From Acidobacteriota bacterium (GTDB taxonomy: Bacteria > Acidobacteriota > Vicinamibacteria > Vicinamibacterales > Vicinamibacteraceae): DNA of 64,000 bases. The DNA lies in NCBI GenBank assembly GCA_020845575.1, contig JADLFL010000024.1:1-64000 (forward strand), given 5' to 3'. Below, piece after piece: positions 1 through 64,000 of the stretch. The position numbers and the translations under genes were made by a program. Position 1 is the first letter of the stretch, and every line of letters starts with the position of its first letter. The notes under the pieces are model-generated. The model did not search any database. It was not told the DNA's origin and worked only from the letters and a program-made list of their open reading frames with translations.

Positions 1-988
1 AGGTCCACACGCCCGGCACCCCGCGCTTGGTCATCTCCATCACTTCGGTCTTGGCGAGCAGCCACCACTCGTCGATGACGATCGGATCGAGCGCCTCGTT
101 GTAGGGGCCGGTGCCCGTCGACGCGTACAGGTACGTCTGCTGTTCGTGCAGGTCGTGCATCACGGTGGGCTTCCACTCGTTCTGCACCTTCGTCACGTGG
201 CGCGTGAGCGCGAGGAACTGGCCCATGCCGTCGCGATTGTTGTCGTGGGCGACGTACTTGCCCCAGTACATCAGCGGCAGGCGGGCATCGGCTTCGGCGC
301 GCGCCTTGTTGAAGTAGTACGTGTCCACCTGCTTCTCGCGGCCGTCCACTTCGATGACGGGCGTGATGAAGGTGATCACGTTCTGGCGGATCTGCTGGAT
401 GAACGGCGTCTCCTGCACGATGAGGCGGTAGGCGAGTTCCTGCAGCATCTCGGGACCGCCGTTCTCGGGCGAATGCATGCCGCTCGTGAGCCAGTAGATC
501 GGCCTGGCCGTCTTCAGCAGCGCCTGCGCTTCGGCTTCGGTGGTCGTGCGCGGGTCTGTCAGCTTCACGAGCTTGTCGCGATAGGCGGAGAGCTGCTTGA
601 TCGTCGCCTCGTCGGCGATCGCCAGCACCACCATGTCGCGGCCTTCCTCGCTCTTGCCGATCGTCCACATCGTGGCGCGATCGGACGCCTTGTCGAGCGC
701 CTCGAAGTAGCGATGGATGTCTCTGGCGTACGTCAGCTCACCCGGCGTGCCGACGATGCGGCCGTGGAACTTCAGGGGCGTAGGGACGGTGGCAGACGCC
801 GGCAGGTGATCGACGAGTTCCGTGGTGATGCGCGGATCCTGCAGGTATTCCTTGATCTTCGCGGTGTACTCCGCGTCGACGGGCTGCGGGGCTGCCTTGC
901 GTGTCTGGGCGGTGACGGCTGGCGTGAGCAGTGCCGCCAGCGCCAGCGCGGTCAGGCGCGCCAGCGCGCGAGTGGCGGTCGGTGTCAT
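1..988 (-). CDS. M14-family zinc carboxypeptidase, C-terminus outside window
   Basis: Exported metallopeptidase expected to trim peptides in the periplasm or outside the cell. The 329 visible residues start with a signal peptide (about 1-28, ending near VTAQT). The zinc motif HSPE is at H172-E175 and a candidate third zinc ligand lies in HDLHEQ near 278-283. NNRDG at 250-254 fits the substrate-binding Asn-Arg region. The start ATG at 988 is preceded by a GAGGAG Shine-Dalgarno box 5 nt away. It is divergent from the DUF1080 gene, 78 bp apart. The C-terminal half, with the catalytic glutamate, is beyond position 1. Family call firm; substrate unknown. Confidence 0.85.
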   Translation of the reverse strand, partial: MTPTATRALARLTALALAALLTPAVTAQTRKAAPQPVDAEYTAKIKEYLQDPRITTELVDHLPASATVPTPLKFHGRIVGTPGELTYARDIHRYFEALDKASDRATMWTIGKSEEGRDMVVLAIADEATIKQLSAYRDKLVKLTDPRTTTEAEAQALLKTARPIYWLTSGMHSPENGGPEMLQELAYRLIVQETPFIQQIRQNVITFITPVIEVDGREKQVDTYYFNKARAEADARLPLMYWGKYVAHDNNRDGMGQFLALTRHVTKVQNEWKPTVMHDLHEQQTYLYASTGTGPYNEALDPIVIDEWWLLAKTEVMEMTKRGVPGVWT

Positions 989-1066
989 CGAATCTCCTCT
1001 GTCGGACAATCCAGCGAATTCGCCAGCATGCTACCCCTTTCCGGCCCTCGTGATAGCGTCGGGTCG

Positions 1067-2200
1067 ATGAAGCGACGGGAATTTCTGGCAAGTGCGGCGC
1101 TGGCGCCGTCGGCGTTCACCCTCCAACCGCCGGCTGCCGATGACGGTTTCATCTCCCTCTTCGACGGCACGTCACTGGCGGGCTGGTCGGTGGTCGACGG
1201 ACGGGACACGGCCTTCCATGTGCACGACGGTGCCATCGCCGTCCATCCGAGCGACGGGTTTCCGGCATGGCTTCGGTCGGCGGGGCAGTACGAGAACTTC
1301 GACTTCTGCGGCGAGTTCTTCGTGCAGGGCTGGATGAACTCGGGGATCTACATGCACGCGCCCGAGCACGGCCGGCCGACCTGGTGCGGCATGAAGATCA
1401 ACATCTTCCACCAGGTGGATGCCAGACCGGCGCCCGAGTCGATGGGATCGATCTTTCCGCTGGTGCCGCCGCGACTGGTCAACGTCAGGAACAAGGGGGA
1501 ATGGAACACGTTCCGGATCCTCATGGACTGGCCACGGCTCCAGGTGTGGACCAACGACGCGCTGGTGCAGGACGTCGACGTCGAGTCGGTACCGGAACTG
1601 CGGCATCGCCTGCGTCGCGGCTACGTGGGGTTCGAGTCGCTCTCGTATCCGATCCGCTTCCGTGGTCTCCGGATTCGCGAACTGCCGTCACAGGTGTCGT
1701 GGACGAACTTGTACGAGTCCGCGGCCGACTTCGCCGGGTGGCGGGTGATGAGTGGCAAACCGCGGTTCGAGCCCCTCGGCGACGTGCTGCACGCCGATGA
1801 CGACGGGCATCTGGCGACGCTCGAGACGTTCCGCGATTTCGAACTGCAGATGTACGTCCGCCATGCGCGGCATCACAACGGCGGTGTCGTCTTCGGCGGA
1901 CCTGGCGGCGACGTCCCGGGGCCCCGGTACGAGGTGCAGTTGCACGACGTCGAAGGCGCGCACTATCCGACGGGATCGCTGTACGGACACAAGCGGGCGA
2001 TCTATCCGCGCATCGAGCCGGAGCGGTGGTTCCTGTTCCAGTTGCGTGTAAAGGACCGGAGTTGCCTGGTTCGCGTGAATGGCGACACGGTGCTGGAGTA
2101 CGACGGACTCGAACTGCCAACACCAGGACCGATCGCCCTGCAGGCCCACGGGCCGGGGAAGTGGACCGAATACAAACACATCCAGGTCCGTCGTCTCTGA
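1067..2200 (+). CDS. Secreted protein with two DUF1080 (3-keto-disaccharide hydrolase-like) domains
   Basis: 377 residues. The N-terminus MKRREFLASAALAPSAF looks like a twin-arginine signal, so export in folded form is likely. Two beta-sandwich DUF1080 domains follow: one opening with FISLFDGTSLAGWSVVDG (about 27-200) and a second opening near WTNLYESAADFAGWRVMSG (about 210-377). Members of this family act on 3-keto sugars or bind glycans; two copies in one chain is less usual. The open frame continues upstream over the antisense of the peptidase, but the signal peptide and a TAGCGT box 7 nt before ATG 1067 support this start. Substrate not predictable. Confidence 0.85.
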   Translation: MKRREFLASAALAPSAFTLQPPAADDGFISLFDGTSLAGWSVVDGRDTAFHVHDGAIAVHPSDGFPAWLRSAGQYENFDFCGEFFVQGWMNSGIYMHAPEHGRPTWCGMKINIFHQVDARPAPESMGSIFPLVPPRLVNVRNKGEWNTFRILMDWPRLQVWTNDALVQDVDVESVPELRHRLRRGYVGFESLSYPIRFRGLRIRELPSQVSWTNLYESAADFAGWRVMSGKPRFEPLGDVLHADDDGHLATLETFRDFELQMYVRHARHHNGGVVFGGPGGDVPGPRYEVQLHDVEGAHYPTGSLYGHKRAIYPRIEPERWFLFQLRVKDRSCLVRVNGDTVLEYDGLELPTPGPIALQAHGPGKWTEYKHIQVRRL

Positions 2201-2248
2201 GAGACGCGCGGTGTGGGCCAGGCCCTGCTGTCGAGCGAGATGACGTCG

Positions 2249-2518
2249 CTAACGCAGGAAGCCGCTCGTGGCGCAGGCCCGCAGCCACAGCACGAAGAGC
2301 AGGAAGCCCAGACCGAGGCCGACCCACGGACGGATGACATCCCAGCGGCCGACGCGCGTCTGTGGCGCATACGCGGTGGTCGTCTCGCGAAACGCTCGCC
2401 GCGCGCGTTCCAGCACCGTGGGATCGAGCGCGTCAGGCGCGGCCATGTCGAAGCGGCACTGCGGGCATCGCGCCCCCTGCGCGTCGTCCCACGTCGCCGT
2501 GCACACCAGGCACTTCAT
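2249..2518 (-). CDS. Small zinc-ribbon protein with one C-terminal membrane segment
   Basis: 89 residues. An N-terminal four-cysteine zinc ribbon (C3-x2-C6 and C18-x2-C21, within MKCLVCTATWDD and RCPQC) is followed by a short charged region and one transmembrane helix (about 65-83, WVGLGLGFLLFVLWL). Its ATG overlaps the stop of the upstream zinc-ribbon gene as ATGA (2515-2518), so the two are translationally coupled. It converges on the DUF1080 gene, with 48 bp between stops. Function unknown; a membrane-anchored accessory to the upstream protein is an inference from coupling. Confidence 0.75.
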   Translation of the reverse strand: MKCLVCTATWDDAQGARCPQCRFDMAAPDALDPTVLERARRAFRETTTAYAPQTRVGRWDVIRPWVGLGLGFLLFVLWLRACATSGFLR

Positions 2519-3120
2519 GCCTTCGCTCCGCACTCGGCGCAGAATCGCGCGGACGGCGTGAGCGCGCTGCCGCAACTCGCGCAGGCGCGCGCCGTGAGCG
2601 GCGTGCCGCACGCCTGACAGAACTTGCCACCTTGGACCTGCACCCCGCAGGCGGGACAGGTGATGGGCGATGGCAGAGGTGGCGGCGCCTCGTTCACGGC
2701 CGCAACCGCGCGATCGCGTGCATGCTCGGCGGCCCGGCGTGCGGCGGCTTCCTCGGCGCTCGGCGCGCAGGCCTCGCACATGCCGAAGGATTCGTTCCAG
2801 CAGTGGTCGGGACACACCCACTGTCCGCATCCGGCACACTTGCGGAAGTGCACCATCGCCTGGTGCACCGCCGCTTCGTACGCGGCGTCGCGTTCCTTGC
2901 CGCGCAAGCCGCGATCGAGGCCTTCCGCCGCGCGCTCCGCGTGCCAGCCCGTGAACCGGAAGAGGGCAAAGGCCTGCACCGCGGTCTTCAGGAGGTTCGC
3001 CTTCGAGGAGACGTACTGACTCTCCACGCCGCTTCCGCAGCGGTCGCAACAGAACTTGAACTTGAACCCGCCATCGTCGGACAGGTCCTGGACGTTGCGG
3101 ACGAAGACGGTGAGCGCCAC
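2515..3120 (-). CDS. Multi-zinc-ribbon protein
   Basis: 201 residues with several cysteine pairs: CCDRC near 17-21, CAGC and CPDHC near 85-97, CEAC near 106, then two C-terminal double-zinc-ribbon units (CPAC/CQAC and CASC/CAEC) over about 145-200. An alanine-rich linker at 110-140 separates the halves. Such double zinc ribbons usually mediate protein or nucleic-acid contacts; no catalytic motif is visible. GTG 3120 is chosen because the in-frame extension to 3228 runs through a repetitive intergenic stretch. The stop overlaps the next start by 4 nt. Function unknown. Confidence 0.7.
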   Translation of the reverse strand: MALTVFVRNVQDLSDDGGFKFKFCCDRCGSGVESQYVSSKANLLKTAVQAFALFRFTGWHAERAAEGLDRGLRGKERDAAYEAAVHQAMVHFRKCAGCGQWVCPDHCWNESFGMCEACAPSAEEAAARRAAEHARDRAVAAVNEAPPPLPSPITCPACGVQVQGGKFCQACGTPLTARACASCGSALTPSARFCAECGAKA

Positions 3121-3146
3121 GGTGCGCCTGCAAGGATGCAACAGGG

Positions 3147-3168
3147 GGCCGGCAACCGGCAACCGGCC
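3147..3168. repeat. Dispersed heptad repeat (family A), short copy
   Basis: About three units related to CCGGCAA (reverse CCGGTTG) in the 137-bp gap between the zinc-ribbon gene and the PP2C gene. The same motif recurs near 11220, 12070, 16976, 30022, 34164, 41225 and inside pheS near 53700. Confidence 0.7.
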
Positions 3169-3257
3169 CGCCTTCGCCCGAGTGCGCGCTCCGCGCTTCG
3201 TCGGGGCTTCGGCGCCGCGGGCTATCATCGTCGGGTACCTTGCACCAAGGACGGCCG

Positions 3258-4175
3258 ATGGCTACGAGTCCTCATGAACATCGTCGTGGCGCGTACGCGG
3301 GTCGTGACCGCGACACGCTTGCGTTTGCGTCGGCGGTGACTGTCGACGCGTTCGGCATCTCGGATCCCGGGAACGTCCGGCCCGCCAACGAGGACCACTT
3401 CCTCATCGCGCGTGCGGGCCGGTACTACGAGACGGTGTCGACGAGCCTTCCCGAAGGCGAGCTTCCATCGCGCGCGTCGGACGATGGCTATGCGCTCGTG
3501 GTGGCCGACGGCATGGGTGGACACGTCGCGGGTGAAGTCGCCAGCCGCCTGACCATCAGGGAACTGGTGCGCCTGTCGCTCGAACTGCCAGACTGGATCT
3601 CGCGCGTTGACGAGGACACGATCGACGAGGTCGTGCGGCGATCGGAGACCCAGATGGCATCGGCGCATCAGCGCTTGATCGATGCGGGCAAGCGCGATCC
3701 CGACCTGCAGGGCATGGGCACTACCGTGACGGCCGTGCGCAACCTCGGTCGGCTGCTGCAGGTGGTCCACGTCGGCGACTCGCGGGCGTACCTGTTGCGC
3801 GGCGAGCAGCTCTCGCGCCTCACGCGCGATCACAGCCTGGTGCAGATGCTCGTCGACAGGGGTCGCATGACGCGCGAGGAGGCCGAGCAGTCGACGTCGC
3901 GGCACGTGCTCGTCAACGCCGTCGGCGGCGTCAACGACAGCGTGCGCGTGGACATCGATCACGTCGGACTCGCCAACGGCGATCGCCTGCTGCTCTGCAG
4001 CGACGGGCTGAACGACATGGTGGGTGACGAGGCGATTGGCACGGAACTGCTGTCGGCGGCCACGGCAGAAGCCGCCTGCCGTGCCCTCCTCCGGCGGGCC
4101 CTCGCCGCCGGCGGTCGCGACAACATCACCGTTGTCGCCGCGTTCTATTCGTGGGAGGGGAGTGCCAGGGGGTGA
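3258..4175 (+). CDS. PP2C-type Ser/Thr protein phosphatase
   Basis: 305 residues, soluble, cytoplasmic. It removes phosphate from Ser/Thr of proteins using two metal ions. Visible PP2C motifs in order: DPGNVRPANEDHF, VVADGMGGHVAGEVAS, GMGTTVTAV, HVGDSRAYLLR, LLLCSDGLNDMV and RDNITVVAAF. All metal-binding aspartates of these motifs are present, so it should be active. ATG 3258 follows AAGGA with 7 nt spacing; an in-frame TTG at 3240 is the alternative. No Ser/Thr kinase is in the window, so its partner is elsewhere. Confidence 0.9.
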   Translation: MATSPHEHRRGAYAGRDRDTLAFASAVTVDAFGISDPGNVRPANEDHFLIARAGRYYETVSTSLPEGELPSRASDDGYALVVADGMGGHVAGEVASRLTIRELVRLSLELPDWISRVDEDTIDEVVRRSETQMASAHQRLIDAGKRDPDLQGMGTTVTAVRNLGRLLQVVHVGDSRAYLLRGEQLSRLTRDHSLVQMLVDRGRMTREEAEQSTSRHVLVNAVGGVNDSVRVDIDHVGLANGDRLLLCSDGLNDMVGDEAIGTELLSAATAEAACRALLRRALAAGGRDNITVVAAFYSWEGSARG

Positions 4176-4286
4176 GACCCCTGGCGTCCACGCCTCACCT
4201 TCGGGCACCGGCCAACAGCGCGATGACGGGAGTCCCTCGTGGTCGCCCGGGCAACGTTCGCCTCCACGTCGTCGTACGGTGTGAGC

Positions 4287-5429
4287 ATGAACGATAACCA
4301 CGCGTCCGCCCCCTCCGGCCAGGCTTCCGCCGGCCGTCGCGCGTTTCTTCACGGTGCCGCCCTGACGGTGGGTGCCGGTCTGCTGCCCGGCGTTGGCGCG
4401 GCACCCGCCACGGCTGCCGCTGCCGGTGCCGACCTTCGTCCGCTGACCGAAGCGGAGAAGGCGCTGCGCCTCGCCTCCAACACCTATCCGCTCCGCACGT
4501 TGTTCAAGCGTCGCGCCGACGCGCCGACGATGGGTGGCCCGGGCGCGGCCGATGTTGCGGCGATGAAGAAGAAGTACGGCGAGATCACGATGCTGGACAT
4601 GCCCCAGTTCACCATCGACAACTTCCCGGGTGTGCGGAAGATGGATCTCTGGTCGTCGCTCTTCGGCGACGTGAACGACACCTCGATGTACAAGGCGTCG
4701 ACGGTCACGCGAGACGGTCAGTCGTTCACCACGTACGAGTTCGATCCGGCGACGGCTTCCGGCAAGCAGTGGCTGGACCGTCTGGCGGCGCAGCAGGCCA
4801 GGCTGGGTGTGAGTTGCCACCACGTCTCCAACAACGCGCCGCGCAACATGTGCGACCTGGACGCCAACCTGCGCCGCGAAGGCATCGCTGTCGCCAAGGT
4901 GTGGCTCGACGCGTGCAAGACCATCGGTGCCAGGACGATGCGCGTGAACACGGGCGGTCCCCGCATCGTCCCCGGCGCGTCGGCCACGGCGGGCTACCCA
5001 CGCAACGACGAGGTGGTCAAGTACATCGCCAACGCGGTGGAGTCGTTCAAGGAGATGGCCGACTACGGCGCCAAGGTCGGCGTGATCGTGACGATCGAGA
5101 ACCACTGGGGCCTCAGCGCGGATCCGACCAACGTCCGGATCATCCTCGACGAGGTCAACCACCCGTTCTGTGAAGCGTCTCCCGACTTCTGCAACTGGGA
5201 GCACGAGTACATGCTCTACCACGGCCTCGACGCCCTGATGCCGTACACCCACCACACGGTGCACGCCAAGTACTGGGACCGCTGGAAGGACGTCGACCTC
5301 CAGCGCTGCGTGCGCATCCTCAACAACCATGGCTTCAGGGGCGTGATCGCGCTCGAGTACGAGGCCGGCTCGTGGAACGGCGTCGAGGGTGCGCAGCACC
5401 TCATGAAGGAAGTGATGAAGGCCCTGTAA
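4287..5429 (+). CDS. Exported TIM-barrel protein, sugar phosphate isomerase/epimerase family
   Basis: 380 residues. A twin-arginine-type signal (GRRAFLHGAALTVGAGLLPG, about 12-31) precedes a xylose-isomerase-like TIM barrel. Typical metal-site stretches are visible: VTIENHWGLS, and a C-terminal GVIALEYEAGSW with the family's last glutamate. Exported members of this superfamily are common in organisms degrading modified sugars; the reaction here is not known. A TACGGT box ends 6 nt before ATG 4287, suggesting a leaderless message; the GTG at 4239 is therefore less likely. It precedes the RidA and PVC-type genes on the same strand. Confidence 0.8.
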   Translation: MNDNHASAPSGQASAGRRAFLHGAALTVGAGLLPGVGAAPATAAAAGADLRPLTEAEKALRLASNTYPLRTLFKRRADAPTMGGPGAADVAAMKKKYGEITMLDMPQFTIDNFPGVRKMDLWSSLFGDVNDTSMYKASTVTRDGQSFTTYEFDPATASGKQWLDRLAAQQARLGVSCHHVSNNAPRNMCDLDANLRREGIAVAKVWLDACKTIGARTMRVNTGGPRIVPGASATAGYPRNDEVVKYIANAVESFKEMADYGAKVGVIVTIENHWGLSADPTNVRIILDEVNHPFCEASPDFCNWEHEYMLYHGLDALMPYTHHTVHAKYWDRWKDVDLQRCVRILNNHGFRGVIALEYEAGSWNGVEGAQHLMKEVMKAL

Positions 5430-5458
5430 CCCCCGCGCGCGGTAGACTGCGGGCAGCC

Positions 5459-6691
5459 ATGCGCATGCCCGCAGCAGTCATGTTCACCACGAGCCTCCTG
5501 ACGGCCTGTTTCATCCTGGCTGTCGGCGAGGCTCGTGTCGTGTCGGCGCAGACACCAGCGGCCGATGATGGCGTACGCCTGCGCCGCATCGATGCCGGTT
5601 CCCGGACCGCGCCCGCGTCCGCCGTGGTCGTGGAGCGAGGCTCGCTCGTTCACACGGCCATGCTGTATCCCCTCGATCGTGACGGGCGAGTGCAGGGTGG
5701 CAATGACGTGCGCGCACAGGCCACGGCCGTCCTCGACCAGTTCGAGACAGCGCTGCGAGCCGCCGGCACGGGACTCGATCGCGTCGCACGCCTGCACGTG
5801 TACGTGGCCGACGCGGCTGCCGGCGCGGCTGTCGACGAGATGATTGCCCGGCGATTCGCCGCATCGTCGCGGCCCGCGCTGACGCGCGTCGAGTCGCGGA
5901 TGCGGCACGACGGTGTGCTCGTGGCGATGGACGCCATCGCAGCGACGGCGCGACATCCCGCGTCTGGACGACCTGAGCGGCTGCGTGTCGACGGTCTCCC
6001 ATCCACGGCTGGCGCGCACATCGCCATTCAGCCGGAGGGCCCTTTCGTCATCGTCTCCGGACGTGCGGCGCCCGGCGAGGGTGATGCCGCCGCCACGGGC
6101 ACGATGGCGCAGTTGAAAGGCGATCTCGAGACAGCAGGGCTCGGGTTCGCGGACGTCGTGCAGGTGAAAGCCTTCCTGACCGACATGTCGCGTGCGGCGC
6201 AGCTTGAAGCGGTGATGGCCGCGACGTTCACGGGCACGCCTCCGCCGATCGTCGTGACCGAATGGCGTGGCGGGTCCGCGGCAGTGGAGATCGAACTCGT
6301 GGCCGCGGCACCTGGCGCGCGTGGATCGGAGCGCGTGACGTTCGTCGAGCCGATCTCGGCGCGATACAGCCGCATCGCGCGCGTATTCGCGGGCAATCCC
6401 GTCTTCGTGTCGGGGCTCACGGGCGCCTCGCCGGATCCGAAGGAGCAGGTACGGGCGATCTTTGCCGAACTCGGTGGCGTGGTGTCTGCTGCCGGCAGCG
6501 ACATGCGGCACATCGCGAAAGCGACATATTACGTGTCTGACAAGGGCGCCGACGAGGAAATCAACGCGATCCGGCCGTCGATCTACGACGCAGCGCGTCC
6601 ACCGTCGGCGTCGAAGATCTCGGTGCAGGGCGTCGGGCGCACGGGCGCCGTCGTGACGATCGACGCGATCGCGGTGACTGTCGGCCGATGA
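5459..6691 (+). CDS. Exported protein with three tandem RidA (YjgF) domains
   Basis: 410 residues: a signal peptide (about 1-31, ending VVSAQ), then three RidA-like units at about 40-160, 180-285 and 300-408. Each has the fold's repeated landmarks, such as VVVERGSLVHTAMLYP, FVIVSGRAAPGEG and NPVFVSGLTGASPDPKEQ. Classical RidA is a single-domain trimer that deaminates reactive enamines; this chain looks like a covalent trimer. The substrate-binding arginine of RidA is not obvious in the third unit, so activity is uncertain. Its stop overlaps the next start as ATGA (6688-6691), so it is coupled to the haem dehydrogenase. Start: TAGACT box 10 nt upstream. Confidence 0.8.
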   Translation: MRMPAAVMFTTSLLTACFILAVGEARVVSAQTPAADDGVRLRRIDAGSRTAPASAVVVERGSLVHTAMLYPLDRDGRVQGGNDVRAQATAVLDQFETALRAAGTGLDRVARLHVYVADAAAGAAVDEMIARRFAASSRPALTRVESRMRHDGVLVAMDAIAATARHPASGRPERLRVDGLPSTAGAHIAIQPEGPFVIVSGRAAPGEGDAAATGTMAQLKGDLETAGLGFADVVQVKAFLTDMSRAAQLEAVMAATFTGTPPPIVVTEWRGGSAAVEIELVAAAPGARGSERVTFVEPISARYSRIARVFAGNPVFVSGLTGASPDPKEQVRAIFAELGGVVSAAGSDMRHIAKATYYVSDKGADEEINAIRPSIYDAARPPSASKISVQGVGRTGAVVTIDAIAVTVGR

Positions 6692-9063
6692 CACTCGCGC
6701 GCGGCGCTCTCGCCATCGTGGCGTCGATCACGCTCGGCATCGTGGCGGCTCCGATGGCGCAGGTGGGGGATCGGGCGGCGATCGACACGGCGCCTCCACC
6801 CGCGCACTGGCAGATTCCTCCGGCGCCTGTGCGCACGCCTGAAGCGTCGATGGCGCTCATGGAGTTGCAGCCGGGATTCAGGGTCGAGCTCGTCGCCGCA
6901 GAGCCGCTCGTTCAGGACCCCATCGCCTTCGCGTTCGACGAGCGCAACGCCCTGTGGGTACTGGAGTGGCCGTCGTACAACTGGCAACTGCACGGCGTGC
7001 TGCCGGGACTCGACGCCGCGCCGACGCCGAAGAGCCGCCTCGTCGTGCTTCGCGACACCGGCAACGATGGGCGCATGGACACGCGCACGGTCTTCGCGGA
7101 GATGGACTGGCCGCGCGGGATCCAGCTCGTCGACGGGGGCGTGCTGGTGTTCGCGTTGCCCGAGGTGGTCTTCCTGAAGGACACGGACGGCGACGACGAG
7201 GCGGACACGCGCGAGGTCGTCGCCAGTGGCCTGCCCATTCCCGTCAATCCGCACCTGGCGCCGAGCAGTCCGTCGTGGACGCTCGACAACTGGACGTACG
7301 CGCTTCAGGTCGACGATCGGTTACGAATCTCCCGCGGCGCGGGGCAACTCGCGCGTTCGGGCCGTCTCGCGGGGCAGTGGGGCATGTCGCACGACGATGT
7401 GGGCCGGCTGTTCTTCAGTTACAACCAGGACCACATCCGCGCGAGTCTCGTGCCCACGGCGTACGCCACGCGCAACCCGCACTACACGGCGACGGCCGGG
7501 ATCGACGTGCGCGTGGGCCTCGACAACGAGGTATGGCCACACGCCATCACGCCGGGCGTGAACCGGCGCGCGCAGCTGCGTGAGGATGGCCGGCTGCGCG
7601 TGTTCACGGCCAACGCCGCGCCCACGGTGTATCGGGGCGATCAGTTTCCCGACGACTGTCGTGGCAACGTGTTCGTTGGCGAATCGGCAGGCCGCCTGAT
7701 CCGTCGCTCCGTGCTCACCGAACGCGACGGCATCGTCACGGGGCGCAACGCCTACGCCGAGCGCGAGTTCCTCTTCTCGAACGACGAGCGGTTCAGGCCG
7801 GTGTTCACCGCGACGGGTCCTGACGGCGCGTTGTACGTGGCGGACATGTATCGCGGCGTGATCGAGGGGCACCTGTTCCTCACGACGTTCCTGCGCAATC
7901 AGATTCTCGCGCGCGATCTGCACAAGCCGTTCGGAGGGATGGGGCGGATCTACCGCATCGTGCACGAGGGGCGTCCGCTCGAGAGACCCGAGCGCGTGGC
8001 GCACGACGATCTCGACGGGTGGGTCCGGCTCCTCGCACATCCCAACGGCCACTGGCGCGACATGGCGCAGCGGCGGATCGTCGAATCGCGCGACATGCTG
8101 GCGTCGACTGACGCATCGCCGCACGAGCGCAATGTCGTGCGCGCGCTTCGTACGCTCGCGACGACGCATGCCGACGCACGCGTGCGCCTGCAGGCCGTAT
8201 GGACGCTCGACGGCATCGGTGCGGCCGACGACACGGTGATTCGCGCGGCACTCGCCGACGCGTCGCCCTTCGTGCGCATGGCGGCGCTGCGAGTGTCGGA
8301 ATCGCGACTGACCGATGTCTCGTTGCGGCGGGCTGTCCTCGTTCTGGTGGACGATACGGACGTCGCGGTGCGGCGTCAGGTGATGTACACGCTGGGCGCC
8401 ACGGCGGCAGGAGACGCAGAGGAGGCGCGCATCCGGCTGCTGCGGCGCGACATCGCCGTGCCCTTCGCGATCGACGCGTTCATGAGCGGGCTGTCGGGCC
8501 GCGAACTGATGACGCTGGAGACCATACTCGGATCTCCGTGGTGGACCGAGGATCGAGCGGAGCATCGCGCGCTCGTGACCGCGCTGGCCACGGCAGTGGC
8601 CAATGAAGGACGGCCGGAGGGACTGGCGATCCTGCGTCGTGCATCGAGCGCGTCAGCCGGTGCGCCGGCATGGCGGCAGTCGGCCATCCTCGATGGGATG
8701 GCGGCATCGAGCCGGACCACCACACCCACCGCGCCTTCGTCTGCCGTGGCCGGCGCGTCGGCTGCGGTCATCGAGCAGGGGCGCACGGCGTTCGCCGTGT
8801 GTGCGGCCTGTCATCAAGCCAATGGCAGGGGGCTGCCGTCGCTCGCGCCGCCTCTGGCAGGCTCGTCCATCGTGACGGGGCCGCCGGCGGCGTTGATCGA
8901 CGTCGTGCTCGGTGGACGCGACCTGGATCCCGCGTATCCGAGCATGCCGCCGCTGGCAGCACTGCCCGACGATCAGCTCGCGGCGATTCTCACGTACGTG
9001 CGTCAGGCATGGGGGACCGCGGCGTCGGGAGTGACACCCGACGAGGTGCGCACACGCAGATAG
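6688..9063 (+). CDS. PVC-type haem-binding dehydrogenase with HEAT repeats and C-terminal cytochrome c
   Basis: 791 residues. Signal peptide about 1-24; beta-propeller dehydrogenase domain of the kind first described in Planctomycetes (about 55-430; GFRVELVAAEPLVQDPIAF marks its start); HEAT-like helical repeats (about 450-650); then a class I cytochrome c domain. The haem motif CAACH is C705-H709 and the likely axial methionine is in YPSMPPLAALPDD. Such proteins are thought to oxidise sugars or alcohols in the periplasm and pass electrons to the respiratory chain. It is translationally coupled to the RidA gene. Substrate unknown. Confidence 0.88.
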   Translation: MTLARGALAIVASITLGIVAAPMAQVGDRAAIDTAPPPAHWQIPPAPVRTPEASMALMELQPGFRVELVAAEPLVQDPIAFAFDERNALWVLEWPSYNWQLHGVLPGLDAAPTPKSRLVVLRDTGNDGRMDTRTVFAEMDWPRGIQLVDGGVLVFALPEVVFLKDTDGDDEADTREVVASGLPIPVNPHLAPSSPSWTLDNWTYALQVDDRLRISRGAGQLARSGRLAGQWGMSHDDVGRLFFSYNQDHIRASLVPTAYATRNPHYTATAGIDVRVGLDNEVWPHAITPGVNRRAQLREDGRLRVFTANAAPTVYRGDQFPDDCRGNVFVGESAGRLIRRSVLTERDGIVTGRNAYAEREFLFSNDERFRPVFTATGPDGALYVADMYRGVIEGHLFLTTFLRNQILARDLHKPFGGMGRIYRIVHEGRPLERPERVAHDDLDGWVRLLAHPNGHWRDMAQRRIVESRDMLASTDASPHERNVVRALRTLATTHADARVRLQAVWTLDGIGAADDTVIRAALADASPFVRMAALRVSESRLTDVSLRRAVLVLVDDTDVAVRRQVMYTLGATAAGDAEEARIRLLRRDIAVPFAIDAFMSGLSGRELMTLETILGSPWWTEDRAEHRALVTALATAVANEGRPEGLAILRRASSASAGAPAWRQSAILDGMAASSRTTTPTAPSSAVAGASAAVIEQGRTAFAVCAACHQANGRGLPSLAPPLAGSSIVTGPPAALIDVVLGGRDLDPAYPSMPPLAALPDDQLAAILTYVRQAWGTAASGVTPDEVRTRR

Positions 9064-9369
9064 AAATGCCACGAGGCCGGGAATGTCGGGCATGCGTGCC
9101 ACGCCGGCGCCGGGCTCGGAGAGCCGGCCCTACTCACAGTGGCAACCAGGTAGGGCGAGCCCGACCCGCACAAGGCGGGTCTCCCCGATGCACATGATGG
9201 CGGGGCCCCGAGTGGCCTGTTCATGCGGCTCCTCTGCTGCAGTTCCACGTCGCGTGGAGAGACACGGAACGGCGTCGCGAGCGGCCTGCGCCGGACGATC
9301 GTTCCCGGTCATGGCCATCGGGACCTTGCGACGGTGCCGGTCTGTCGAAGATTGTGAGAGGTGCCAGCA
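9064..9369. repeat. Intergenic stretch with GC-rich inverted repeats (family B)
   Basis: No gene is visible. Positions 9112-9160 hold GGGCTCGGAGAGCCGGCCCTAC followed by a partly inverted partner (GTAGGGCGAGCCCGACCC), related to the family-B hairpins at 17891, 36605 and 61953. The right end carries the ribosome-binding site (GAGAGG) of the SulP gene. Confidence 0.6.
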
Positions 9370-11052
9370 ATGAAGATCCCCGCGTCATCCATCCCCTGGT
9401 CCACCTGGCGTCCCAAACTCGTCGAGATGCTGGCCGGCTACGACCGGCGCACGTTCTCCGCGGACGCGATCGCCGGCATCACCGTCGGCGTTGTCGCGCT
9501 ACCGCTCGCGATGGCGTTCGGCATTGCCTCCGGTGCCTCGCCGCAAGCCGGCATCTATACCGCCATCGTCGGCGGGCTGATCGTGTCGTTGCTGGGGGGA
9601 TCGAGTATCCAGGTGAGCGGCCCGACGGGCGCGTTCGTGGTCATCGTCAGCGGCATCATCGCCGCGCACGGCCTCTCCGGGCTGTTGATGGTGACGATGA
9701 TGGCGGGGGCGATCCTCGTGTTCCTGGCCGCAACGGGGCTCGGGCGCGCGGTGAAGTTCATTCCCAGACCCGTGGTGATCGGCTTCACGAACGGCATTGC
9801 GCTGCTCATCGCGTCGACGCAGGTCAAGGACTTCCTCGGGCTTGCCATTCCCGATCCGCCGAGCGAGTTCTTCGCGCGCATGGAAGCGCTCGTGGCAGGT
9901 CTGCCTGCGTGGAATCCGGCGGCGGTCGCGCTCGGCATGGTGTCGCTCGCGCTCGTGCTGCTCGTCCCGCGCTACTACCCGCGCGTACCAGGTTCCATCG
10001 TGGCGCTGGTGCTGGCCACCGTTGCCGTGTTCGTGTTCGATCTGCCCGTCGACACGATCGGATCGAAGTTCGGCGGGATTCCGAGCGGATTGCCGCACGT
10101 CGAGATGCCGGCGTTCCGCGCCGACCTGCTGTTGCCGCTGCTGCCGTCGGCGTTCACCGTCGCGCTACTCGCCGCCGTCGAAAGCCTGCTCTCGGCCGTC
10201 GTGGCCGATTCGATGACAGGCGACCGTCACAACTCGAGTGCGGAACTCATGGGGCAGGGCGTGGCCAACCTGGTGTCGCCGCTCGTTGGCGGCATTCCCG
10301 TGACGGGCGCGATCGCGCGCACGGCCACCAACTTCAAGTCAGGGGCGCGCACGCCGGTCTCGGGGATCGTGCACGCGCTCACGCTGCTGTTGATCATCCT
10401 GCTCCTCGCGCCGCTGGCCACGTACGTCCCGCTTGCCACGTTGGCAGCCGTGCTGTTCGTGGTGGCGTACAACATGGGCGAGTGGCCTGAGATTCCGGCG
10501 ATCCTGCGCCTCGACTGGGCCGAGATCTCCGTGTGGGCGCTGACCTTCGGGCTGACGGTGATGGCAGACCTGACGGTCGCCGTCGAAGTCGGCATGGCGC
10601 TGGCCGCCCTGCTCTACATCCATCGCGTGACGGATACGACAGTGGTCCTGCCCGTCACGCAGGACTACATCGACGATGGGCGGGTGCACACGCTGCAGGA
10701 CCACGACGTGCCGGATGACGTGGCGATTCTGCGCATCCAGGGGCCGTTCCTGTTCGGCATGACCGACAAGCTCGCCGACGCGACGGCAGACATCTCGGCG
10801 CTGCCGGCCATCGTCATCCTTCGCTTACGGAACATGACGGCCATCGATGCCACGGGGCTGCACGCGTTCGAACAGCTCAACGATCGCCTGCAGGCGTCGG
10901 GCCGGTCGCTGATCCTCTGCGGCGCCCGTCAGCAGCCCGCGGCCCTGCTGCACCAGGCCCGGTTCGTCAGGCACGTCGGCGCCGAGAACATCGTCCCCCA
11001 CATCACGGCAGCCCTGAAGCGCGCCGAAGCCCTCCGCACCACCGCGGTGTAA
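9370..11052 (+). CDS. SulP-family anion transporter with STAS domain
   Basis: 560 residues in the inner membrane. The first 430 or so form the SulP transport core with 12-14 hydrophobic segments; ADAIAGITVGVVALPLAMAF marks the first repeat. A cytoplasmic STAS domain fills about 435-555, with the DATGLHA motif at the site usually written DxSG. The family moves sulfate, bicarbonate or dicarboxylates by proton or sodium symport; specificity cannot be read from sequence. ATG 9370 has GAGAGG 8 nt upstream and is preferred over GTG 9361. No carbonic anhydrase or sulfur genes flank it. Confidence 0.9.
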   Translation: MKIPASSIPWSTWRPKLVEMLAGYDRRTFSADAIAGITVGVVALPLAMAFGIASGASPQAGIYTAIVGGLIVSLLGGSSIQVSGPTGAFVVIVSGIIAAHGLSGLLMVTMMAGAILVFLAATGLGRAVKFIPRPVVIGFTNGIALLIASTQVKDFLGLAIPDPPSEFFARMEALVAGLPAWNPAAVALGMVSLALVLLVPRYYPRVPGSIVALVLATVAVFVFDLPVDTIGSKFGGIPSGLPHVEMPAFRADLLLPLLPSAFTVALLAAVESLLSAVVADSMTGDRHNSSAELMGQGVANLVSPLVGGIPVTGAIARTATNFKSGARTPVSGIVHALTLLLIILLLAPLATYVPLATLAAVLFVVAYNMGEWPEIPAILRLDWAEISVWALTFGLTVMADLTVAVEVGMALAALLYIHRVTDTTVVLPVTQDYIDDGRVHTLQDHDVPDDVAILRIQGPFLFGMTDKLADATADISALPAIVILRLRNMTAIDATGLHAFEQLNDRLQASGRSLILCGARQQPAALLHQARFVRHVGAENIVPHITAALKRAEALRTTAV

Positions 11053-11249
11053 CGGGCGACCACAAGGGCCGCCCTTACGGGGTTTCAGGTGCGTCGATGT
11101 GTACGGACGACATTTCGCGGATCCGTTGTAGGGGCGACCCTTGTGGTCGCCCGTCGTGCGGCGACGTCTCGGGGATTCATCTGTAGGGGCGACGCATGCG
11201 TCGCCCCTACGTGCCGCCCGGTTGCCGGTTGCCCGTTGCCGATTGCCGG
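11053..11249. repeat. Clustered palindromic repeats (family C) and heptad repeats
   Basis: Between SulP and rpsD. Three related elements with the core GTAGGGGCGAC: a diverged one right after the SulP stop (11053-11081), one at 11126-11154, and a perfect 28-nt palindrome at 11183-11210 centred on GCATGC. A family-A heptad array (GTTGCCGGTTGCCCG type) follows at 11219-11249. These look like REP-type elements; no coding potential is seen. Confidence 0.75.
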
Positions 11250-11252
11250 CCG

Positions 11253-11298
11253 TGAAAATGACAACGCCCGCGTGCGCCGTGAGGCACCACGCGGGCGT
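11253..11298 (-). terminator. Rho-independent terminator of rpsD
   Basis: Read on the minus strand, an 11-bp stem ACGCCCGCGTG/CACGCGGGCGT with a 13-nt loop lies 22 nt after the rpsD stop and is followed by TGTCATTTTC. Confidence 0.75.
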
Positions 11299-11319
11299 CG
11301 TTCCGACTTCAGCCGTGCG

Positions 11320-11922
11320 TCAGGAGTAGAACTCGACGACCAGGCGCAGTTCGATGGGGAAGGGGATGGCCGTGTCGTCGGGCAGCGTCGACACGCGCGC
11401 CGAGAGGGCGGCGGCATCGACATCGAGCCAGTCCGGACGGCTGAGCGCCTGACCGGCCTGCTGCTGCAGTTCGACGGCCTTCTTGGCGCGCTCGCGGACC
11501 GAGACCACGTCGCCGCGCTTCAGGCGCACCGACGCGATGTCGACAGGGCGGCCGTTGACGAGCACGTGACCGTGGTTGACGAGCTGACGGGCCGCGGGAA
11601 TCGTGCGGGCGAAGCCGGCACGGAACACCACGTTGTCGAGGCGACGCTCGAGCAACTGGGCGATCATGGCGCCCGCGGGACCCTTCGAGCGGGCGGCCAC
11701 GGCGGCCACGGCGCGAAGCTGACGCTCACTGACGCCGTAGTGGTACCGCAGCTTCTGCTTCTCACGGAGACGCGTGCCGTAGAGCGAGATCTTCCGCTTC
11801 ATCCGCGGGCCGTGCTGGCCGGGGGGATGCGGGCGCTTGTCGATGCTCTTGGCCGACAGGCCGGGCAGGTTCATGCCAAGTGCGCGCATCACGCGCAACC
11901 GCGGACCTCTAAACCGTGACAT
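11320..11922 (-). CDS. rpsD: 30S ribosomal protein S4
   Basis: 200 residues. S4 nucleates 30S assembly by binding 16S rRNA. The N-terminus MSRFRGPRLRVMRALG lacks the zinc-binding cysteines of the C+ form, so this is the zinc-free type. The S4 RNA-binding domain begins at RRLDNVVFRAGFARTIPAAR and contains HGHVLVNGRPVDIASVRLK. ATG 11922 has GGAG 7 nt upstream; the longer open frame is not supported because it runs through intergenic repeats. The gene stands alone rather than in the alpha operon (no rpsM, rpsK or rpoA nearby). Confidence 0.95.
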   Translation of the reverse strand: MSRFRGPRLRVMRALGMNLPGLSAKSIDKRPHPPGQHGPRMKRKISLYGTRLREKQKLRYHYGVSERQLRAVAAVAARSKGPAGAMIAQLLERRLDNVVFRAGFARTIPAARQLVNHGHVLVNGRPVDIASVRLKRGDVVSVRERAKKAVELQQQAGQALSRPDWLDVDAAALSARVSTLPDDTAIPFPIELRLVVEFYS

Positions 11923-12205
11923 GTAGTCTCCGAAATGCTTCTGCTGTGCCAGTGGGGTCACGCGAACACTGTGGCTGCACTGGCCCCCGCGAGTGTGAGC
12001 TGGACTCACACGATCCGAGAGAGTGTAGCCCGGACGGAGGGTTCCGTCAATGTGAACGGGGAACTCCGCCGGCAACCGGCAATCGGCAACAGGCAACCGG
12101 TCGATCTTCGGGCGAACTCGGCTCCGTTCCCCCTCTTCGTTCTGCCCGGAAGGCCCTTCCGTCATTCGTCATCCGGCATTCGTCATTTCCCCGGGCAAGC
12201 TTTTC
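11923..12205. repeat. rpsD upstream region with heptad and pentad repeats
   Basis: 283 bp between rpsD and the RapA-like gene, whose 3' end faces it. It holds the rpsD leader, a family-A array at 12068-12100 (CCGGCAACCGGCAATCGGC type) and an ATTCGTCAT-rich direct repeat at 12162-12187. No gene is seen. Confidence 0.6.
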
Positions 12206-14674
12206 CTATCCCTGAACCACGATCGCCGCGACGGCGTGCGGGCGCCGTGGGCCCAGCGCCGCGGCCAGCCGGGGGACCAGGGCCGGCCAGTCGTGGCGCG
12301 CCTGATCGGCCGGCGACATGCCGGTCGTTATGCCGGTCAGTTGGGCTCCGGGCTCACGGATGGCCCGGGCCCACTCCGGACGGTCGCGCCCCTCGCTGTC
12401 GAGGGCCCGCACCTCCAGCGCCGGCCCATCCCGATAGATGGCGACCACGCCATGCCCCTGAGCGCCGGCCCGCCGGAGCGCGAGCCGGGCCACGCGTCCC
12501 TCCGGCGCTTCCTCGACGTGGGCGAGGAGCCCCTCCACCAGCGGGTGGCCCGACGCAAAGAAGTCGTGCGTCTCGTCCTCGACGGCGTACTCGCGATCGA
12601 ACGACCCGACGAACGAAGCGCCGGCAGACACGCCCGGCAGGCTGTCGACCAGCGCACCGCTGCCGAACTCGATCGCATGCGCGCGGCGGCCGCGCACCTC
12701 GTCGACGCGGAACCCGAGCCGCGCCGCCGTGTGCGTGATCACGCGCTCCATCGCATCGTCGAGGTCGGTCGGCACCTTCGCCAGAATCGACGGTCCGAGC
12801 GCCGCCCGATACGGATCGCGATGCAACTGTTGATAGGCCGCGTCGTGGATGCGCGCACGGGCGGCTCGTGCCTCCGCGAGGATCTCGTCAATCCGCGCAT
12901 CGGTCAGCGGCGACAGCGACGCATCGACGGCGATCGCGTCGAGCACGTGTTCGACAGATGCCAGTTGTGGCTCGAGGCCCGCAATCGGTTCGTGGAACAG
13001 GCCGATGCGCTCGAAGAGGCGCACCACGTCGGCACCGATGCCGCCAGACGGCCGGAAGTAGACGATCTCGACGGGGATGCGGCGGCCGATGCGATCGAGC
13101 CGCCCGATGCGCTGCTCGACGGCTGCCGGCTTCCACGGCATGTCGTACAACACGAGGCGGGTACAGAACTCGAAGTTGCGTCCCTCGCCGCCCGCTTCGG
13201 TGGACACGAGCAGGCTCGGTCCGTCCTCGGCGCGGAAGCGTGCGACTTCGGTGTCGCGTCGCGCGGCGGAGAGTTCCTCGTGGAAGACACCGGTGGCCAG
13301 CGCACCGCGTGCGCTGAGCGCCTCCCGCAGCATCTCCAGCGTGTCGCGATGCGCCACGAAGATCAGGGTCTTCTCGCCGGCCGCGCGCCACCGCGGTGCC
13401 CGCTCCAGCAGCCACGCGAGGCGCGGATCCGTGCGGTCCATCTCGTCGGCCTGCTGGCGCAACGCGTGTTCGTCGGGGGCCAGCACGGCCTTCAGCGCCG
13501 CACCTGACGCGAGTGCACGGCGCACGCGATCGACGGCTCGCTTGGCAACGAGTGGTGATGGCGGTGCGGGTGTCGTCGATGGGGACACGGGATCGGTGCC
13601 ACCGAAGCGACGCGCGTTCGCGACGGGCACTGTCGCGGCCTGCGCGATCACGGCGTCGGGCGTCGGTGCGATGTCGATGGGCCGTGGCTGGCGTGGCGGG
13701 AGTCCACCGATGTCGACGCGCCGTGTGGCGCTGGTACACGGCGGGAACGGCTCGCCCGATGCGAGCCGGGCCTCGACGTCCATGTCGGCCGGGAATTCCT
13801 CCGGCCGCAGCAGCTGCAGCAACCGGAAGAACCCGTGCGCATCGTCTTCGAGCGGTGTGGCGCTGAGCAGCACCACGTGCCGGCCGAGCGCGGCGATCGG
13901 GGCGACGGCGCGAAACGCCGGTCCGGCGGCGCGGCCCTGCGGCCATCGCAGCCGCTGCGCCTCGTCGACGACGAGCAGATCGATGCCCGCGTGGACGGCC
14001 TTCGACGTGAGATCGGGCCGTTCGATGAGCGTCTCGAGCGCGATCACCGCGCGGCGATGGACGTCGAAGGGATTGAACGACTCGCCGAAATCGCGTGCGA
14101 CGTCTGTCAGACGCGGGGCGTCGAGGAGCGTGAACACCTGGTGGTACTTGCGCCACAGCTCTCCGAGCCACTGGACGGTCAGCACGTCGGGTGCGACGAC
14201 GAGACACCGCTCGATGCGCTGCGTGTGCAGCAGCCGGTTCATGATGAGCGCGGCCTCGATCGTCTTGCCGAGGCCAACTTCGTCGGCCAGCAGCCAGCGG
14301 ACGGGTAAGGTTGCCGTTGCCCGCTCGGCGACGTGGAGTTGGTGCGGGAAGAGCCGCACGCGGCCGCCGAGCATCGAACCGAGCCCGCCTGCCTCTCGCG
14401 ACGCGAGCAGGCGCAGTGCGTCGAGCCGCGCCAGGAACGCCTCAGGGCTGTCGACGTCGCCGGCTGCCAGGCGCTCGAATAGTGGTCTGTCGCGGCGGTC
14501 CGGCGTGGCCGTCGTCGGCACGAGCGCATCGCTGCCGGCTGCCAGGCGCAGCGTGGTGTCCGTCGCCGGAAAGTGGACGACGAGCACGCGGCCCTCGACG
14601 GCCATCACCTGCCCGATGCCGAGTTCCTGATTGAAGCGATGGGTGAGCTGATCCCCTGTGGACCATGAGGACAC
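12206..14674 (-). CDS. SNF2/RapA-like DNA-dependent ATPase
   Basis: 822 residues (E. coli RapA has 968). RapA rescues stalled RNA polymerase using ATP-driven translocation. An N-terminal SH3-like region (about 1-55) resembles the RapA tudor part; Walker A is DEVGLGKTIEA at 131-141; the DEAQ box (LLVVDEAQRLRW) is near 236; the second RecA lobe contains VSTEAGGEGRNF and motif VI EQRIGRLDRIGR. The start is GTG 14674. It stands alone, transcribed away from the gasdermin locus. Being shorter than RapA, it could also be another bacterial SNF2 subfamily. Confidence 0.85.
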   Translation of the reverse strand: MSSWSTGDQLTHRFNQELGIGQVMAVEGRVLVVHFPATDTTLRLAAGSDALVPTTATPDRRDRPLFERLAAGDVDSPEAFLARLDALRLLASREAGGLGSMLGGRVRLFPHQLHVAERATATLPVRWLLADEVGLGKTIEAALIMNRLLHTQRIERCLVVAPDVLTVQWLGELWRKYHQVFTLLDAPRLTDVARDFGESFNPFDVHRRAVIALETLIERPDLTSKAVHAGIDLLVVDEAQRLRWPQGRAAGPAFRAVAPIAALGRHVVLLSATPLEDDAHGFFRLLQLLRPEEFPADMDVEARLASGEPFPPCTSATRRVDIGGLPPRQPRPIDIAPTPDAVIAQAATVPVANARRFGGTDPVSPSTTPAPPSPLVAKRAVDRVRRALASGAALKAVLAPDEHALRQQADEMDRTDPRLAWLLERAPRWRAAGEKTLIFVAHRDTLEMLREALSARGALATGVFHEELSAARRDTEVARFRAEDGPSLLVSTEAGGEGRNFEFCTRLVLYDMPWKPAAVEQRIGRLDRIGRRIPVEIVYFRPSGGIGADVVRLFERIGLFHEPIAGLEPQLASVEHVLDAIAVDASLSPLTDARIDEILAEARAARARIHDAAYQQLHRDPYRAALGPSILAKVPTDLDDAMERVITHTAARLGFRVDEVRGRRAHAIEFGSGALVDSLPGVSAGASFVGSFDREYAVEDETHDFFASGHPLVEGLLAHVEEAPEGRVARLALRRAGAQGHGVVAIYRDGPALEVRALDSEGRDRPEWARAIREPGAQLTGITTGMSPADQARHDWPALVPRLAAALGPRRPHAVAAIVVQG

Positions 14675-14697
14675 GGCGGAGATCGTGACACATGACG

Positions 14698-14703
14698 TAG
14701 GCT
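14698..14703 (+). promoter_or_regulatory. Candidate -10 box of a leaderless transcript
   Basis: TAGGCT ends exactly 6 nt before the GTG start at 14710, so transcription would begin at or next to the start codon. It would drive the small membrane protein and perhaps the gasdermin gene behind it. Confidence 0.5.
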
Positions 14704-14709
14704 CGTGGC

Positions 14710-15261
14710 GTGCCTCTGCTGATCGTGGTGCTCGTCGGCGTGCTGGTGGTGCTGCCTGTCGTGCTCGTGCCGTGGTCGATCCTGCAGCGCTATCGGGCCG
14801 GTGTGGCGCGGCGGCCGGCGCGCGGCTGGGTGGCGATGGTCAACGTCGTGGCCTTCGCGTTCTCGACGGGGATGGTGTTCGCGGGCGCGATGGTGTCGGA
14901 GTTCTGGGTGGCCGGAGCGCTTCGCGCGGCGCTCGTGGGATGGGTTCTCGGTGTGGCGCTGGGCGGCGTCGGGCTCGCGTTGAGCCGCTGGGAGCACGAC
15001 GGCGCGGGCTGGCACTTCACGCCGAATCGCTGGCTCGTCGCGCTGCTCGCGCTGGTCGTCGTGACACGGCTCGGATACGGCATCTGGCGTGCGTGGACGG
15101 CGTGGCGGACATGGGGCGTTGCCGACTGGGCCGCGCACGCGGGCATCGCCGGGTCCCTTGGCGCCGGCGCGTTGCTCATCGGATACGGCGTCGGGTTCTG
15201 GGCTGCCGTCCGCTGGCGCATCGGCCGCCGGCGGCGATGGCAGGCCACGTCTGTGCGCTGA
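14710..15261 (+). CDS. Small polytopic membrane protein (possibly DUF1453/CcdC-like)
   Basis: 183 residues with about five hydrophobic helices: 1-22, 43-62, 70-88, 107-125 and 148-170. The stretch WHFTPNRWLVALLALVVVTR resembles the DUF1453 (CcdC-like) family, but this is from memory of the pattern and not a search. The C-terminus is basic (RIGRRRRW). It lies on the same strand as the gasdermin gene, 55 bp upstream, with no clear promoter or terminator between, so co-transcription is plausible. Function unknown. Confidence 0.65.
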   Translation: MPLLIVVLVGVLVVLPVVLVPWSILQRYRAGVARRPARGWVAMVNVVAFAFSTGMVFAGAMVSEFWVAGALRAALVGWVLGVALGGVGLALSRWEHDGAGWHFTPNRWLVALLALVVVTRLGYGIWRAWTAWRTWGVADWAAHAGIAGSLGAGALLIGYGVGFWAAVRWRIGRRRRWQATSVR

Positions 15262-15316
15262 CGCCTCGACGAGCGTTCTTCGAGTGACCCGCCGCGCGCG
15301 GGCAGGAGGCGCCGCG

Positions 15317-16129
15317 ATGTCCCGTCCCGATCAATCGATCACGTTCCTTCGGCAGTACGGCTACAGCGTGTTCCGGTATCCGCGTGCGAGCGCGCAGCCG
15401 CTGGAGGTCATGCACCGCGACGGCAAGGACCTGTCGCGTCTCGGCACCCTGCCGCAACTCATCTCCATCGGCGCCCAGCCCCTGCCCGCCATCGCACGCG
15501 ACGAAGCACCAGGTATCGACATCGACGGCACCGAGACGAGCAAGGTCAACGTCGCTATCGGCGTCAACATCCTCGGCGCCTTCATCGGCGCGCTCGGTGG
15601 GGGCAATCTCGGCCTCGCCGTCGGATTCAAGAAGGCCAGGACGGTGACCTTCAGGTACGCCGGCGTGATGGAAGACCGCGTGGACGTGCTGGCGCTCGAG
15701 AGCTGCATCAACGCCGGACAGGTCCTGGCGTCGCTCCCGCCTGGCACCATCGACAAGTTGATCGACGACGAGGTGTACGTGGTCACGTCGGTGCTGAAGA
15801 CGCGCAGCATCATCGTGAGCGCGCAGGGTGAAGCCGGCAACAGCGTCGAGCTGGACGTGCCGGTGATCAAGGGCACCGTTGGGGGCAGCGTGAAGACGGA
15901 GTTCGAAGGTGCCGTCAGCAGCAGCGTCAGGTTCGAGGGCGACGTGCCCGTGGCGTTCGGGCTGCAGGCGGTCCAACTGGTCTTCGACGATGCGCTGCGA
16001 CTGGCGACGACGAAGTCGCTGCCGCCGGGCGGCGCCGGGGCACGTACCGTGCGTCCCGGCGACATGCCGGGCGGCCGTCGTCCCGCGTATCTCGAGATGC
16101 GCGGCGCGTTCGTGCGTGTCGGTGAATAG
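15317..16129 (+). CDS. Bacterial gasdermin homologue (pore-forming, self-inhibited)
   Basis: 270 residues, close to the usual bGSDM length. Known bacterial gasdermins are kept inactive by a short C-terminal peptide; a protease removes it and the protein forms large membrane pores that kill the cell. Matches to the family pattern: FLRQYGYSVFRYPRASAQPL at the N-terminus (9-28), the glycine-rich membrane-inserting stretch 79-104 (VNILGAFIGALGGGNLGL), ARTVTFRYAGVMED (107-120), DDEVYVVTSVLKTR (150-163), and VAFGLQAVQLVFDD (212-225). Residues 235-270 form a proline/glycine linker and a tail with R254-R255, a possible cleavage point. No N-terminal cysteine for palmitoylation is seen. AGGAGG lies 7 nt before ATG 15317. 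No protease gene is adjacent. Assignment by pattern, not by search. Confidence 0.8.
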   Translation: MSRPDQSITFLRQYGYSVFRYPRASAQPLEVMHRDGKDLSRLGTLPQLISIGAQPLPAIARDEAPGIDIDGTETSKVNVAIGVNILGAFIGALGGGNLGLAVGFKKARTVTFRYAGVMEDRVDVLALESCINAGQVLASLPPGTIDKLIDDEVYVVTSVLKTRSIIVSAQGEAGNSVELDVPVIKGTVGGSVKTEFEGAVSSSVRFEGDVPVAFGLQAVQLVFDDALRLATTKSLPPGGAGARTVRPGDMPGGRRPAYLEMRGAFVRVGE

Positions 16130-16291
16130 CGGCCGGGTTTGCGACGCATACAGGCGTTCGGACGGGCTGTTCAAGATCCAGGACACCAATGCCTGCGCAA
16201 CGCATCCGAGCCGCGTGCGTGATGAACGCGCGCGCGGCACTGTCCTTGCACGTCCAGCGCGCGTGATGCCGGTGCAAGCGCAGGAGTGGGG

Positions 16292-16936
16292 ATGCGTCGT
16301 AGCAAGTGGGTGAGATCGATCGCAGTCGTCGCGGCTGTGGGACTGGCGTCGATGATGGCTGGAAGGGAGGCGTGCGCGCAGAGTGAGACCACGCGCGTGG
16401 ACATAGGCGGACAGATAGGTGTACTGCGGTTGCCGGACTCGTCGGGCACGAATGTCGGTGTCGGCGGTCGCGTGACGATCAATCTCACGCGATGGCTCGG
16501 TGTCGAGAGCGAGTACCAGTTCGTGCCCAACGATGAGTTCGAGCAGTCGAGTGTGTTGGCGGAAGGGAGCGTGGCGGGCATTCGTTACGAGCGCCGTCGG
16601 TCGACCGCACTGTTCGGCGTGAAGGCGGGTTATCGCGGCGAGCGCGTTGGCGTCTTTGCCAGGGCCCGCCCCGGATTCACGACGCTCACCCATCGCGGCG
16701 TGGACTGCCTCGGCGAGGTGTGTGCGCTGATGCTGCTGGCCGTGCCCGAGTATCGACGGGAGTTCGCCCTCGACCTCGGAGGTGTGGTGGAGGTCTATCC
16801 CTCGACGCGATGGGTGATGCGTACGGACGTCGGTGCCCTGCGCATCCGTCACCGGAGCAGCGCGCCACCGTGCGCCTCCGGCGGTTGCACCTCGACGAAC
16901 CTCGTCGCCTCGGCGGGGGTGGGGATCAGGTTCTGA
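16292..16936 (+). CDS. Outer-membrane beta-barrel protein
   Basis: 214 residues. Signal peptide about 1-29 (ending EACAQ); the rest is alternating hydrophobic/polar strands and ends in GVGIRF, with a terminal aromatic residue typical of proteins inserted by the Bam complex. Two cysteine pairs (CLGEVC and CASGGC) could form disulfides in loops. Likely an 8-stranded barrel of the OmpA/OmpX-like class. AGGAG lies 5 nt upstream of ATG 16292. It follows the gasdermin gene by 162 bp; no functional link is evident. Confidence 0.75.
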   Translation: MRRSKWVRSIAVVAAVGLASMMAGREACAQSETTRVDIGGQIGVLRLPDSSGTNVGVGGRVTINLTRWLGVESEYQFVPNDEFEQSSVLAEGSVAGIRYERRRSTALFGVKAGYRGERVGVFARARPGFTTLTHRGVDCLGEVCALMLLAVPEYRREFALDLGGVVEVYPSTRWVMRTDVGALRIRHRSSAPPCASGGCTSTNLVASAGVGIRF

Positions 16937-17013
16937 ATCTCTGACTCCTGATTTCCGGGCCCTCGAGTTCCTGCTGGTGCCCGGTGCCCGGTGCCCGATC
17001 GTATTCTTACGCG

Positions 17014-17886
17014 ATGTCGCGTGTTGCGTTCGTCACAGAGAGTCGGTTGCCAGAGGGATCGGACGAGGATGAGCTCGTGTCGGCCATCCTCACGCCACGC
17101 GGCATCGACGTGGTGCACACCGTCTGGGACGACGCCAGCGTCGACTGGACGGCGTTTGCATCGGTGGTGATTCGATCGCCCTGGGACTACTACACGAAGG
17201 CCGACGCGTTCTGCGCGTGGCTGACGTCGCTCGATGTGGCGGGCGCCAACCTGTGGAATCGGCCGCGTACCGTGCTCGACAACGTCCACAAGCGATACCT
17301 CGTGGACTTCGCGGCGCGTGGCTTACCCGTCGTGCCGACGGTGTGCGTGCCGCGCGGCAGCGATCGCGATCTCCGGCGCGTGCTCGCGGACAACGGATGG
17401 ACGTCCGCCGTGATCAAGCCCGCCATCTCCGCGGGTGCGCACCTCACGTGGCGGACGTCGATCGAGGCTGCGACGGGCGACCAGGCGCGATTCGCCGCGC
17501 AGGCGGCCGACGCCGATACGCTCGTGCAGCCCTTCATGCCGTCCATTGCCACCCGGGGCGAGGTGTCTCTGGTGTTCATCGAGGGCCGGTACAGTCACGC
17601 GGTCGTGAAACGTCCGCGGGCGGACGACTTCCGCGTGCAGACGCAGCACGGCGGCGTGGCCGACGCGTGGCATCCGACCGACGCGATCGTCGAGCAGGCA
17701 GCGGCCGTGTTGCGCGAGGTCGCGGCACCGCTCCTCCATGCGCGTGTGGATGGCGTCCTGGAGGAGGATAGGTTCGTCCTCATGGAGCTGGAGATCAACG
17801 AGCCGTACCTGTTCCTCTCACACGCGCCAGACGCCGCCACTCGCTTCGCCGACGCGATCCAGCACACGTGCGCTGTCAGCCCGTAG
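17014..17886 (+). CDS. ATP-grasp enzyme of RimK/glutathione-synthetase type
   Basis: 290 residues, cytoplasmic. ATP-grasp ligases join a carboxylate to an amine or thiol through an acyl-phosphate. Visible: the pre-ATP-grasp region with SPWDYYTK, the first ATP-binding lysine region KRYLVDFAARGLPVVPT, AVIKPAISAG, LVQPFMPSIATRGEVSLVF and the metal-binding end LMELEINEPYLF. The last motif is intact, so it should be active. A TATTCT box ends 6 nt before ATG 17014, pointing to a leaderless start. Substrates unknown. Confidence 0.8.
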   Translation: MSRVAFVTESRLPEGSDEDELVSAILTPRGIDVVHTVWDDASVDWTAFASVVIRSPWDYYTKADAFCAWLTSLDVAGANLWNRPRTVLDNVHKRYLVDFAARGLPVVPTVCVPRGSDRDLRRVLADNGWTSAVIKPAISAGAHLTWRTSIEAATGDQARFAAQAADADTLVQPFMPSIATRGEVSLVFIEGRYSHAVVKRPRADDFRVQTQHGGVADAWHPTDAIVEQAAAVLREVAAPLLHARVDGVLEEDRFVLMELEINEPYLFLSHAPDAATRFADAIQHTCAVSP

Positions 17887-17890
17887 CTGC

Positions 17891-17918
17891 GGTCGGGCCC
17901 GGAGGCCGACCCTACCTA
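17891..17918. repeat. Family-B GC-rich hairpin between convergent genes
   Basis: GGTCGGGCCCGGAGGCCGACC type inverted repeat just after the ATP-grasp stop and touching the end of the response-regulator gene. It is nearly the same as the copy at 61953 and may serve both genes as a terminator. Confidence 0.7.
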
Positions 17919-18644
17919 GTCCGCGTCGGCGAATCTGTATCCGACGCCGCGTGCCGTGACGATCAGGGCGGGCTGGCGTGGATCCGCCTCGAGCTTCTTG
18001 CGTAAGCGGCTGATGACGGTATCCACCGTCCGCTCATCCACGAAGGTGTCGTCGGCCCACACCGTCTGCAGGAGCCGTGCTCTCGTGAACACGATGCCAC
18101 GCCGCGCCGCGAGGTGGTGCAGGAGGTCGAACTCCTGGCGCGTCAGGTTCACCACGCGGTCCTGTCGCCGCACAACGCGCCTGTCGACGTCCATGACGAT
18201 GCCCGGTGCCAGCGCGATCGGTTCCCGGGAGTCGTCTGCCTGGTGCAGCCCTGTCGTGCGCCGCTCGTGGCGGCGCGTGAGGGCGCTGACACGGGCCTGG
18301 AACTCGCCGGTCCTGAACGGCTTCGTGAGGTCGTCGTCGGCGCCCGCGTCGAGCCCGATGACGATGTCGGCTTCGCCGTCGCGCGCGGTGAGCATCAGGA
18401 CGGGCGTCGTGGCGTTGGCCTCCGCGGCGCGAAGCGCGCGGCAGAGCGAGACGCCGTCGAGGCCGGGCAGCATCACGTCGAGCACGATGAAATCGAACGC
18501 CCGCTGGCGCACGACGTCGAGCGCCTCGCGTCCGTTGGCGACCTCTTCGACGTCGAAACCGGCCAGACCCAGGTGCAGGTGCAGCAACTCCCTGATGCTC
18601 AGGTCGTCCTCCACGACCAGCGCGCGTCTGGAAGGCCCCGTCAC
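17916..18644 (-). CDS. OmpR/PhoB-family response regulator
   Basis: 242 residues. Receiver domain about 6-120: the acidic pair in VVEDD, the phosphorylated Asp in FIVLDVMLPGLDG near residue 55, Thr in MLTARDGEAD, and Lys in LTKPF. A winged-helix DNA-binding domain follows (about 140-240; VNLTRQEFDLLHHLAAR and ERTVDTVISRLRKKL). It binds DNA when phosphorylated by a histidine kinase. No kinase lies in the window, so it is an orphan here. It starts with GTG and is divergent from the dioxygenase gene, 157 bp apart, which may be a target. Confidence 0.92.
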   Translation of the reverse strand: MTGPSRRALVVEDDLSIRELLHLHLGLAGFDVEEVANGREALDVVRQRAFDFIVLDVMLPGLDGVSLCRALRAAEANATTPVLMLTARDGEADIVIGLDAGADDDLTKPFRTGEFQARVSALTRRHERRTTGLHQADDSREPIALAPGIVMDVDRRVVRRQDRVVNLTRQEFDLLHHLAARRGIVFTRARLLQTVWADDTFVDERTVDTVISRLRKKLEADPRQPALIVTARGVGYRFADAD

Positions 18645-18801
18645 GACTGACTCCGCATCGCATCATGGTCACACAACTGCCACATTAGCCCGTCGGACTG
18701 TCGCAATCCCGCCATGGTGCGGCCACCCGCGTCGCGTCAGAAGCAGACAAGCAGCAGCGCCGCGTATCGATGCACCGGCGTCGCAGGGAGGGAAGCGCAC
18801 G

Positions 18802-19641
18802 ATGCGGAACCATCACGACGACCACGACGACTTCGGCGGCCTGCAGCGCGACGTCGCGGCCACCCGGGCCAACCTCGATCGCCGGCGCCTGCTGCGCGTG
18901 GTCACCGGTCTCGGTCTTGGCGTGAGCGGCCTACAGGTTCTCGGCTGCGACGAGCAGAGCCCGACGGCGCCGACGACCACCACGACAACGACAACGACCC
19001 CCACGCCCACATCGGGCATGTGCAGCCGGATCCCGGAGGAGACGGCGGGGCCGTTCCCCGGCGACGGCTCGAACGGGCCGAACGTCCTCGGCCTCGCCGA
19101 TGTCGTCAGGAACGACATCCGATCGAGCTTCGGCGGCCTGAGCGGCAGGGCCGAAGGCGTGGGGCTGCAGATCGTGCTGACCATCGTGTCGGCCAGTACG
19201 TGCGAGCCCGCGGCGGGGCGGGCCGTCTACCTGTGGCAGTGCGATCGCGAGGGACGATACTCGCTCTACAACGCAGGCGTGACAAACCAGAACTACCTGC
19301 GCGGCGTGCAGCAGGCAGACGCCAACGGGCGCGTCACGTTCACGTCGATCTATCCGGGGTGCTACTCGGGCCGGTGGCCGCACATCCACTTCGAGGTGTA
19401 CCCGAGTCTCGCGGCGGCGTCGAGCGTGGCCAACAAGAGCGCGACATCACAGATCGCACTCCCGAAGGACACGTCAGATCTCGTGTACGCGACAACCGGG
19501 TATGCGACGAGCGTGACCAACCTCTCGCGCATCACGCTGGCGACAGATATGGTCTTCAGCGACGGCGTGAACCTCGAGCTGGCCACCGTCACGGGGAGCG
19601 TCGAGTCGGGGTTGGTGGCGATGTTGACAGTGGCCGTGTGA
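18802..19641 (+). CDS. Exported intradiol ring-cleavage dioxygenase-like lipoprotein
   Basis: 279 residues. Intradiol dioxygenases open catechol rings between the hydroxyls with Fe(III). The histidine pair lies in GRWPHIHFEVYPS and candidate tyrosine ligands in AVYLWQCDREGRYSLY. The N-terminus has a twin-arginine-like RRRLLRVVTGLGLG ending in VLGC, which reads as a lipobox, then a threonine/proline-rich linker (about 54-72) that tethers the domain. GGGAGGGAAG precedes ATG 18802. Exported members occur in soil bacteria. Activity and substrate are inferred only. Confidence 0.85.
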   Translation: MRNHHDDHDDFGGLQRDVAATRANLDRRRLLRVVTGLGLGVSGLQVLGCDEQSPTAPTTTTTTTTTPTPTSGMCSRIPEETAGPFPGDGSNGPNVLGLADVVRNDIRSSFGGLSGRAEGVGLQIVLTIVSASTCEPAAGRAVYLWQCDREGRYSLYNAGVTNQNYLRGVQQADANGRVTFTSIYPGCYSGRWPHIHFEVYPSLAAASSVANKSATSQIALPKDTSDLVYATTGYATSVTNLSRITLATDMVFSDGVNLELATVTGSVESGLVAMLTVAV

Positions 19642-19692
19642 GCATCGCGACGGCGCGCGCGAGCGGGCATCTGCCGGAGTAGGATCGCCGTC

Positions 19693-20232
19693 ATGACGCC
19701 TGCCGCGGCCCGGCCGCAGACCCGCTACGTCGCCCTGCTTCGCGGCGTGAGCCCCTCGAACGCGAGGATGGCCGATCTCGCGGCGTGTTTCGAGAAGCTG
19801 GGCTTCACGGACGTCAGGACGGTGCTGTCGAGCGGCAACGTCGTCTTCACGACGGCGCGGATGTCCGAAGCGAGCCTGGCGAACACCATCGAGGACGGCA
19901 TGGGAATGCACCTCCCTCGGAGCTTTCCGGCGATCGTGCGCACCGCGAGCCACCTGCAGTCGTTGCTCGAGACCGACCCGTACGCCGCGTTCGACGTTGC
20001 GCCAGCGGCCAAACGCGTCGTGACATTCCTGAGCGCACCGCACGCCGGACCGCTGGCACTCCCGATTGCCCTCGACGGCGCCAGCATCCTGGCGATGCGC
20101 GGCCGTGAGGTGTTCACGGCGTATGTGCCGGGGGACAAAGGCCCGGTGTTCATGACCCTCATCGAGAAGACGTTCGGCAAGCAGGTGACGACCCGCACGT
20201 GGGACACGGTCCGGAAGTGCGCGGTCGCGTGA
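19693..20232 (+). CDS. DUF1697 family protein
   Basis: 179 residues, soluble. The opening RYVALLRGVSPSNARMADLA and the following DVRTVLSSGNVVFTT are characteristic of DUF1697, whose function is unknown; the closing GKQVTTRTWDTVRK is also typical. A TAGGAT box ends 7 nt before ATG 19693, so the message may be leaderless. It converges on a methyltransferase gene with 24 bp between stops. No operon partners. Confidence 0.85.
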   Translation: MTPAAARPQTRYVALLRGVSPSNARMADLAACFEKLGFTDVRTVLSSGNVVFTTARMSEASLANTIEDGMGMHLPRSFPAIVRTASHLQSLLETDPYAAFDVAPAAKRVVTFLSAPHAGPLALPIALDGASILAMRGREVFTAYVPGDKGPVFMTLIEKTFGKQVTTRTWDTVRKCAVA

Positions 20233-20256
20233 CCTGCTGCGCTCCTGCCCGCCCGC

Positions 20257-20889
20257 TTACGTCCTGACGGTCGACGGTTGCGCGGGCACGAGACGCAAGC
20301 GAGACAGGCACCGCCACGCGCGTGGCGCGTCAGACCGCGTCGTGTCGAAAGCCGCCGTCCGCAGGTCGACGATCTCCAGTACGGGCTCGATCGCGTTGAC
20401 GATGTCTCGGGCGGACCGGCGCGGTGGGCCTTCTTCGCGCGGTGCGCCTTCCGTGCTGCCGATGAGGCTCAACCACCGTCCGCCTGGCACGAGCGATGCG
20501 GCGACCTGCGACGCGAAGCGCGCACGCGCGTCGGCCGCGTCGAAGCCGTGGAACACGCCGCGATCGAACACCAGATCGAAAGGCCCGCCGTCGGGTTGCG
20601 TGGCGAGGAAGTCCACGATCTCGAAGCGCCCGGTGCCGGGACCCGGTGCCTGTGCAGCCTTGGCGCGTGCGAGGTCGATGGCGCGATCCGATACGTCGAT
20701 GCCGACGACGTCGAAACCGCGCGAGGCGAGCCACAGGGCATTCGTGCCGGTACCGCATCCCACTTCGAGCACGCGTGCGTCGGCAAGCCCCGCCTGCTCG
20801 ACGAAGGCAACCAACGCCTCCTCGGGCGAGCCCGTGTCCCAGGGCGTATCACCGAGTCTGTAGCGTTCGTTCCAGTCGTGATCTGCCAT
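20257..20889 (-). CDS. SAM-dependent methyltransferase, thiopurine-methyltransferase-like
   Basis: 210 residues, one class I methyltransferase domain. The opening WNERYRLGDTPWDTGSPEEA is typical of small TPMT/tellurite-resistance-like enzymes. The SAM site is VLEVGCGTGTNALWLA (about 40-55), then VVGIDVSDRAIDLAR and FDLVFDRGVFHG. ATG 20889 is preceded by GACAAT ending 7 nt upstream, another possible leaderless start; the very long upstream open frame on this strand is antisense to cardiolipin synthase and is rejected. The methyl acceptor is unknown. Confidence 0.85.
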   Translation of the reverse strand: MADHDWNERYRLGDTPWDTGSPEEALVAFVEQAGLADARVLEVGCGTGTNALWLASRGFDVVGIDVSDRAIDLARAKAAQAPGPGTGRFEIVDFLATQPDGGPFDLVFDRGVFHGFDAADARARFASQVAASLVPGGRWLSLIGSTEGAPREEGPPRRSARDIVNAIEPVLEIVDLRTAAFDTTRSDAPRAWRCLSRLRLVPAQPSTVRT

Positions 20890-21285
20890 ACTCGCGATTG
20901 TCGCACCACAGGTGCCTGTCGGCAGCAACGGCACGCGATTGCCGACCCGTGTCCAGGGGCTCTCGTGCCGCGTGGCGTGGCCGCTGGAGTCATCCCGCGG
21001 TGTTGACGAGACGCTGGTGAGCCGTCCGTGGACACCGCTCGTCCACGCCCGCGCTGGGTGTTCTCCCTTGCCTGGTTCCGACGCTCGGGTTGGCAGGCGG
21101 ACCAGCATGCCGTGGCAGGGGCGCCGTGTCGGTGGCACAGTCGCCCGCGCGTGGTGAGCGATCTCCGGCATCGCAGGATGTGTACGACCTCGAGACGACG
21201 CGACCCTCCGCGTCGCGTATCGCTGCGGCGTGGGATCGTGGGTGCGCGGTAGTGTTGCGCTGTGTGAACGAGCCGAGGGAGGCCC
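20890..21285. other. 396-bp intergenic region without a recognised gene
   Basis: Divergent promoter region between the methyltransferase and cardiolipin synthase genes. It holds a TAGTGT box at 21250-21255, the AGGGAGG ribosome-binding site for 21286, and a small inverted repeat CGTGGAC/GTCCACG at 21030-21050. No RNA gene is recognised. Confidence 0.5.
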
Positions 21286-22755
21286 ATGGACGTTGGACCG
21301 ATGATCGCCGACACGTCGTGGATGACGGTGCTGGCCGTTCTGATCGGCGGTTACGCGCTGAGCGTCGCCGTTTTCCTGATCCTGGAGAACCGCAGCCCGC
21401 AGTCGACTTTTGCCTGGTTGTTCCTCCTCCTGATCGTCCCGCTCGGCGGCGTGGTCATCTACGTCCTGTTCGGTCGAGGGCGGCACGCGTTCAGTCGAGA
21501 GCGTCGTCTGACCACGCAACTCGACGGGACCACGCTGGCCGATCGTGCTGCCCGCGTGGTCGCTGAGCAGCCGACCACGCTGGCCACGCTCGCCGACGAG
21601 CAGCCCGAGTACGGGCAATTGGCCAGCATGCTCTGGAGGTCGGCGCGATCGCCGCTCACACTCGGCAACCGCCTGGAGATTCTTCAGGACGCCCGCGAGA
21701 AGTACCCGCGTCTGCTCTCGGACATGCGGAACGCCTCGCACTCGATTCATCTGCTCTACTACGAATGGGCGTCGGATCCCTTTACCGAGGACGTCGGCCG
21801 GTTGCTCGCAGACAAGGTGAAGGAGGGCGTACAGGTTCGCATCCTGTACGACCCGGTTGGCAGCTTGACCATGCTCACGCGCCGGTACGTGCGCGAGTTG
21901 CGCGAGAAGGGCATCCGGATGCATCCGTTCGCCCCGCTGCGGCAGTTGCACACCCTCAGCTACCGGAATCATCGGAAGGTGGCCGTCCTCGACGGCCGGA
22001 TCGGCTACTCGGGTGGTCTGAACATGACCGAGAAGCACCTGACGGGCCCCAAGGGCTTCACGGGCTGGCGCGACACGCACGCGCGCGTCTCGGGCGAAGC
22101 CGTCCCGATTCTCCAGTCGGTGTTTGCGACCATGTGGCACAACACGACGGGAGAGAGCCTGTTCGATGAGGCGTTCTTTCCGGATGCGCCCCGCACGTCC
22201 GACGGCGTCGCGATTCAGGTGGTCAGCGCAGGTCCCGACTCACGGTGGGAGGCCATCCGACAGTCCTACCTGGCGATGATCGCCCTGGCCAGACACCATG
22301 TGTACCTGCAGTCGCCGTTCCTCGTTCTGGACACGAGCGTGGCCGAGGCCTTGAAGACGGCCGCGCTGGCGGGCCTGGACGTCCAGGTGATGATCGCGCC
22401 AGCCGGTGCGGAGTGGTCGCCGGCGTACCGCGCGGGCTTGACCTATGCCGCCGACATGGCACGCGCCGGGGTCCGTGTCGTTCTGTATCAAGGCGCGTAC
22501 TTTCACTCGAAGACCGCGTGCGTGGATTCGATCCTGTGCTCGATCGGGTCGGCCAACATGGATATCCGCAGCTTCTCCATCAACTACGAAACGAACCTCG
22601 TCATCTACGACAGACGCATCACGCGACAGTTGGAAGCGGACTTCCAGAGGGACCTCGAGCGCTGTGTTCCGTTCACGACAGCCGAGTACCAAGCCCGTAC
22701 CCGCCGTGCGCGCCTCGTCGATTCGACGTTGCGCCTGTGTTCTCCGTTGTTGTGA
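21286..22755 (+). CDS. cls: Cardiolipin synthase (phospholipase D superfamily)
   Basis: 489 residues. It condenses two phosphatidylglycerols to cardiolipin in the inner membrane. Two N-terminal helices (about 12-30 and 40-62) anchor it. The two HKD motifs are present: HRKVAVLDGRIGYSGG with H near 229 and HSKTACVDSILCSIGSAN with H near 407, both with Lys and Asp. Length and layout match ClsA-type enzymes. AGGGAGG lies just before ATG 21286. Monocistronic by context. Confidence 0.92.
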   Translation: MDVGPMIADTSWMTVLAVLIGGYALSVAVFLILENRSPQSTFAWLFLLLIVPLGGVVIYVLFGRGRHAFSRERRLTTQLDGTTLADRAARVVAEQPTTLATLADEQPEYGQLASMLWRSARSPLTLGNRLEILQDAREKYPRLLSDMRNASHSIHLLYYEWASDPFTEDVGRLLADKVKEGVQVRILYDPVGSLTMLTRRYVRELREKGIRMHPFAPLRQLHTLSYRNHRKVAVLDGRIGYSGGLNMTEKHLTGPKGFTGWRDTHARVSGEAVPILQSVFATMWHNTTGESLFDEAFFPDAPRTSDGVAIQVVSAGPDSRWEAIRQSYLAMIALARHHVYLQSPFLVLDTSVAEALKTAALAGLDVQVMIAPAGAEWSPAYRAGLTYAADMARAGVRVVLYQGAYFHSKTACVDSILCSIGSANMDIRSFSINYETNLVIYDRRITRQLEADFQRDLERCVPFTTAEYQARTRRARLVDSTLRLCSPLL

Positions 22756-22848
22756 GCGCGTGGCCGCCGCCTGTTCACGACCTGGGCACCTCGGCACGCG
22801 CCGCGTTGTGCCGTTCGCGCCCGTCCGGTCAGGACCTGGCGTGCGACT

Positions 22849-24816
22849 GTGCAAGAATTCCCCGTGCCAGACCGTCGGACGGCTGCCGCCCCGCGCCTGC
22901 TCCAACCCATCACCATCCGCACACTGACGCTGCGGAATCGCATCGTGTTCCCGCCGGTCACCACCGGCTACGAACACGAAGGGCACGTCACGCCGCGCAG
23001 CCGGCACTTCTATCGCACCATCGCCCGTGGCGGCGCCGGGCTCATCGTGATCGGCGACGTGTCGATTCAACCGAGCTTCACGCCCACGCCCTGCGTGTAC
23101 GACGACAGCTTCGTTCCCGGCCTGCGCGCGCTGGCCGACGACGTGCACGCCGAAGGCGCCTGCATCGCCGCGCAGCTCTTCCATCAGGAGTACGACGCCG
23201 CGGCGCTCGGACGCATCGCCCGCAGCGACGGTCGGGCTGCGGCCATGCAGCGCCTCCACCATGACATGGAGCACTACTGCGGCGAGTTGACCCACGACGA
23301 CATCGCCGCGATTCTCGAACGCTTTCGCGACGCGGCTCGACGCGTGCACGCGGCCGGATTCGACATGATCCAGGTGCATGGCGATCGGCTGCTGGGCATG
23401 TTCACCTCCGGCATCCTCAATCGGCGCACCGACGACTACGGCGGACCCTTGCGGAACCGGGCCCGCTTCGCGCTCGAGGTGGTGCGTACGATTCGAGACG
23501 CGGCGCCCGAGTTGCCTATCGAGTACAAGCTCCCGATCATCCGCACCGACCCGCCTCTGGGCAAGGGCGGTCCGACGCTGGCGGAAGCCGAGATCATGGT
23601 GCCCTGGCTGGAGGAGGCCGGCGTGGCCAGTCTGCACGTCGCGCTGGCCAATCACGGGGCCATCGGGGACACCATCCCGCCCATGGGCACGCAGCCGTTC
23701 GGCTGCTTCGTGGACCTGGCCGAGGTCGTCAAGCGCGTCGCCCGCGTCCCTGTCACCGCCGTCGGCCGCATCGTCGACCCGGATTTCGCCGAAGAGCTTC
23801 TCGCAGCCGGCAAGGCCGATCTGGTCGGCATCTGCCGCGGCCTCATCGCCGAGCCCGACTGGCCGCGTGGTCTCCAGCCCGAGGCACGCGAGGACCTGCG
23901 CCCGTGCATCATGTGCAACCACTGCGCCAGCAGTCTGATGTCGGGCACGGCCATGAGGTGCGCGATCAATGCCACGATCGGCGAGGAAGCCGAGGAGGTC
24001 CCGGTGCAGGTCTCGACCCCACGTCGAGTCCTGGTACTCGGAGGCGGCCCTGCCGGCATGGAAGCTGCGCACACGGCCGCCCGGCGTGGGCACCGCGTAA
24101 CCCTGGTGGAGCAGCGGGACGAACTCGGCGGCCAGCTCGCTCTCTGCGCCACGCCGGTGCACAAGCACGAGATGGCCAAACTCGCGCGCTACCTCATCAC
24201 CCAGGTGCACAAGCAGGGCGTGCAGGTACGGCTCGGTGTAACGGAGCACCTGTCGGCCGTGCTTGACCGGCACCCCGCCGATGCGGTGGTCGTGGCCACG
24301 GGCAGTTCCCCCGCCATGCCCGTGGTACCGGGCATCGAGCGGCCGGAGGTGATGTCGGCGTGGCAGGCCATGGCCGAGGCGGCGCCGAACCGCCGCGAGG
24401 TGGTCGTCGTCGGCGGCGGATCGGTGGGTGTGGAGACGGCGCTGCATCTTGCCGCGCATGGCTCGCGCATCACGGTCGTGGAGATGACCGACACGATCGC
24501 CACCGGCGAGTCGCCCACCGTCCTGCCGTTCATTCACCGCGAGATCGCCCGCTACGGCATGCGCGTGCTCACCGGGCACCGTCTGCTCGGGATCGACGAC
24601 GCTGGCGTGCATCTGGCCGCCAACGACGGCGGCGCGCGCTGTGTCAAGGCCGACCAGGTCGTGATGGCCGTCGGAATCCGCCGCAACGCCAGCTTCCGTG
24701 ACGAACTGACGGCTCTGGGCCTGGAGTGCCACGTCGTCGGCGACTGTGCCGACGACAGCCCAGGCACGATCGCCGCAGCCATTCGCGCTGGCTTCCGGGC
24801 CGGCATGTCCGTCTGA
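22849..24816 (+). CDS. FMN/4Fe-4S/FAD oxidoreductase of the 2,4-dienoyl-CoA reductase (FadH/BaiCD) type
   Basis: 655 residues, the usual length of this family. An old-yellow-enzyme TIM barrel with FMN (about 15-340; YGGPLRNRARFALEVV is typical) is followed by a 4Fe-4S cluster site with C353, C356, C359 and a cysteine near 371 (CIMCNHC...MRC), and then two Rossmann domains (VLVLGGGPAGMEAAHTA near 395; VVVVGGGSVGVETALHLA near 520). Such enzymes reduce enoyl or enone substrates with NAD(P)H. Start GTG 22849 has no strong ribosome-binding site. The substrate could be unsaturated fatty acyl-CoA, steroid or other enones. Confidence 0.88.
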   Translation: MQEFPVPDRRTAAAPRLLQPITIRTLTLRNRIVFPPVTTGYEHEGHVTPRSRHFYRTIARGGAGLIVIGDVSIQPSFTPTPCVYDDSFVPGLRALADDVHAEGACIAAQLFHQEYDAAALGRIARSDGRAAAMQRLHHDMEHYCGELTHDDIAAILERFRDAARRVHAAGFDMIQVHGDRLLGMFTSGILNRRTDDYGGPLRNRARFALEVVRTIRDAAPELPIEYKLPIIRTDPPLGKGGPTLAEAEIMVPWLEEAGVASLHVALANHGAIGDTIPPMGTQPFGCFVDLAEVVKRVARVPVTAVGRIVDPDFAEELLAAGKADLVGICRGLIAEPDWPRGLQPEAREDLRPCIMCNHCASSLMSGTAMRCAINATIGEEAEEVPVQVSTPRRVLVLGGGPAGMEAAHTAARRGHRVTLVEQRDELGGQLALCATPVHKHEMAKLARYLITQVHKQGVQVRLGVTEHLSAVLDRHPADAVVVATGSSPAMPVVPGIERPEVMSAWQAMAEAAPNRREVVVVGGGSVGVETALHLAAHGSRITVVEMTDTIATGESPTVLPFIHREIARYGMRVLTGHRLLGIDDAGVHLAANDGGARCVKADQVVMAVGIRRNASFRDELTALGLECHVVGDCADDSPGTIAAAIRAGFRAGMSV

Positions 24817-24921
24817 CCGGCGGCAGCCCGTCCGAGCCCTCGCGGCCCCGCGAAAGCCCGGTCCGCGACGCGCTCTTCCTCCAAGGACGCGCACTTGCGC
24901 ACCCAGATCGCCATCGGCCGA

Positions 24922-25359
24922 TTACAGCGGCGTCTCGCGCCGCGGCTGCCAACTGGTGTTCTTCCCGCTCCCTGCTGTGTGCACGGGCCGTGCGGGCGTG
25001 CTGGCGATCGCTCCGATCAACTGCTCCGGATGGGACACGTCAAGGTCCTTCAGCGATGGACGCAGGCCCAGCGTCTCGAAGAGCGAGCGGATGTGCGGCC
25101 TGGGGTCATCCTTCCAGTCCCAGGCTTTCATCTCGTACTGCCTCGCGTGGGTCCAGCCTTTGAGCTGGGTCTCGCGAGTTTCGGCTCGGCGCAGCGTCGA
25201 ATGTTCTTCCGCGTAGACCATCTCGACGGGACGCCGGAGACGAGTCCATGTCGAACCATCACCTGTCTGGTGCCTGTCGAGACGGGCGGCGAGGTTCGTG
25301 GTGAAGCCGACGTAGAGGGAGTCGTCGGAGCAGCGGAGGATGTAGACGAAGAAGGGCAC
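24922..25359 (-). CDS. GIY-YIG domain protein, UPF0213-like
   Basis: 145 residues. The GIY-YIG nuclease fold occupies about 1-85: FVYILRCSDDSLYVGFTTNL gives the two motif strands, RLDRHQTGDGS the catalytic arginine region, and AETRETQLKGW the metal-binding glutamate. Proteins of this size are widespread single-domain GIY-YIG members with little known function. The C-terminal 50 residues are poorly conserved in appearance. The gene ends 100 bp short of the distal att repeat of the island, so it lies just outside it. GTG start. Confidence 0.8.
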   Translation of the reverse strand: MPFFVYILRCSDDSLYVGFTTNLAARLDRHQTGDGSTWTRLRRPVEMVYAEEHSTLRRAETRETQLKGWTHARQYEMKAWDWKDDPRPHIRSLFETLGLRPSLKDLDVSHPEQLIGAIASTPARPVHTAGSGKNTSWQPRRETPL

Positions 25360-25459
25360 ACCGCCGCGATTGCGAGATTGGCGCCATCGAGGTGAAGGCG
25401 TGAAATGCGCGATCGCACTCAGGCCAGGTGGTAACCGGAGTTGTCCTTCGACCGGTCAA

Positions 25460-25483
25460 TGGTGGAGGCGGCGGGAGTCGAAC
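25460..25483. repeat. Distal attachment-site copy (att)
   Basis: 24 bp identical to the last 24 nt of ssrA (T-arm and acceptor end plus CCA, reverse strand). The sequence diverges on both sides, so it is not a second tmRNA gene. Confidence 0.85.
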
Positions 25484-25627
25484 GCGACTTGGCGGGTTTT
25501 CATAAGTCTTTGATGGTGGCCGGCTTCTGGGCCAAGTCGCGTGAGGTCAGTAGGTTATCGACTGCTGCCGATTCCACTCGCATCCCCTCGATTCACCCGA
25601 TTTCGTCCGTGTTCCTGGAGAGATAGA

Positions 25628-25659
25628 GGAGGCGGCGGGACACCGTGCCCGCCGCCTCC
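25628..25659 (-). terminator. Perfect 12-bp hairpin after the toxin gene
   Basis: GGAGGCGGCGGG and its exact inverse CCCGCCGCCTCC with an 8-nt loop, 12 nt past the ParE stop. There is no T-tract, so termination is plausible but unproven. Its left arm matches the att core. Confidence 0.5.
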
Positions 25660-25671
25660 AACACGGCACGA

Positions 25672-26040
25672 TCAACCTTTCCGCTTCAGCCGTTCAACTT
25701 CGGCATGGAAGGCAGGGGGCAACTCGGCGATCAGCGTCTCGATGTCGCGCACCTGGTGCTGCACCGTCAGCACGACGATGCCCTGCGGCATGAGGTCGTA
25801 GATCACGAAGTGCTGCCGCGCAGGGATCATCAGGAAAGGAGCCGAGCGGTGCTGCCGAAGGCGCCCCTGGTCCGGGCTGACCGCTGCATCGCGCAACGCT
25901 GCGTACAGGTCGGCGAGGTAGCGGTCGGCCACGTCCTTGCCCCATTCACGGCGGGACCGCGCGTGGATGCGGCGCAGGTCGCGCGCCGCCGTGCGAGTCA
26001 GCAGGAAAGTCGCGGCCGGTGGCCCGTCATTTCCAGCCAT
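25672..26040 (-). CDS. parE: ParE/RelE-family toxin
   Basis: 122 residues. ParE toxins inhibit DNA gyrase and stabilise DNA segments; RelE relatives cut mRNA instead. The stretch LTRTAARDLRRIHARSRREW and the late FVIYDLMPQGIVVLTVQHQ followed by RDIE fit the ParE fold. The gene overlaps the antitoxin gene by 14 nt and lies after it, the usual antitoxin-toxin order. It sits within the ssrA island. The target cannot be decided from sequence. Confidence 0.82.
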   Translation of the reverse strand: MAGNDGPPAATFLLTRTAARDLRRIHARSRREWGKDVADRYLADLYAALRDAAVSPDQGRLRQHRSAPFLMIPARQHFVIYDLMPQGIVVLTVQHQVRDIETLIAELPPAFHAEVERLKRKG

Positions 26041-26296
26041 CGGCTTCCTTGCGGTCGAGCGTCTTCATATCAGTCTTGAAGTCGCCGCTCGACGCAAAGA
26101 CGCGGCCGGCCGCCACGTCGCGGTAGCCGCTCAGGATGGCGTCCTGCACGATCGCTCCCTCGCGCCGCTCCATGTCGCGGCGGATCAGATCACGCACGTA
26201 TTCGCTGGGAGTCTCATAGAGGCCATCTTCGCCGACCATCCGCTCGACGAACTCGGCCAAGGGCTGGGACAGGCGGGCGTTGATACGTTCGGACAT
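26027..26296 (-). CDS. parD: ParD-type ribbon-helix-helix antitoxin
   Basis: 89 residues. The N-terminus MSERINARLSQPLAEFVERM forms the DNA-binding ribbon-helix-helix, with ETPSEYVRDLIRRDMERR as the second helix; the C-terminal half should wrap the toxin. Such antitoxins repress their own promoter. ATG 26296 is preferred because GAAGG lies 5 nt upstream; an in-frame ATG at 26308 is possible. Coupled to the toxin gene by a 14-nt overlap. The promoter should lie in 26297-26415, where no other feature is seen. Confidence 0.82.
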   Translation of the reverse strand: MSERINARLSQPLAEFVERMVGEDGLYETPSEYVRDLIRRDMERREGAIVQDAILSGYRDVAAGRVFASSGDFKTDMKTLDRKEADGWK

Positions 26297-26415
26297 GGGA
26301 GCCTTCATTGTCGCACGAGATGGGCACAGCTGTCGCAACTATTGCCCATTGTTCCGCCAATAAGACCCCCTGCCGATCGTTGGAGGCCGTCCACCGCACT
26401 GGAATTCGTCCTCCA

Positions 26416-26925
26416 TCATTCGAGGCACCCCCTAATCGTCAGGGCGGTCTTCTTCAGCTCGGCCGAGTCGAGGCCCTTGCCGTCCTCCTCCGCTGACGTG
26501 AAGAGCGTCTTGCCCTCGGCGAACCCGTTCTTCCCGTACCAGGTTCGCTTCCACTCCCAGCCGCGCTTGTAGTTGGGGCGGCTGAGCATCCCGAGGTGTT
26601 CCCAAACCAGCAGGTCGCCATCGGCGGTGACGAACGAGAAGTCGGGGCGCAGACGGCCCGCCGCGATCGTCCCGTCCAGCACGCGCTCGTACTCGTAGGG
26701 GATGCCGAGCTGGAACAGCATGTTTGCGATCACCAGCTCCGACTTGCTGCGCACCAGATGGCCCTTCTCGGTGCGGTGGATCAGGTGCTCGGCGAAGGGC
26801 ACTGAGTCGTCGGCGGCGCGGATGACGCTCTGGAAGATGTTCGTGTTGCGGCGCGCGGTCTCCGAGCACTCCGGTCGGGTGAGGTCGAAGAGGCCCGTCG
26901 CGTCGTCGCCCTCGATGAGCAGCAC
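26416..26925 (-). pseudogene. C-terminal fragment of a helicase with nuclease-like domain
   Basis: About 169 residues are readable and the frame continues a short way upstream without a good start. The stretch HLVRSKSELVIANMLFQLGI, then DFSF and VWEHLGMLSRPNYKRGWEWK, resembles the PD-(D/E)xK-like C-terminal domain of certain UvrD-type helicases of mobile islands; the helicase motor is missing. Its 5' end stops where the opposite-strand integrase begins (26926-26946), so both genes were cut at one junction. Probably not functional. Family call from pattern memory. Confidence 0.6.
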
Positions 26926-26945
26926 GAGCTGCTCAGCCGAGCGGC

Positions 26946-27761
26946 GTGTCGTCGAAGGAAGTGGCGATTCGGGTGCATCTGTTTCCGCTCTTTGGAGACC
27001 GGCGCCTGGACACGATCACGACCGAAGACCTGCAGCACCTGAAGTCGGCGATGGTGGCCCGGTCACCGAAGACCGTCAACAACGTGTTGACGGCGCTGAG
27101 CGTGATGCTACGGACTGCCGTCGAATGGGACGTGATCGAACGCGTCCCCTGCACGATCAAGCTGCTGAAGACGCCGAAGGCGACGGCCGCGTTTCACGAC
27201 TTCGAGGCGTACGAGCGGCTGGTCGAAGCCGCGCGGAAGGACGACCTGGCGTACCTGATCGTGTTGCTGGGCGGCGAAGCGGGCCTCCGGTGCGGCGAGA
27301 TCATGGCGCTCGAGTGGTCCAACGTCGATCAGAAGAAGCGGCAGTTGTGCGCCGCCCAATCCGAATGGAAAGGGCACGTGACTGCGCCGAAGGGTGGACG
27401 GCTGCGATACGTGCCGTTGACTCGGCGACTGGCCGAGGCGCTGAACGGCGCGCGGCACCTGCGGAGCCAGCGGGTGCTGTGCGACCGGGACGGCAAGTCG
27501 GTCACGCAGAAGGTCGTCCAGGTGACCGTGCGGCGGGCTGCCAGGCGGGCGAACGTGAAGCCGGGGATTCACATCCTGCGACACACGTTCTGTTCGCACC
27601 TGGCGATGCGTGGGGCGCCGGCGAGGGCGATTCAGGAGCTCGCCGGACATCAGGACCTCTCGACCACGCAGCGCTACATGCACCTGAGCCCGGCTGCGAT
27701 CGACGCGACCATCAGGTTGCTGGAGACAGGAACGGAGGTGGCCGCCGCCGTGGAGAAATAG
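26946..27761 (+). CDS. Tyrosine recombinase (phage-type integrase), N-terminally truncated
   Basis: 271 residues against about 380-400 for intact island integrases. The core-binding domain begins midway (VHLFPLFGDRRLDTITTEDL) and the arm-binding N-terminus is absent. The catalytic domain is complete: Arg in GLRCGEIMALEW, Lys region TAPKGGRLRYVPL, HxxR in HILRHTFCSHLAM, His in AGHQDLSTTQ and nucleophile Tyr in QRYMHLSP. It lies next to ssrA, its presumed target, with its stop inside an 18-bp repeat. Loss of the N-terminal domain probably prevents normal excision. Confidence 0.85.
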   Translation: MSSKEVAIRVHLFPLFGDRRLDTITTEDLQHLKSAMVARSPKTVNNVLTALSVMLRTAVEWDVIERVPCTIKLLKTPKATAAFHDFEAYERLVEAARKDDLAYLIVLLGGEAGLRCGEIMALEWSNVDQKKRQLCAAQSEWKGHVTAPKGGRLRYVPLTRRLAEALNGARHLRSQRVLCDRDGKSVTQKVVQVTVRRAARRANVKPGIHILRHTFCSHLAMRGAPARAIQELAGHQDLSTTQRYMHLSPAAIDATIRLLETGTEVAAAVEK

Positions 27762-27875
27762 AGGAGGCGGCGGGAACGGGGCAGGTCAGAGGCTCAGTCG
27801 AAGCAAAGGTTGGCTTGCCAGCCGAAGCTCGCAAGTGACTGAGCAGGCCCACCTTCGCCGAAGGCTACGGTGGGC

Positions 27876-27904
27876 AACCTTCGCCTGAATCGCGAGCGAA
27901 GGTT
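27876..27904 (-). terminator. Hairpin directly after ssrA
   Basis: A 9-bp stem AACCTTCGC/GCGAAGGTT with an 11-nt loop starts at the last base of the encoded CCA. There is no T-run; it may end transcription or guide 3' processing. Confidence 0.35.
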
Positions 27905-27927
27905 GGTGGAGGCGGCGGGAGTCGAAC
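27904..27927. repeat. Proximal attachment-site copy within ssrA
   Basis: The 24-bp sequence shared with 25460-25483. It contains the T-arm 3' part, acceptor 3' strand and CCA of the tmRNA, so integration restores an intact tmRNA. Confidence 0.85.
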
Positions 27928-28261
27928 CCGCGTCCGAGGGCGCATCGCCGCAGAACTCTACGTGCGTGTCCGCTCTTGCAATCTCACCACCAGCCTCGAA
28001 GAGCGACGAGAAAAAGCTGGCAGCCAGTCCCGGTGGATCTCACCCCCGCTTGCCGGAACACCCGGCGGGGGCCAGCCCTCTGAATGGCGCGTCATCCCCG
28101 GTCGAGGGCGCTCTGGAGCGACGCGTCGCCGTCAATTAAGCGGCGAGTGCAAGCTGCGGTTCCGCAGTTACATTTGGTTTCCGAACGGTTTTACGAGGAA
28201 GCTCGGAGTCCTCGGCACGCATTCCACGGGTCCACACCTCCGTCGAAGCCGTGACGCCCCC
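27904..28261 (-). ncRNA. ssrA: tmRNA (transfer-messenger RNA)
   Basis: 358 nt. The 5' end GGGGGCGTCACGGCTTCGAC pairs with the 3' end CGCCTCC-A-CCA (7 bp, one G-U), and the T-arm GCGGGTTCGACTCCCGC is intact, with CCA encoded. With SmpB it releases stalled ribosomes and tags the nascent chain. The tag frame ends ...NVTAEPQLALAA, with the stop at 28138-28136; the exact resume codon is not fixed by sequence alone. A TTGACC-N17-TACACT promoter lies upstream at 28410-28438. The 3' end is the target of the adjacent island. Confidence 0.93.
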
Positions 28262-28409
28262 ACAAGAGATGCCGCAGCGGCCTGCCGCCAGTTCTGAACA
28301 CTCCCGTGCCAGCACTGACGCCACGATCTCACCGCGACCCGCTGTCGGTCAGCCGACCCCTGCGCAGAAACTGCGATTGGAGGCAAGGGCCCTTGCTGAC
28401 GATATTGCA

Positions 28410-28438
28410 AGTGTACGTCGCGAGAACGTCGGGGTCAA
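28410..28438 (-). promoter_or_regulatory. Sigma-70-type promoter, reading toward ssrA
   Basis: TTGACC (28438-28433), 17-nt spacer, TACACT (28415-28410) on the minus strand. The predicted start is about 140 nt upstream of mature tmRNA, so a 5' extension would need processing. Confidence 0.55.
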
Positions 28439-28475
28439 CGCGAATTCGCGCGGAAATCCCGGTGATTTGCGCGCC

Positions 28476-28504
28476 TTGACGAGGTGGTATGCGCTTCGCA
28501 TAAT
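28476..28504 (+). promoter_or_regulatory. Sigma-70-type promoter of the GAF protein gene
   Basis: TTGACG, 17-nt spacer, CATAAT. Transcription would start near 28511, giving a leader of about 50 nt before ATG 28561. It is divergent from the ssrA-side promoter 38 bp away. Confidence 0.6.
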
Positions 28505-28560
28505 CCCCGCACGGCCAGCCAGTCGCGCGTGGGAGCAGACGCTCGCCATCCAGGACGACC

Positions 28561-29877
28561 ATGTCGATCGAGACCCGCATCACCGAGGCCGTCAGCACGG
28601 CCGTTCGCCGCCTGGACGAGGACGTCCGCGCCCGGATCGCCACCATCACCGACGAACTTCGCGCCGAAACCGTCGCCGCGGCGGCCGAGTCGGACGCTGC
28701 GTACGCAGACGCGACGCGCGCGCTCGAGGAGACCGCCAGGTCCCTCGAGGAGCAGGTGACCCAGGCGCGCGCGGACATCGACGACCGCGACCGCCGGCTC
28801 GCCGACCTGGAGGCGCAGGTCGTCTCCGATCGCGAGGCGCACGCATCGGCCCTCGAGCAACTCGAGCGTCAGCTCGCCAGCGCCGCCGAGGCACACACGG
28901 CGGCGCTCGCACAGCTCCGCCAGGACGCCGATGGCGCCCTCGGCGAGGCCGAGCAGGCCCTCACCGACGTCATTCGCCAGGCGCAGTCGCGCGATGGGCA
29001 GGCTGTCGCGCGGGCCGACGCATCATCCGCAGCGCGGGATACCGCGGCCGGCATGCAGTCGCTCGCCCAGACACTCACGCGCATGGACGATGCGGCGACG
29101 TTGAGTGAGGTGCTCGACGTGTTGAGTGACGGCCTCACGGCGCAGGCGCCGCGCAGTGCGGTGCTCGTGGTGCAGGACGACACGGCCCGCGTGTGGCGCC
29201 GCAACGGCCTTGCGCAGGATGCGCCCGCGATTGGCGCCGATCTGCGTCTCTCGGAGCACGACGATCTCAAGGCGATCCTCGATACTGCCGCGCCGGCCGT
29301 CGTCGAAGCGGCATCGGACGAGCGCACTGTGCTCGGTCTTGCCGTGCTTCCGGCAGGGCAGCAGGGGTTGGCCGTGCCCGTGGCGATCGGCGGACAGGTG
29401 GCGGCGCTCGCCTACGCCGATGGTGGGGCGGATGGCGCGGGCCTCACGCCCGGGTGGACCGACGGCGTGGAGATCCTCGCGCGTCACGCGGCGCGTTGCC
29501 TCGAAACGCTCACGGCCATGCGCGCCGCCGGCTACGCGCGTTCACAGCGTCCCGCCGTTGTCGTGCCGATGCCGCCGCACCTGCGCGTGGTGCAGCGCCC
29601 CACGCTCGACACGCCCGTCGGCGACGCCATCGAGCAGGCTCGCCGCGTGGCGCGACTGCTCGTCTCGGAGATTCGTCTGAACAAGGAAGCCGACGTGATG
29701 GAAGGTCGCGCACAGGGCGATCTCGGCACACGGCTTGGCGACGACATCGATCGCGCTCGTCGTCAGTACCTGCAGCGCGTGGCTGACGCGCTGCCTGGAC
29801 GCGACGCACTGTTTGACGAAGAGATCATCCGCACCCTGGCCAACGGCGACGCCGAGCTGCTGAAGACAGGCTCGTAG
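28561..29877 (+). CDS. Coiled-coil and GAF-domain protein
   Basis: 438 residues, soluble. A long alanine/glutamate-rich coiled coil fills about 1-150, a GAF-like sensory domain about 160-320 (SEVLDVLSDGLTAQAPRSAV at its start and GLAVPVAIGGQVAALAYAD at its end), and a conserved helical tail about 345-435 (EQARRVARLLVSEIRLNKE). No kinase, cyclase or DNA-binding output is visible. The tail is met in GAF proteins of acidobacteria and deltaproteobacteria, by memory. A sensory or scaffold role is an inference. Driven by the promoter at 28476. Confidence 0.7.
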   Translation: MSIETRITEAVSTAVRRLDEDVRARIATITDELRAETVAAAAESDAAYADATRALEETARSLEEQVTQARADIDDRDRRLADLEAQVVSDREAHASALEQLERQLASAAEAHTAALAQLRQDADGALGEAEQALTDVIRQAQSRDGQAVARADASSAARDTAAGMQSLAQTLTRMDDAATLSEVLDVLSDGLTAQAPRSAVLVVQDDTARVWRRNGLAQDAPAIGADLRLSEHDDLKAILDTAAPAVVEAASDERTVLGLAVLPAGQQGLAVPVAIGGQVAALAYADGGADGAGLTPGWTDGVEILARHAARCLETLTAMRAAGYARSQRPAVVVPMPPHLRVVQRPTLDTPVGDAIEQARRVARLLVSEIRLNKEADVMEGRAQGDLGTRLGDDIDRARRQYLQRVADALPGRDALFDEEIIRTLANGDAELLKTGS

Positions 29878-30021
29878 GAATATGCCTGCCGCGCCGCAGC
29901 GACGAAGACGCGACGGCGGGCCGACTACCGGATGGCGAATGACGAGAGCCTGTCTCGACCAAGCGCGAAGCGCGTAGTCGGGACGGATGTGTGATGATGG
30001 GCTTCGTCGAGTGAAGCCAAT

Positions 30022-30050
30022 CGGCCATCGGGTAACGGGCATCGGGCATG
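30022..30050. repeat. Family-A-like repeat before the transglycosylase gene
   Basis: CGGCCATCGGGTAACGGGCA type hexamer/heptamer units in the 170-bp gap 29878-30047; the last unit includes the ATG of the next gene. Nothing else is seen in that gap. Confidence 0.55.
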
Positions 30051-32381
30051 GTGAAGCGTGAGCGAGTGACGGGACGTGTGCTGGTACCGGCCACCATCGG
30101 GATGGCGGCGCTCATCTCGGCAGGCTGGATCGGCAGCGCGTGGCAGCCGCGCGTGTCCTACACGACACAGGCCGCGCAGCAGGTCGCGCCGACGGCACAT
30201 CTTCCTGTGCCCGCGCGGATCGAAGACGCGTGGCTCGTCCCAGACACCGACGCCCGTCAGCGCATTGCGCAGCGCGCCGGCGTTCGCGCGCTCCGCACGG
30301 CATCGGAGGCCACGCGCGCGAATCGCTTCGACGCGGCCGCGTCGACACTTGCCACTGCGGATCTCGGTGGCACACCCCTCGAACCCTACGCCGAGTATTA
30401 TCGCGCCCTCGCCGATCTGCGCCTGCGCAAGTCTGCCCCTGCACGTGCGCGACTCGAGAGCTTGCGTCGCTCGCTCAGTGCGGGGCGCCTGCGACAACTG
30501 GCTCTGAGCGCCGAAGCCGAAGCCGCCCTGAGTCTGGGCGATCCGGCTGGCGCCGCGTTGGTGCTCGAAGACCTGTACCCGGGGCTCACGAGCAACAGGG
30601 ACGTCGTGCTCGATCAGTGGGCCACCGCCCTGCGTGCGGCGGGACGTCCGGACGAGGCCGCGCGCCTGTGGCTGCGTCTTTATTACGAATTCCCTACGAG
30701 CAACCTCGCCGAGCCGGCCCGCCGGCAGGCCGATCTCACGCTGCAGGGCACCACGGTCGGCACACCGGACGCATTCCCGCGCGATTTCACGCGCGCCGAG
30801 GCGCTGCTTGCGGCAGGCAGGCGTGCCGACGCCGAGGGCGCCCTTCGACGTCTCGAGGCCATCGCGCCAGCCACGGCCGAGGCCGGCGAGCGACAGGCGC
30901 GTCTGGACCGCGTGCGGCTGCGTCTCGCGGAGGCCGTCTGTGCGCAGAAGCGGTGCGCGACGATGGCCGGGGCGCTGACGGAGTTGGCGAGCCGTGGCGT
31001 GGCGCCAGGCGAGACGCAGTACCTGCTGATGGTGGCGCGTCGCGAACTCGGCAACGCCGCGGAATCACGCCAGGCGTTCGACGCGCTCGTGGCCCTGGCA
31101 CCGGGTACTGCCGCCGACGTGTGGGTGGAACGCGCGCTCAACGAGCAGGGGACCGCTCTCATCAGGGCGGACGCCGACGCGGACGCCGCCGCCACGTTCC
31201 GCCAGCTGTTCGACCGCAATCCATCCGGGCGATTCGCCGAGCGCGCCGCGTGGAAGTACGGCTGGTGGTGCTACCGCACGGGGCGCTTCGATGAGACGGC
31301 TCGCGTCTTCGAACTTGCGGCAGCGACAATCCCGCGCGCGAACACGCGCCCGGCATGGCTCTATTGGGCGGGTCGCGCGCGTGAACGCAGCGGCGACACC
31401 GACGGGGCGCGCCAGCGTCTGACCATCGCCGCCGTCGACTACCTGCAGTCCTACTACGGGCGCCTCGCCGCCGACGCGCTCACGCGACTCGGTGCGCCGG
31501 TGCCCTCCGACCGTAGCCTCGTGGCCAGCGTGCACGTCGCGACGATCGGCGGAACCCTGTCGGGTCCTTCGACTGCCGACGATGGTGCCGCCACGAACGA
31601 GGACGCGACCGTCGCCGCGTCACGCGATGCGACGGGCTCCATCGGCACGCTGGCCACCGACGATGAGCCGCCGACGGCGGAGATGATTTCGTGGCTCGTG
31701 TCGGCCGGCATGTTCGACGAGGCGATCCAGGAGATGGCGTACGCGCAGCGCGCGCATGGCCGTTCGCCGAAGCTCGATGCCACGCTCGCGTGGGTCTACC
31801 GGCAGCAGGGCGAGATCCGGCCGGCGATCAACACGATGCGCCAGGCGTATCCGCAGTATCTGTCGGTGGACGGCGACGCACTCCCGCGCGAGATTCAGGA
31901 AGTCATCTTCCCGCTCGACTACGTGCCGCTCATTAAGCGTTACGCCACGCAGAATCAGGTCGATCCCTTCCTGGTGGCGGCGCTCATCGGCCAGGAGTCC
32001 TCGTACGTGGCCGATGTGAAGTCGCCGGCCAACGCCTGGGGACTGATGCAGATCCTGCCGTCTACGGGCCGGCAGATTGCCCGCACCGAAGGCGTGGCGG
32101 TGTTCCGGACGCAGATGCTGACCGATCCCGAGACGAACGTGCGCCTCGGCACGCGCCACCTCGCCGGGCTGATCCGGAACCATGGCGGCGTCCCGTACGC
32201 GCTCGCCGCATACAATGCCGGCCCGGCGCGCGTGATCCGGTGGAAGGCCGAACGTCCTGGCGTCGAACAGGCCGAGTTCATCGACGACATCCCGTTCCCG
32301 GAGACGCAGATCTACGTGAAGAAGATCCTCGGGACCGCCGTGGACTACCGTCGCCTCTACGCGAAGGTGTTGGCAGAGTAG
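30048..32381 (+). CDS. Lytic murein transglycosylase, Slt70-like
   Basis: 777 residues. An N-terminal membrane or signal segment (about 10-28) is followed by a long superhelical domain of TPR-like repeats (about 60-590) and a C-terminal goose-lysozyme-like SLT domain (about 620-770). The catalytic Glu is in AALIGQESSYVADVKSPANA; WGLMQILPSTG and ALAAYNAGPARV are the other SLT signatures. It cleaves the MurNAc-GlcNAc bond in the periplasm to give 1,6-anhydro ends. It is followed 9 nt later by an ECF-like gene. A GTG at 30051 could be the true start. Confidence 0.9.
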   Translation: MVKRERVTGRVLVPATIGMAALISAGWIGSAWQPRVSYTTQAAQQVAPTAHLPVPARIEDAWLVPDTDARQRIAQRAGVRALRTASEATRANRFDAAASTLATADLGGTPLEPYAEYYRALADLRLRKSAPARARLESLRRSLSAGRLRQLALSAEAEAALSLGDPAGAALVLEDLYPGLTSNRDVVLDQWATALRAAGRPDEAARLWLRLYYEFPTSNLAEPARRQADLTLQGTTVGTPDAFPRDFTRAEALLAAGRRADAEGALRRLEAIAPATAEAGERQARLDRVRLRLAEAVCAQKRCATMAGALTELASRGVAPGETQYLLMVARRELGNAAESRQAFDALVALAPGTAADVWVERALNEQGTALIRADADADAAATFRQLFDRNPSGRFAERAAWKYGWWCYRTGRFDETARVFELAAATIPRANTRPAWLYWAGRARERSGDTDGARQRLTIAAVDYLQSYYGRLAADALTRLGAPVPSDRSLVASVHVATIGGTLSGPSTADDGAATNEDATVAASRDATGSIGTLATDDEPPTAEMISWLVSAGMFDEAIQEMAYAQRAHGRSPKLDATLAWVYRQQGEIRPAINTMRQAYPQYLSVDGDALPREIQEVIFPLDYVPLIKRYATQNQVDPFLVAALIGQESSYVADVKSPANAWGLMQILPSTGRQIARTEGVAVFRTQMLTDPETNVRLGTRHLAGLIRNHGGVPYALAAYNAGPARVIRWKAERPGVEQAEFIDDIPFPETQIYVKKILGTAVDYRRLYAKVLAE

Positions 32382-32384
32382 AAT
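32379..32384 (+). promoter_or_regulatory. Candidate -10 box made partly of the preceding stop codon
   Basis: TAGAAT uses the TAG stop of the transglycosylase gene and ends 6 nt before GTG 32391, the spacing expected for a leaderless message. Confidence 0.45.
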
Positions 32385-32390
32385 CTGGGC

Positions 32391-32939
32391 GTGGCCCATA
32401 CATTCTCAGCGAACGCCCCGGCGTGGACGCTGCCGGCCCGGCAGCCACGCGCTCTGACCATCCAGTTCGGCCTCGTGCTCTGCGCGGCCTGGCTGCTGCC
32501 CGCGGCCATCCACGCGCTCGGCCTGCCCGTCCGGCAACTCCTTCCGATGCACTGGCCCGCGATCCTCGCCGGTCTCGTGTACGGGTGGCGGTCCGGCGCG
32601 GTGATTGGCGCGGCATCGCCGATCGTGAGCTACCTGATCGCGGGCATGCCGCGTCCCGAGGTGCTGCCGTCGATGACCTTCGAGCTCGCCGCGTACGGCG
32701 CGATCGCGGGGTTCATGGTGGAAGGACTCGGTCGTGGCCGCTTCCTGGCGACGCTGGCCTCGGTTGTCGGCGGCCGGCTCGTGTTCCTCGCCGTCATGCT
32801 CGGCACCGGCGCGATCGCCACGCCGTTTGCGACGTACCTGACAGCCGCGATGGTTCCCGGCCTCGCCGCGGCGGCGGCCCAGGTCGTGCTTCTGCCGCTG
32901 CTGGCCAACTACTGGGTGAAGCGCGAACAGCGAGCCTAG
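32391..32939 (+). CDS. ECF transporter S component-like membrane protein
   Basis: 182 residues with about five or six transmembrane helices (from 25 to 175). The pattern HWPAILAGLVYGWRSGAVIG and later SYLIAGMPRPEVLPSMTFEL matches substrate-binding S components of energy-coupling-factor vitamin transporters. No EcfA or EcfT gene is nearby, as in group II ECF systems that share one module; the substrate is unknown. GTG 32391 is fixed by the TAGAAT box. Converges on the aminotransferase gene. Confidence 0.7.
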   Translation: MAHTFSANAPAWTLPARQPRALTIQFGLVLCAAWLLPAAIHALGLPVRQLLPMHWPAILAGLVYGWRSGAVIGAASPIVSYLIAGMPRPEVLPSMTFELAAYGAIAGFMVEGLGRGRFLATLASVVGGRLVFLAVMLGTGAIATPFATYLTAAMVPGLAAAAAQVVLLPLLANYWVKREQRA

Positions 32940-32957
32940 GGGCGACGTGCGAGTCCG

Positions 32958-34145
32958 TCAGGCAAAGCGGACCAGGAGGCGCGCTTCGGCGGCGGCGAGC
33001 GTCTCCTCCTTCTTGCAGAAGCAGAACCGCAGGCTGTGGCGTCCGCCGGTGCCGGGGCGATGGAAACTGCTGCCAGGCACGGCCGCCACGCCGACGTCGG
33101 CGGCCAGCCAGCGCGCCACGCTGACATCGTCGTCTGCGTCGGGCCCCTTGCCGCGGGCGCGCGCCCGGGCCACGGGCTCGCGCAAGTCCGTCATCACGTA
33201 GTACGCGCCGTCCGGCACGTGTGGCGCGAAGCCGCATCGGTCGAGCATGGACACGCATCGCTGCCGGCGGGCATCGTAGTGTGCGGCCAGCGACCCGAAG
33301 TACGTGTCGGGCAGCCGCAGCGCGAACGCCGCGGCCTCCTGCAGCGGCGCCGGCGCGCCCACGGTGAGGAAATCGTGCACCTTGCGGATCGCGCCGGCCA
33401 GCGCCGGCGGCGCAATCGCCCAGCCCACGCGCCATCCCGTCACGCTGAACGACTTCGAGAGACTGCTGATCGTCACGGTTCGATCGGCCATGCCTGGCAG
33501 CGTGCACAGCGGGATGTGCCGTGCGTCTCCGTACACGATGAACTCGTAGATCTCGTCGGTGATGGCGAGCAGGTCGTGCTCGTGGCAGAGCGCGGCCACG
33601 AGCGCGAGTTCGTCGCGCGAGAAGACCTTCCCCGTGGGATTGTGCGGCGAGTTGAGGATGATGGCGCGCGTGCGCGTCGTGACGGCCGCGCGCAGTTGGT
33701 CGGGGTCGATCGACCAGTCGGGTTCGTGCAGCCGCACGTAGCGTGGCGTGGCGCCCGACAGGATCGCGTCGGGGCCGTAGTTCTCGTAGAACGGCTCGAA
33801 GACGATCACCTCGTCGCCGGGATCCACGGTGGCGAGGAGCGTCGCGATCATGGCTTCGGTGGATCCGCAGCACACCGTCACCTGGCGGTCGGGATCGATC
33901 GCAACGTCGTAGTGCCGCCGCATGTGTTCGCCGATCGCGGCTCGCAACGGTGCCGCACCCCACGTCACCGCGTACTGGTTCATATCGTCGGCCACCGCGC
34001 GCATCGCGGCAGCCTTGACTTCCTCGGGTGCGGGAAAGTCAGGGAAACCCTGCGAGAGATTGACGGCGCCATGCGCGAGCGCGACGCGCGTCATCTCGCG
34101 GATGACCGATTCGGTGAAGCGGGACGCCTTCTCTGATACGTACAC
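32958..34145 (-). CDS. PLP-dependent class I/II aminotransferase
   Basis: 395 residues, cytoplasmic. The PLP-binding lysine is K231 in ISSLSKSFSVTGWRVGW. Other fold-type I signatures are NLSQGFPDFPAPEEVK, NSPHNPTGKVF and TDEIYEFIVYGD. The NLSQGFPDF start is typical of kynurenine/glutamine transaminase-like or methionine aminotransferase enzymes, so a broad-specificity role is likely. GTG 34145 is fixed by a TACCCT box 6 nt upstream on the minus strand; the longer open frame upstream is antisense to the next gene's region. No pathway neighbours. Confidence 0.88.
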   Translation of the reverse strand: MYVSEKASRFTESVIREMTRVALAHGAVNLSQGFPDFPAPEEVKAAAMRAVADDMNQYAVTWGAAPLRAAIGEHMRRHYDVAIDPDRQVTVCCGSTEAMIATLLATVDPGDEVIVFEPFYENYGPDAILSGATPRYVRLHEPDWSIDPDQLRAAVTTRTRAIILNSPHNPTGKVFSRDELALVAALCHEHDLLAITDEIYEFIVYGDARHIPLCTLPGMADRTVTISSLSKSFSVTGWRVGWAIAPPALAGAIRKVHDFLTVGAPAPLQEAAAFALRLPDTYFGSLAAHYDARRQRCVSMLDRCGFAPHVPDGAYYVMTDLREPVARARARGKGPDADDDVSVARWLAADVGVAAVPGSSFHRPGTGGRHSLRFCFCKKEETLAAAEARLLVRFA

Positions 34146-34156
34146 GGGGACAGGGT

Positions 34157-34200
34157 AATGACGAATGCCGGCAACGGGCAACGGGCAACCGGTTGAATGC
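34157..34200. repeat. Family-A heptad repeat array
   Basis: AATGCCGGCAACGGGCAACG type units upstream of the aminotransferase gene, flanked by GAATGC on both sides. It covers the candidate -10 box of that gene at its left edge. Confidence 0.65.
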
Positions 34201-34249
34201 CCCCGGCACGTGACACTGGCGTTGGTGGCCACCTCTGAGCGGCCGAGGG

Positions 34250-35926
34250 TCAGTGTGTCCGGTTGCCGGCGTTGTCGATCACGTACACCCGCCTGCGGGT
34301 GTCGGAGGCGAACAGGGTCACGCCGTCGATGCGGCTCAGGGCGGCGACGACGTCGGGATGGCTGATGGCGTCGATGACGATGTGGGTGACGCCGGCGCGG
34401 CGGAGGGTGTCGATGGCTGATGGAGCGGGGAACGACTCGAAGGCCAGATAGTGCTCCACGTAGCTTCGCGGCGTGTAGCCGGAGTAGCCGTTGAGCAGCG
34501 GCTTCCAGTGCGCGACCGAGGCGTGAACGGCGGTAGCATTCACGGCAACACGTTCCGGCTCGGGAAAGGGCAATTCCGCCACGACGGCGTGCGGGACGTC
34601 CGCGAGCGCCTTGTAGACGGCCGGGATTCCCTCGAACGGCACGAACGCCATCGGGACGCGGGCGTTCTCCACGTTGACCGCCACGACAACCAGGGCGCCG
34701 ACGATGTGTGCGGCGCGTACGCGGCGCGACGCCATGAGGTGCGCGCGCCATCCCGCCAGTCCGAACGCACCGACGACGCCCACGGCGAGGAGCGGGAGCA
34801 GGGCAAAGCGTGCGACGGCACGGATACCCTGGAGCACCGGAATCGTGTCGTAGAGGAACGTGTAACCGGGCAGTGACGGACCGAAGCTGAGCGCGGCGCC
34901 GGCGATGCCGATGGCGAGCCACATCCGTGCGCGAGCGTCGCGCCACGCAAGGCCGGAGCCGATCGCGAGCAGTGCCAGCCCCCACGGCACCGCGCCAGGG
35001 AACGCGGCGGAGTTCGCGTCGCGATAGAGCGGCGCGTTCCACGTCTCGTAGTGGACACGTGCGCCGGTGGCCACGAAGTTCAGCCACGTTCCCGCGTAGC
35101 GCTGCACCTCGTCGACCGATCGCGTCAGCCCCTGGTCCTGTCGCACTTCGTAGTACTGGTACAGGAACGGCGACACGAGCAGCACCGCGCCCAGCGCCGC
35201 GCCGGCCAGCAGTGGCATGCGCGTACGCCACTGCTGGCCCGTCCACTCGCCGATCCGCGCGATGGCACCGGCGATGAGGGCGATGGCCGTCATCACGAGC
35301 AGGTAGCCGGAGCACAGCATCTGGAGCGCGCTCCACAGGCCCAGCCGCACCGCGTCACGTCGCGACCCCCGCCTCACCACATCGTCGAGTGCGAGCAGCG
35401 CGAGCGGCAGGAACTCCAGGTGCATCGCCTGGATGTGCGCCATGCGCGTGAGTGTGTCGGTGTTGAACGCCGCGAGGCTTCCGGCAGCGATGGCCGCATA
35501 CCAGTCGCCCGTCCAGCGGCGTACGACGAGCGCCATCGCCAGGCCCGTGAGGGCGAGTCCGCACCAGAGCGTGACGTTGTAGGCCAGCACCGGCGACCCT
35601 CCGACCCAGACCACCGGTGCAGAGAAGAGCGCGGGGACGACGAGATGTTCGGAGAACGCGAGCGTCCGCGGCTCGGGGTAGAAGATGTTGGCGTCAAACA
35701 GCGACAACGGGTGCGTGACGAGCGCGTGCGCGACCCATCCGAGGATCCACTGGTTGAGGAGTCCGTCCGCGCTGTCGGTGCGCGAGAGTGTGGATGGCGC
35801 CGTGACGAGCGGCCACGTGTGCAGGAGCGCGAGCGCCACGAACAGCACGCCCGTCAGCGCGATGGCGCGACGCGACGGCGCGTCGTCGTGTGCTACCGCG
35901 GCACTCCGATGATCTCGTAGAGCCAC
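34250..35926 (-). CDS. Polytopic membrane protein, paralogue of the neighbouring gene
   Basis: About 558 residues with 10-12 hydrophobic helices, then a soluble C-terminal domain (about 430-558). Near the N-terminus it shares with the adjacent upstream gene the motifs LGWVAHALVTHPLSLFDANI and FYPEPRTLAFSEH, so the two are tandem paralogues. The topology and luminal tail resemble GT-C or YfhO-type glycan proteins, but no catalytic residue is certain. GTG 35926 overlaps the upstream gene by 34 nt; GTG 35848 is an alternative start. Function unknown. Confidence 0.65.
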   Translation of the reverse strand: MALRDHRSAAVAHDDAPSRRAIALTGVLFVALALLHTWPLVTAPSTLSRTDSADGLLNQWILGWVAHALVTHPLSLFDANIFYPEPRTLAFSEHLVVPALFSAPVVWVGGSPVLAYNVTLWCGLALTGLAMALVVRRWTGDWYAAIAAGSLAAFNTDTLTRMAHIQAMHLEFLPLALLALDDVVRRGSRRDAVRLGLWSALQMLCSGYLLVMTAIALIAGAIARIGEWTGQQWRTRMPLLAGAALGAVLLVSPFLYQYYEVRQDQGLTRSVDEVQRYAGTWLNFVATGARVHYETWNAPLYRDANSAAFPGAVPWGLALLAIGSGLAWRDARARMWLAIGIAGAALSFGPSLPGYTFLYDTIPVLQGIRAVARFALLPLLAVGVVGAFGLAGWRAHLMASRRVRAAHIVGALVVVAVNVENARVPMAFVPFEGIPAVYKALADVPHAVVAELPFPEPERVAVNATAVHASVAHWKPLLNGYSGYTPRSYVEHYLAFESFPAPSAIDTLRRAGVTHIVIDAISHPDVVAALSRIDGVTLFASDTRRRVYVIDNAGNRTH

Positions 35927-37650
35927 ACGTCGCTTTCGATGGAAACGGGACGCACGTACGCCGCGTACTGCTCCAGTCGCTCGCGGAGTCGCTGGCGGCT
36001 GACGCTGTCGTACAGGCGCGCGTGGAAGATGGCGTATCGCGCCTGATGACGATCGACGAGTACCTGCAGCGAATCGGCCGTGGGGAAACTGCTGATGCGC
36101 ACGACCTCGTCGCGGAACCACTGCGGAATGTGATCGCTGTACCCGTTCACCATCGGCTGCCAGTGGTACGTGGAGTACAGCATGTAGCGCGCGTGGCGCG
36201 GGAAGTCGCTGCGGATGTACCAGAACGGCAATTCCACCACGGCCCCACGCGGCAGCGTGGCGAGCCGACGGTAGACGTCCGGGACGGTGGGACCGTTCTC
36301 CAGACGGATGGGTGCCGTCGCGTATTCGGCGCAGAACAGCGCGGCGACCAGCACGCTCGCGATCGTGCGCGTGCGCGGGGTGCGCCGTTCGAGCAGCGTC
36401 TGCAGCGCCACGAGGGCCAGGACACCGAGCGCAAGCACGACGAGGATGCCGAAGCGTCCCGGGGCGCGCAGGAACGTGAAGACGGGGATGGCGTGGTAGA
36501 GGACGGTGTAGAGGCCGGCCTTCGGTCCGAAACTCGCCCAGAACGCGATGGCCGCCACGAGCCCGTAGAACAGCGTCGTCTCACGCCGACGTACGGGGCC
36601 GAGCAGCAAGTCGGGTCGGGCCCGGAGAGCCGACTCTGCCTCGACGTCGGAGGACGAGGGCAGGGTCGGCTCTCCGAGCCCGAGCCTCTGCCGCCGTAGT
36701 CCGACGACGAGTCCGACGACAGCCAGCGCCGTCAGCAGGAAGCCCGGGAACAACACTTCGTTCCACTGGCCGAGCCACGGCAGCATCCACCGATGCGCCC
36801 ACGCCGACGAGGCGAGCCAGGCCTGCCAGTCCGCCGAGTACATCGCCGCGTCTTCGAGCAATCGCGTGAAGCCGAAGTCCTGCTTGACGCGGACATATGG
36901 CACGAAGAACGGGCCGACGATCGCCAGACTCGTGACGGCGCCTGTCGCGATCGCGGTCCAGTAGGACCTGACGCGCCAGAGTCCGCGCGACACGCCGTAG
37001 AACACGGTACCGAGGCCGACGGTGAGGCCCGCGAAGATGCCGAAGTACGCGCACGCCAGCGCCTGGATGGCCAGCGCCACGCCGAGCCACGCTCCGCCGC
37101 GCGCGGTGGGCCGCTCGACGATGCGATGGAAGGCCTGCAGTGCCAGCGGCATCCCGAACGTCATCATCAACTGGATGTGCGCGGTGCGAGCGAAGAGGTA
37201 CGGACAGTACGTGAACGCGATGGCGAACGCCGCGGAGGCGGCGGCCGTGGCGCCGAGTGACTCGGCGAACGCCCACGCCAGCACGAAGGACAGGACGAGT
37301 CCCGTCATGATCGCGCCGTTGTGCGTGGCGTAGGGGTTGCCACCCGTCGCGAGGTGGAACGGCACGCCGAGCGCGCCCGTGACGACGTTGGCTTCCGAGT
37401 AGGCGAGCGTGTCGCGGTCGGGATGGAAGATGTTGGCCTGGAAGAGGGCCGTCGGCTCGGTGGTGAGCGCGTGCGCGACCCACGTGACGCTCCACAGGCT
37501 CCACTCGCCGTCTCCGAAATTCAGGCGCGCGGCGCTGCCGAATCTCGCGGCCATCGGCCATGTCATGGCGACGGCAAGGAGCACGCCCAGCGCCACGCGG
37601 ACGCTCCATGTCGCGGTGCGTCCGAGCGGCATGCGGGCGTATGGTAGCAT
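35893..37650 (-). CDS. Polytopic membrane protein carrying an in-frame repeat insertion
   Basis: 585 residues, 10-12 helices and a soluble C-terminal region. WVAHALTTEPTALFQANIFH and TLAYSEANVVTGALG match the next gene, so they arose by duplication. A hydrophilic stretch at about 321-348 (GLGEPTLPSSSDVEAESALR and onward) is encoded by an inverted pair of family-B repeats at 36605-36690, in a cytoplasmic or periplasmic loop. The first ATG (37650) is only 8 bp from the divergent start at 37659; ATG 37632 is possible. Likely a glycan-related membrane protein; function unknown. Confidence 0.65.
   Translation of the reverse strand: MLPYARMPLGRTATWSVRVALGVLLAVAMTWPMAARFGSAARLNFGDGEWSLWSVTWVAHALTTEPTALFQANIFHPDRDTLAYSEANVVTGALGVPFHLATGGNPYATHNGAIMTGLVLSFVLAWAFAESLGATAAASAAFAIAFTYCPYLFARTAHIQLMMTFGMPLALQAFHRIVERPTARGGAWLGVALAIQALACAYFGIFAGLTVGLGTVFYGVSRGLWRVRSYWTAIATGAVTSLAIVGPFFVPYVRVKQDFGFTRLLEDAAMYSADWQAWLASSAWAHRWMLPWLGQWNEVLFPGFLLTALAVVGLVVGLRRQRLGLGEPTLPSSSDVEAESALRARPDLLLGPVRRRETTLFYGLVAAIAFWASFGPKAGLYTVLYHAIPVFTFLRAPGRFGILVVLALGVLALVALQTLLERRTPRTRTIASVLVAALFCAEYATAPIRLENGPTVPDVYRRLATLPRGAVVELPFWYIRSDFPRHARYMLYSTYHWQPMVNGYSDHIPQWFRDEVVRISSFPTADSLQVLVDRHQARYAIFHARLYDSVSRQRLRERLEQYAAYVRPVSIESDVWLYEIIGVPR
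36605..36690. repeat. Family-B inverted repeat inside a coding region
   Basis: Left arm GGTCGGGCCCGGAGAGCCGA and right arm GGTCGGCTCTCCGAGCCCGA face each other across about 45 bp. Same family as the intergenic copies at 9112, 17891 and 61953. The reading frame stays open through it. Confidence 0.75.
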
Positions 37651-37658
37651 GCCCGCCG

Positions 37659-40301
37659 ATGCGCGTTCTGGTGCCGACGGCCGTCGCCACGGCGCTGCTC
37701 GTCGCGGGGTGGTTCGCCACCGGCATCGTCACGGCCAGGTCCATCGAGACACCTGACCGCATCGGGCTGATCGGCCTTCCTGCCGCGTTTCTCGCTGTCC
37801 TCGCCTGCCTGTTTGTCGTGAGCGCGTTCGCGTTGCGCGAGCGCCGGTGGTCCAGCGTCGCGCACGTCGCGATCGTTCTCGTGCCTGTCGTGATGCCCTG
37901 GCTGCCGGTCGACGTCCCTGTCGCGTCGCTGGTGTGGACGGGGCCGCTGGCCGTCTTCTGGTGGGTCACGTGCGTCGCGTACGTGTCTGCTGACGCATGC
38001 CGGCGCCTCTGGGGTGCGATCGTCCCGCCGGTACTGTCCCGCGCGTTCGCGTGCCGCGCGCGTGCGCCATTCATCGCCGCGCTTGCGACGGGCGTGGCGT
38101 TGACCATCACGGCGTGGCACACGGCGCCACAGCACCCGAAGGGCGACGAGCCCGACTACCTCGTCATCACGCAGAGCCTCCTGCTCGACCGGGACATCCG
38201 GATCGAGAACAACCACGCTCGAGCGGACTACGCCGTGTACCACCCGGGCGTGCTCCCGCCGAGCTATCTGCAGCGCGGCACTGATGGCGCCATCTACTCG
38301 GTCCACGCACCCGGACTACCGGCGGCGCTGGTACCCGCGTTCGCGGTCGGAGGCTATCGAGGTGCCATCGCGACATTGATCCTGATGGCGATGGCGGGCG
38401 CGTGGCTCGCCTGGCGCGCTGGCTGGGACGTGACGCACGACGCGCGAGCGAGCTGGATCGGCACGGCGGCCACTGTCGGCGCGGCGCCATTCTTCCTGCA
38501 TGGCGCCGCGGTGTTTCCCGACGCGCCGGCCTCGGTCCTCGCGCTGCTGGTGGTCTGGATGCTCGTGCGCGACGCGCCAATCCGGCCGGCGGTCGCGGCC
38601 CTGGCGCTCGGTGTCCTGCCGTGGCTGCACACGCGGTACGCCATCCTGTCGGTCGGTCTCGGTGTGTTCGTCCTCGCGCGACTGTTCGTGGAGCGCCCTG
38701 CGCCGGATCCCGCGCGCACCCAGCGCGCCGGGCGGCGTGTCCTCGCCTTCGGCTCGATTGGCCTCCTGAGCGCACTCGCGTGGTTCGGCTTCTTCCTCGT
38801 CATCTACGGCACGCCGAGTCCATCGGCACCCTACGGGGCGTACACGCAGATGGCGTTCGCGCACCTGAAGCCCGGACTCCCGGGATTGCTGTTCGATCAG
38901 CAGTTCGGGTTGCTCGCCGCCGCGCCGATCCTCGGCCTGGCCGCCGTGGCGATCCGGCCACGCGTGCGCCACGCGTCGACGGCCAACTGGAATCGTGCCC
39001 TCGCGGTGCTGCTGCTCGCGGGCCTGTACACCGCTGTTGTCGGCGCCTATCGCATGTGGTGGGGCGGGTTGTCGGCCCCTGCGCGCTTCCTCGTCCCGAT
39101 CGTGCTGCCACTCGCGCCGCTGGTCGCGCTCGGCTGGCACTCACTCTCCACGCGCGCATCGCGTCATCTGGCGCTAACGCTTCTCGTCGTGTCGCTCGCG
39201 ATGACGGTGATGCTGGTGGCCGTCGATCGCGGGGCGCTGGCGTACAACGTGCGCGACGGCCAGGCGGAGTGGGCCGAGTGGGTGAGCCCGCTCGTGGACC
39301 TGGTGTCGGCGCTGCCGGCGGCGCACAGGGACCCGCCAGCCATCGTCCTCCGTGACGCCGTCGTCTGGCTGGCCACCGTTGCCGCAGCGTGGGGCGTCTG
39401 GCGATGGCTCGAGGCGTACGCGCGCTGCACGCCGCTCGTGGCGATGCTGACCGTCGCGGTGCTGGTGCCGTCGGCGATGGCCACGGTCTGGTGGGCGCAC
39501 GGCGTGAGCGGGCTCGCACCGGCGGCGTCGCAGGTCCGTTTCGTCGAGCAGCGCGCCCGGCCATCGCGCACGCTCGTCGCCATCGCCCCACCGGACGTGG
39601 GGAACACGCGCAACTGGTTCGATGTCGAGATCGCGTCGCCTCCCGCGCGCACGAAGGGCGCGTACGTCGCCCTGCGGCTCGATGGACTGCCCGCGGGACG
39701 CTACAGGCTGTTCTCGTCGAGCCGCGTGCCGCAGGCTCGGCTCGGGCTCACGCTCGGCGAAGAGCGAGTATCGCGGTTCGTTGCCGAGCTTGCACAGTCT
39801 GACGCGACGCCCTCCGTGTCGTTCGTGCTACCACTGCCCGCCAACGACGTTGTCGTGAAGGGGAATGCTGACGCGTTGGCTGCCGACTCGCGTACGTGGA
39901 TCACGGTGGACGACGTCCGGGAGACGCCCGGTGTGCCCGCTGTCACTCGCGTGCACGAGATGGGCCCGGATGTGTGGCTGTTGCCAGACGAGGGGGTCCA
40001 TCCGGAGCCTGGCGGCGTCTGGCTGGGCGGAGACGGGGCCGTGACAGTTGGCACCAGTGCACCGGGACCGCGCGAACTGACCGTGCGCGCGGGAGATGCC
40101 GACGTCGTCGTGTCCTGGGTGGGGAGCCGTCGTGGCGAGGTGCGATTGAAGGCCGGAGAGACGCGCGTCGTGACGGTCGAGGCCGATCGCGGACGCCTGA
40201 CGTGGCGCACACGCGGCGGATTCAGGCCGTCGCTGTCCACGCCAGGCAGCAGCGACGCGCGCTATCTCGCCGCGTGGATCAGCGAATCGAGACTGCCCTG
40301 A
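37659..40301 (+). CDS. Large GT-C-like membrane glycosyltransferase candidate
   Basis: 880 residues. About 12 helices over the first 630 residues and a beta-rich soluble C-terminal domain (about 640-880). The first large loop contains GDEPDYLVITQSLLLDRDI, whose acidic residues match the DE motif of dolichol/undecaprenyl-phosphate sugar transferases (PMT/ArnT class). It probably moves a sugar from a lipid carrier in the periplasm. It is divergent from the two paralogous membrane genes, 8 bp apart. A TAGCAT box ends 8 nt before ATG 37659. Donor and acceptor unknown. Confidence 0.7.
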   Translation: MRVLVPTAVATALLVAGWFATGIVTARSIETPDRIGLIGLPAAFLAVLACLFVVSAFALRERRWSSVAHVAIVLVPVVMPWLPVDVPVASLVWTGPLAVFWWVTCVAYVSADACRRLWGAIVPPVLSRAFACRARAPFIAALATGVALTITAWHTAPQHPKGDEPDYLVITQSLLLDRDIRIENNHARADYAVYHPGVLPPSYLQRGTDGAIYSVHAPGLPAALVPAFAVGGYRGAIATLILMAMAGAWLAWRAGWDVTHDARASWIGTAATVGAAPFFLHGAAVFPDAPASVLALLVVWMLVRDAPIRPAVAALALGVLPWLHTRYAILSVGLGVFVLARLFVERPAPDPARTQRAGRRVLAFGSIGLLSALAWFGFFLVIYGTPSPSAPYGAYTQMAFAHLKPGLPGLLFDQQFGLLAAAPILGLAAVAIRPRVRHASTANWNRALAVLLLAGLYTAVVGAYRMWWGGLSAPARFLVPIVLPLAPLVALGWHSLSTRASRHLALTLLVVSLAMTVMLVAVDRGALAYNVRDGQAEWAEWVSPLVDLVSALPAAHRDPPAIVLRDAVVWLATVAAAWGVWRWLEAYARCTPLVAMLTVAVLVPSAMATVWWAHGVSGLAPAASQVRFVEQRARPSRTLVAIAPPDVGNTRNWFDVEIASPPARTKGAYVALRLDGLPAGRYRLFSSSRVPQARLGLTLGEERVSRFVAELAQSDATPSVSFVLPLPANDVVVKGNADALAADSRTWITVDDVRETPGVPAVTRVHEMGPDVWLLPDEGVHPEPGGVWLGGDGAVTVGTSAPGPRELTVRAGDADVVVSWVGSRRGEVRLKAGETRVVTVEADRGRLTWRTRGGFRPSLSTPGSSDARYLAAWISESRLP

Positions 40302-40351
40302 CGCTGTCCGCCCGATGAAATCCGGCGGCTACACCTGGCAGGAATGAAGGG

Positions 40352-41179
40352 TCAGAAGCGCGCGACGCCCATCACGTACATGCCATTCATGCGGAACTCG
40401 CCGAAGTCGCTGTCCACCTGATAGCTGAGGTGCAGCTTGCGATAGCCGCCCGTCACGCCGAAATTGTTCGTGAAGTTGATCGTGCCGTAGAAATCGTAGT
40501 CGTAGTACTTGCCGGTGTAATCGCGATCCTCGCCCGATGGCAGGCGGAACAGCGAGACCTCGCCGCCCACCGCCACGTTGCGCGTCACGTAGCCGCGGCC
40601 GGTGAGCCCCACGGCGGGAATCGGCGCCTTCGCCTCGGCGAACTCGCTCGCCAGTTGCGACGTGAGTTCGGCGCGCACGTGCGTGTACTTGGCTTCGAGA
40701 AGCAGCCCCAGGTACCCGCGATCGCGGTGGATGAAGTCGTACTCGTACCCGAAGCGCCACGCGTCCCACTTGAACTCGCCCGTCACCGGCAGGCCCACCG
40801 AGTAGAGGTTGCCGTTGAAGACCAGCGAGCGCCGCAGCGTCGTGTCGACGTCGAAGACGATCGGGATGTACTCCACGCGCAGCTTGTGCTTGCGCGCCGG
40901 CCGCAGCACGAGCCTGAAGTCGCGGAATGTCTTGTTCTCCGTGTCGAGGTCGTCCTGCAGGCCGATGGTCGAGCCCGGAATGCCGAACTGTTCGCTCGAG
41001 AAGATGATCGCGGGCGTCGGCTTCCACAAGCCGACCGCCACCTCGACGTTGTAGTCCTCACCAACAGCCGCCTGACCGGACGACCGGTTCTGGAGTGCCG
41101 TGTACTGCGCGGTGGCCGGGCTGGCCGCGAGGACGAGCAGGGCCGTGACGAGGCTCCGGAGCGGGCGAAGTACCTTCAT
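40352..41179 (-). CDS. Outer-membrane beta-barrel protein
   Basis: 275 residues. Signal peptide about 1-25 (ending SPATAQ); the remainder is amphipathic strands with frequent aromatic residues (YDYDFYGTINFTNNFGV) and ends in MGVARF with terminal Phe, as Bam substrates do. About 10-12 strands are expected. Specific role unknown; it could be a porin or adhesin. ATG 41179 is chosen at the signal peptide. It is divergent from the ABC exporter operon, with a long repeat array between. Confidence 0.75.
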   Translation of the reverse strand: MKVLRPLRSLVTALLVLAASPATAQYTALQNRSSGQAAVGEDYNVEVAVGLWKPTPAIIFSSEQFGIPGSTIGLQDDLDTENKTFRDFRLVLRPARKHKLRVEYIPIVFDVDTTLRRSLVFNGNLYSVGLPVTGEFKWDAWRFGYEYDFIHRDRGYLGLLLEAKYTHVRAELTSQLASEFAEAKAPIPAVGLTGRGYVTRNVAVGGEVSLFRLPSGEDRDYTGKYYDYDFYGTINFTNNFGVTGGYRKLHLSYQVDSDFGEFRMNGMYVMGVARF

Positions 41180-41224
41180 ACGGACCCCTATCGGTCGGTC
41201 CCGCACGGGACTGTAGGGGAATAC

Positions 41225-41340
41225 CGGGAATGCTGAATGCCGATGCCCGATGCCCGATGCCCGGTGCCCGGTGCCCGATGCCCGGTTGCCCGTTGCCGTC
41301 CGCCCGTGCTGTCCGGTTGCCGGTTGCCCGTTGCCGGTTT
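41225..41340. repeat. Longest heptad/hexad repeat array (family A)
   Basis: About 115 bp of GCCCGATG/GCCCGGTG hexad-like units grading into CCGGTTG heptads, in the promoter region of the ABC exporter. A 37-nt segment (41292-41328), including the non-repeat spacer GTCCGCCCGTGCTGTCC, is identical to 53693-53729 inside pheS. Confidence 0.85.
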
Positions 41341-41342
41341 TC

Positions 41343-41348
41343 TATAAT
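41343..41348 (+). promoter_or_regulatory. Consensus -10 box of the ABC exporter operon
   Basis: TATAAT ends 6 nt before GTG 41355, so transcription should start at the start codon. The -35 region would lie in the repeat array (TTGCCG at 41317, spacer 20). Confidence 0.6.
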
Positions 41349-41354
41349 GACTCC

Positions 41355-43112
41355 GTGCTTGCCGCGTTGCGCCGGCTGTGGCCGTACCTGCGGCGGCGCC
41401 GCCGTCCCATCATCATCGGGCTGGGCTGTGCCGTCGCCTCCAACCTCTTCTCGCTCCTCACGCCGTGGGTGCTGAAGTATGCCGTGGACGACATCACCGC
41501 CGGCATCTCCAGGCAGGAGCTGGGTCTCTACGCATTCGCGCTGCTCGCGATCGCGGCCTGCGGCGGCGTGTTCCGCTATGCGATGCGGCGGCAGCTGATC
41601 GGCGCGTCGCGGGAGATCGAGTACGACATGCGCGCGGACTTCTTCGCGCACCTCCAGCGGTTTCCACGCGAATATTTCGACGGCGCACGCACCGGCGACC
41701 TCATGTCGCGGGCGTCGTCGGACCTCGGCGCGGTGCGCATGATGGTCGGTCCGGCGGCAATGTACACCTCGTCCACCGTTGTCTTCGCCGTCGCGGGCGT
41801 CACGATGATGGCGCTCATCCACGCGCGGCTCACGCTGCTGGTCGTCACCGGGCTGCCCCTGGTGTCGATCATGGTCAAGTACTTCGGCCAGGCCATCCAC
41901 GATCGCTTCGAGCGCATCCAGGCGCAACTGTCGGAGATCAGCGCGATCGCGCAGGAAGCGCTCGCGGGCGTGCGCGTGGTCCGGGCCTACGGCCAGGAAG
42001 ACGCCGAGCGGCGCAAGTTTCTCGCGGCCAACGACGAGTACGTCGCACGCAACCGCTCGCTCATCATCCTGCAGGCCTTCTTCTATCCCGGCATGACCCT
42101 TGGCTTCGGAGTCGGCATCGCCGCCTTCCTCTACCTCGGCGGCCGTGAAGTGGTGCGCGGATCCCTCACGCTCGGCGAGTTCGTGGCGTTCAACGGCTAT
42201 CTCGGCCACCTCGCGTGGCCGCTCATCGCGTTCGGCTGGGTCACCAACATGTTCCAGCGCGGGCTCGCGTCGTGGCGACGCATGCTCGAGGTGATGGATA
42301 CGTCGCCGTCGATCGTCGACGCTCCCGGACTCGTACCGCTGGCGCAGCCCGTCCACGGCGACCTGCGCGTGGCGAACCTCACGTTCGCGTACGGCGACGG
42401 ACCGGCGGTCCTTCGCGACATCGATCTGCACCTGCCAGCCGGAGAGACGCTCGCCATCGTCGGGGCGACGGGCAGCGGCAAGTCCACGCTCGTCCACCTG
42501 CTCGTCCGCCTGTACGAGCCGCCGCGCGGCACCATCTTTCTCGACGGCCGCGACGTACGCGACGTGCCGCTCGCCGACCTTCGCCGGGCGATGGCGTTCG
42601 TGCCGCAGGAGACGTTCCTCTTCAGTTCGTCGATCGAGGAGAACATCGCGTTCGGCGCGGGGGATCTGTCCGACGACGAGCGGACCCGCCGCGTGAGCGA
42701 GGCGGCGGCGCTCTCCCGACTCGACAAGGACGTGCGGCAGTTCGCCGACGGCTACATGACGCGCGTGGGCGAGCGCGGACTCACGTTGTCCGGCGGACAG
42801 AAGCAGCGTACGGCGATTGCGCGCGCGCTGATGGCCGACGCCCCCGTCCTCGTGTTCGACGATGCGCTGTCGGCCGTCGATACGTACACGGAAGAAGAGA
42901 TCCTGGTCCGCCTGCGGCAGGTCACCGCGAATCGCACGACCATCATCGTGGCGCATCGCATCTCCGCCGTCAGGCACGCCGACCGGATCATCGTGCTCGA
43001 CGAGGGACGCATCGTCGAGCGCGGCACGCACGACACGCTCGCGGCGGCGGGCGGACTCTACGGCGAACTGGTGCGGCAGCAGCAGCTCGAAGCCGAACTG
43101 GCGGTCTCGTGA
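41355..43112 (+). CDS. ABC exporter half-transporter with degenerate catalytic site
   Basis: 585 residues: six-helix transmembrane domain (about 15-310) and ATPase domain (about 340-580). Walker A is VGATGSGKST (K near 376), signature LSGGQKQR is canonical, and Walker B is VLVFDDALSAVD with D503 where the catalytic Glu usually stands. That E-to-D change is known from one half of heterodimeric exporters such as TM287/288. Coupled to the second half by a 4-nt overlap. Lipid or drug export is likely; substrate unknown. Start fixed by the TATAAT box. Confidence 0.9.
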   Translation: MLAALRRLWPYLRRRRRPIIIGLGCAVASNLFSLLTPWVLKYAVDDITAGISRQELGLYAFALLAIAACGGVFRYAMRRQLIGASREIEYDMRADFFAHLQRFPREYFDGARTGDLMSRASSDLGAVRMMVGPAAMYTSSTVVFAVAGVTMMALIHARLTLLVVTGLPLVSIMVKYFGQAIHDRFERIQAQLSEISAIAQEALAGVRVVRAYGQEDAERRKFLAANDEYVARNRSLIILQAFFYPGMTLGFGVGIAAFLYLGGREVVRGSLTLGEFVAFNGYLGHLAWPLIAFGWVTNMFQRGLASWRRMLEVMDTSPSIVDAPGLVPLAQPVHGDLRVANLTFAYGDGPAVLRDIDLHLPAGETLAIVGATGSGKSTLVHLLVRLYEPPRGTIFLDGRDVRDVPLADLRRAMAFVPQETFLFSSSIEENIAFGAGDLSDDERTRRVSEAAALSRLDKDVRQFADGYMTRVGERGLTLSGGQKQRTAIARALMADAPVLVFDDALSAVDTYTEEEILVRLRQVTANRTTIIVAHRISAVRHADRIIVLDEGRIVERGTHDTLAAAGGLYGELVRQQQLEAELAVS

Positions 43113-44911
43113 CGTCGATGCACGACGACGAGATCCTCGGCAGGGCGTACGACGGCCGCCTCATGCGACGTCTGCTCGGCTACATGCGTCCGTACCGCTG
43201 GCGCGCGTGTGTCGCGCTCTGTGCGATCGTGACGAGCGTCGGCTTCCAGTTGGCGCAGCCGATCCTCGTGCGCCTCGCCATCGACGCGTACATGACGCAC
43301 GGCGACCTCGCCGGTGTCGGCCGGGTGGCGTTGCTGTACCTCGGGACGCTCGTCTGCGTGTTCGCCGCCGAGTTCATCCAGACCGTGACGCTGCAGATGA
43401 TCGGGCAGCGGATCATGCACGACCTCCGCCGGCAGGTGTACGACCACCTGCAGCGGCTCGATGTGGCCTTCTACGATCGCAATCCCGTCGGCCGTCTGAT
43501 GACGCGTGTGACGAGCGACGTCGACGCCATCAACGACCTCTTCACCTCGGGCGTCGTGTCGGTGTTCGGCGACGTGCTCGCGCTGCTGGGCATCATCGTG
43601 GTGTTGATGACGCTGGACTGGCGACTCGCGCTCCTCACGTTCTGCGTCCTGCCGCTGATCCTGCTCGTCACGCAGTGGTTCCGCCGCAACGTCCGCGAGT
43701 CGTACCGTGAAGTGCGCACGTGGGTGTCGCGTCTCAACGCCTTCCTCCAGGAGAACCTCACCGGCATGGCCACGGTGCAGTTGTTCCGGCGTGAGGCGCG
43801 CAACTTCGCGGACTTCGATCGCCTCAATGCCGAGCACCGCAACGCCAACCTGCGATCGATCTACTACTACGCGGTGTTCTACCCGGCCATCGAGTTCATC
43901 GGCGCGATGTCGACGGCGCTCATCGTGTGGTTCGGCGGTATCTGGGTCGTGACCGGCGCGCTGTCCATCGGCACGCTCGTCGCGTTCACGCAGTACACCC
44001 AGCGCTTCTTCAAACCCATCTCCGACATGTCGGAGAAGTTCAACCTGCTGCAGGCCGCGATGGCCTCGTCCGAGCGACTGTTCGCACTGCTGGATGCGCC
44101 TGTCGAAATCACGTCAGGCAAGGGGACTCCCGCGCGCTCCGACCGCATCGTCGTGGACGACGTGTCGTTCGCGTACACGGCCGGCGTGGACGTCATCAAG
44201 CACGTGTCATTCGTCGTCGAGCCAGGGCAGCGCATAGGGATCGTCGGCGCGACGGGCTCGGGCAAGTCGACGCTCATCAACCTGCTTCTCCGGTTCTACG
44301 ACGTCAGGTGCGGGCGGATCACCATCGGCGGCACCGACATTCGCGAGATGGATCTGCGCGATCTCCGCTCGCAGTTCGCGCTCGTGCTGCAGGACGTCTA
44401 CCTGTTCTCCGGGACCGTCGCCGGCAACATCCGTCTCGGACGCGAGGACATCAGCGATGTCGACGTGCGCCGCGCGGCGGAGGCCGTTCATGCCGATGCG
44501 TTCATCGCGGCGCTGCCGCTCGGGTACGATACGCCTGTCGCCGAACGTGGCGCGACGTTGTCGGTCGGACAGAAGCAACTGCTCTCGTTCGCGCGTGCCC
44601 TGGCGTTCAATCCGCGGGTCCTCGTGCTCGACGAGGCAACGTCGAGCGTGGACACGGAGACCGAGGCGCTGATCCGCGACGCCCTCCGCGTCCTGATGGA
44701 GGGCCGGACGACGATCGCCATCGCGCACCGGCTCTCCACGATCCAGGACATGGACCGCATCCTCGTCCTGCACCGCGGCGAGTTGCGGGAAGCGGGCACG
44801 CACCAGGAACTGCTCGCGATGCGTGGTATCTACCACAGGCTGTACCAATTGCAGTACCAGACGCACGCGGCAGACGTGCCGCCGCTGCGTCCCGTTCCCG
44901 GAGAAGCATGA
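43109..44911 (+). CDS. ABC exporter half-transporter, partner with intact Walker B
   Basis: 600 residues; transmembrane domain about 30-325 and ATPase about 350-590. Walker A GATGSGKST and Walker B VLVLDEATSSVD with the catalytic E509 are intact, but the signature reads LSVGQKQ instead of LSGGQ. In a heterodimer this signature faces the degenerate Walker B of the partner, so one site is catalytic and the other is not. GTG 43109 overlaps the previous stop; ATG 43118 is an alternative. Followed 1 nt later by hldD, so they may share a transcript. Confidence 0.9.
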   Translation: MTSMHDDEILGRAYDGRLMRRLLGYMRPYRWRACVALCAIVTSVGFQLAQPILVRLAIDAYMTHGDLAGVGRVALLYLGTLVCVFAAEFIQTVTLQMIGQRIMHDLRRQVYDHLQRLDVAFYDRNPVGRLMTRVTSDVDAINDLFTSGVVSVFGDVLALLGIIVVLMTLDWRLALLTFCVLPLILLVTQWFRRNVRESYREVRTWVSRLNAFLQENLTGMATVQLFRREARNFADFDRLNAEHRNANLRSIYYYAVFYPAIEFIGAMSTALIVWFGGIWVVTGALSIGTLVAFTQYTQRFFKPISDMSEKFNLLQAAMASSERLFALLDAPVEITSGKGTPARSDRIVVDDVSFAYTAGVDVIKHVSFVVEPGQRIGIVGATGSGKSTLINLLLRFYDVRCGRITIGGTDIREMDLRDLRSQFALVLQDVYLFSGTVAGNIRLGREDISDVDVRRAAEAVHADAFIAALPLGYDTPVAERGATLSVGQKQLLSFARALAFNPRVLVLDEATSSVDTETEALIRDALRVLMEGRTTIAIAHRLSTIQDMDRILVLHRGELREAGTHQELLAMRGIYHRLYQLQYQTHAADVPPLRPVPGEA

Positions 44912-44912
44912 C

Positions 44913-45911
44913 GTGATCGATCTCGAACGTGCACGCGTTCTCGTGACCGGCGGCGCCGGCTTCATCGGATCCGCGCTGGTGTGGGGCCTCAACGAGCGCG
45001 GGTCGTCGCGCATCGTCATCGCCGATCGTCTCGGGACGGACGCGAAGTGGCGGAACCTTCGCGCGCTGCGGTTCGAGGACTACGTCGAAGCCGACGACCT
45101 GCTGCCGCGGCTCGACGCCGGCACGCTCGGAGACTTCGATCTCGTGCTCCACATGGGCGCGTGTTCGGCGACCACCGAGCAGGACGCGTCGTACCTGGTG
45201 CGCAACAATTACGAGTTCAGCAAGGACCTGTGCCTGTGGGCCGATCGTCATGGTGCCCGCGTGGTGTACGCGTCGTCTGCCGCGACGTACGGCGATGGCA
45301 CGGCCGGCATGGACGATGATGCGGCGCGCATCGAGACGCTGCGTCCGCTCAACATGTACGGGTATTCGAAGCTGATCCACGATCGCTGGGCGCGAGACAA
45401 CGGTCTCCTGCAGCGGATGGCCGGCCTCCGGTTCTTCAACGTCTTCGGGCCGAACGAGAGCCACAAGGGCGACATGCGCTCGGTGGTCGACAAGGCGTGC
45501 GCGGAGATCAGGGCGAACGGGACGGTGCGGTTGTTCAGGAGTCATCGCCCCGACTATCGCGACGGCGAGCAGCAGCGCGACTTCGTCTACGTGAAGGACA
45601 TCGTGGACATGACGCTCCACGTGGCCGCGACCGGCGCGAGCGGGTTGTTCAACCTGGGATCGGGACAGGCCCACACGTGGCTCGATCTGGTGAGGCCGAT
45701 CTTCGCCGCGCTGAACGTACCGGAGCGCATCGAGTTCGTCGACATGCCGGAGGTACTGCGCGGCACGTACCAGTACCACACGCAGGCCGACATCGCGCGC
45801 CTGCGCGCGAGTGGATATGCGAAGACGCCAACGCCGCTGGCTACCGCCGTCACCGAGTACGTCCGCGACTATCTGGTGCGAGACCGCCACCTCGGCGACG
45901 AAGCCGTCTGA
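44913..45911 (+). CDS. hldD: ADP-L-glycero-D-manno-heptose 6-epimerase
   Basis: 332 residues, SDR fold. It converts ADP-D-glycero- to ADP-L-glycero-D-manno-heptose for the LPS inner core. NADP-binding motif VLVTGGAGFIGSALVWGLNE at the N-terminus, then LHMGACSATTEQDASYLVRN, the catalytic YGYSK motif with NMYGYSKLIHD, and FFNVFGPNESHKGDM. These match HldD closely. GTG 44913 has GGAG upstream and lies 1 nt after the exporter stop. The presence of this gene argues for heptose-containing LPS. Confidence 0.9.
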   Translation: MIDLERARVLVTGGAGFIGSALVWGLNERGSSRIVIADRLGTDAKWRNLRALRFEDYVEADDLLPRLDAGTLGDFDLVLHMGACSATTEQDASYLVRNNYEFSKDLCLWADRHGARVVYASSAATYGDGTAGMDDDAARIETLRPLNMYGYSKLIHDRWARDNGLLQRMAGLRFFNVFGPNESHKGDMRSVVDKACAEIRANGTVRLFRSHRPDYRDGEQQRDFVYVKDIVDMTLHVAATGASGLFNLGSGQAHTWLDLVRPIFAALNVPERIEFVDMPEVLRGTYQYHTQADIARLRASGYAKTPTPLATAVTEYVRDYLVRDRHLGDEAV

Positions 45912-45990
45912 CCGCCGGACGCAATCCGGCGGCTCCGCGTGCCGAACGGTGTGTGCCGCATGGAGGCCACGGGTGTCACCCCGTGGCGAA

Positions 45991-46734
45991 TCAACGCTTC
46001 TGCGCGAGGACCAGCAGCGAACTGCCGATCGGCATGTCGAGGCGGCGGACGAGCGCGGCTTCGCAGGCCAGGAGTGCTGTCAGCGCGTGATTGACTGGCG
46101 CGGCGGGGATGGTGATCTCGTCCTGCGCCTGGTCGGCAGGCTTCAGGCCACGGCGCCGCTGCCACCAGCGCGTGCCGAACATGACGGGGAAGAGTGACGC
46201 GTTGGTGAACGTCATGCGCGCCACGTGGAAGCCTGCGGCCTCGACCATGGCGTGCAACTCGCCGCGCTCGTAACGGTGAACCTCTTCGGCCAGCACCGCG
46301 TGATCGCCGCGGAGCAACTCGAGCGCCGCCACATTCATCACCAGCTGACCACCAGGCGCGAGGATGCGGTTGAACTCGCGCAGCACCATGCGTCCTGCGT
46401 CGGGTGCGAGGCACTGCAGCACGTCGAAGCAGGTCACGAGATCGAACGCACCATCACGGAACGGCACCGCGACCACGCTGGCCTGTGCCAGGCGCTGTTC
46501 GCCGTGATCCTTGGCGAATTTCAAACCCGTCCACGTGAGGTCGAACCCGTACGCCTTGCCGTGCGCGGCCAGCATCGGCAGATTCACGCCGGTACCGCAG
46601 CCGCAGTCGAGCAGCCTGACGGGCGGATGCGCTGCGGCGGCCCGTGCGACGACAGGAGCGACGAACGCGCGAAATCCCTTGAACCAGAAGTGCTCGCGTT
46701 CGGCGCGGCGTGTGGCTTCGAGCAGAAGATCCAT
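45991..46734 (-). CDS. SAM-dependent methyltransferase, class I
   Basis: 247 residues. SAM-binding motif VRLLDCGCGTGVNLPMLAAH (about 39-58), followed by YGFDLTWTGLKFAKD and FDLVTCFDVLQCLAP; RILAPGGQLVMNVAA is the post-II motif. A C-terminal hydrophobic segment near 205-225 could touch the membrane. It follows the 3D-domain gene by 5 nt in the minus-strand block and may be co-transcribed with it. Lipid or small-molecule acceptor possible; unknown. ATG 46734 lies right after the previous stop. Confidence 0.8.
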   Translation of the reverse strand: MDLLLEATRRAEREHFWFKGFRAFVAPVVARAAAAHPPVRLLDCGCGTGVNLPMLAAHGKAYGFDLTWTGLKFAKDHGEQRLAQASVVAVPFRDGAFDLVTCFDVLQCLAPDAGRMVLREFNRILAPGGQLVMNVAALELLRGDHAVLAEEVHRYERGELHAMVEAAGFHVARMTFTNASLFPVMFGTRWWQRRRGLKPADQAQDEITIPAAPVNHALTALLACEAALVRRLDMPIGSSLLVLAQKR

Positions 46735-46739
46735 GTTGG

Positions 46740-47378
46740 CTACGAATCTGGGCGCGACGGCACCGGTGTGGCGTCCGGTGCCGGAGACGATGGGGTCCTG
46801 GATGGGGCGTCCGCTGGCGCAGGCGGCAACGTGTTCAACTCGGCCTCGCGTCGTCTGAACTCCGGCCCCACGCGCTCGGGCGTGCTCTGACGCGGATTCC
46901 ACCCGAGCCGCATCACCTGGATCTGCATCGTCCGGCGGCCGAACGCGAGCGCCTCGTTGCAGTTCCACATGTAGATGTCGATCTGGCGACCCTTCACACG
47001 CGGGCCCGTGTCGAGAATCGTGTAGATGCCGTTGTAGCGCGCGCTGAGCCCTTCCACGCGGATCACCGACCCCACGGGCAGCAGGTCCGGGTCGGCGGCC
47101 GCGATGCCCGTCTGGATACCGGCGCCTGACGCCGTCGTCGTGCCCTTGCAATAGGCCGTGGAGCGGTAGCGCAGGCGCAGGCCCGGCGCCGGCGATGCGA
47201 CGTCGAGCGGGTCGGGCAGTCCCGGTGGCATCAATGGCGTGTCGGCCCGGCTGGCACGACGGAGGGCCTTGGGCAGGTACTGCGAGTCGAAGATCGGACT
47301 CTCGTACAACAGGACGAAGCCGAGTGCCGCCCCTGCCGCCACGACGATGCGCCGCTTGAGCGAACGGGTCAGGAGCAC
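46740..47378 (-). CDS. Membrane-anchored 3D-domain (double-psi beta-barrel) protein
   Basis: 212 residues. One N-terminal helix (about 10-28, RIVVAAGAALGFVLLYE) then a 3D domain (about 75-165) with the aspartates of GIAAADPDLLPVGSVIRV, GIYTILDTGPRVKGRQIDIY and following residues. 3D domains occur in MltA-like and RlpA-like murein-active proteins; glycan cleavage is possible. The C-terminus is proline-rich. GTG 47378 overlaps thiL by 10 nt. Confidence 0.75.
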   Translation of the reverse strand: MLLTRSLKRRIVVAAGAALGFVLLYESPIFDSQYLPKALRRASRADTPLMPPGLPDPLDVASPAPGLRLRYRSTAYCKGTTTASGAGIQTGIAAADPDLLPVGSVIRVEGLSARYNGIYTILDTGPRVKGRQIDIYMWNCNEALAFGRRTMQIQVMRLGWNPRQSTPERVGPEFRRREAELNTLPPAPADAPSRTPSSPAPDATPVPSRPDS

Positions 47379-48469
47379 GACTCGGACTCCTGCGCGGCGT
47401 CGGCGAAGTGGACGTACCCGCCCGGGAGCGGTGTCTCCGACTGATCCGCGTGCACGATCAGGAGGTCGGCCTCCTTCGTGCACACGCCAATCCTGGTGAC
47501 GGGCGGCAGGCCCTTCCGGCTCGTGGCATGCAGGAACCGCCGCCGCATGCGTCGCGGAACCGCGAACACCAGCTCGTAGTCCTCGCCGCCGGACCAGACC
47601 AGGGCGTCTGCCGCGGTGCCCGTCGTCGCGGCGACATCCGCCACGGCGGGAGAGACAGGCACGCTCGCGGCCTCGACGCGCACGCCCACGCCGCTGGCCG
47701 CGGCCAACTGGCGCAGCGCGTCGGCCAGGCCATCGCTGGTGTCCATGCAGGCCGACGCGGCCCTGTTGCGGGCCACCTGCAGGCCGAGCGCGACCCTCGC
47801 CTCCGGACGACGGTACCTGGCGATGGCGTCGGCCAGTGCCTGCGACACGGCCGGCTCATGGTCGGCGTTGCGTGCGGCGCCGGCGCGCACGTGCGTGAGC
47901 CACGCCAGTCCAGCGGCCGCCGCACCCGTCGTGCCACTCACGTACAGTTGGTCGCCGGCTCGCGCACCGGCTCGACGCAGCACTTGCCTCGGTTTGGCGG
48001 CACCGCTCACCGTGACGTCGACGAACAACACCGGCGATCGCGAGACGTTGCCGCCCACGAGTTGTACCTGCGTGGCATGCGCGGCCTCGACCAGGCCCTC
48101 CACCATCTGCGCAACCCACAGGGCGTCGAGATGAGGGGGCAGACCGAGTGAGAGCAGGGCGATGCGCGGCACGGCGCCCATGGCCGCGATGTCGCTCAAG
48201 TTCACGTGCAAGGCGCGATGGCCGACGTCGGCCGCGCGGCTGAGCGCGCGCGTGAAGTGCACGCCGTCCACCTGCACGTCTGTCGTCAGCACATCGACGT
48301 GGTTGCGCCGCGGGACGAGCACTGCCGCGTCATCCCCGATGCCGACGCGCACTTCGTCAGACGTCGGCTGACCCCGCGTCGCGATCCACTCGATGAGCGC
48401 GTGTTCGCCCACCATGTCACAGGTGGCGGACGGATCGTGTCGCCAACCCTGAGGAATCCGCGGCTCCAT
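47369..48469 (-). CDS. thiL: Thiamine-monophosphate kinase
   Basis: 366 residues. It phosphorylates thiamine monophosphate to the active cofactor. N-terminal VGIGDDAAVLVPRRNHVDVL with the Mg-binding GDDAA, LTTDVQVDGVHF, HVNLSDIAAMGAVP, VGGNVSRSP and late MDTSDGLADALRQLAA and WSGGEDYELVFAV are all ThiL signatures. ATG 48469 lies 2 nt after the rny stop, suggesting co-transcription; a later ATG at 48415 is possible. No TPP riboswitch was seen. Confidence 0.93.
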   Translation of the reverse strand: MEPRIPQGWRHDPSATCDMVGEHALIEWIATRGQPTSDEVRVGIGDDAAVLVPRRNHVDVLTTDVQVDGVHFTRALSRAADVGHRALHVNLSDIAAMGAVPRIALLSLGLPPHLDALWVAQMVEGLVEAAHATQVQLVGGNVSRSPVLFVDVTVSGAAKPRQVLRRAGARAGDQLYVSGTTGAAAAGLAWLTHVRAGAARNADHEPAVSQALADAIARYRRPEARVALGLQVARNRAASACMDTSDGLADALRQLAAASGVGVRVEAASVPVSPAVADVAATTGTAADALVWSGGEDYELVFAVPRRMRRRFLHATSRKGLPPVTRIGVCTKEADLLIVHADQSETPLPGGYVHFADAAQESESCS

Positions 48470-48471
48470 GG

Positions 48472-50046
48472 TCAGCGCGCGATCTCCACGGCACGCGTCT
48501 CACGGATCACGGTGACCTTGATCTGGCCGGGGTATTCGAGCTCGTTCTCGATGCGTCGTGCGATGTCCTTGGACAGCCACACGGAATCCTCGTCGGACAC
48601 CTCGTCGCTCTGCACCATGATCCGGATCTCGCGACCGGCCTGCAGCGCGAACGAACGCGAGACGCCCTTGAAGCTGCTCGCGATGCTCTCGAGCTTCTCC
48701 AGACGCTTCACGTACGACTCGAGGATGTCCCGGCGAGCACCGGGGCGAGCCGCGGAGATGGCATCGGCGGCCTGGACGATCATCGCCTCGAGCGACGGCC
48801 AGTCGATGTCCATGTGGTGCGCGGCGACGGCGTCGAGTACGGGCTGCCGTTCGCCATGCTTGCGCAGCACGTCGAGTCCGAGCTCGAGATGCGTGCCCGA
48901 CATCTCGCGATCGATCGCCTTGCCGATGTCGTGCAGGAACGCCGCGCGTACGGAGACGTGCTGGTCGAGGCCGAGTTCTTTCGCCATGATGCCGGCGAGC
49001 CAGGCGACCTCGCGACTGTGGTTCAGGACGTTCTGTCCGTAACTCGTCCTGAACTTCAGTCGGCCCATCAGCGTGAGCAACTCGGGGTGGACGTCGTGCA
49101 GGCCGAGTTCGAAGGCCGCCGTCTCACCCTCACGCCGCACCGTGTCGTCGAGCTCGGACTTCACCTTCTCGACGACTTCCTCGATGCGCGCGGGGTGGAT
49201 GCGTCCGTCGGCGAGCAGGCGCTCGATGGCCTGCCTGGCGATCTCCCGGCGGAAGGGATCGAAACTCGACAGGATGATCGCGCCCGGCGTGTCATCGATG
49301 ATGAGCTCGACGCCTGTCGCCTGTTCGAGCGCGCGGATGTTGCGGCCTTCACGTCCGATGATGCGGCCCTTCATGTCGTCGCTGGGGAGATCGACGACCG
49401 AGACGGTGGTCTCGATGGCGTGTTCGGCGGCGCTGCGCTGGATGGCGTCGGTGACGATCTGTCGCGCGCGTGCGGCGGCCTGCTCGCGCGCCTCCGCTTC
49501 GAGCCGCTTCAGGAGGTGTGCCGCGTCACGCCGCGCGTCGTGTTCGATGTGACGCAGCAATTCGGCGCGGGCCGCGTCGGCGGTGAGTCCGGCCACGCGT
49601 TGCAGTTCCCCGATGGTTTCGGCGTGCCGGGCCGCGATGGCCTGCGCCGTGGCGTCGACCTCCGCGCGTTGCCTGGTCAGGTCGTCGCGTGTCCGCGCAA
49701 GGTCCTGTTCGAGGTGCAGCAGCGCCGCCGCACGCTCCACTGACGCACGGGCCTGCTCCTCAGCCCGTTGCGCGGTGGTCTGCGCCTCGCGCTCGACATC
49801 GCGTGCGGCGCGCTCGGCATCGACGAACACGGCGTGCGCCCGCTCCCTGGCGGCCAGTTCCGCTTCCTTGCGCTGCGACTCGGCGTCGCGTTCGGCGGTG
49901 GCAATGATGCGGGCGGCTTCCTCGCGCGCGTGTGCCGCGTCGGCAGACAGGCGCTTGCGCGCGATGTTCAGCCACACGAGCACGGCGAGAGCCGCCGCGC
50001 CGTCCAGTACCAGACCGAGCACTTCGAGCGAGTTCAACTGGGCCAA
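48472..50046 (-). CDS. rny: Ribonuclease Y
   Basis: 524 residues, the standard length. A membrane endoribonuclease that starts mRNA decay. N-terminal helix (about 10-26), long coiled coil (30-200), KH domain MKGRIIGREGRNIRALEQAT (about 222-241) and HD domain with AAFLHDIGKAIDREMSGTH (catalytic His-Asp near 370). It lies downstream of the 6S RNA gene. The open frame opposite to it is a shadow. Confidence 0.95.
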   Translation of the reverse strand: MAQLNSLEVLGLVLDGAAALAVLVWLNIARKRLSADAAHAREEAARIIATAERDAESQRKEAELAARERAHAVFVDAERAARDVEREAQTTAQRAEEQARASVERAAALLHLEQDLARTRDDLTRQRAEVDATAQAIAARHAETIGELQRVAGLTADAARAELLRHIEHDARRDAAHLLKRLEAEAREQAAARARQIVTDAIQRSAAEHAIETTVSVVDLPSDDMKGRIIGREGRNIRALEQATGVELIIDDTPGAIILSSFDPFRREIARQAIERLLADGRIHPARIEEVVEKVKSELDDTVRREGETAAFELGLHDVHPELLTLMGRLKFRTSYGQNVLNHSREVAWLAGIMAKELGLDQHVSVRAAFLHDIGKAIDREMSGTHLELGLDVLRKHGERQPVLDAVAAHHMDIDWPSLEAMIVQAADAISAARPGARRDILESYVKRLEKLESIASSFKGVSRSFALQAGREIRIMVQSDEVSDEDSVWLSKDIARRIENELEYPGQIKVTVIRETRAVEIAR

Positions 50047-50176
50047 GATGAATCCTGTCGACTGTCACCCGAACACCCTCGCCGAGGCAAGCGCGAGGAG
50101 AACGGGAGCGTGTCGCAGTCGCCCTGACGGGGGCGTGTGCGGCTGGCTGGGGAGCGCCGCAGGCGATCAACCCCGC

Positions 50177-50348
50177 GTTGCCGTGTGGGGAGGTCGTTGA
50201 ACCTGCAGAAGCAGGTGGAACCACTGTAAAAGCCGCGCTTCAGGCTTCCTCTCTGCGGAGGCATGCACACCACGCGGCCCTCGCGATTCGCTTGGGGTGA
50301 AGAACATCGGCTCAAGCGATCCTCTACCCATCACGCACAACGCAGGCA
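50177..50348 (-). ncRNA. ssrS: 6S RNA
   Basis: About 170 nt between zapA and rny, the known place of ssrS in many bacteria. Characteristic parts: GTGTGCATGCC, GCCTGAAGCGCGGCTTTTAC, AGTGGTTCCACCTGC and GGTTCAACGACC, with a closing stem of GGGTAGAGG-like 5' and CCTCCCCACACG 3' strands. It mimics an open promoter and sequesters sigma-70 RNA polymerase in stationary phase. A TACCAT box at 50360-50355 would start it near 50348. The ends are approximate. Confidence 0.82.
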
Positions 50349-50381
50349 ACCCCGATGGTAGCACGGGGCCTCCGTGTGGTG

Positions 50382-50735
50382 TCAGCCGCCATGCCGTGCC
50401 AGGACGGCGTCGATGAGGTGCTCGAGTGCGGCCGCGCGGTCCACGAGTTCGGCGGCCACGCGCGTGTCCTCGTCGCGGCCGCGAAGGCACTCGTCGGCGA
50501 TGTTGAGCGCCGCGAGCACCGCGAGCTTGGTCGATTCGCCGATCGGCACGGCGCTCGACGCGGCTTCCATCGTGCCGTCCACATAGCGCGCCAGCGTGTG
50601 GACGTACGACGGATCGAGCGCGCTGCGCACCGGATAGCGCAGGCCCTGGATGTCCACCATGACGACGTGCGTGGGCCCCGCCTGCTCGGCGAGCGGCGTG
50701 TCATCGTCCACGGGGGAGGCGGCGTTGACCCTCAC
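50382..50735 (-). CDS. zapA: Cell division protein ZapA
   Basis: 117 residues. ZapA bundles FtsZ filaments at the division ring. The region HVVMVDIQGLRYPVRSALDP begins the ZapA fold, followed by VHTLARYVDGTMEAASSAVP and TKLAVLAALNIADECLR; a C-terminal helix forms the dimer or tetramer coil. It lies 2 nt behind the ZapB-like gene and upstream of 6S RNA, the usual zapA-ssrS linkage. Start ATG 50735. Confidence 0.88.
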   Translation of the reverse strand: MRVNAASPVDDDTPLAEQAGPTHVVMVDIQGLRYPVRSALDPSYVHTLARYVDGTMEAASSAVPIGESTKLAVLAALNIADECLRGRDEDTRVAAELVDRAAALEHLIDAVLARHGG

Positions 50736-50737
50736 GT

Positions 50738-51013
50738 CTACATCTGGAGTGCGTCGAGTTGCGCGAGCATGTCGGCGACGCGTGCCCGCACCTGATCGCG
50801 TTCATCACGCAGGGACTGCAGTTCCACGGCCACGCCTTCGGCATCGGCGAGCTGCGCCTGGAGGGCATCCACTTCACGCGTGAGCCGATCGTTGTCCGTG
50901 CGGAGGCGGCTGGCTTCCGCGCGGCTCTTCTCGACCAGCGCGATGAGCTGGCGGATCTTCTCGTCGAGGCGCTCGACCACGCCGAGGTCGGCGGCCGTCA
51001 CGGTGGTGCTCAT
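50738..51013 (-). CDS. Short coiled-coil protein, ZapB-like
   Basis: 91 residues, almost wholly one heptad coiled coil (about 10-90; VERLDEKIRQLIALVEKSRA, then LRTDNDRLTREVDAL). This composition and the position next to zapA suggest a ZapB-type division factor that links the Z ring to the chromosome, but short coiled coils cannot be assigned by sequence alone. ATG 51013, 35 nt after pheT. Confidence 0.75.
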   Translation of the reverse strand: MSTTVTAADLGVVERLDEKIRQLIALVEKSRAEASRLRTDNDRLTREVDALQAQLADAEGVAVELQSLRDERDQVRARVADMLAQLDALQM

Positions 51014-51048
51014 GTGCGAACTCCCTGATCGGCGGTCCGCCGATCCAG

Positions 51049-53118
51049 TCAACGCAGGGTCGCGCCGTGCCCGGCCGCCAGCGCCGCGAGGATGCCGTCG
51101 ACGGCCGACTGCACCTCCACATCCGTCAGCGTGCGCTCGGCCGCGCGGAACGTGAGTCTCAGCGAGAGGCTCACGGTGCCCGCGGGCAGCGACGATCCCT
51201 GATAGCGATCGAACTCGCGCACCTCCACCAGCGTGGACGGCGCAGCGGTGTGAATCGTGTCACGAACCCTCACCGCGGGCAAGTCGGCCGGCACGACGAT
51301 CGACAGGTCGCGCACCACCGATGGGTGCCGCGGGAGAGGCGCCATCACGGCCTGCCAGTCTGGCGCATGGTCGGGAGCCGCGAGGTCGAGATCCACCTCG
51401 GCCACGAACACGGGATCCGCACCCGGCAGCCCGCGCGCTTCGGCAAGCGCGGGAGCCAGTTGACCCACCCACCCCACGTCCACGCGCCCGCCGGCATCCG
51501 CCCTGACGACGCGCGCTGCGCGGCCCGGCATGAACGCGGCGTGATCGGCCGGCTCGAGCGTGAGGGGCGTGCGAAGGACGTCGCCGATGCGTGCGACGAC
51601 GCCGATGACGTCGTACACGTCCACGGGACGGCCACTGCGGCTCCAGTGTTCAGGCGCGGCGGCGCCCGTCCACGCGACTGCCACGCCATGCGTCTCGCCA
51701 TGCGCGTCGGTGAAGCGCGTGCCGAGTTCGAACAGCCGGATGTCGCGATGTTCGCGCCGGCGATTGTGCGAGAGACTGTCGATCACGCCCGGCAGCACCC
51801 AGGGCCGCAGGACGGCGAAGAGCTCCGACAGCGGATTCGCGATGGCGATCGGTGCCGCGTCGAACGGCGCCGCCGCGGCCCGCTCGATGAACGTGAACGT
51901 CACGGCCTCCGCGAAGCCGGCGCCCACGAGCATGTCGCGTACGCGCGCGTCGCGCACCAGACGCGGCGCCGTCCGGGCGGGCGGAGCAGCGAGCGGCGGG
52001 AACGTCACGGGCAGGCGGTCGTAGCCAGCACACCGCGCGACTTCCTCGATGAGGTCTTCTTCGCGCGTTACGTCCCCGCGCCATCCGGGGATGGTCGCGA
52101 TCCACGCAGGTCCGTTCGCGTCATCGTCGTGCGCGAGGCCGAAGCCGAGCGACGTCAGGATCGACTCGACTTCCGCAACGGGCACCTCCATGCCGAGCAC
52201 GCGCGCGATGCGTGGCCATCGCAGGCGCACGGTGCGCAGCGCAAGTGCCGGCGTCCCCGCGACCACGTCGCCGCCACGCACGCGACCGGCGCCGATCTGC
52301 GTCAGTACCTCCACGGCGCGGTGCAGGGCACGCAGCGGCATCGAGGGATCGGTACCGCGCTCGAAGCGATACGAGGCCTCGGTCGAGAGCTGGAGCCGGC
52401 GTCGGGTGCGGCGCACCTGCGCAGGCTCGAAGTACGCACTTTCGAGTGCGATGGTTTTCGTTGTCGCGCCGATCTCGGTCGCGTCACCGCCCATCACGCC
52501 CGCCACCGCCTGCGCGCCGGCATCGTCGGCGATCACCAGCATGTCGTCGGCGAGCGTGCGCGCCACGCCGTCGAGCGTGGTCAGGCGTTCGCCCGCGTGC
52601 GCGGTGCGCACGGTCAGCTGATGTCCGGCGATCGTGTCGTAGTCGAACGCGTGCAGCGGCTGGTTCAGCTCGAGCAGCACGTAGTTGGTGACGTCGACGA
52701 TGTTGTTGATCGAGCGGACGCCGGCGAGCGTGAGTCGCTCGACGAGCCAGGTGGGGGAGGGGCCCACCGTGACGTCCATCATCGCCGCGCAATAGAGCGG
52801 GCACAGATCCGCGCGTTCGACAGACACACGCAGCGCGGCGCCGTCGTTCTGCGCGACGCGTGCCTCGGCAACCGCCGGCACGGGCACGCGCAGCGGCACG
52901 CCGTAGCGCACCGCCACTTCGCGCGCCATGCCGAGCACGCTCAGGCAGTCGGGCCTGTTCGCGGTGATCTCGAAGTCGATCACGGCATCGTCTGGCCGCC
53001 CCTCGACGGAATCGACGGCGGCGACCTCGAACCCGCGCATGGAGAGATCGTTTGCGAGCTGGTCGATGGTGACCGGCACGTCGACGTAGTCACGCAACCA
53101 CGAGACGAGGATTCTCAC
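51049..53118 (-). CDS. pheT: Phenylalanine-tRNA ligase beta subunit, short form
   Basis: 689 residues (E. coli PheT 795). Together with PheS it charges tRNA-Phe. The N-terminal MRILVSWLRDYVDVPVTIDQ and MRGFEVAAVDSVEG run directly into FEITANRPDCLSVLGMAREV, so the EMAPII-like tRNA-binding OB domain (about residues 40-150 of E. coli) is absent. B3/B4 editing, B5 and ferredoxin-like anticodon-binding C-terminal domains are present. ATG overlaps the pheS stop by 4 nt. Confidence 0.93.
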   Translation of the reverse strand: MRILVSWLRDYVDVPVTIDQLANDLSMRGFEVAAVDSVEGRPDDAVIDFEITANRPDCLSVLGMAREVAVRYGVPLRVPVPAVAEARVAQNDGAALRVSVERADLCPLYCAAMMDVTVGPSPTWLVERLTLAGVRSINNIVDVTNYVLLELNQPLHAFDYDTIAGHQLTVRTAHAGERLTTLDGVARTLADDMLVIADDAGAQAVAGVMGGDATEIGATTKTIALESAYFEPAQVRRTRRRLQLSTEASYRFERGTDPSMPLRALHRAVEVLTQIGAGRVRGGDVVAGTPALALRTVRLRWPRIARVLGMEVPVAEVESILTSLGFGLAHDDDANGPAWIATIPGWRGDVTREEDLIEEVARCAGYDRLPVTFPPLAAPPARTAPRLVRDARVRDMLVGAGFAEAVTFTFIERAAAAPFDAAPIAIANPLSELFAVLRPWVLPGVIDSLSHNRRREHRDIRLFELGTRFTDAHGETHGVAVAWTGAAAPEHWSRSGRPVDVYDVIGVVARIGDVLRTPLTLEPADHAAFMPGRAARVVRADAGGRVDVGWVGQLAPALAEARGLPGADPVFVAEVDLDLAAPDHAPDWQAVMAPLPRHPSVVRDLSIVVPADLPAVRVRDTIHTAAPSTLVEVREFDRYQGSSLPAGTVSLSLRLTFRAAERTLTDVEVQSAVDGILAALAAGHGATLR

Positions 53119-54239
53119 GACGCGAACTGCTCCAGGAAGCGCAGGTCGTTCTCGTAGAACGCCCTGATGTCGTCAACGCGATGGGCGAGCAGCGCGAGAC
53201 GCTCGATGCCCATGCCGAACGCGAAGCCCGTGTAGCGCTCCGGATCGATGCCCACGGCCTCGAACACCGACGGGTGCACCATCCCGCTGCCGCCGATCTC
53301 GATCCAGCCCGTGCGCTTGCACATCGGACAGCCGGAGCCGAAGCACGACTGACAGCCGACGAAGACTTCCGCGCTCGGCTCCGTGTACGGGAAGAAGCTC
53401 GGCTTGAACATGATGGGCGTCTTCGGATCGAAGAACTCGCGCGCGAACCCGAGCAGCGTGCCCTTGAGGTCGGCCATCGTCACGTGCTCACCGACGACGA
53501 GACCCTCGACCTGCTGGAACATCGGCGTGTGCGTGAGATCGAGGCTGTCGCGCCGATACACCCGCCCCGGCGCGATGATGCGCACGGGTGCCCCATGCGC
53601 CTCCATGTACCGCACCTGCACCGCCGACGTATGCGTCCGCAGCAACGTCGCCGGCCGCGGCTGTCCCCCGGGGTGCCCGTTGCCGGTTGCCGGTTGCCGT
53701 CCGCCCGTGCTGTCCGGTTGCCGGTTGCCGGTTGCCGGTTGCCGGCTGAACGCCCTTTCCAGATACAGCGTGTCCTGCGCATCGCGGGCCGGATGGTCCG
53801 CGGGCATGTTCAGCGCCTCGAAGGTGTGCCAGTCGTCTTCGGTCTCGGGGCCGTCGACGATCTCGTAGCCCATGCGCGTGAAGATGCGCTCGATGCGTTC
53901 GCGCATCGCGTTGAGCGGATGACGCGAGCCGGCGGGCAGTGGCCGTGCGGCCAGCGTGAGATCGAGGCCCGGCGTCCGCGTGCCGCTGGCCACTGTCTCG
54001 CGGCGCGCCTCGAGGCCGGCTTCCACGGCCTGCTTCAGTTCGTTGGCCAGCCTGCCGATCTCGCGCTTCTGGTCGACGGGCGCCCTGGCGATCTCGCCGT
54101 ACAAGGCCGTGACGAGCCCGTGCTTGCGGCTCAGGAAGCGATCGCGAAGGGCCTGAAGGTCGGCAGCCGTCGCCACCGCCGCCAGTGCGGTGTCGAACTC
54201 GGCCCGCAGCGCAGCCACGGAAACGGAGAGATCGGACAT
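53115..54239 (-). CDS. pheS: Phenylalanine-tRNA ligase alpha subunit with heptad-repeat insertion
   Basis: 374 residues. N-terminal coiled coil (1-85), then class II catalytic core: motif 1 region around RIFTRMGYEIVDGPETEDDW, LLRTHTSAVQVRYME, APGRVYRRDSLDLTHTPMFQ, and GFAFGMGIERLALL (motif 3). A zinc-like insertion CQSC-x4-CPMC is visible. Residues 166-196 (RQPATGNRQPDSTGGRQPAT and onward) are encoded by the family-A repeat at 53652-53744 and lie just before LLRTHTS, where most PheS have a short loop. The gene is otherwise intact and must be functional. ATG 54239 is at the usual N-terminus; a terminator hairpin sits 12 nt upstream. Confidence 0.95.
   Translation of the reverse strand: MSDLSVSVAALRAEFDTALAAVATAADLQALRDRFLSRKHGLVTALYGEIARAPVDQKREIGRLANELKQAVEAGLEARRETVASGTRTPGLDLTLAARPLPAGSRHPLNAMRERIERIFTRMGYEIVDGPETEDDWHTFEALNMPADHPARDAQDTLYLERAFSRQPATGNRQPDSTGGRQPATGNGHPGGQPRPATLLRTHTSAVQVRYMEAHGAPVRIIAPGRVYRRDSLDLTHTPMFQQVEGLVVGEHVTMADLKGTLLGFAREFFDPKTPIMFKPSFFPYTEPSAEVFVGCQSCFGSGCPMCKRTGWIEIGGSGMVHPSVFEAVGIDPERYTGFAFGMGIERLALLAHRVDDIRAFYENDLRFLEQFAS
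53672..53745. repeat. Family-A heptad array inside pheS
   Basis: Two blocks of CCGGTTG heptads (about 2.5 and 4 units) around the spacer GTCCGCCCGTGCTGTCC. Identical over 37 nt to the intergenic array at 41292-41328. Read in frame it encodes QPATGN-type peptides. Confidence 0.88.
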
Positions 54240-54251
54240 GGGGTCCACACG

Positions 54252-54286
54252 AAAAACGGGGGCGCGCCCGCGAAGGCGGCCCCCGT
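54252..54286 (-). terminator. Rho-independent terminator or attenuator before pheS
   Basis: Minus-strand stem ACGGGGGC/GCCCCCGT followed by TTTTTCG, 24 nt after the rplT stop and 12 nt before the pheS ATG. Confidence 0.75.
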
Positions 54287-54310
54287 GGAATTTCAGAACG
54301 TTTGCAATTG

Positions 54311-54679
54311 CTAAGCGTTCTGCTGCTTGAGGGCGTCCTTGGCGCGGGTGGTCAGCGCCGCAAACGCCGCGGGCTCGCTCACGGCGAGCGTGGCGAGCAT
54401 CTTGCGGTCCACCGCCACGCCTGCACGCGTGAGGCCGGCGATGAACTGCGAGTAGCTGATCCCCTGCTGGCGCGCCGCGGCGTTGATGCGGATGATCCAC
54501 AGCCGGCGGAAATCGCGCTTCTTGCGGCGACGGCCGACAAACGCGCTCTTGAGTGCGCGGTCCACCGCCTCCTTGGCAAAGCGGTACAGCTTGCTCTTGT
54601 TGGCGTAGTACCCCTTGGCAAGGGTCAACAACTTTTCGCGCTTCGCACGGCGCACCGTGCCACGCTTCACTCTTGGCAT
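54311..54679 (-). CDS. rplT: 50S ribosomal protein L20
   Basis: 122 residues. L20 binds 23S rRNA early in 50S assembly and represses its own operon in several bacteria. MPRVKRGTVRRAKREKLLTL, KGYYANKSKLYRFAKEAVDR and RDFRRLWIIRINAAARQQG are typical. Middle of infC-rpmI-rplT. Separated from rpmI by a 170-bp gap that carries an inverted-repeat element, unusually long for this operon. Confidence 0.97.
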   Translation of the reverse strand: MPRVKRGTVRRAKREKLLTLAKGYYANKSKLYRFAKEAVDRALKSAFVGRRRKKRDFRRLWIIRINAAARQQGISYSQFIAGLTRAGVAVDRKMLATLAVSEPAAFAALTTRAKDALKQQNA

Positions 54680-54738
54680 CGTCTTCTCCGCAGCCTCGGG
54701 GCGGCGCTCAACCGACTTGAATCCCGGACCGCTCTACG

Positions 54739-54851
54739 AATGTCGAATGCTGAATGACAAGCCCGATGTCGCTGTCCGAAGGATGGAAGGCCCATTCCCG
54801 GCATCGCGGCATTCCCGGCATTCATTCATTCGTCATCCTGCATTCGACATT
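54739..54851. repeat. 113-bp inverted-repeat element between rpmI and rplT
   Basis: Ends AATGTCGAATGCTGAATGAC (54739-54758) and GTCATCCTGCATTCGACATT (54832-54851) are inverse at 18 of 20 positions. Between them lie CCCGGCATT repeats. The right arm includes two bases of the rpmI stop codon. No gene inside. Confidence 0.75.
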
Positions 54852-55047
54852 ACTTGTACGGCAGCATCAACTCCAGCTTGCCCTGATCCTGCGCGGAGAC
54901 GAGCACCGTGCCACGCAGCGCGCGCTTGCGCTTGGTGGTCTTGCTCGTCAGGATGTGCCGCTTGAACGCGCTGCCGCGCAGGAATTTGCCAGAGGCGGTC
55001 CGCTTGAACCGCTTCGAGGCGCCCTTGTGGGTCTTGAGTTTCGGCAT
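54850..55047 (-). CDS. rpmI: 50S ribosomal protein L35
   Basis: 65 residues, highly basic. [20 protein letters not shown] and [20 protein letters not shown] are diagnostic. Second gene of the infC operon, 76 nt after infC. Its stop codon overlaps the end of an inverted-repeat element. Confidence 0.97.
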
Positions 55048-55123
55048 GATCTGACTCGTCTTCGTTACGTGTTGCCGCGGGCCGCGTGAGCCCGCGTGTC
55101 AGGGACCTCGTGTCCCCGAACCC

Positions 55124-55801
55124 CTAGTCCGGCTCGAGCTCCGTTGCCGCTGCCTGCGCGGCGGCTGCGAGTTCCTCCGGCGTCATCTCGGTGTCGTCGT
55201 CGTCGGCCTCGGGGCGCGGCTCGCGCTCCGGCTTGGACGGCTTCTCCAGCTTCTTGATCCCCGGACGGCCCGACAGGATGGTGTGCATCGTGTTGCCTTC
55301 CATCCGCGGGATGTTCTCGGCCACGGCGATGTCGTTCAACTCGCCGATCAGCCGCTCCAGGATCCGGCGCCCGATCTCCGGGTGCGCGATCTCGCGCCCG
55401 CGGAAGAACACCACCGCCTTGACCTTGTCGCCTTCGTGCAGGAAGCGCTGGATGTTGCGCTTCTTGAAGTCGTAGTCGTGCAGATCGACCTTCGGGCGGA
55501 ACTTGACCTCCTTCACCTCGATGGTCTTCTGGTGCTTGCGGGCCTGCCGCTGCTTCTTCTGCTCGTTGTACTGGTACTTGCCGTAATCGGTGATACGGCA
55601 GACCGGCGGCACGGCCGTAGCGGCGACTTCGACGAGATCCAGGCCCTTCGACCGGGCCAGGGCCACGGCCTGCGCCGGTGCCATGATGCCTAGCTGCGCC
55701 CCTGTCTCGTCGATCACCCGGACCTCGCGCACGCGAATGCGCTCGTTGATCCGGACCCTGTCGTCCCGTCGGGGACCCCGCATGCGATTGTCGAACGCGA
55801 T
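55124..55801 (-). CDS. infC: Translation initiation factor IF-3 with probable AUC start
   Basis: 225 residues. IF-3 keeps ribosomal subunits apart and checks start codons. N-domain begins RVRINERIRVREVRVIDETG, then KGLDLVEVAATAVPPVCRI and the linker KKQRQARKHQKTIEVKEVKF; the C-domain follows with a D/E-rich tail. The start is taken as ATC 55801: AGGAGG lies 5 nt before it, and it is in frame. The first ATG (55783) is 18 nt later and lacks a ribosome-binding site. Non-AUG infC starts are known and serve autoregulation. Confidence 0.9.
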   Translation of the reverse strand: MAFDNRMRGPRRDDRVRINERIRVREVRVIDETGAQLGIMAPAQAVALARSKGLDLVEVAATAVPPVCRITDYGKYQYNEQKKQRQARKHQKTIEVKEVKFRPKVDLHDYDFKKRNIQRFLHEGDKVKAVVFFRGREIAHPEIGRRILERLIGELNDIAVAENIPRMEGNTMHTILSGRPGIKKLEKPSKPEREPRPEADDDDTEMTPEELAAAAQAAATELEPD

Positions 55802-55860
55802 AACGACCTCCTTGAACGCGCCCCGTGCCCCGATCCACGATCGGCGGCGCGAAACGCTTC

Positions 55861-57819
55861 CTACACTCCGACCGGCTGTTCCGCCTGCCTGCCCTTGTTC
55901 TCGATCTCGGCCGCCGCGTCGGCGAGGAACTCGCTCACCGACCGGCTCCCCAGATCGCCGCCCTGCCGGCTCCGTACCGCGACCGCGCCGTCGGCCACTT
56001 CCTTGTCGCCGACCACCAGCATGTACGGCACCTTCTGCAACTGGGCTTCCCGGATCTTGTACCCGATCTTCTCCTGCCGGTCATCAAGCCCCGCGCGCAG
56101 GCCCGCGGCCGTGAGCGTGGCCCGCACTTGCGCGGCATACGCCGCGTGGCGATCCGCGATGGGCAGCACGACGGCCTGCACCGGCGCCAGCCACAGCGGG
56201 AACGCTCCGGCGAAATGCTCGATCAACAGCGCGATGAACCGCTCGAAACTGCCGAAGATCGCCCTGTGGATCACCACGGGCCGATGCTCGGCGTTGTCGG
56301 CCCCCACGTACTTCAGGTCGAAGCGCTCGGGGAGCTGATAGTCGAGCTGAATCGTGGCGCACTGCCACTTGCGGCCGATCGCGTCGGTGACGTCGAAGTC
56401 GACCTTCGGCCCGTAGAACGCGCCGTCGCCTTCGTTGATCGTGTAGGCAAGCCTCGCCGATTCGAGCGCCTGCTTCAACTGCGCTTCGGCGTGATCCCAC
56501 GTCTCGCGCTGCCCGAGGTATTGGTCCGGCCGCGTCGAGAGCTTCACCTCATAGGTCAGCCCGAGGTCGCCGTACACGCGCTGGACCAAGCCGAGCAGCC
56601 GGTGGACTTCCTCGCCGATCTGCTCCTGCGTCACGAAACAGTGCGCATCGTCCTGCGAGAACTGCCGCACGCGCGTGAGTCCGCCGAGCACGCCCGACGC
56701 CTCGTTGCGGTGCAGGGCCGTCTGCTCGTGCAACCGCAGCGGCAGGTCGCGATAGCTCCGCATCTGGCTGGCGAAGACGAGCATGTGCCCGGGGCAGTTC
56801 ATCGCCTTGAGGGCCATCTCCTCGCCCTCGGCGGCCTCGAGCGTGAACATGTTGTCGCGGTAGTGGTACCAGTGCCCCGACGTTTCCCACAGCGCCTTGT
56901 TGAAGAGCAGCGGGGTCTTCACTTCGTCGTAGCCGGCCGGATACAGCACCGCGCGCATGTACTCGGCAAGGCCGTTGTAGAGCACCGTGCCCTTGTGCAG
57001 CCAGAACGCCGCACCCGGCGCCCACGGATGGAACATGAACAGGCCCGTTTCGCGGCCCACCTTGCGGTGGTCGCGCTTCTTGGCCTCTTCGAGCCGCGCC
57101 AGATACGCCTGGAGCTCCTTGTCGGAGAAGAACGCCGTGCCGTAGATGCGCTGCATCGGCTGGTTCTTCGCGTCGCCCTTCCAGTACGCACTCGACGTCG
57201 TCGTCAGCGTGAAGGCCTTGAGGCGGCCCGTCGACGGCACGTGCGGTCCGCGACAGAAGTCGACGAAGGTTTCTCGGTCCTTGATCGTGTAGACCGACAC
57301 CTCCGCCTGCCCCTGCGTGTTCTCCTCGATGAGCTGCACCTTGAGCGGCTCGCCACGATCGGCGAAGAAGCGCAGAGCCTCCTCGCGCGGCCACATCTGT
57401 CGCTCGAACACCTCGTCGGCCTGCGCCAGCCGACGCATTTCGGCCTCGATCTTCTCGAGATCCTCAGGGACGAACGGCCGCTCGACCACGAAGTCGTAGT
57501 AGAAGCCGGGCGGCTCGTCGATGACCGGCCCGATGCCGCACTGCGTGCCCGGGAACAGCCTGGTGACGGCCGCGGCCAGCAGGTGCGCCGTGCTGTGCCG
57601 GTAGACCTTCAGGGCGTCTGGGCCGTCGGCCGTGAGGATCCGGACCCGTGCGTCGCGCGTCAGCGGGTACGACAGGTCCACGATCTCATCGTCCACCTGT
57701 GCGGCAAGGGCCACCTTCGCGAGGCGCGGAGACACGCCCCCCGCCACGTCCCGAACGGGCGTGTCGACAGGAACGGATCGCGTGGATCCATCCGGAAGCG
57801 TGACAACGACGGACATCAT
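55861..57819 (-). CDS. thrS: Threonine-tRNA ligase
   Basis: 652 residues. Charges tRNA-Thr. TGS domain about 1-60, editing domain with HSTAHLLAAAVTRLFP (first His motif), catalytic class II core with zinc ligands in MNCPGHMLVF and later His, LHEQTALHRNEASGVLGGLT, QFSQDDAHCFV, and an anticodon-binding C-terminal domain (ADRHAAYAAQ and following). ATG 57819 (next codon also ATG) is the first start of the TGS domain. First protein gene of the translation block, 67 bp from tRNA-Val. Confidence 0.96.
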   Translation of the reverse strand: MMSVVVTLPDGSTRSVPVDTPVRDVAGGVSPRLAKVALAAQVDDEIVDLSYPLTRDARVRILTADGPDALKVYRHSTAHLLAAAVTRLFPGTQCGIGPVIDEPPGFYYDFVVERPFVPEDLEKIEAEMRRLAQADEVFERQMWPREEALRFFADRGEPLKVQLIEENTQGQAEVSVYTIKDRETFVDFCRGPHVPSTGRLKAFTLTTTSSAYWKGDAKNQPMQRIYGTAFFSDKELQAYLARLEEAKKRDHRKVGRETGLFMFHPWAPGAAFWLHKGTVLYNGLAEYMRAVLYPAGYDEVKTPLLFNKALWETSGHWYHYRDNMFTLEAAEGEEMALKAMNCPGHMLVFASQMRSYRDLPLRLHEQTALHRNEASGVLGGLTRVRQFSQDDAHCFVTQEQIGEEVHRLLGLVQRVYGDLGLTYEVKLSTRPDQYLGQRETWDHAEAQLKQALESARLAYTINEGDGAFYGPKVDFDVTDAIGRKWQCATIQLDYQLPERFDLKYVGADNAEHRPVVIHRAIFGSFERFIALLIEHFAGAFPLWLAPVQAVVLPIADRHAAYAAQVRATLTAAGLRAGLDDRQEKIGYKIREAQLQKVPYMLVVGDKEVADGAVAVRSRQGGDLGSRSVSEFLADAAAEIENKGRQAEQPVGV

Positions 57820-57886
57820 GCCGCGAACACTGGTCTCCACAGCCGGAGCCGGCTGGGCCTGCAACCGGTGGGCGGATGGCTGAAAT

Positions 57887-57962
57887 TGGTAGGCACGGGC
57901 GGAATCGAACCGCCGACCTCCTGCGTGTCAAGCAGGCGCTCTAACCCCTGAGCTACGCGCCT
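57887..57962 (-). tRNA. tRNA-Val(GAC)
   Basis: 76 nt with encoded CCA. Acceptor AGGCGCG/CGTGCCT with one G-U pair, D-arm GCTC...GAGC, anticodon loop TTGACAC between CCTGC and GCAGG giving anticodon GAC, T-arm GGCGGTTCGATTCCGCC, discriminator A. It reads GUC valine codons. Placed just upstream of thrS on the same strand. Confidence 0.95.
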
Positions 57963-58070
57963 ATAGCCGTTCGCACACGTCCATGTGCGAACGCCCATGG
58001 TACAGCGGAGCCGTTGGAACACGCAAGATTTCACGTGTGCGACGACCCGATCTCGTCCATGTGGCGTCTT

Positions 58071-59249
58071 CTATGCCGCGGCCCTGGCAGGAGCCTGGCC
58101 CGTGGCCGTTTCGATGGCCTTGTCGAGGATGGGATCCTCGGTGGGCGGCGGCGCGCCGAACTCGACGTCCGGCTCGGCGACCGGCACGGCCGGCACCAAC
58201 CCCGTGCCGTGGATGGCCGTGCCTTTCGGCGTCAGCCAGCGGGCGTGGGTCAGCCAGAGCGCGCTGCCGTCTGGCAGCTTGACCAGTTTCTGCGCCGCGG
58301 CCCTGCCGAGCGTCCGCTCGCCGACGGTCTTCGCCCTGTCGTTGTCCACCAGCGCCGCCGCGAACACCTCGGCCGCTTGCGACGTGCCGTTGGTGGTCAG
58401 CAGGGTGACAGGCATCGTGATGGCACCGTCGCCGGTCTGCGCCTCGGTCTTCTGCTGCCCCTGCCCGCGGGCTTCGAGGATCGCCAGCGTGCCCGACTTC
58501 ACGAACAGGCGCGCGGTGTCCACGCCGAGCGCCGGCTCGCCGTCGGTGGTGTGGCGCAGGTCGATGAGCACCTGCGTGGCACCCTGCTTGGTGACGTCGG
58601 TCACCGCCTGCTTCACGCGGGCCGCCGTCTGCGTGCTGAACGCCGGTACCCGTACCAGCCCCACCCCGGGTGCCACGATGCGGGTGGTGACGGCCGGGTC
58701 GAGCGGCGCCGCGCGCGTGAGGGGAACTTCGTGCACGTCCGTCTGGCTGCCGCGCAGCACGGTGAGCGCCACGCTGGATCCGACAGCCCCCCGCAGCAGG
58801 CGCTCGCCTTCGTGGACCGACATGTGGCGCGTGGACTTGCCGTCGATCGCCCTGATGTAGTCGCCCGTGTGCAGGCCGGCCTTGGCCGCGGGCGAACCGT
58901 CGCGCGCCGCCACCACGCGCAGGTAGTACTGGCGCGTGAGCGCGATCCCCGTCACGCCGGGTGCAGCGGATGCGGGGGCGTCGAGCAGCTTCACCTGCGC
59001 GGCGTCGAGATAGGAGCTGTCGGGGTCGAGCCCTTCGGCCAGCCCGAGCATCGCGCCGTCGAGCACCGTCTCCGGGTTCGGTTCCTCGACATAGCTGCCG
59101 AAGATGAGCGACACGACATCGTCGAACACGCGCAGGTGCGGGTATGCACCCGGCGCTGAGCGCTGCTGGCCGAGCAGGCCGCCAACGAGAGTGAACACGA
59201 CCAGCGGTGTCGTGAGCGTCAGGACGAGAAGTCGCGTGCGCGTGGTCAT
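58071..59249 (-). CDS. S41 (C-terminal processing) peptidase-like protein, probably inactive
   Basis: 392 residues. Membrane or signal segment about 8-28, then a PDZ domain (about 85-175; AKAGLHTGDYIRAIDG) and an S41 fold. In active enzymes a Ser and a Lys lie 25 residues apart (SASAE ... TFGKG). Here the aligned positions are Q291 in NGTSQAAE and R316 in ERTLGRAA, so both catalytic residues appear replaced; a neighbouring S290 exists. ATG 59249 overlaps the EnvC-like stop as ATGA. Perhaps a PDZ adaptor for murein enzymes. An in-frame ATG at 59270 is possible. Confidence 0.8.
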   Translation of the reverse strand: MTTRTRLLVLTLTTPLVVFTLVGGLLGQQRSAPGAYPHLRVFDDVVSLIFGSYVEEPNPETVLDGAMLGLAEGLDPDSSYLDAAQVKLLDAPASAAPGVTGIALTRQYYLRVVAARDGSPAAKAGLHTGDYIRAIDGKSTRHMSVHEGERLLRGAVGSSVALTVLRGSQTDVHEVPLTRAAPLDPAVTTRIVAPGVGLVRVPAFSTQTAARVKQAVTDVTKQGATQVLIDLRHTTDGEPALGVDTARLFVKSGTLAILEARGQGQQKTEAQTGDGAITMPVTLLTTNGTSQAAEVFAAALVDNDRAKTVGERTLGRAAAQKLVKLPDGSALWLTHARWLTPKGTAIHGTGLVPAVPVAEPDVEFGAPPPTEDPILDKAIETATGQAPARAAA

Positions 59250-60439
59250 CGTGGAGCCGGTGCGAGCCATTGTAGGGGATCGACGGGACGACCGTCGACG
59301 CGCACCTCGAGGTACAGCGCCGACACGCCGTCTGGCGCGTCCCCCACGTCGCCGACGATGACGCCGGCGTCGAGTGTGGCTCCCCGTTGGACGTGTATCG
59401 ACGACAGGTAGCCGTACAGCGAGAACGATTGCTGGCCGTGATCGAGGATGACCAGCTGCCCGAACCCGGTGAACGGCCCCGCGAACACGACGGTGCCCGG
59501 ATGGATCGCACGCACGGGTGTGCCCGACGGCGAACCGATGGTGACCCCGTTGTTGACGATGCTCGTGCCGAACCGCGGGTCGCGCTGGCGACCGAAGCGT
59601 CCGGCGATCGACCCGCCGGCGAGCGGCCAGGGCAACTGGCGTCGCCGTGTGGTCAACGGGACCTGCTGGACGGGAGTCGGCGCCGCCACCGGCGTGCGAC
59701 CAGCCATCGATGCGTCGAGCTTCGCCCGTGCGGCCACGAGTTCGGCGAGCCAGCGCTCGCGCTGGCCTGTTTCCATCTCGAGCGACGAGAGCAATTCCTG
59801 CTTGCGCGCATACGCGATCTGCGCGGCCATCGCGCGGGCGCGGGCTTCGGCCTGGAGCGCGCGCGACTCGTCGCGTCGAGTGGCGAGTTGGCTGCGCGTG
59901 TCGGCCAGTGCCTTGGCCGTACGCGCGTACGCGTCGAGCCGTCGCCCATCGTCTTTGGCAAGGTAGTTCATGAGGCGCGCCGCGCGTGACACGTCACGTG
60001 CGCTCGACGCGTTCCACGCGATGCGGGCGTAGCCGACGCGACCAAGGCGCTGCAGCCTGCGCAGCCGCGCGGCCACCGCCGGACGTTCCTCGTCGAGCGT
60101 CTGCTGGAGGGTCGCCTCGCGCGCGACGAGGACCGAGAGTTCGGCTTCGATCTGCGCCAGACTCTGACGGGCTTCCGCCTCCCTCGCGCGCTGGAGGTCG
60201 CGTTCGACGTCGAGGCGGCGCAACTCGTCGAGGACCGATGCCGACTGTTGCTTCAGCCCTTCGGCCTCGCGGGCGAGCGCGGCGATGCGTTCCCGCGTGG
60301 CCTGCCTGGCCCTGGCGGCTTCGGCCGCCTGCACGAGCGCCGACGGTCCCGACGTGCCCTCGGCCGGCGTCGTCGGCGACGGCTGTTGCAGCGACTGCAG
60401 TTGTGCGGTCAGCAGCGCCGCGAGCCAGAACGCACCCAC
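59246..60439 (-). CDS. EnvC-like murein hydrolase activator (coiled coil + degenerate M23)
   Basis: 397 residues. Signal peptide about 1-20, long coiled coil (about 35-235), then a LytM/M23 domain (about 265-395). Zinc ligands of active M23 enzymes (H-x3-D and HxH) are replaced: NNGVTIGSP and YGYLSS, while HG in ILDHGQQSF remains. This is the pattern of EnvC, which activates amidases at division. GTG 60439 is preferred over GTG 60484 because GATACT ends 6 nt before it and it begins the signal peptide. Coupled to the S41-like gene. Confidence 0.85.
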   Translation of the reverse strand: MGAFWLAALLTAQLQSLQQPSPTTPAEGTSGPSALVQAAEAARARQATRERIAALAREAEGLKQQSASVLDELRRLDVERDLQRAREAEARQSLAQIEAELSVLVAREATLQQTLDEERPAVAARLRRLQRLGRVGYARIAWNASSARDVSRAARLMNYLAKDDGRRLDAYARTAKALADTRSQLATRRDESRALQAEARARAMAAQIAYARKQELLSSLEMETGQRERWLAELVAARAKLDASMAGRTPVAAPTPVQQVPLTTRRRQLPWPLAGGSIAGRFGRQRDPRFGTSIVNNGVTIGSPSGTPVRAIHPGTVVFAGPFTGFGQLVILDHGQQSFSLYGYLSSIHVQRGATLDAGVIVGDVGDAPDGVSALYLEVRVDGRPVDPLQWLAPAPR

Positions 60440-60484
60440 GACGGCAGTATCGGCCGGAACCGGGCGCCGTATTACCCTTGCCAC

Positions 60485-60925
60485 GTGCGCGTGCTGGCCT
60501 TCGACCTCGGTGCCCGGCGGACCGGCGTGGCCATCAGCGACGCGTCAGGGACGCTGGCCCGTCCGCTGGAGATCGTGCGCGGCACGTCGCTGAAGGCGCA
60601 GTGGGCGTTGCTGCTCGAGGTCATCGCCCGCGCGCAGTCGGAAGACGATCCGATCGAGGCGATCGTCGTGGGCGTGCCGCGACGCCTCGACGGGTCGGAC
60701 ACCGACTTCACGCCGGCGACGCTCGACGTCATCGCCCGCCTGTCGCGCCATCTCACGATTCCCGTGATTCCGTTCGACGAGCGGCTCACCAGCGTTGAGG
60801 CCGAAGCGCGGCTCGCGGAACGCGAGCGCGACTGGCGACGTCGAAAGGCCGTGCTGGATGCCGCGGCCGCTGCCGTGCTGCTGCAGGACTATCTCGATTC
60901 CCGTCAAAGGACCCCCACCGCGTGA
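60485..60925 (+). CDS. ruvX: RuvX/YqgF Holliday-junction resolvase-like 16S rRNA processing nuclease
   Basis: 146 residues, RNase H-like fold. YqgF takes part in 16S rRNA 5' maturation. LAFDLGARRTGVAISD, AIVVGVPRRLDGSDTDFTPA, FDERLTSVEAEARL and VLDAAAAAVLLQDYLDSR are the family motifs with the acidic residues in place. GTG 60485 has TACCCT ending 6 nt upstream. Coupled to mltG by a GTGA overlap, a common pairing. Divergent from the EnvC-like gene. Confidence 0.93.
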   Translation: MRVLAFDLGARRTGVAISDASGTLARPLEIVRGTSLKAQWALLLEVIARAQSEDDPIEAIVVGVPRRLDGSDTDFTPATLDVIARLSRHLTIPVIPFDERLTSVEAEARLAERERDWRRRKAVLDAAAAAVLLQDYLDSRQRTPTA

Positions 60926-61950
60926 AGCGTGCGCTCCTCGTTCTGACATGTCTGTTGCTGCTGGCCGTCGCGGCCGTGGCTGTCGTGGCGTACGTGGTGG
61001 TGCGACGCGCGGCCGAGCCCCACGGCGCGTTCGCCGGTGAGCAGTTCGTGGAGATTCCCTCGGGCGAGAGCACGCGAGGGATCGGCCGTCGGCTCATCGC
61101 GGCGGGTGTCATCCGCGACGACCTGACGTTCAGGCTCGCCCTGCGCTGGTATGGCGCGGGCCGCTCACTCAAGGCGGGGGAGTACCGGTTCACCGAGCCC
61201 GTCACGCCCGCTGCCGTGATCGATCGCCTTGCGCGCGGCGACGTCTATCTCGTGCCGCTCACGTTCCCGGAAGGACTCACGGTCGAGGAGATGGCGCAGC
61301 TCTTCGGGCAGAGCGGACTCGGATCGGCCGAGGCGTTCGTCGCGGCCGCCAGGAACCCCGCGCCGATCGCGGCCATCGATCCCGAGGCCGACACGCTCGA
61401 AGGGTATCTGTTCCCGGATACGTACAGCCTGCCGCGTCAGGTGGATGCGGCGGCTGTCGTCGACCGGATGGTGCGCCGCTTCACGTCGGTGTTCGACCAG
61501 GACATGCGCGCACGCGCGAAGGCCACCGGACTGACGGTGCGGCAGATCATGTCCATCGCGGCGCTGGTGGAGAAGGAGACGGCGCGCGGCGACGAGCGCG
61601 GACTGGTGGCGGCGGTGTACCGCAACCGCTTCCGCATCGGCATGCCGATGCAGGCCGATCCGACGGTCATCTACGCGCTCAAGCGCGCCGGCCGCTGGAA
61701 CGGCAACATCCGCAAGGCCGACCTCCAGTTCGACTCGCCGTACAACACGTACCGCTATCCGGGCTTGCCTCCAGGCCCGATCGCCTCACCGGGTCGTGCG
61801 TCGATCGAAGCCACCATCGCGCCGGCGGACGTCGACTATCTCTACTTTGTCAGCCGCAACGACGGCTCCCACGAATTCGCCAGCAGCCTCGCCGCCCACA
61901 ACCGCAACGTCCAGACGTGGCAGATCGCGTACTTCAGGCGGAAGCGATAG
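60922..61950 (+). CDS. mltG: Endolytic murein transglycosylase MltG
   Basis: 342 residues. MltG cuts nascent glycan strands and sets their length. One N-terminal membrane helix (about 5-28), a LysM-like region (IPSGESTRGIGRRLIAAGVI), then the YceG catalytic domain with SIAALVEKETARGDERGLVA (the catalytic Glu is in this stretch), GMPMQADPTVIYAL and SPYNTYRYPGLPPGPI. Overlaps ruvX by 4 nt. Confidence 0.93.
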   Translation: MKRALLVLTCLLLLAVAAVAVVAYVVVRRAAEPHGAFAGEQFVEIPSGESTRGIGRRLIAAGVIRDDLTFRLALRWYGAGRSLKAGEYRFTEPVTPAAVIDRLARGDVYLVPLTFPEGLTVEEMAQLFGQSGLGSAEAFVAAARNPAPIAAIDPEADTLEGYLFPDTYSLPRQVDAAAVVDRMVRRFTSVFDQDMRARAKATGLTVRQIMSIAALVEKETARGDERGLVAAVYRNRFRIGMPMQADPTVIYALKRAGRWNGNIRKADLQFDSPYNTYRYPGLPPGPIASPGRASIEATIAPADVDYLYFVSRNDGSHEFASSLAAHNRNVQTWQIAYFRRKR

Positions 61951-61952
61951 GA

Positions 61953-62025
61953 GTGCGGTCGGGCCCGGAGGGCCGACCCTACCTATCGCCGCAGTGGGTA
62001 GGCCGGCTCTCCGAACCCGGCCGTT
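61953..62025. repeat. Family-B hairpins between convergent genes
   Basis: GGTCGGGCCCGGAGGGCCGACCC type hairpin (61957-61981) followed by GTAGGCCGGCTCTCCGAACC, related in inverse orientation. It fills the gap between mltG and nadK and may end transcription from both sides. Confidence 0.75.
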
Positions 62026-62921
62026 CACCGTTCGGCCCAACGCAACTTCTGTCTGAGGACCTGGAAATAGGTGTGGGCGGCGGGCTTGAGGAGGCGGAGG
62101 GCGTACGGGGCGCGGCCGATGGCGACGCTGTCGTCGGGGCCGAGCATGTCGCCAATCTGGCCGTCGAAGGTGACAAACGTCTCTTCGCGTGACGATCGCG
62201 CCGTCTCTCCCGCCACCACGATCTCCAGCGCGACCGACGCGGGCAGCACCACGGGACGGTTGGTGAGCGTGTGCGGCGCGATGGGCGTGAGCACGAGAGC
62301 GTCGACGCCCGGGTGCACGATCGGCCCTCCTGCCGACAGGTTGTACGCGGTCGATCCGGTCGGCGACGCGACGATGAGGCCGTCGGCCTTGAAGCGCGCG
62401 ATCAACTGTCCATCGGCAGACGCGACGAGATCGATGATGCGCGACAGCGCGCCCTTGGTGATCACCACGTCGTTGAGTGCGAGGTGCCGCACGCGGGTGC
62501 CGTCGGCGCGCCGCACCGTCGCCTCGAGCATCATGCGCCGCTCTTCGCGTGCCGTGCCGTCGAGCGCCTGCGTGAGCGCCTCGAACGTCTCGGTCATGCG
62601 CACTTCGGTGAGGAAGCCGAGGCTGCCGAAGTTCACCGCCACGACGGGCACGTCGTAGCCGCCCGTGCCGAGACGGCCGGCGGTGCCAAGCAGCGTGCCA
62701 TCGCCGCCGAGCACCACCATCAACTGTTCATCGCGTCCGAGGACGGCCGCGTCACACACCTCACCAGGCAGGGCCTGGCCGGCCAGCGCTGCCGTCGATG
62801 CCTCGTAACACGGCGTGACGCCGCGAGCGACCAGCCACGTGCCGATCTCGCCGAGGAGCGACGACGCCTGGGTCAGGCCGGGTTTGGCGACGATGCCGGC
62901 GCGGCGGATGGGGGACGTCAT
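62025..62921 (-). CDS. nadK: NAD kinase
   Basis: 298 residues. It phosphorylates NAD to NADP. GGDGTLLGTAGRLGTGGYDV holds the catalytic Asp, VNFGSLGFLTEV and LNDVVITKGALSRIIDL follow, and ADGLIVASPTGSTAYNLSAG is the NAD-binding loop. ATG overlaps the tlyA stop by 4 nt (ATGA). Middle of ispA-tlyA-nadK, a common set in bacteria. Confidence 0.95.
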   Translation of the reverse strand: MTSPIRRAGIVAKPGLTQASSLLGEIGTWLVARGVTPCYEASTAALAGQALPGEVCDAAVLGRDEQLMVVLGGDGTLLGTAGRLGTGGYDVPVVAVNFGSLGFLTEVRMTETFEALTQALDGTAREERRMMLEATVRRADGTRVRHLALNDVVITKGALSRIIDLVASADGQLIARFKADGLIVASPTGSTAYNLSAGGPIVHPGVDALVLTPIAPHTLTNRPVVLPASVALEIVVAGETARSSREETFVTFDGQIGDMLGPDDSVAIGRAPYALRLLKPAAHTYFQVLRQKLRWAER

Positions 62922-63679
62922 GCACGACTCCTGAAGTGGACGAGCCACTCGCGATTGCCTTCCATGCCTTCGATCGGCGACGGCACATGCCCGACCGCCG
63001 TCAGCCCCAGGTCCTCGGCCGCACCGATGATCTCGGCGAGCACGCGCTGGCGCACGCCCTCGTCGCGCACCACGCCCTGCCCGACTTCGTCACGCCCGGC
63101 CTCGAACTGCGGCTTCACGAGCGTCACCACGTCGGCACCCGGCCGCAACAGCGGCGGCACGACCGGGAGAATGTACCGCAGGGAGATGAACGAGACGTCG
63201 GCCGTCACGATGTCGAACGCGCGACGGCCCGGCGGCAGCGCGTCGGCCGTGAGGTAGCGCGCGTTGATGCGTTCGAGACACGTGACGCGTGGATCGGACC
63301 GCAGCCGCCAGTCCATCTGGTTGTGCCCGACGTCGATCGCCACCACGTGCGCGGCGCCGCGCCGCAGCAGGACGTCTGTGAATCCGCCCGTCGACGCGCC
63401 GATGTCGAGGGCGTCGCGCCCCTCGCACGCGATGCCGAACGTATCGAGGGCGTGTACCAGCTTGAGCGCGCCACGGCCGACGTACGGATGATCGGCCTGC
63501 CGCACCTGGACGTCGGCGTCCTGGCGCACGAGGTGCCCCGGCTTGGGCGGTGCTGACGTGCCGGGCAGGGAGACGTGTCCGGCGAGGATCAGCGCCCGCG
63601 CGCGTTCGCGTGATGGCGCGACGCCGCGCTGCACGAGCAGCGCATCGAGGCGCACGCGGGGAAGGCGTGCGTCGGTCAC
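62918..63679 (-). CDS. tlyA: TlyA-family rRNA methyltransferase
   Basis: 253 residues. TlyA 2'-O-methylates 16S and 23S rRNA. N-terminal S4 RNA-binding domain (RLDALLVQRGVAPSRERARA), then an FtsJ-like methyltransferase with ALDIGASTGGFTDVLLRRGA, VVAIDVGHNQMDWRLRSDPR and TADVSFISLRYILP. GTG 63679 overlaps the upstream stop (GTGA), and the following gene overlaps at ATGA, so all three genes are coupled. Confidence 0.92.
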   Translation of the reverse strand: MTDARLPRVRLDALLVQRGVAPSRERARALILAGHVSLPGTSAPPKPGHLVRQDADVQVRQADHPYVGRGALKLVHALDTFGIACEGRDALDIGASTGGFTDVLLRRGAAHVVAIDVGHNQMDWRLRSDPRVTCLERINARYLTADALPPGRRAFDIVTADVSFISLRYILPVVPPLLRPGADVVTLVKPQFEAGRDEVGQGVVRDEGVRQRVLAEIIGAAEDLGLTAVGHVPSPIEGMEGNREWLVHFRSRA

Positions 63680-64000
63680 TGGCGGCGGGTGAGCGTCCAG
63701 TCGAGGATGGCGGGCAGGTGGCCCGAGAGGTCCGCGCGGGTCAGCGCGGCGTGACCGCGTTCGGCGCATTCGCGCGCACGCTGCCGGCTGCCCTCGACGC
63801 CGAAGAGCGCGGGATAGGTGAGCTTGCCCGAGGCCTCGTCCTTGCCGGCGCTCTTGCCGAGCGATGCCGCATCTCCCTCCACGTCCAGCACATCGTCCAC
63901 GATCTGGAAGCAGAGCCCGAGTTCGATGGCGTACGCGTCGACGGCTGCCACCTGATCGGGTGTACCGCCGGCCATGATCGCGCCAGCGCCCGTCGCGGCG
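63676..64000 (-). CDS. ispA: Polyprenyl (farnesyl/geranylgeranyl) diphosphate synthase, C-terminal part
   Basis: About 108 C-terminal residues are visible; the 5' end lies beyond the window. The second aspartate-rich motif FQIVDDVLDVEGDAASLGKS and AGKDEASGKLTYPALFGVEG are typical. It condenses allylic and isopentenyl diphosphate for isoprenoids. First of the ispA-tlyA-nadK coupled set. Confidence 0.88.
   Translation of the reverse strand, partial: AATGAGAIMAGGTPDQVAAVDAYAIELGLCFQIVDDVLDVEGDAASLGKSAGKDEASGKLTYPALFGVEGSRQRARECAERGHAALTRADLSGHLPAILDWTLTRRQ

Follow-up and report, generated by a model that had tools for sequence, protein, structure and literature searches.

The analyzed window, a stretch of 64,000 nucleotides from an acidobacterial genome assembly (referred to as G000), contains a stop-free open reading frame (ORF) of 270 amino acids (Table 1). 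An initial annotation, made from the sequence alone, had described its product as an orphan bacterial gasdermin (bGSDM) with a characteristic series of motifs. Translation of the window recovered this ORF with the motifs and the tail in place: FLRQYGYSVFRYPR at residues 10-23, the glycine-rich segment GAFIGALGGGNLGLAVG, ARTVTF at residues 107-112, and a Pro/Gly/Arg-rich linker that leads into the C-terminal tail. The gene starts with ATG, a Shine-Dalgarno-like AGGAGG lies just 5' of it, and the start residue is identical in the aligned homologues. It is the only bGSDM copy in the source assembly (4.57 Mb, 96% complete), and the relatives of this genome place it in the Acidobacteriota, the host phylum that had been proposed.

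Table 1 Features of the bGSDM gene and its surroundings, and of one protease gene encoded elsewhere in the genome. Positions refer to the window unless a locus is given.
Feature	Position	Strand	Basis or remark
Bacterial gasdermin (bGSDM), 270 aa, stop codon included	15317..16129	+	Translation, profile and structure-chain matches
N-terminus MSRPDQSIT, Arg3 at lipidated-Cys position	15317..15343	+	Alignments; Cys located by reference to 7n51 and 7n52
Pore-forming core, about residues 1-224	15317..15988	+	Extent of match to solved chains; boundary approximate
Linker, about residues 225-257, Pro/Gly/Arg-rich	15989..16087	+	Sequence and alignments
Candidate cleavage sites R243, R246, R254, R255	in linker 15989..16087	+	Sequence and alignments; putative cleavage
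Tail YLEMRGAFVRVGE, residues 258-270, presumed autoinhibitory	16088..16126	+	YL....F.R pattern; role presumed from described structures
Sulfate permease	upstream of bGSDM		
Ribosomal S4-type protein	upstream of bGSDM		
SNF2 helicase	12206-14674	-	Upstream of bGSDM
Membrane protein	14710-15261	+	No Pfam match; ends 55 bases before bGSDM
Outer-membrane barrel	downstream of bGSDM		
ATP-grasp-like ORF	downstream of bGSDM		By reading; no Pfam match
Response regulator	downstream of bGSDM		
DUF1697 protein	downstream of bGSDM		
Methyltransferase	downstream of bGSDM		
GIY-YIG protein	24922-25359		Probable integrated element
ParE-type toxin, with possible antitoxin ORF	25672-26040		Probable integrated element
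Phage-type integrase	26946-27761		Probable integrated element
tmRNA	27904-28261	-	Beside probable integrated element
Trypsin fused to nuclease-like domain	L064 (G000:C36:36000-50000), 5669-8506	-	Nuclease by reading

The claimed gasdermin identity was borne out by matches far above chance in profile and structure-chain searches. The PADLOC bGSDM profile matched residues 1-257 (E = 2.9e-67), and the NCBIfam model NF051890 (prok_gasdermin) scored 184.4 bits, its curated cut-off being 100 bits. Residues 5-225 matched the solved Vitiosangium bGSDM chains 7n51 and 8sl0 at E-values of about 1e-33 (7n51: 1.1e-33), and further matches were obtained to the bGSDM chains 7n52 (E = 7e-9), 9v2s, and 7n50. 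A search of Pfam-A returned nothing above threshold; its sole match, Bactofilin at 13.6 bits (threshold 27.9), would fit a different beta-rich protein, for example a bactofilin, but with two independent bGSDM models matched full-length and solved bGSDM chains matched in addition, this reading is already contradicted and its probability is negligible. Judged by these homologies, the ORF encodes a genuine bacterial gasdermin of a soil acidobacterium, related to the pore-forming proteins that bring about cell death in animals. AlphaFold2 models reached a mean pLDDT of 31 from the protein alone (single sequence) and of 33 when one relative was added (two sequences), values too low for these models to serve as evidence for the twisted antiparallel beta sheet of the family. 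When the latter model was compared by Foldseek, bGSDM chains ranked first (E = 1.8e-4) with TM-scores of ~0.2, the sequence contributing to the score, and this ranking counts as weak support. The assignment of a gasdermin fold rests on the homology to solved chains.

Neither a caspase-like, CHAT or trypsin-like protease gene nor a CARD or NLR-like ATPase gene was found beside the bGSDM by inspection of the neighboring ORFs and their Pfam matches. The locus contains no defense operon, and the orphan status suggested by the initial annotation holds. A wider defense island was rejected for want of a credible neighbor, and scans for promoters and terminators around the gene found nothing. The SNF2 helicase matches the BrxH, DpdE, and DrmD defense models via its helicase part but also has weak matches to RapA domains, and it is present in G125, G325, and G367 as well. 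A mobile element as carrier of the bGSDM was likewise rejected, as relatives turned up neither in plasmid or phage records nor on viral contigs.

The membrane protein gene immediately upstream is separated from the bGSDM by a short gap and lies on the same strand, and the two could form a two-gene membrane-lysis unit. However, DNA relatives of this gene in four other species of the genus (G325, G396, G367, and G125) are not located beside a bGSDM, two of these four species have no bGSDM at all, and the protein has no Pfam match. Such a partnership is therefore very unlikely, and with its relatives scattered in this manner the gene was rejected as a partner.

Two other features of the window may be mentioned. 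A short sequence at 12069-12105, some 35 bases long and possibly REP-like, is repeated in dozens of copies across the genome, and a probable integrated element is located beside the tmRNA gene at 24922-28261. Other PADLOC hits also fall within the window.

Gasdermins of this family are rare in the phylum, where carriers account for 4 of the 396 genomes sampled; in the class, 9 of 193 genomes are carriers. A contig scan with the 270-aa protein as sole query gave no match. Within the genus, the bGSDM is absent from two of five genomes, one of which is G125 (7.48 Mb). The complete 6.47-Mb genome of another species of the genus, G325, encodes an ortholog with 61% identity. This ortholog occupies a different locus, beside PP2C phosphatase and YeeE-like genes, where no protease gene adjoins it; a rhomboid-like gene is located about 1.3 kb away. 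The bGSDM of G396 (G396:C497, L010) is only 30% identical and is adjoined by a divergently transcribed gene for a CHAT / CHAT-NTPase-like protein. For both reasons it was rejected as an ortholog, and these differences imply that the family entered the genus on more than one occasion. A PP2C gene is located in the vicinity of the bGSDM both in G325 and in G396. It was dropped from consideration because the G000 bGSDM has none nearby.

The closest bGSDM found outside the genus (43% identity) is encoded by a Solibacteraceae MAG (L063, JALSRK010000046.1) and is directly followed by genes for a C14 caspase, a trypsin-hydrolase, and two NTPases. In G164, G359, G424, and G505, genes for CHAT, C25-like or trypsin proteins also lie beside or near the bGSDM, with weak matches in two cases (C25 in G164, CHAT in G359). 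Since the closest outside relative is protease-linked, the bGSDMs of G000 and G325 have most likely lost, or were separated from, their cassette. A second group lacking linkage comprises three species of one genus (G457, G459, and G460; L051, L052, and L050), which carry a bGSDM at the same locus with no protease of these kinds; by reading, the gene is inserted between a molybdopterin-type oxidoreductase with its anchor and a pair of Nramp- and MgtE-like genes. The bGSDM of G494 is situated at a contig end, which leaves its protease linkage unjudgeable. On L048 (119-1626), its neighbor is a protein of 199 aa that matches no Pfam family and bears an AHELGH motif resembling those of metalloproteases. 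In a tree of 12 sequences, G000 grouped with G325 (83/99) and G494 with the G457-G460 set (83/83). As the deeper forks are open, the tree suggests, but does not prove, that linkage was lost twice independently.

Alignments of these relatives also clarified the layout of the protein. The position of the palmitoylated cysteine, which is Cys4 in 7n51 and Cys3 in 7n52 and was located through the G424 homologue, is occupied by Arg3 in G000, G325, and L063 and by Asn in G494. This does not disqualify the protein as a bGSDM, because the N-terminal cysteine is kept in most members of the family only (PMC9079055). If L063 represents the nearest outside lineage, the cysteine would have been lost earlier than the linkage. 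The only cysteine of the 270-aa protein, C129, is missing from the G325 ortholog.

The region that follows the core is about 45 residues long and contains no large C-terminal domain. Linker and tail are kept in G000, G325, and L063, and the tail pattern YL....F.R is common to these three and G494 in a 12-row alignment. An autoinhibitory role of this tail is presumed from bGSDM structures as described (PMC10989679). In characterized bGSDMs, cleavage follows a Leu or Arg located some 20 residues before the C-terminus (PMC9612521), and the linker contains several arginines. In the 12-row alignment, R243, an Arg after Ala, is aligned with the AAR of G325, L063, and G494, whereas R246 is paired instead in a pairwise alignment; hence, the position of the linker arginine is uncertain.

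Comparison of the G000 and G325 genes by Nei-Gojobori counting over 268 codons yielded a dN of 0.31 and a dS of 0.80, the latter being rough at such divergence, and a dN/dS of about 0.4. Conservation was lowest at third codon positions (54% identity), and the protein diverged most in its last 90 residues. We conclude that the bGSDM is kept under purifying selection, which is more relaxed in linker and tail. The relaxed tail, the linkage lost relative to L063, and the missing gene in part of the genus could also be expected of a relic, that is, a decaying effector of a lost defense cassette that is now functionless. This is quite improbable given that the ORF is intact and preceded by a Shine-Dalgarno-like motif, that the G325 ortholog is intact as well, and that the dN/dS ratio stays this low across a deep divergence.

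Proteases that might activate the protein are encoded elsewhere in the G000 genome, where five CHAT matches, one C14 match, and six Trypsin_2 matches were detected. Among these, two loci are conspicuous. A cluster beside purK/purE on G000:C17 (L055, G000:C17:30000-46000; 2779-15222) encodes a subtilase, a CHAT protein, an 1888-aa protein with no Pfam match, a C14 caspase, and a trypsin, and is conserved in the genus, being also present in G125 and G325. On G000:C36, a 636-aa trypsin fused to a nuclease-like domain (Table 1) shares 35% identity with the L063 trypsin across 272 residues, and its counterparts in G325 and G125 show about 67-71% identity. The fusion of a trypsin with a putative DNA/RNA non-specific endonuclease recalls the nuclease-protease pairs of antiviral systems. 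Because G125 lacks a bGSDM and nevertheless carries relatives of both the C17 cluster and the C36 trypsin-nuclease, there is no specific co-occurrence and these proteases are candidates only.

The reading that we favor, and regard as fairly probable, is that the protein is a cell-killing pore-former kept inactive by its short C-terminal tail. The linker would be cut in trans by a protease whose gene lies at another place in the genome, the tail would depart, and the core of about 225 residues would oligomerize into large pores in the inner membrane that kill the cell, probably as abortive infection. This sequence of tail removal and pore formation is drawn from homology. It is consistent with the bGSDM family matches, with a linker and tail kept in the orphans and in L063, with purifying selection, and with the presence of proteases encoded elsewhere in the genome. 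The orphan context is found in two species at two unrelated loci, and L063 is protease-linked, which also speaks for this mechanism. Against it stand the occurrence of the candidate proteases in the bGSDM-less G125, the low conservation of the last 90 residues between the orthologs, the ambiguous alignment of the linker arginine, and structure models with pLDDT values of 31 and 33.

The same lack of a linked protease in two species and at two loci may instead be the true state of the system, with the bGSDM activated independently of cleavage, for example by redox state or partner binding. The second protease-free lineage (G457/G459/G460) with its conserved locus would agree with this, and cleavage-independent activation has been reported for atypical, including some ancient, eukaryotic gasdermins (PMC13305819). 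We consider it unlikely, since the linker and tail of the protease-linked L063 are retained, the disulfide-release precedent needs cysteines and C129 is the only one available, and no bacterial precedent was found in the literature searched.

The usual view of bGSDMs is that they belong to operons which also encode a protease of their own. Copies with no linked protease were reportedly already known as a minority when the family was described in 2022. Hence, the protein is a new member of the family, and its points of interest are the loss of the cysteine and the conserved orphan loci. Copies that are under selection and have no linked protease offer a clean test of activation by an unlinked protease versus activation without cleavage, and the two related species, the protease-linked L063, and the replacement of Cys by Arg together form a natural series in which activation and lipidation can be compared. 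More speculatively, and with a probability that we rate as low, selection may maintain stand-alone chromosomal bGSDMs in at least two acidobacterial genera, where a shared cellular protease would activate them or activation would be free of cleavage, perhaps for a programmed lysis other than phage defense, with the G000 clade doing so without an N-terminal lipid.

Among characterized systems, the Vitiosangium bGSDM (7n51, 8sl0; pore 9a84) is the best solved relative. With 266 residues, 7n51 is similar in length to the 270-aa protein, which implies a similarly short tail, but it has Cys4 where Arg3 is found here, and its tail sequence was unmatched by phmmer. The Runella zeae bGSDM (7n52) belongs to the same family and provides the activation model, its C-terminal loop being cut after Leu247 (PMC9079055); it has Cys3 and an adjoining caspase-like protease gene, whereas the G000 protein has Arg3 and no adjoining protease. 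The gasdermin/CARD-NLR operon of Lysobacter enzymogenes is anti-phage, with a bGSDM effector and trypsin-like proteases (PMC9079055; PMC13236601), and its CARD, NLR-like ATPase, and protease have no counterparts at the G000 locus. In the L063 cassette, the bGSDM is accompanied by the C14 caspase, trypsin-hydrolase, and two NTPases, none of which lies beside the G000 gene, yet the two gasdermins are 43% identical over their whole length and share the MSRPDQSIT start, Arg3, and the tail pattern.
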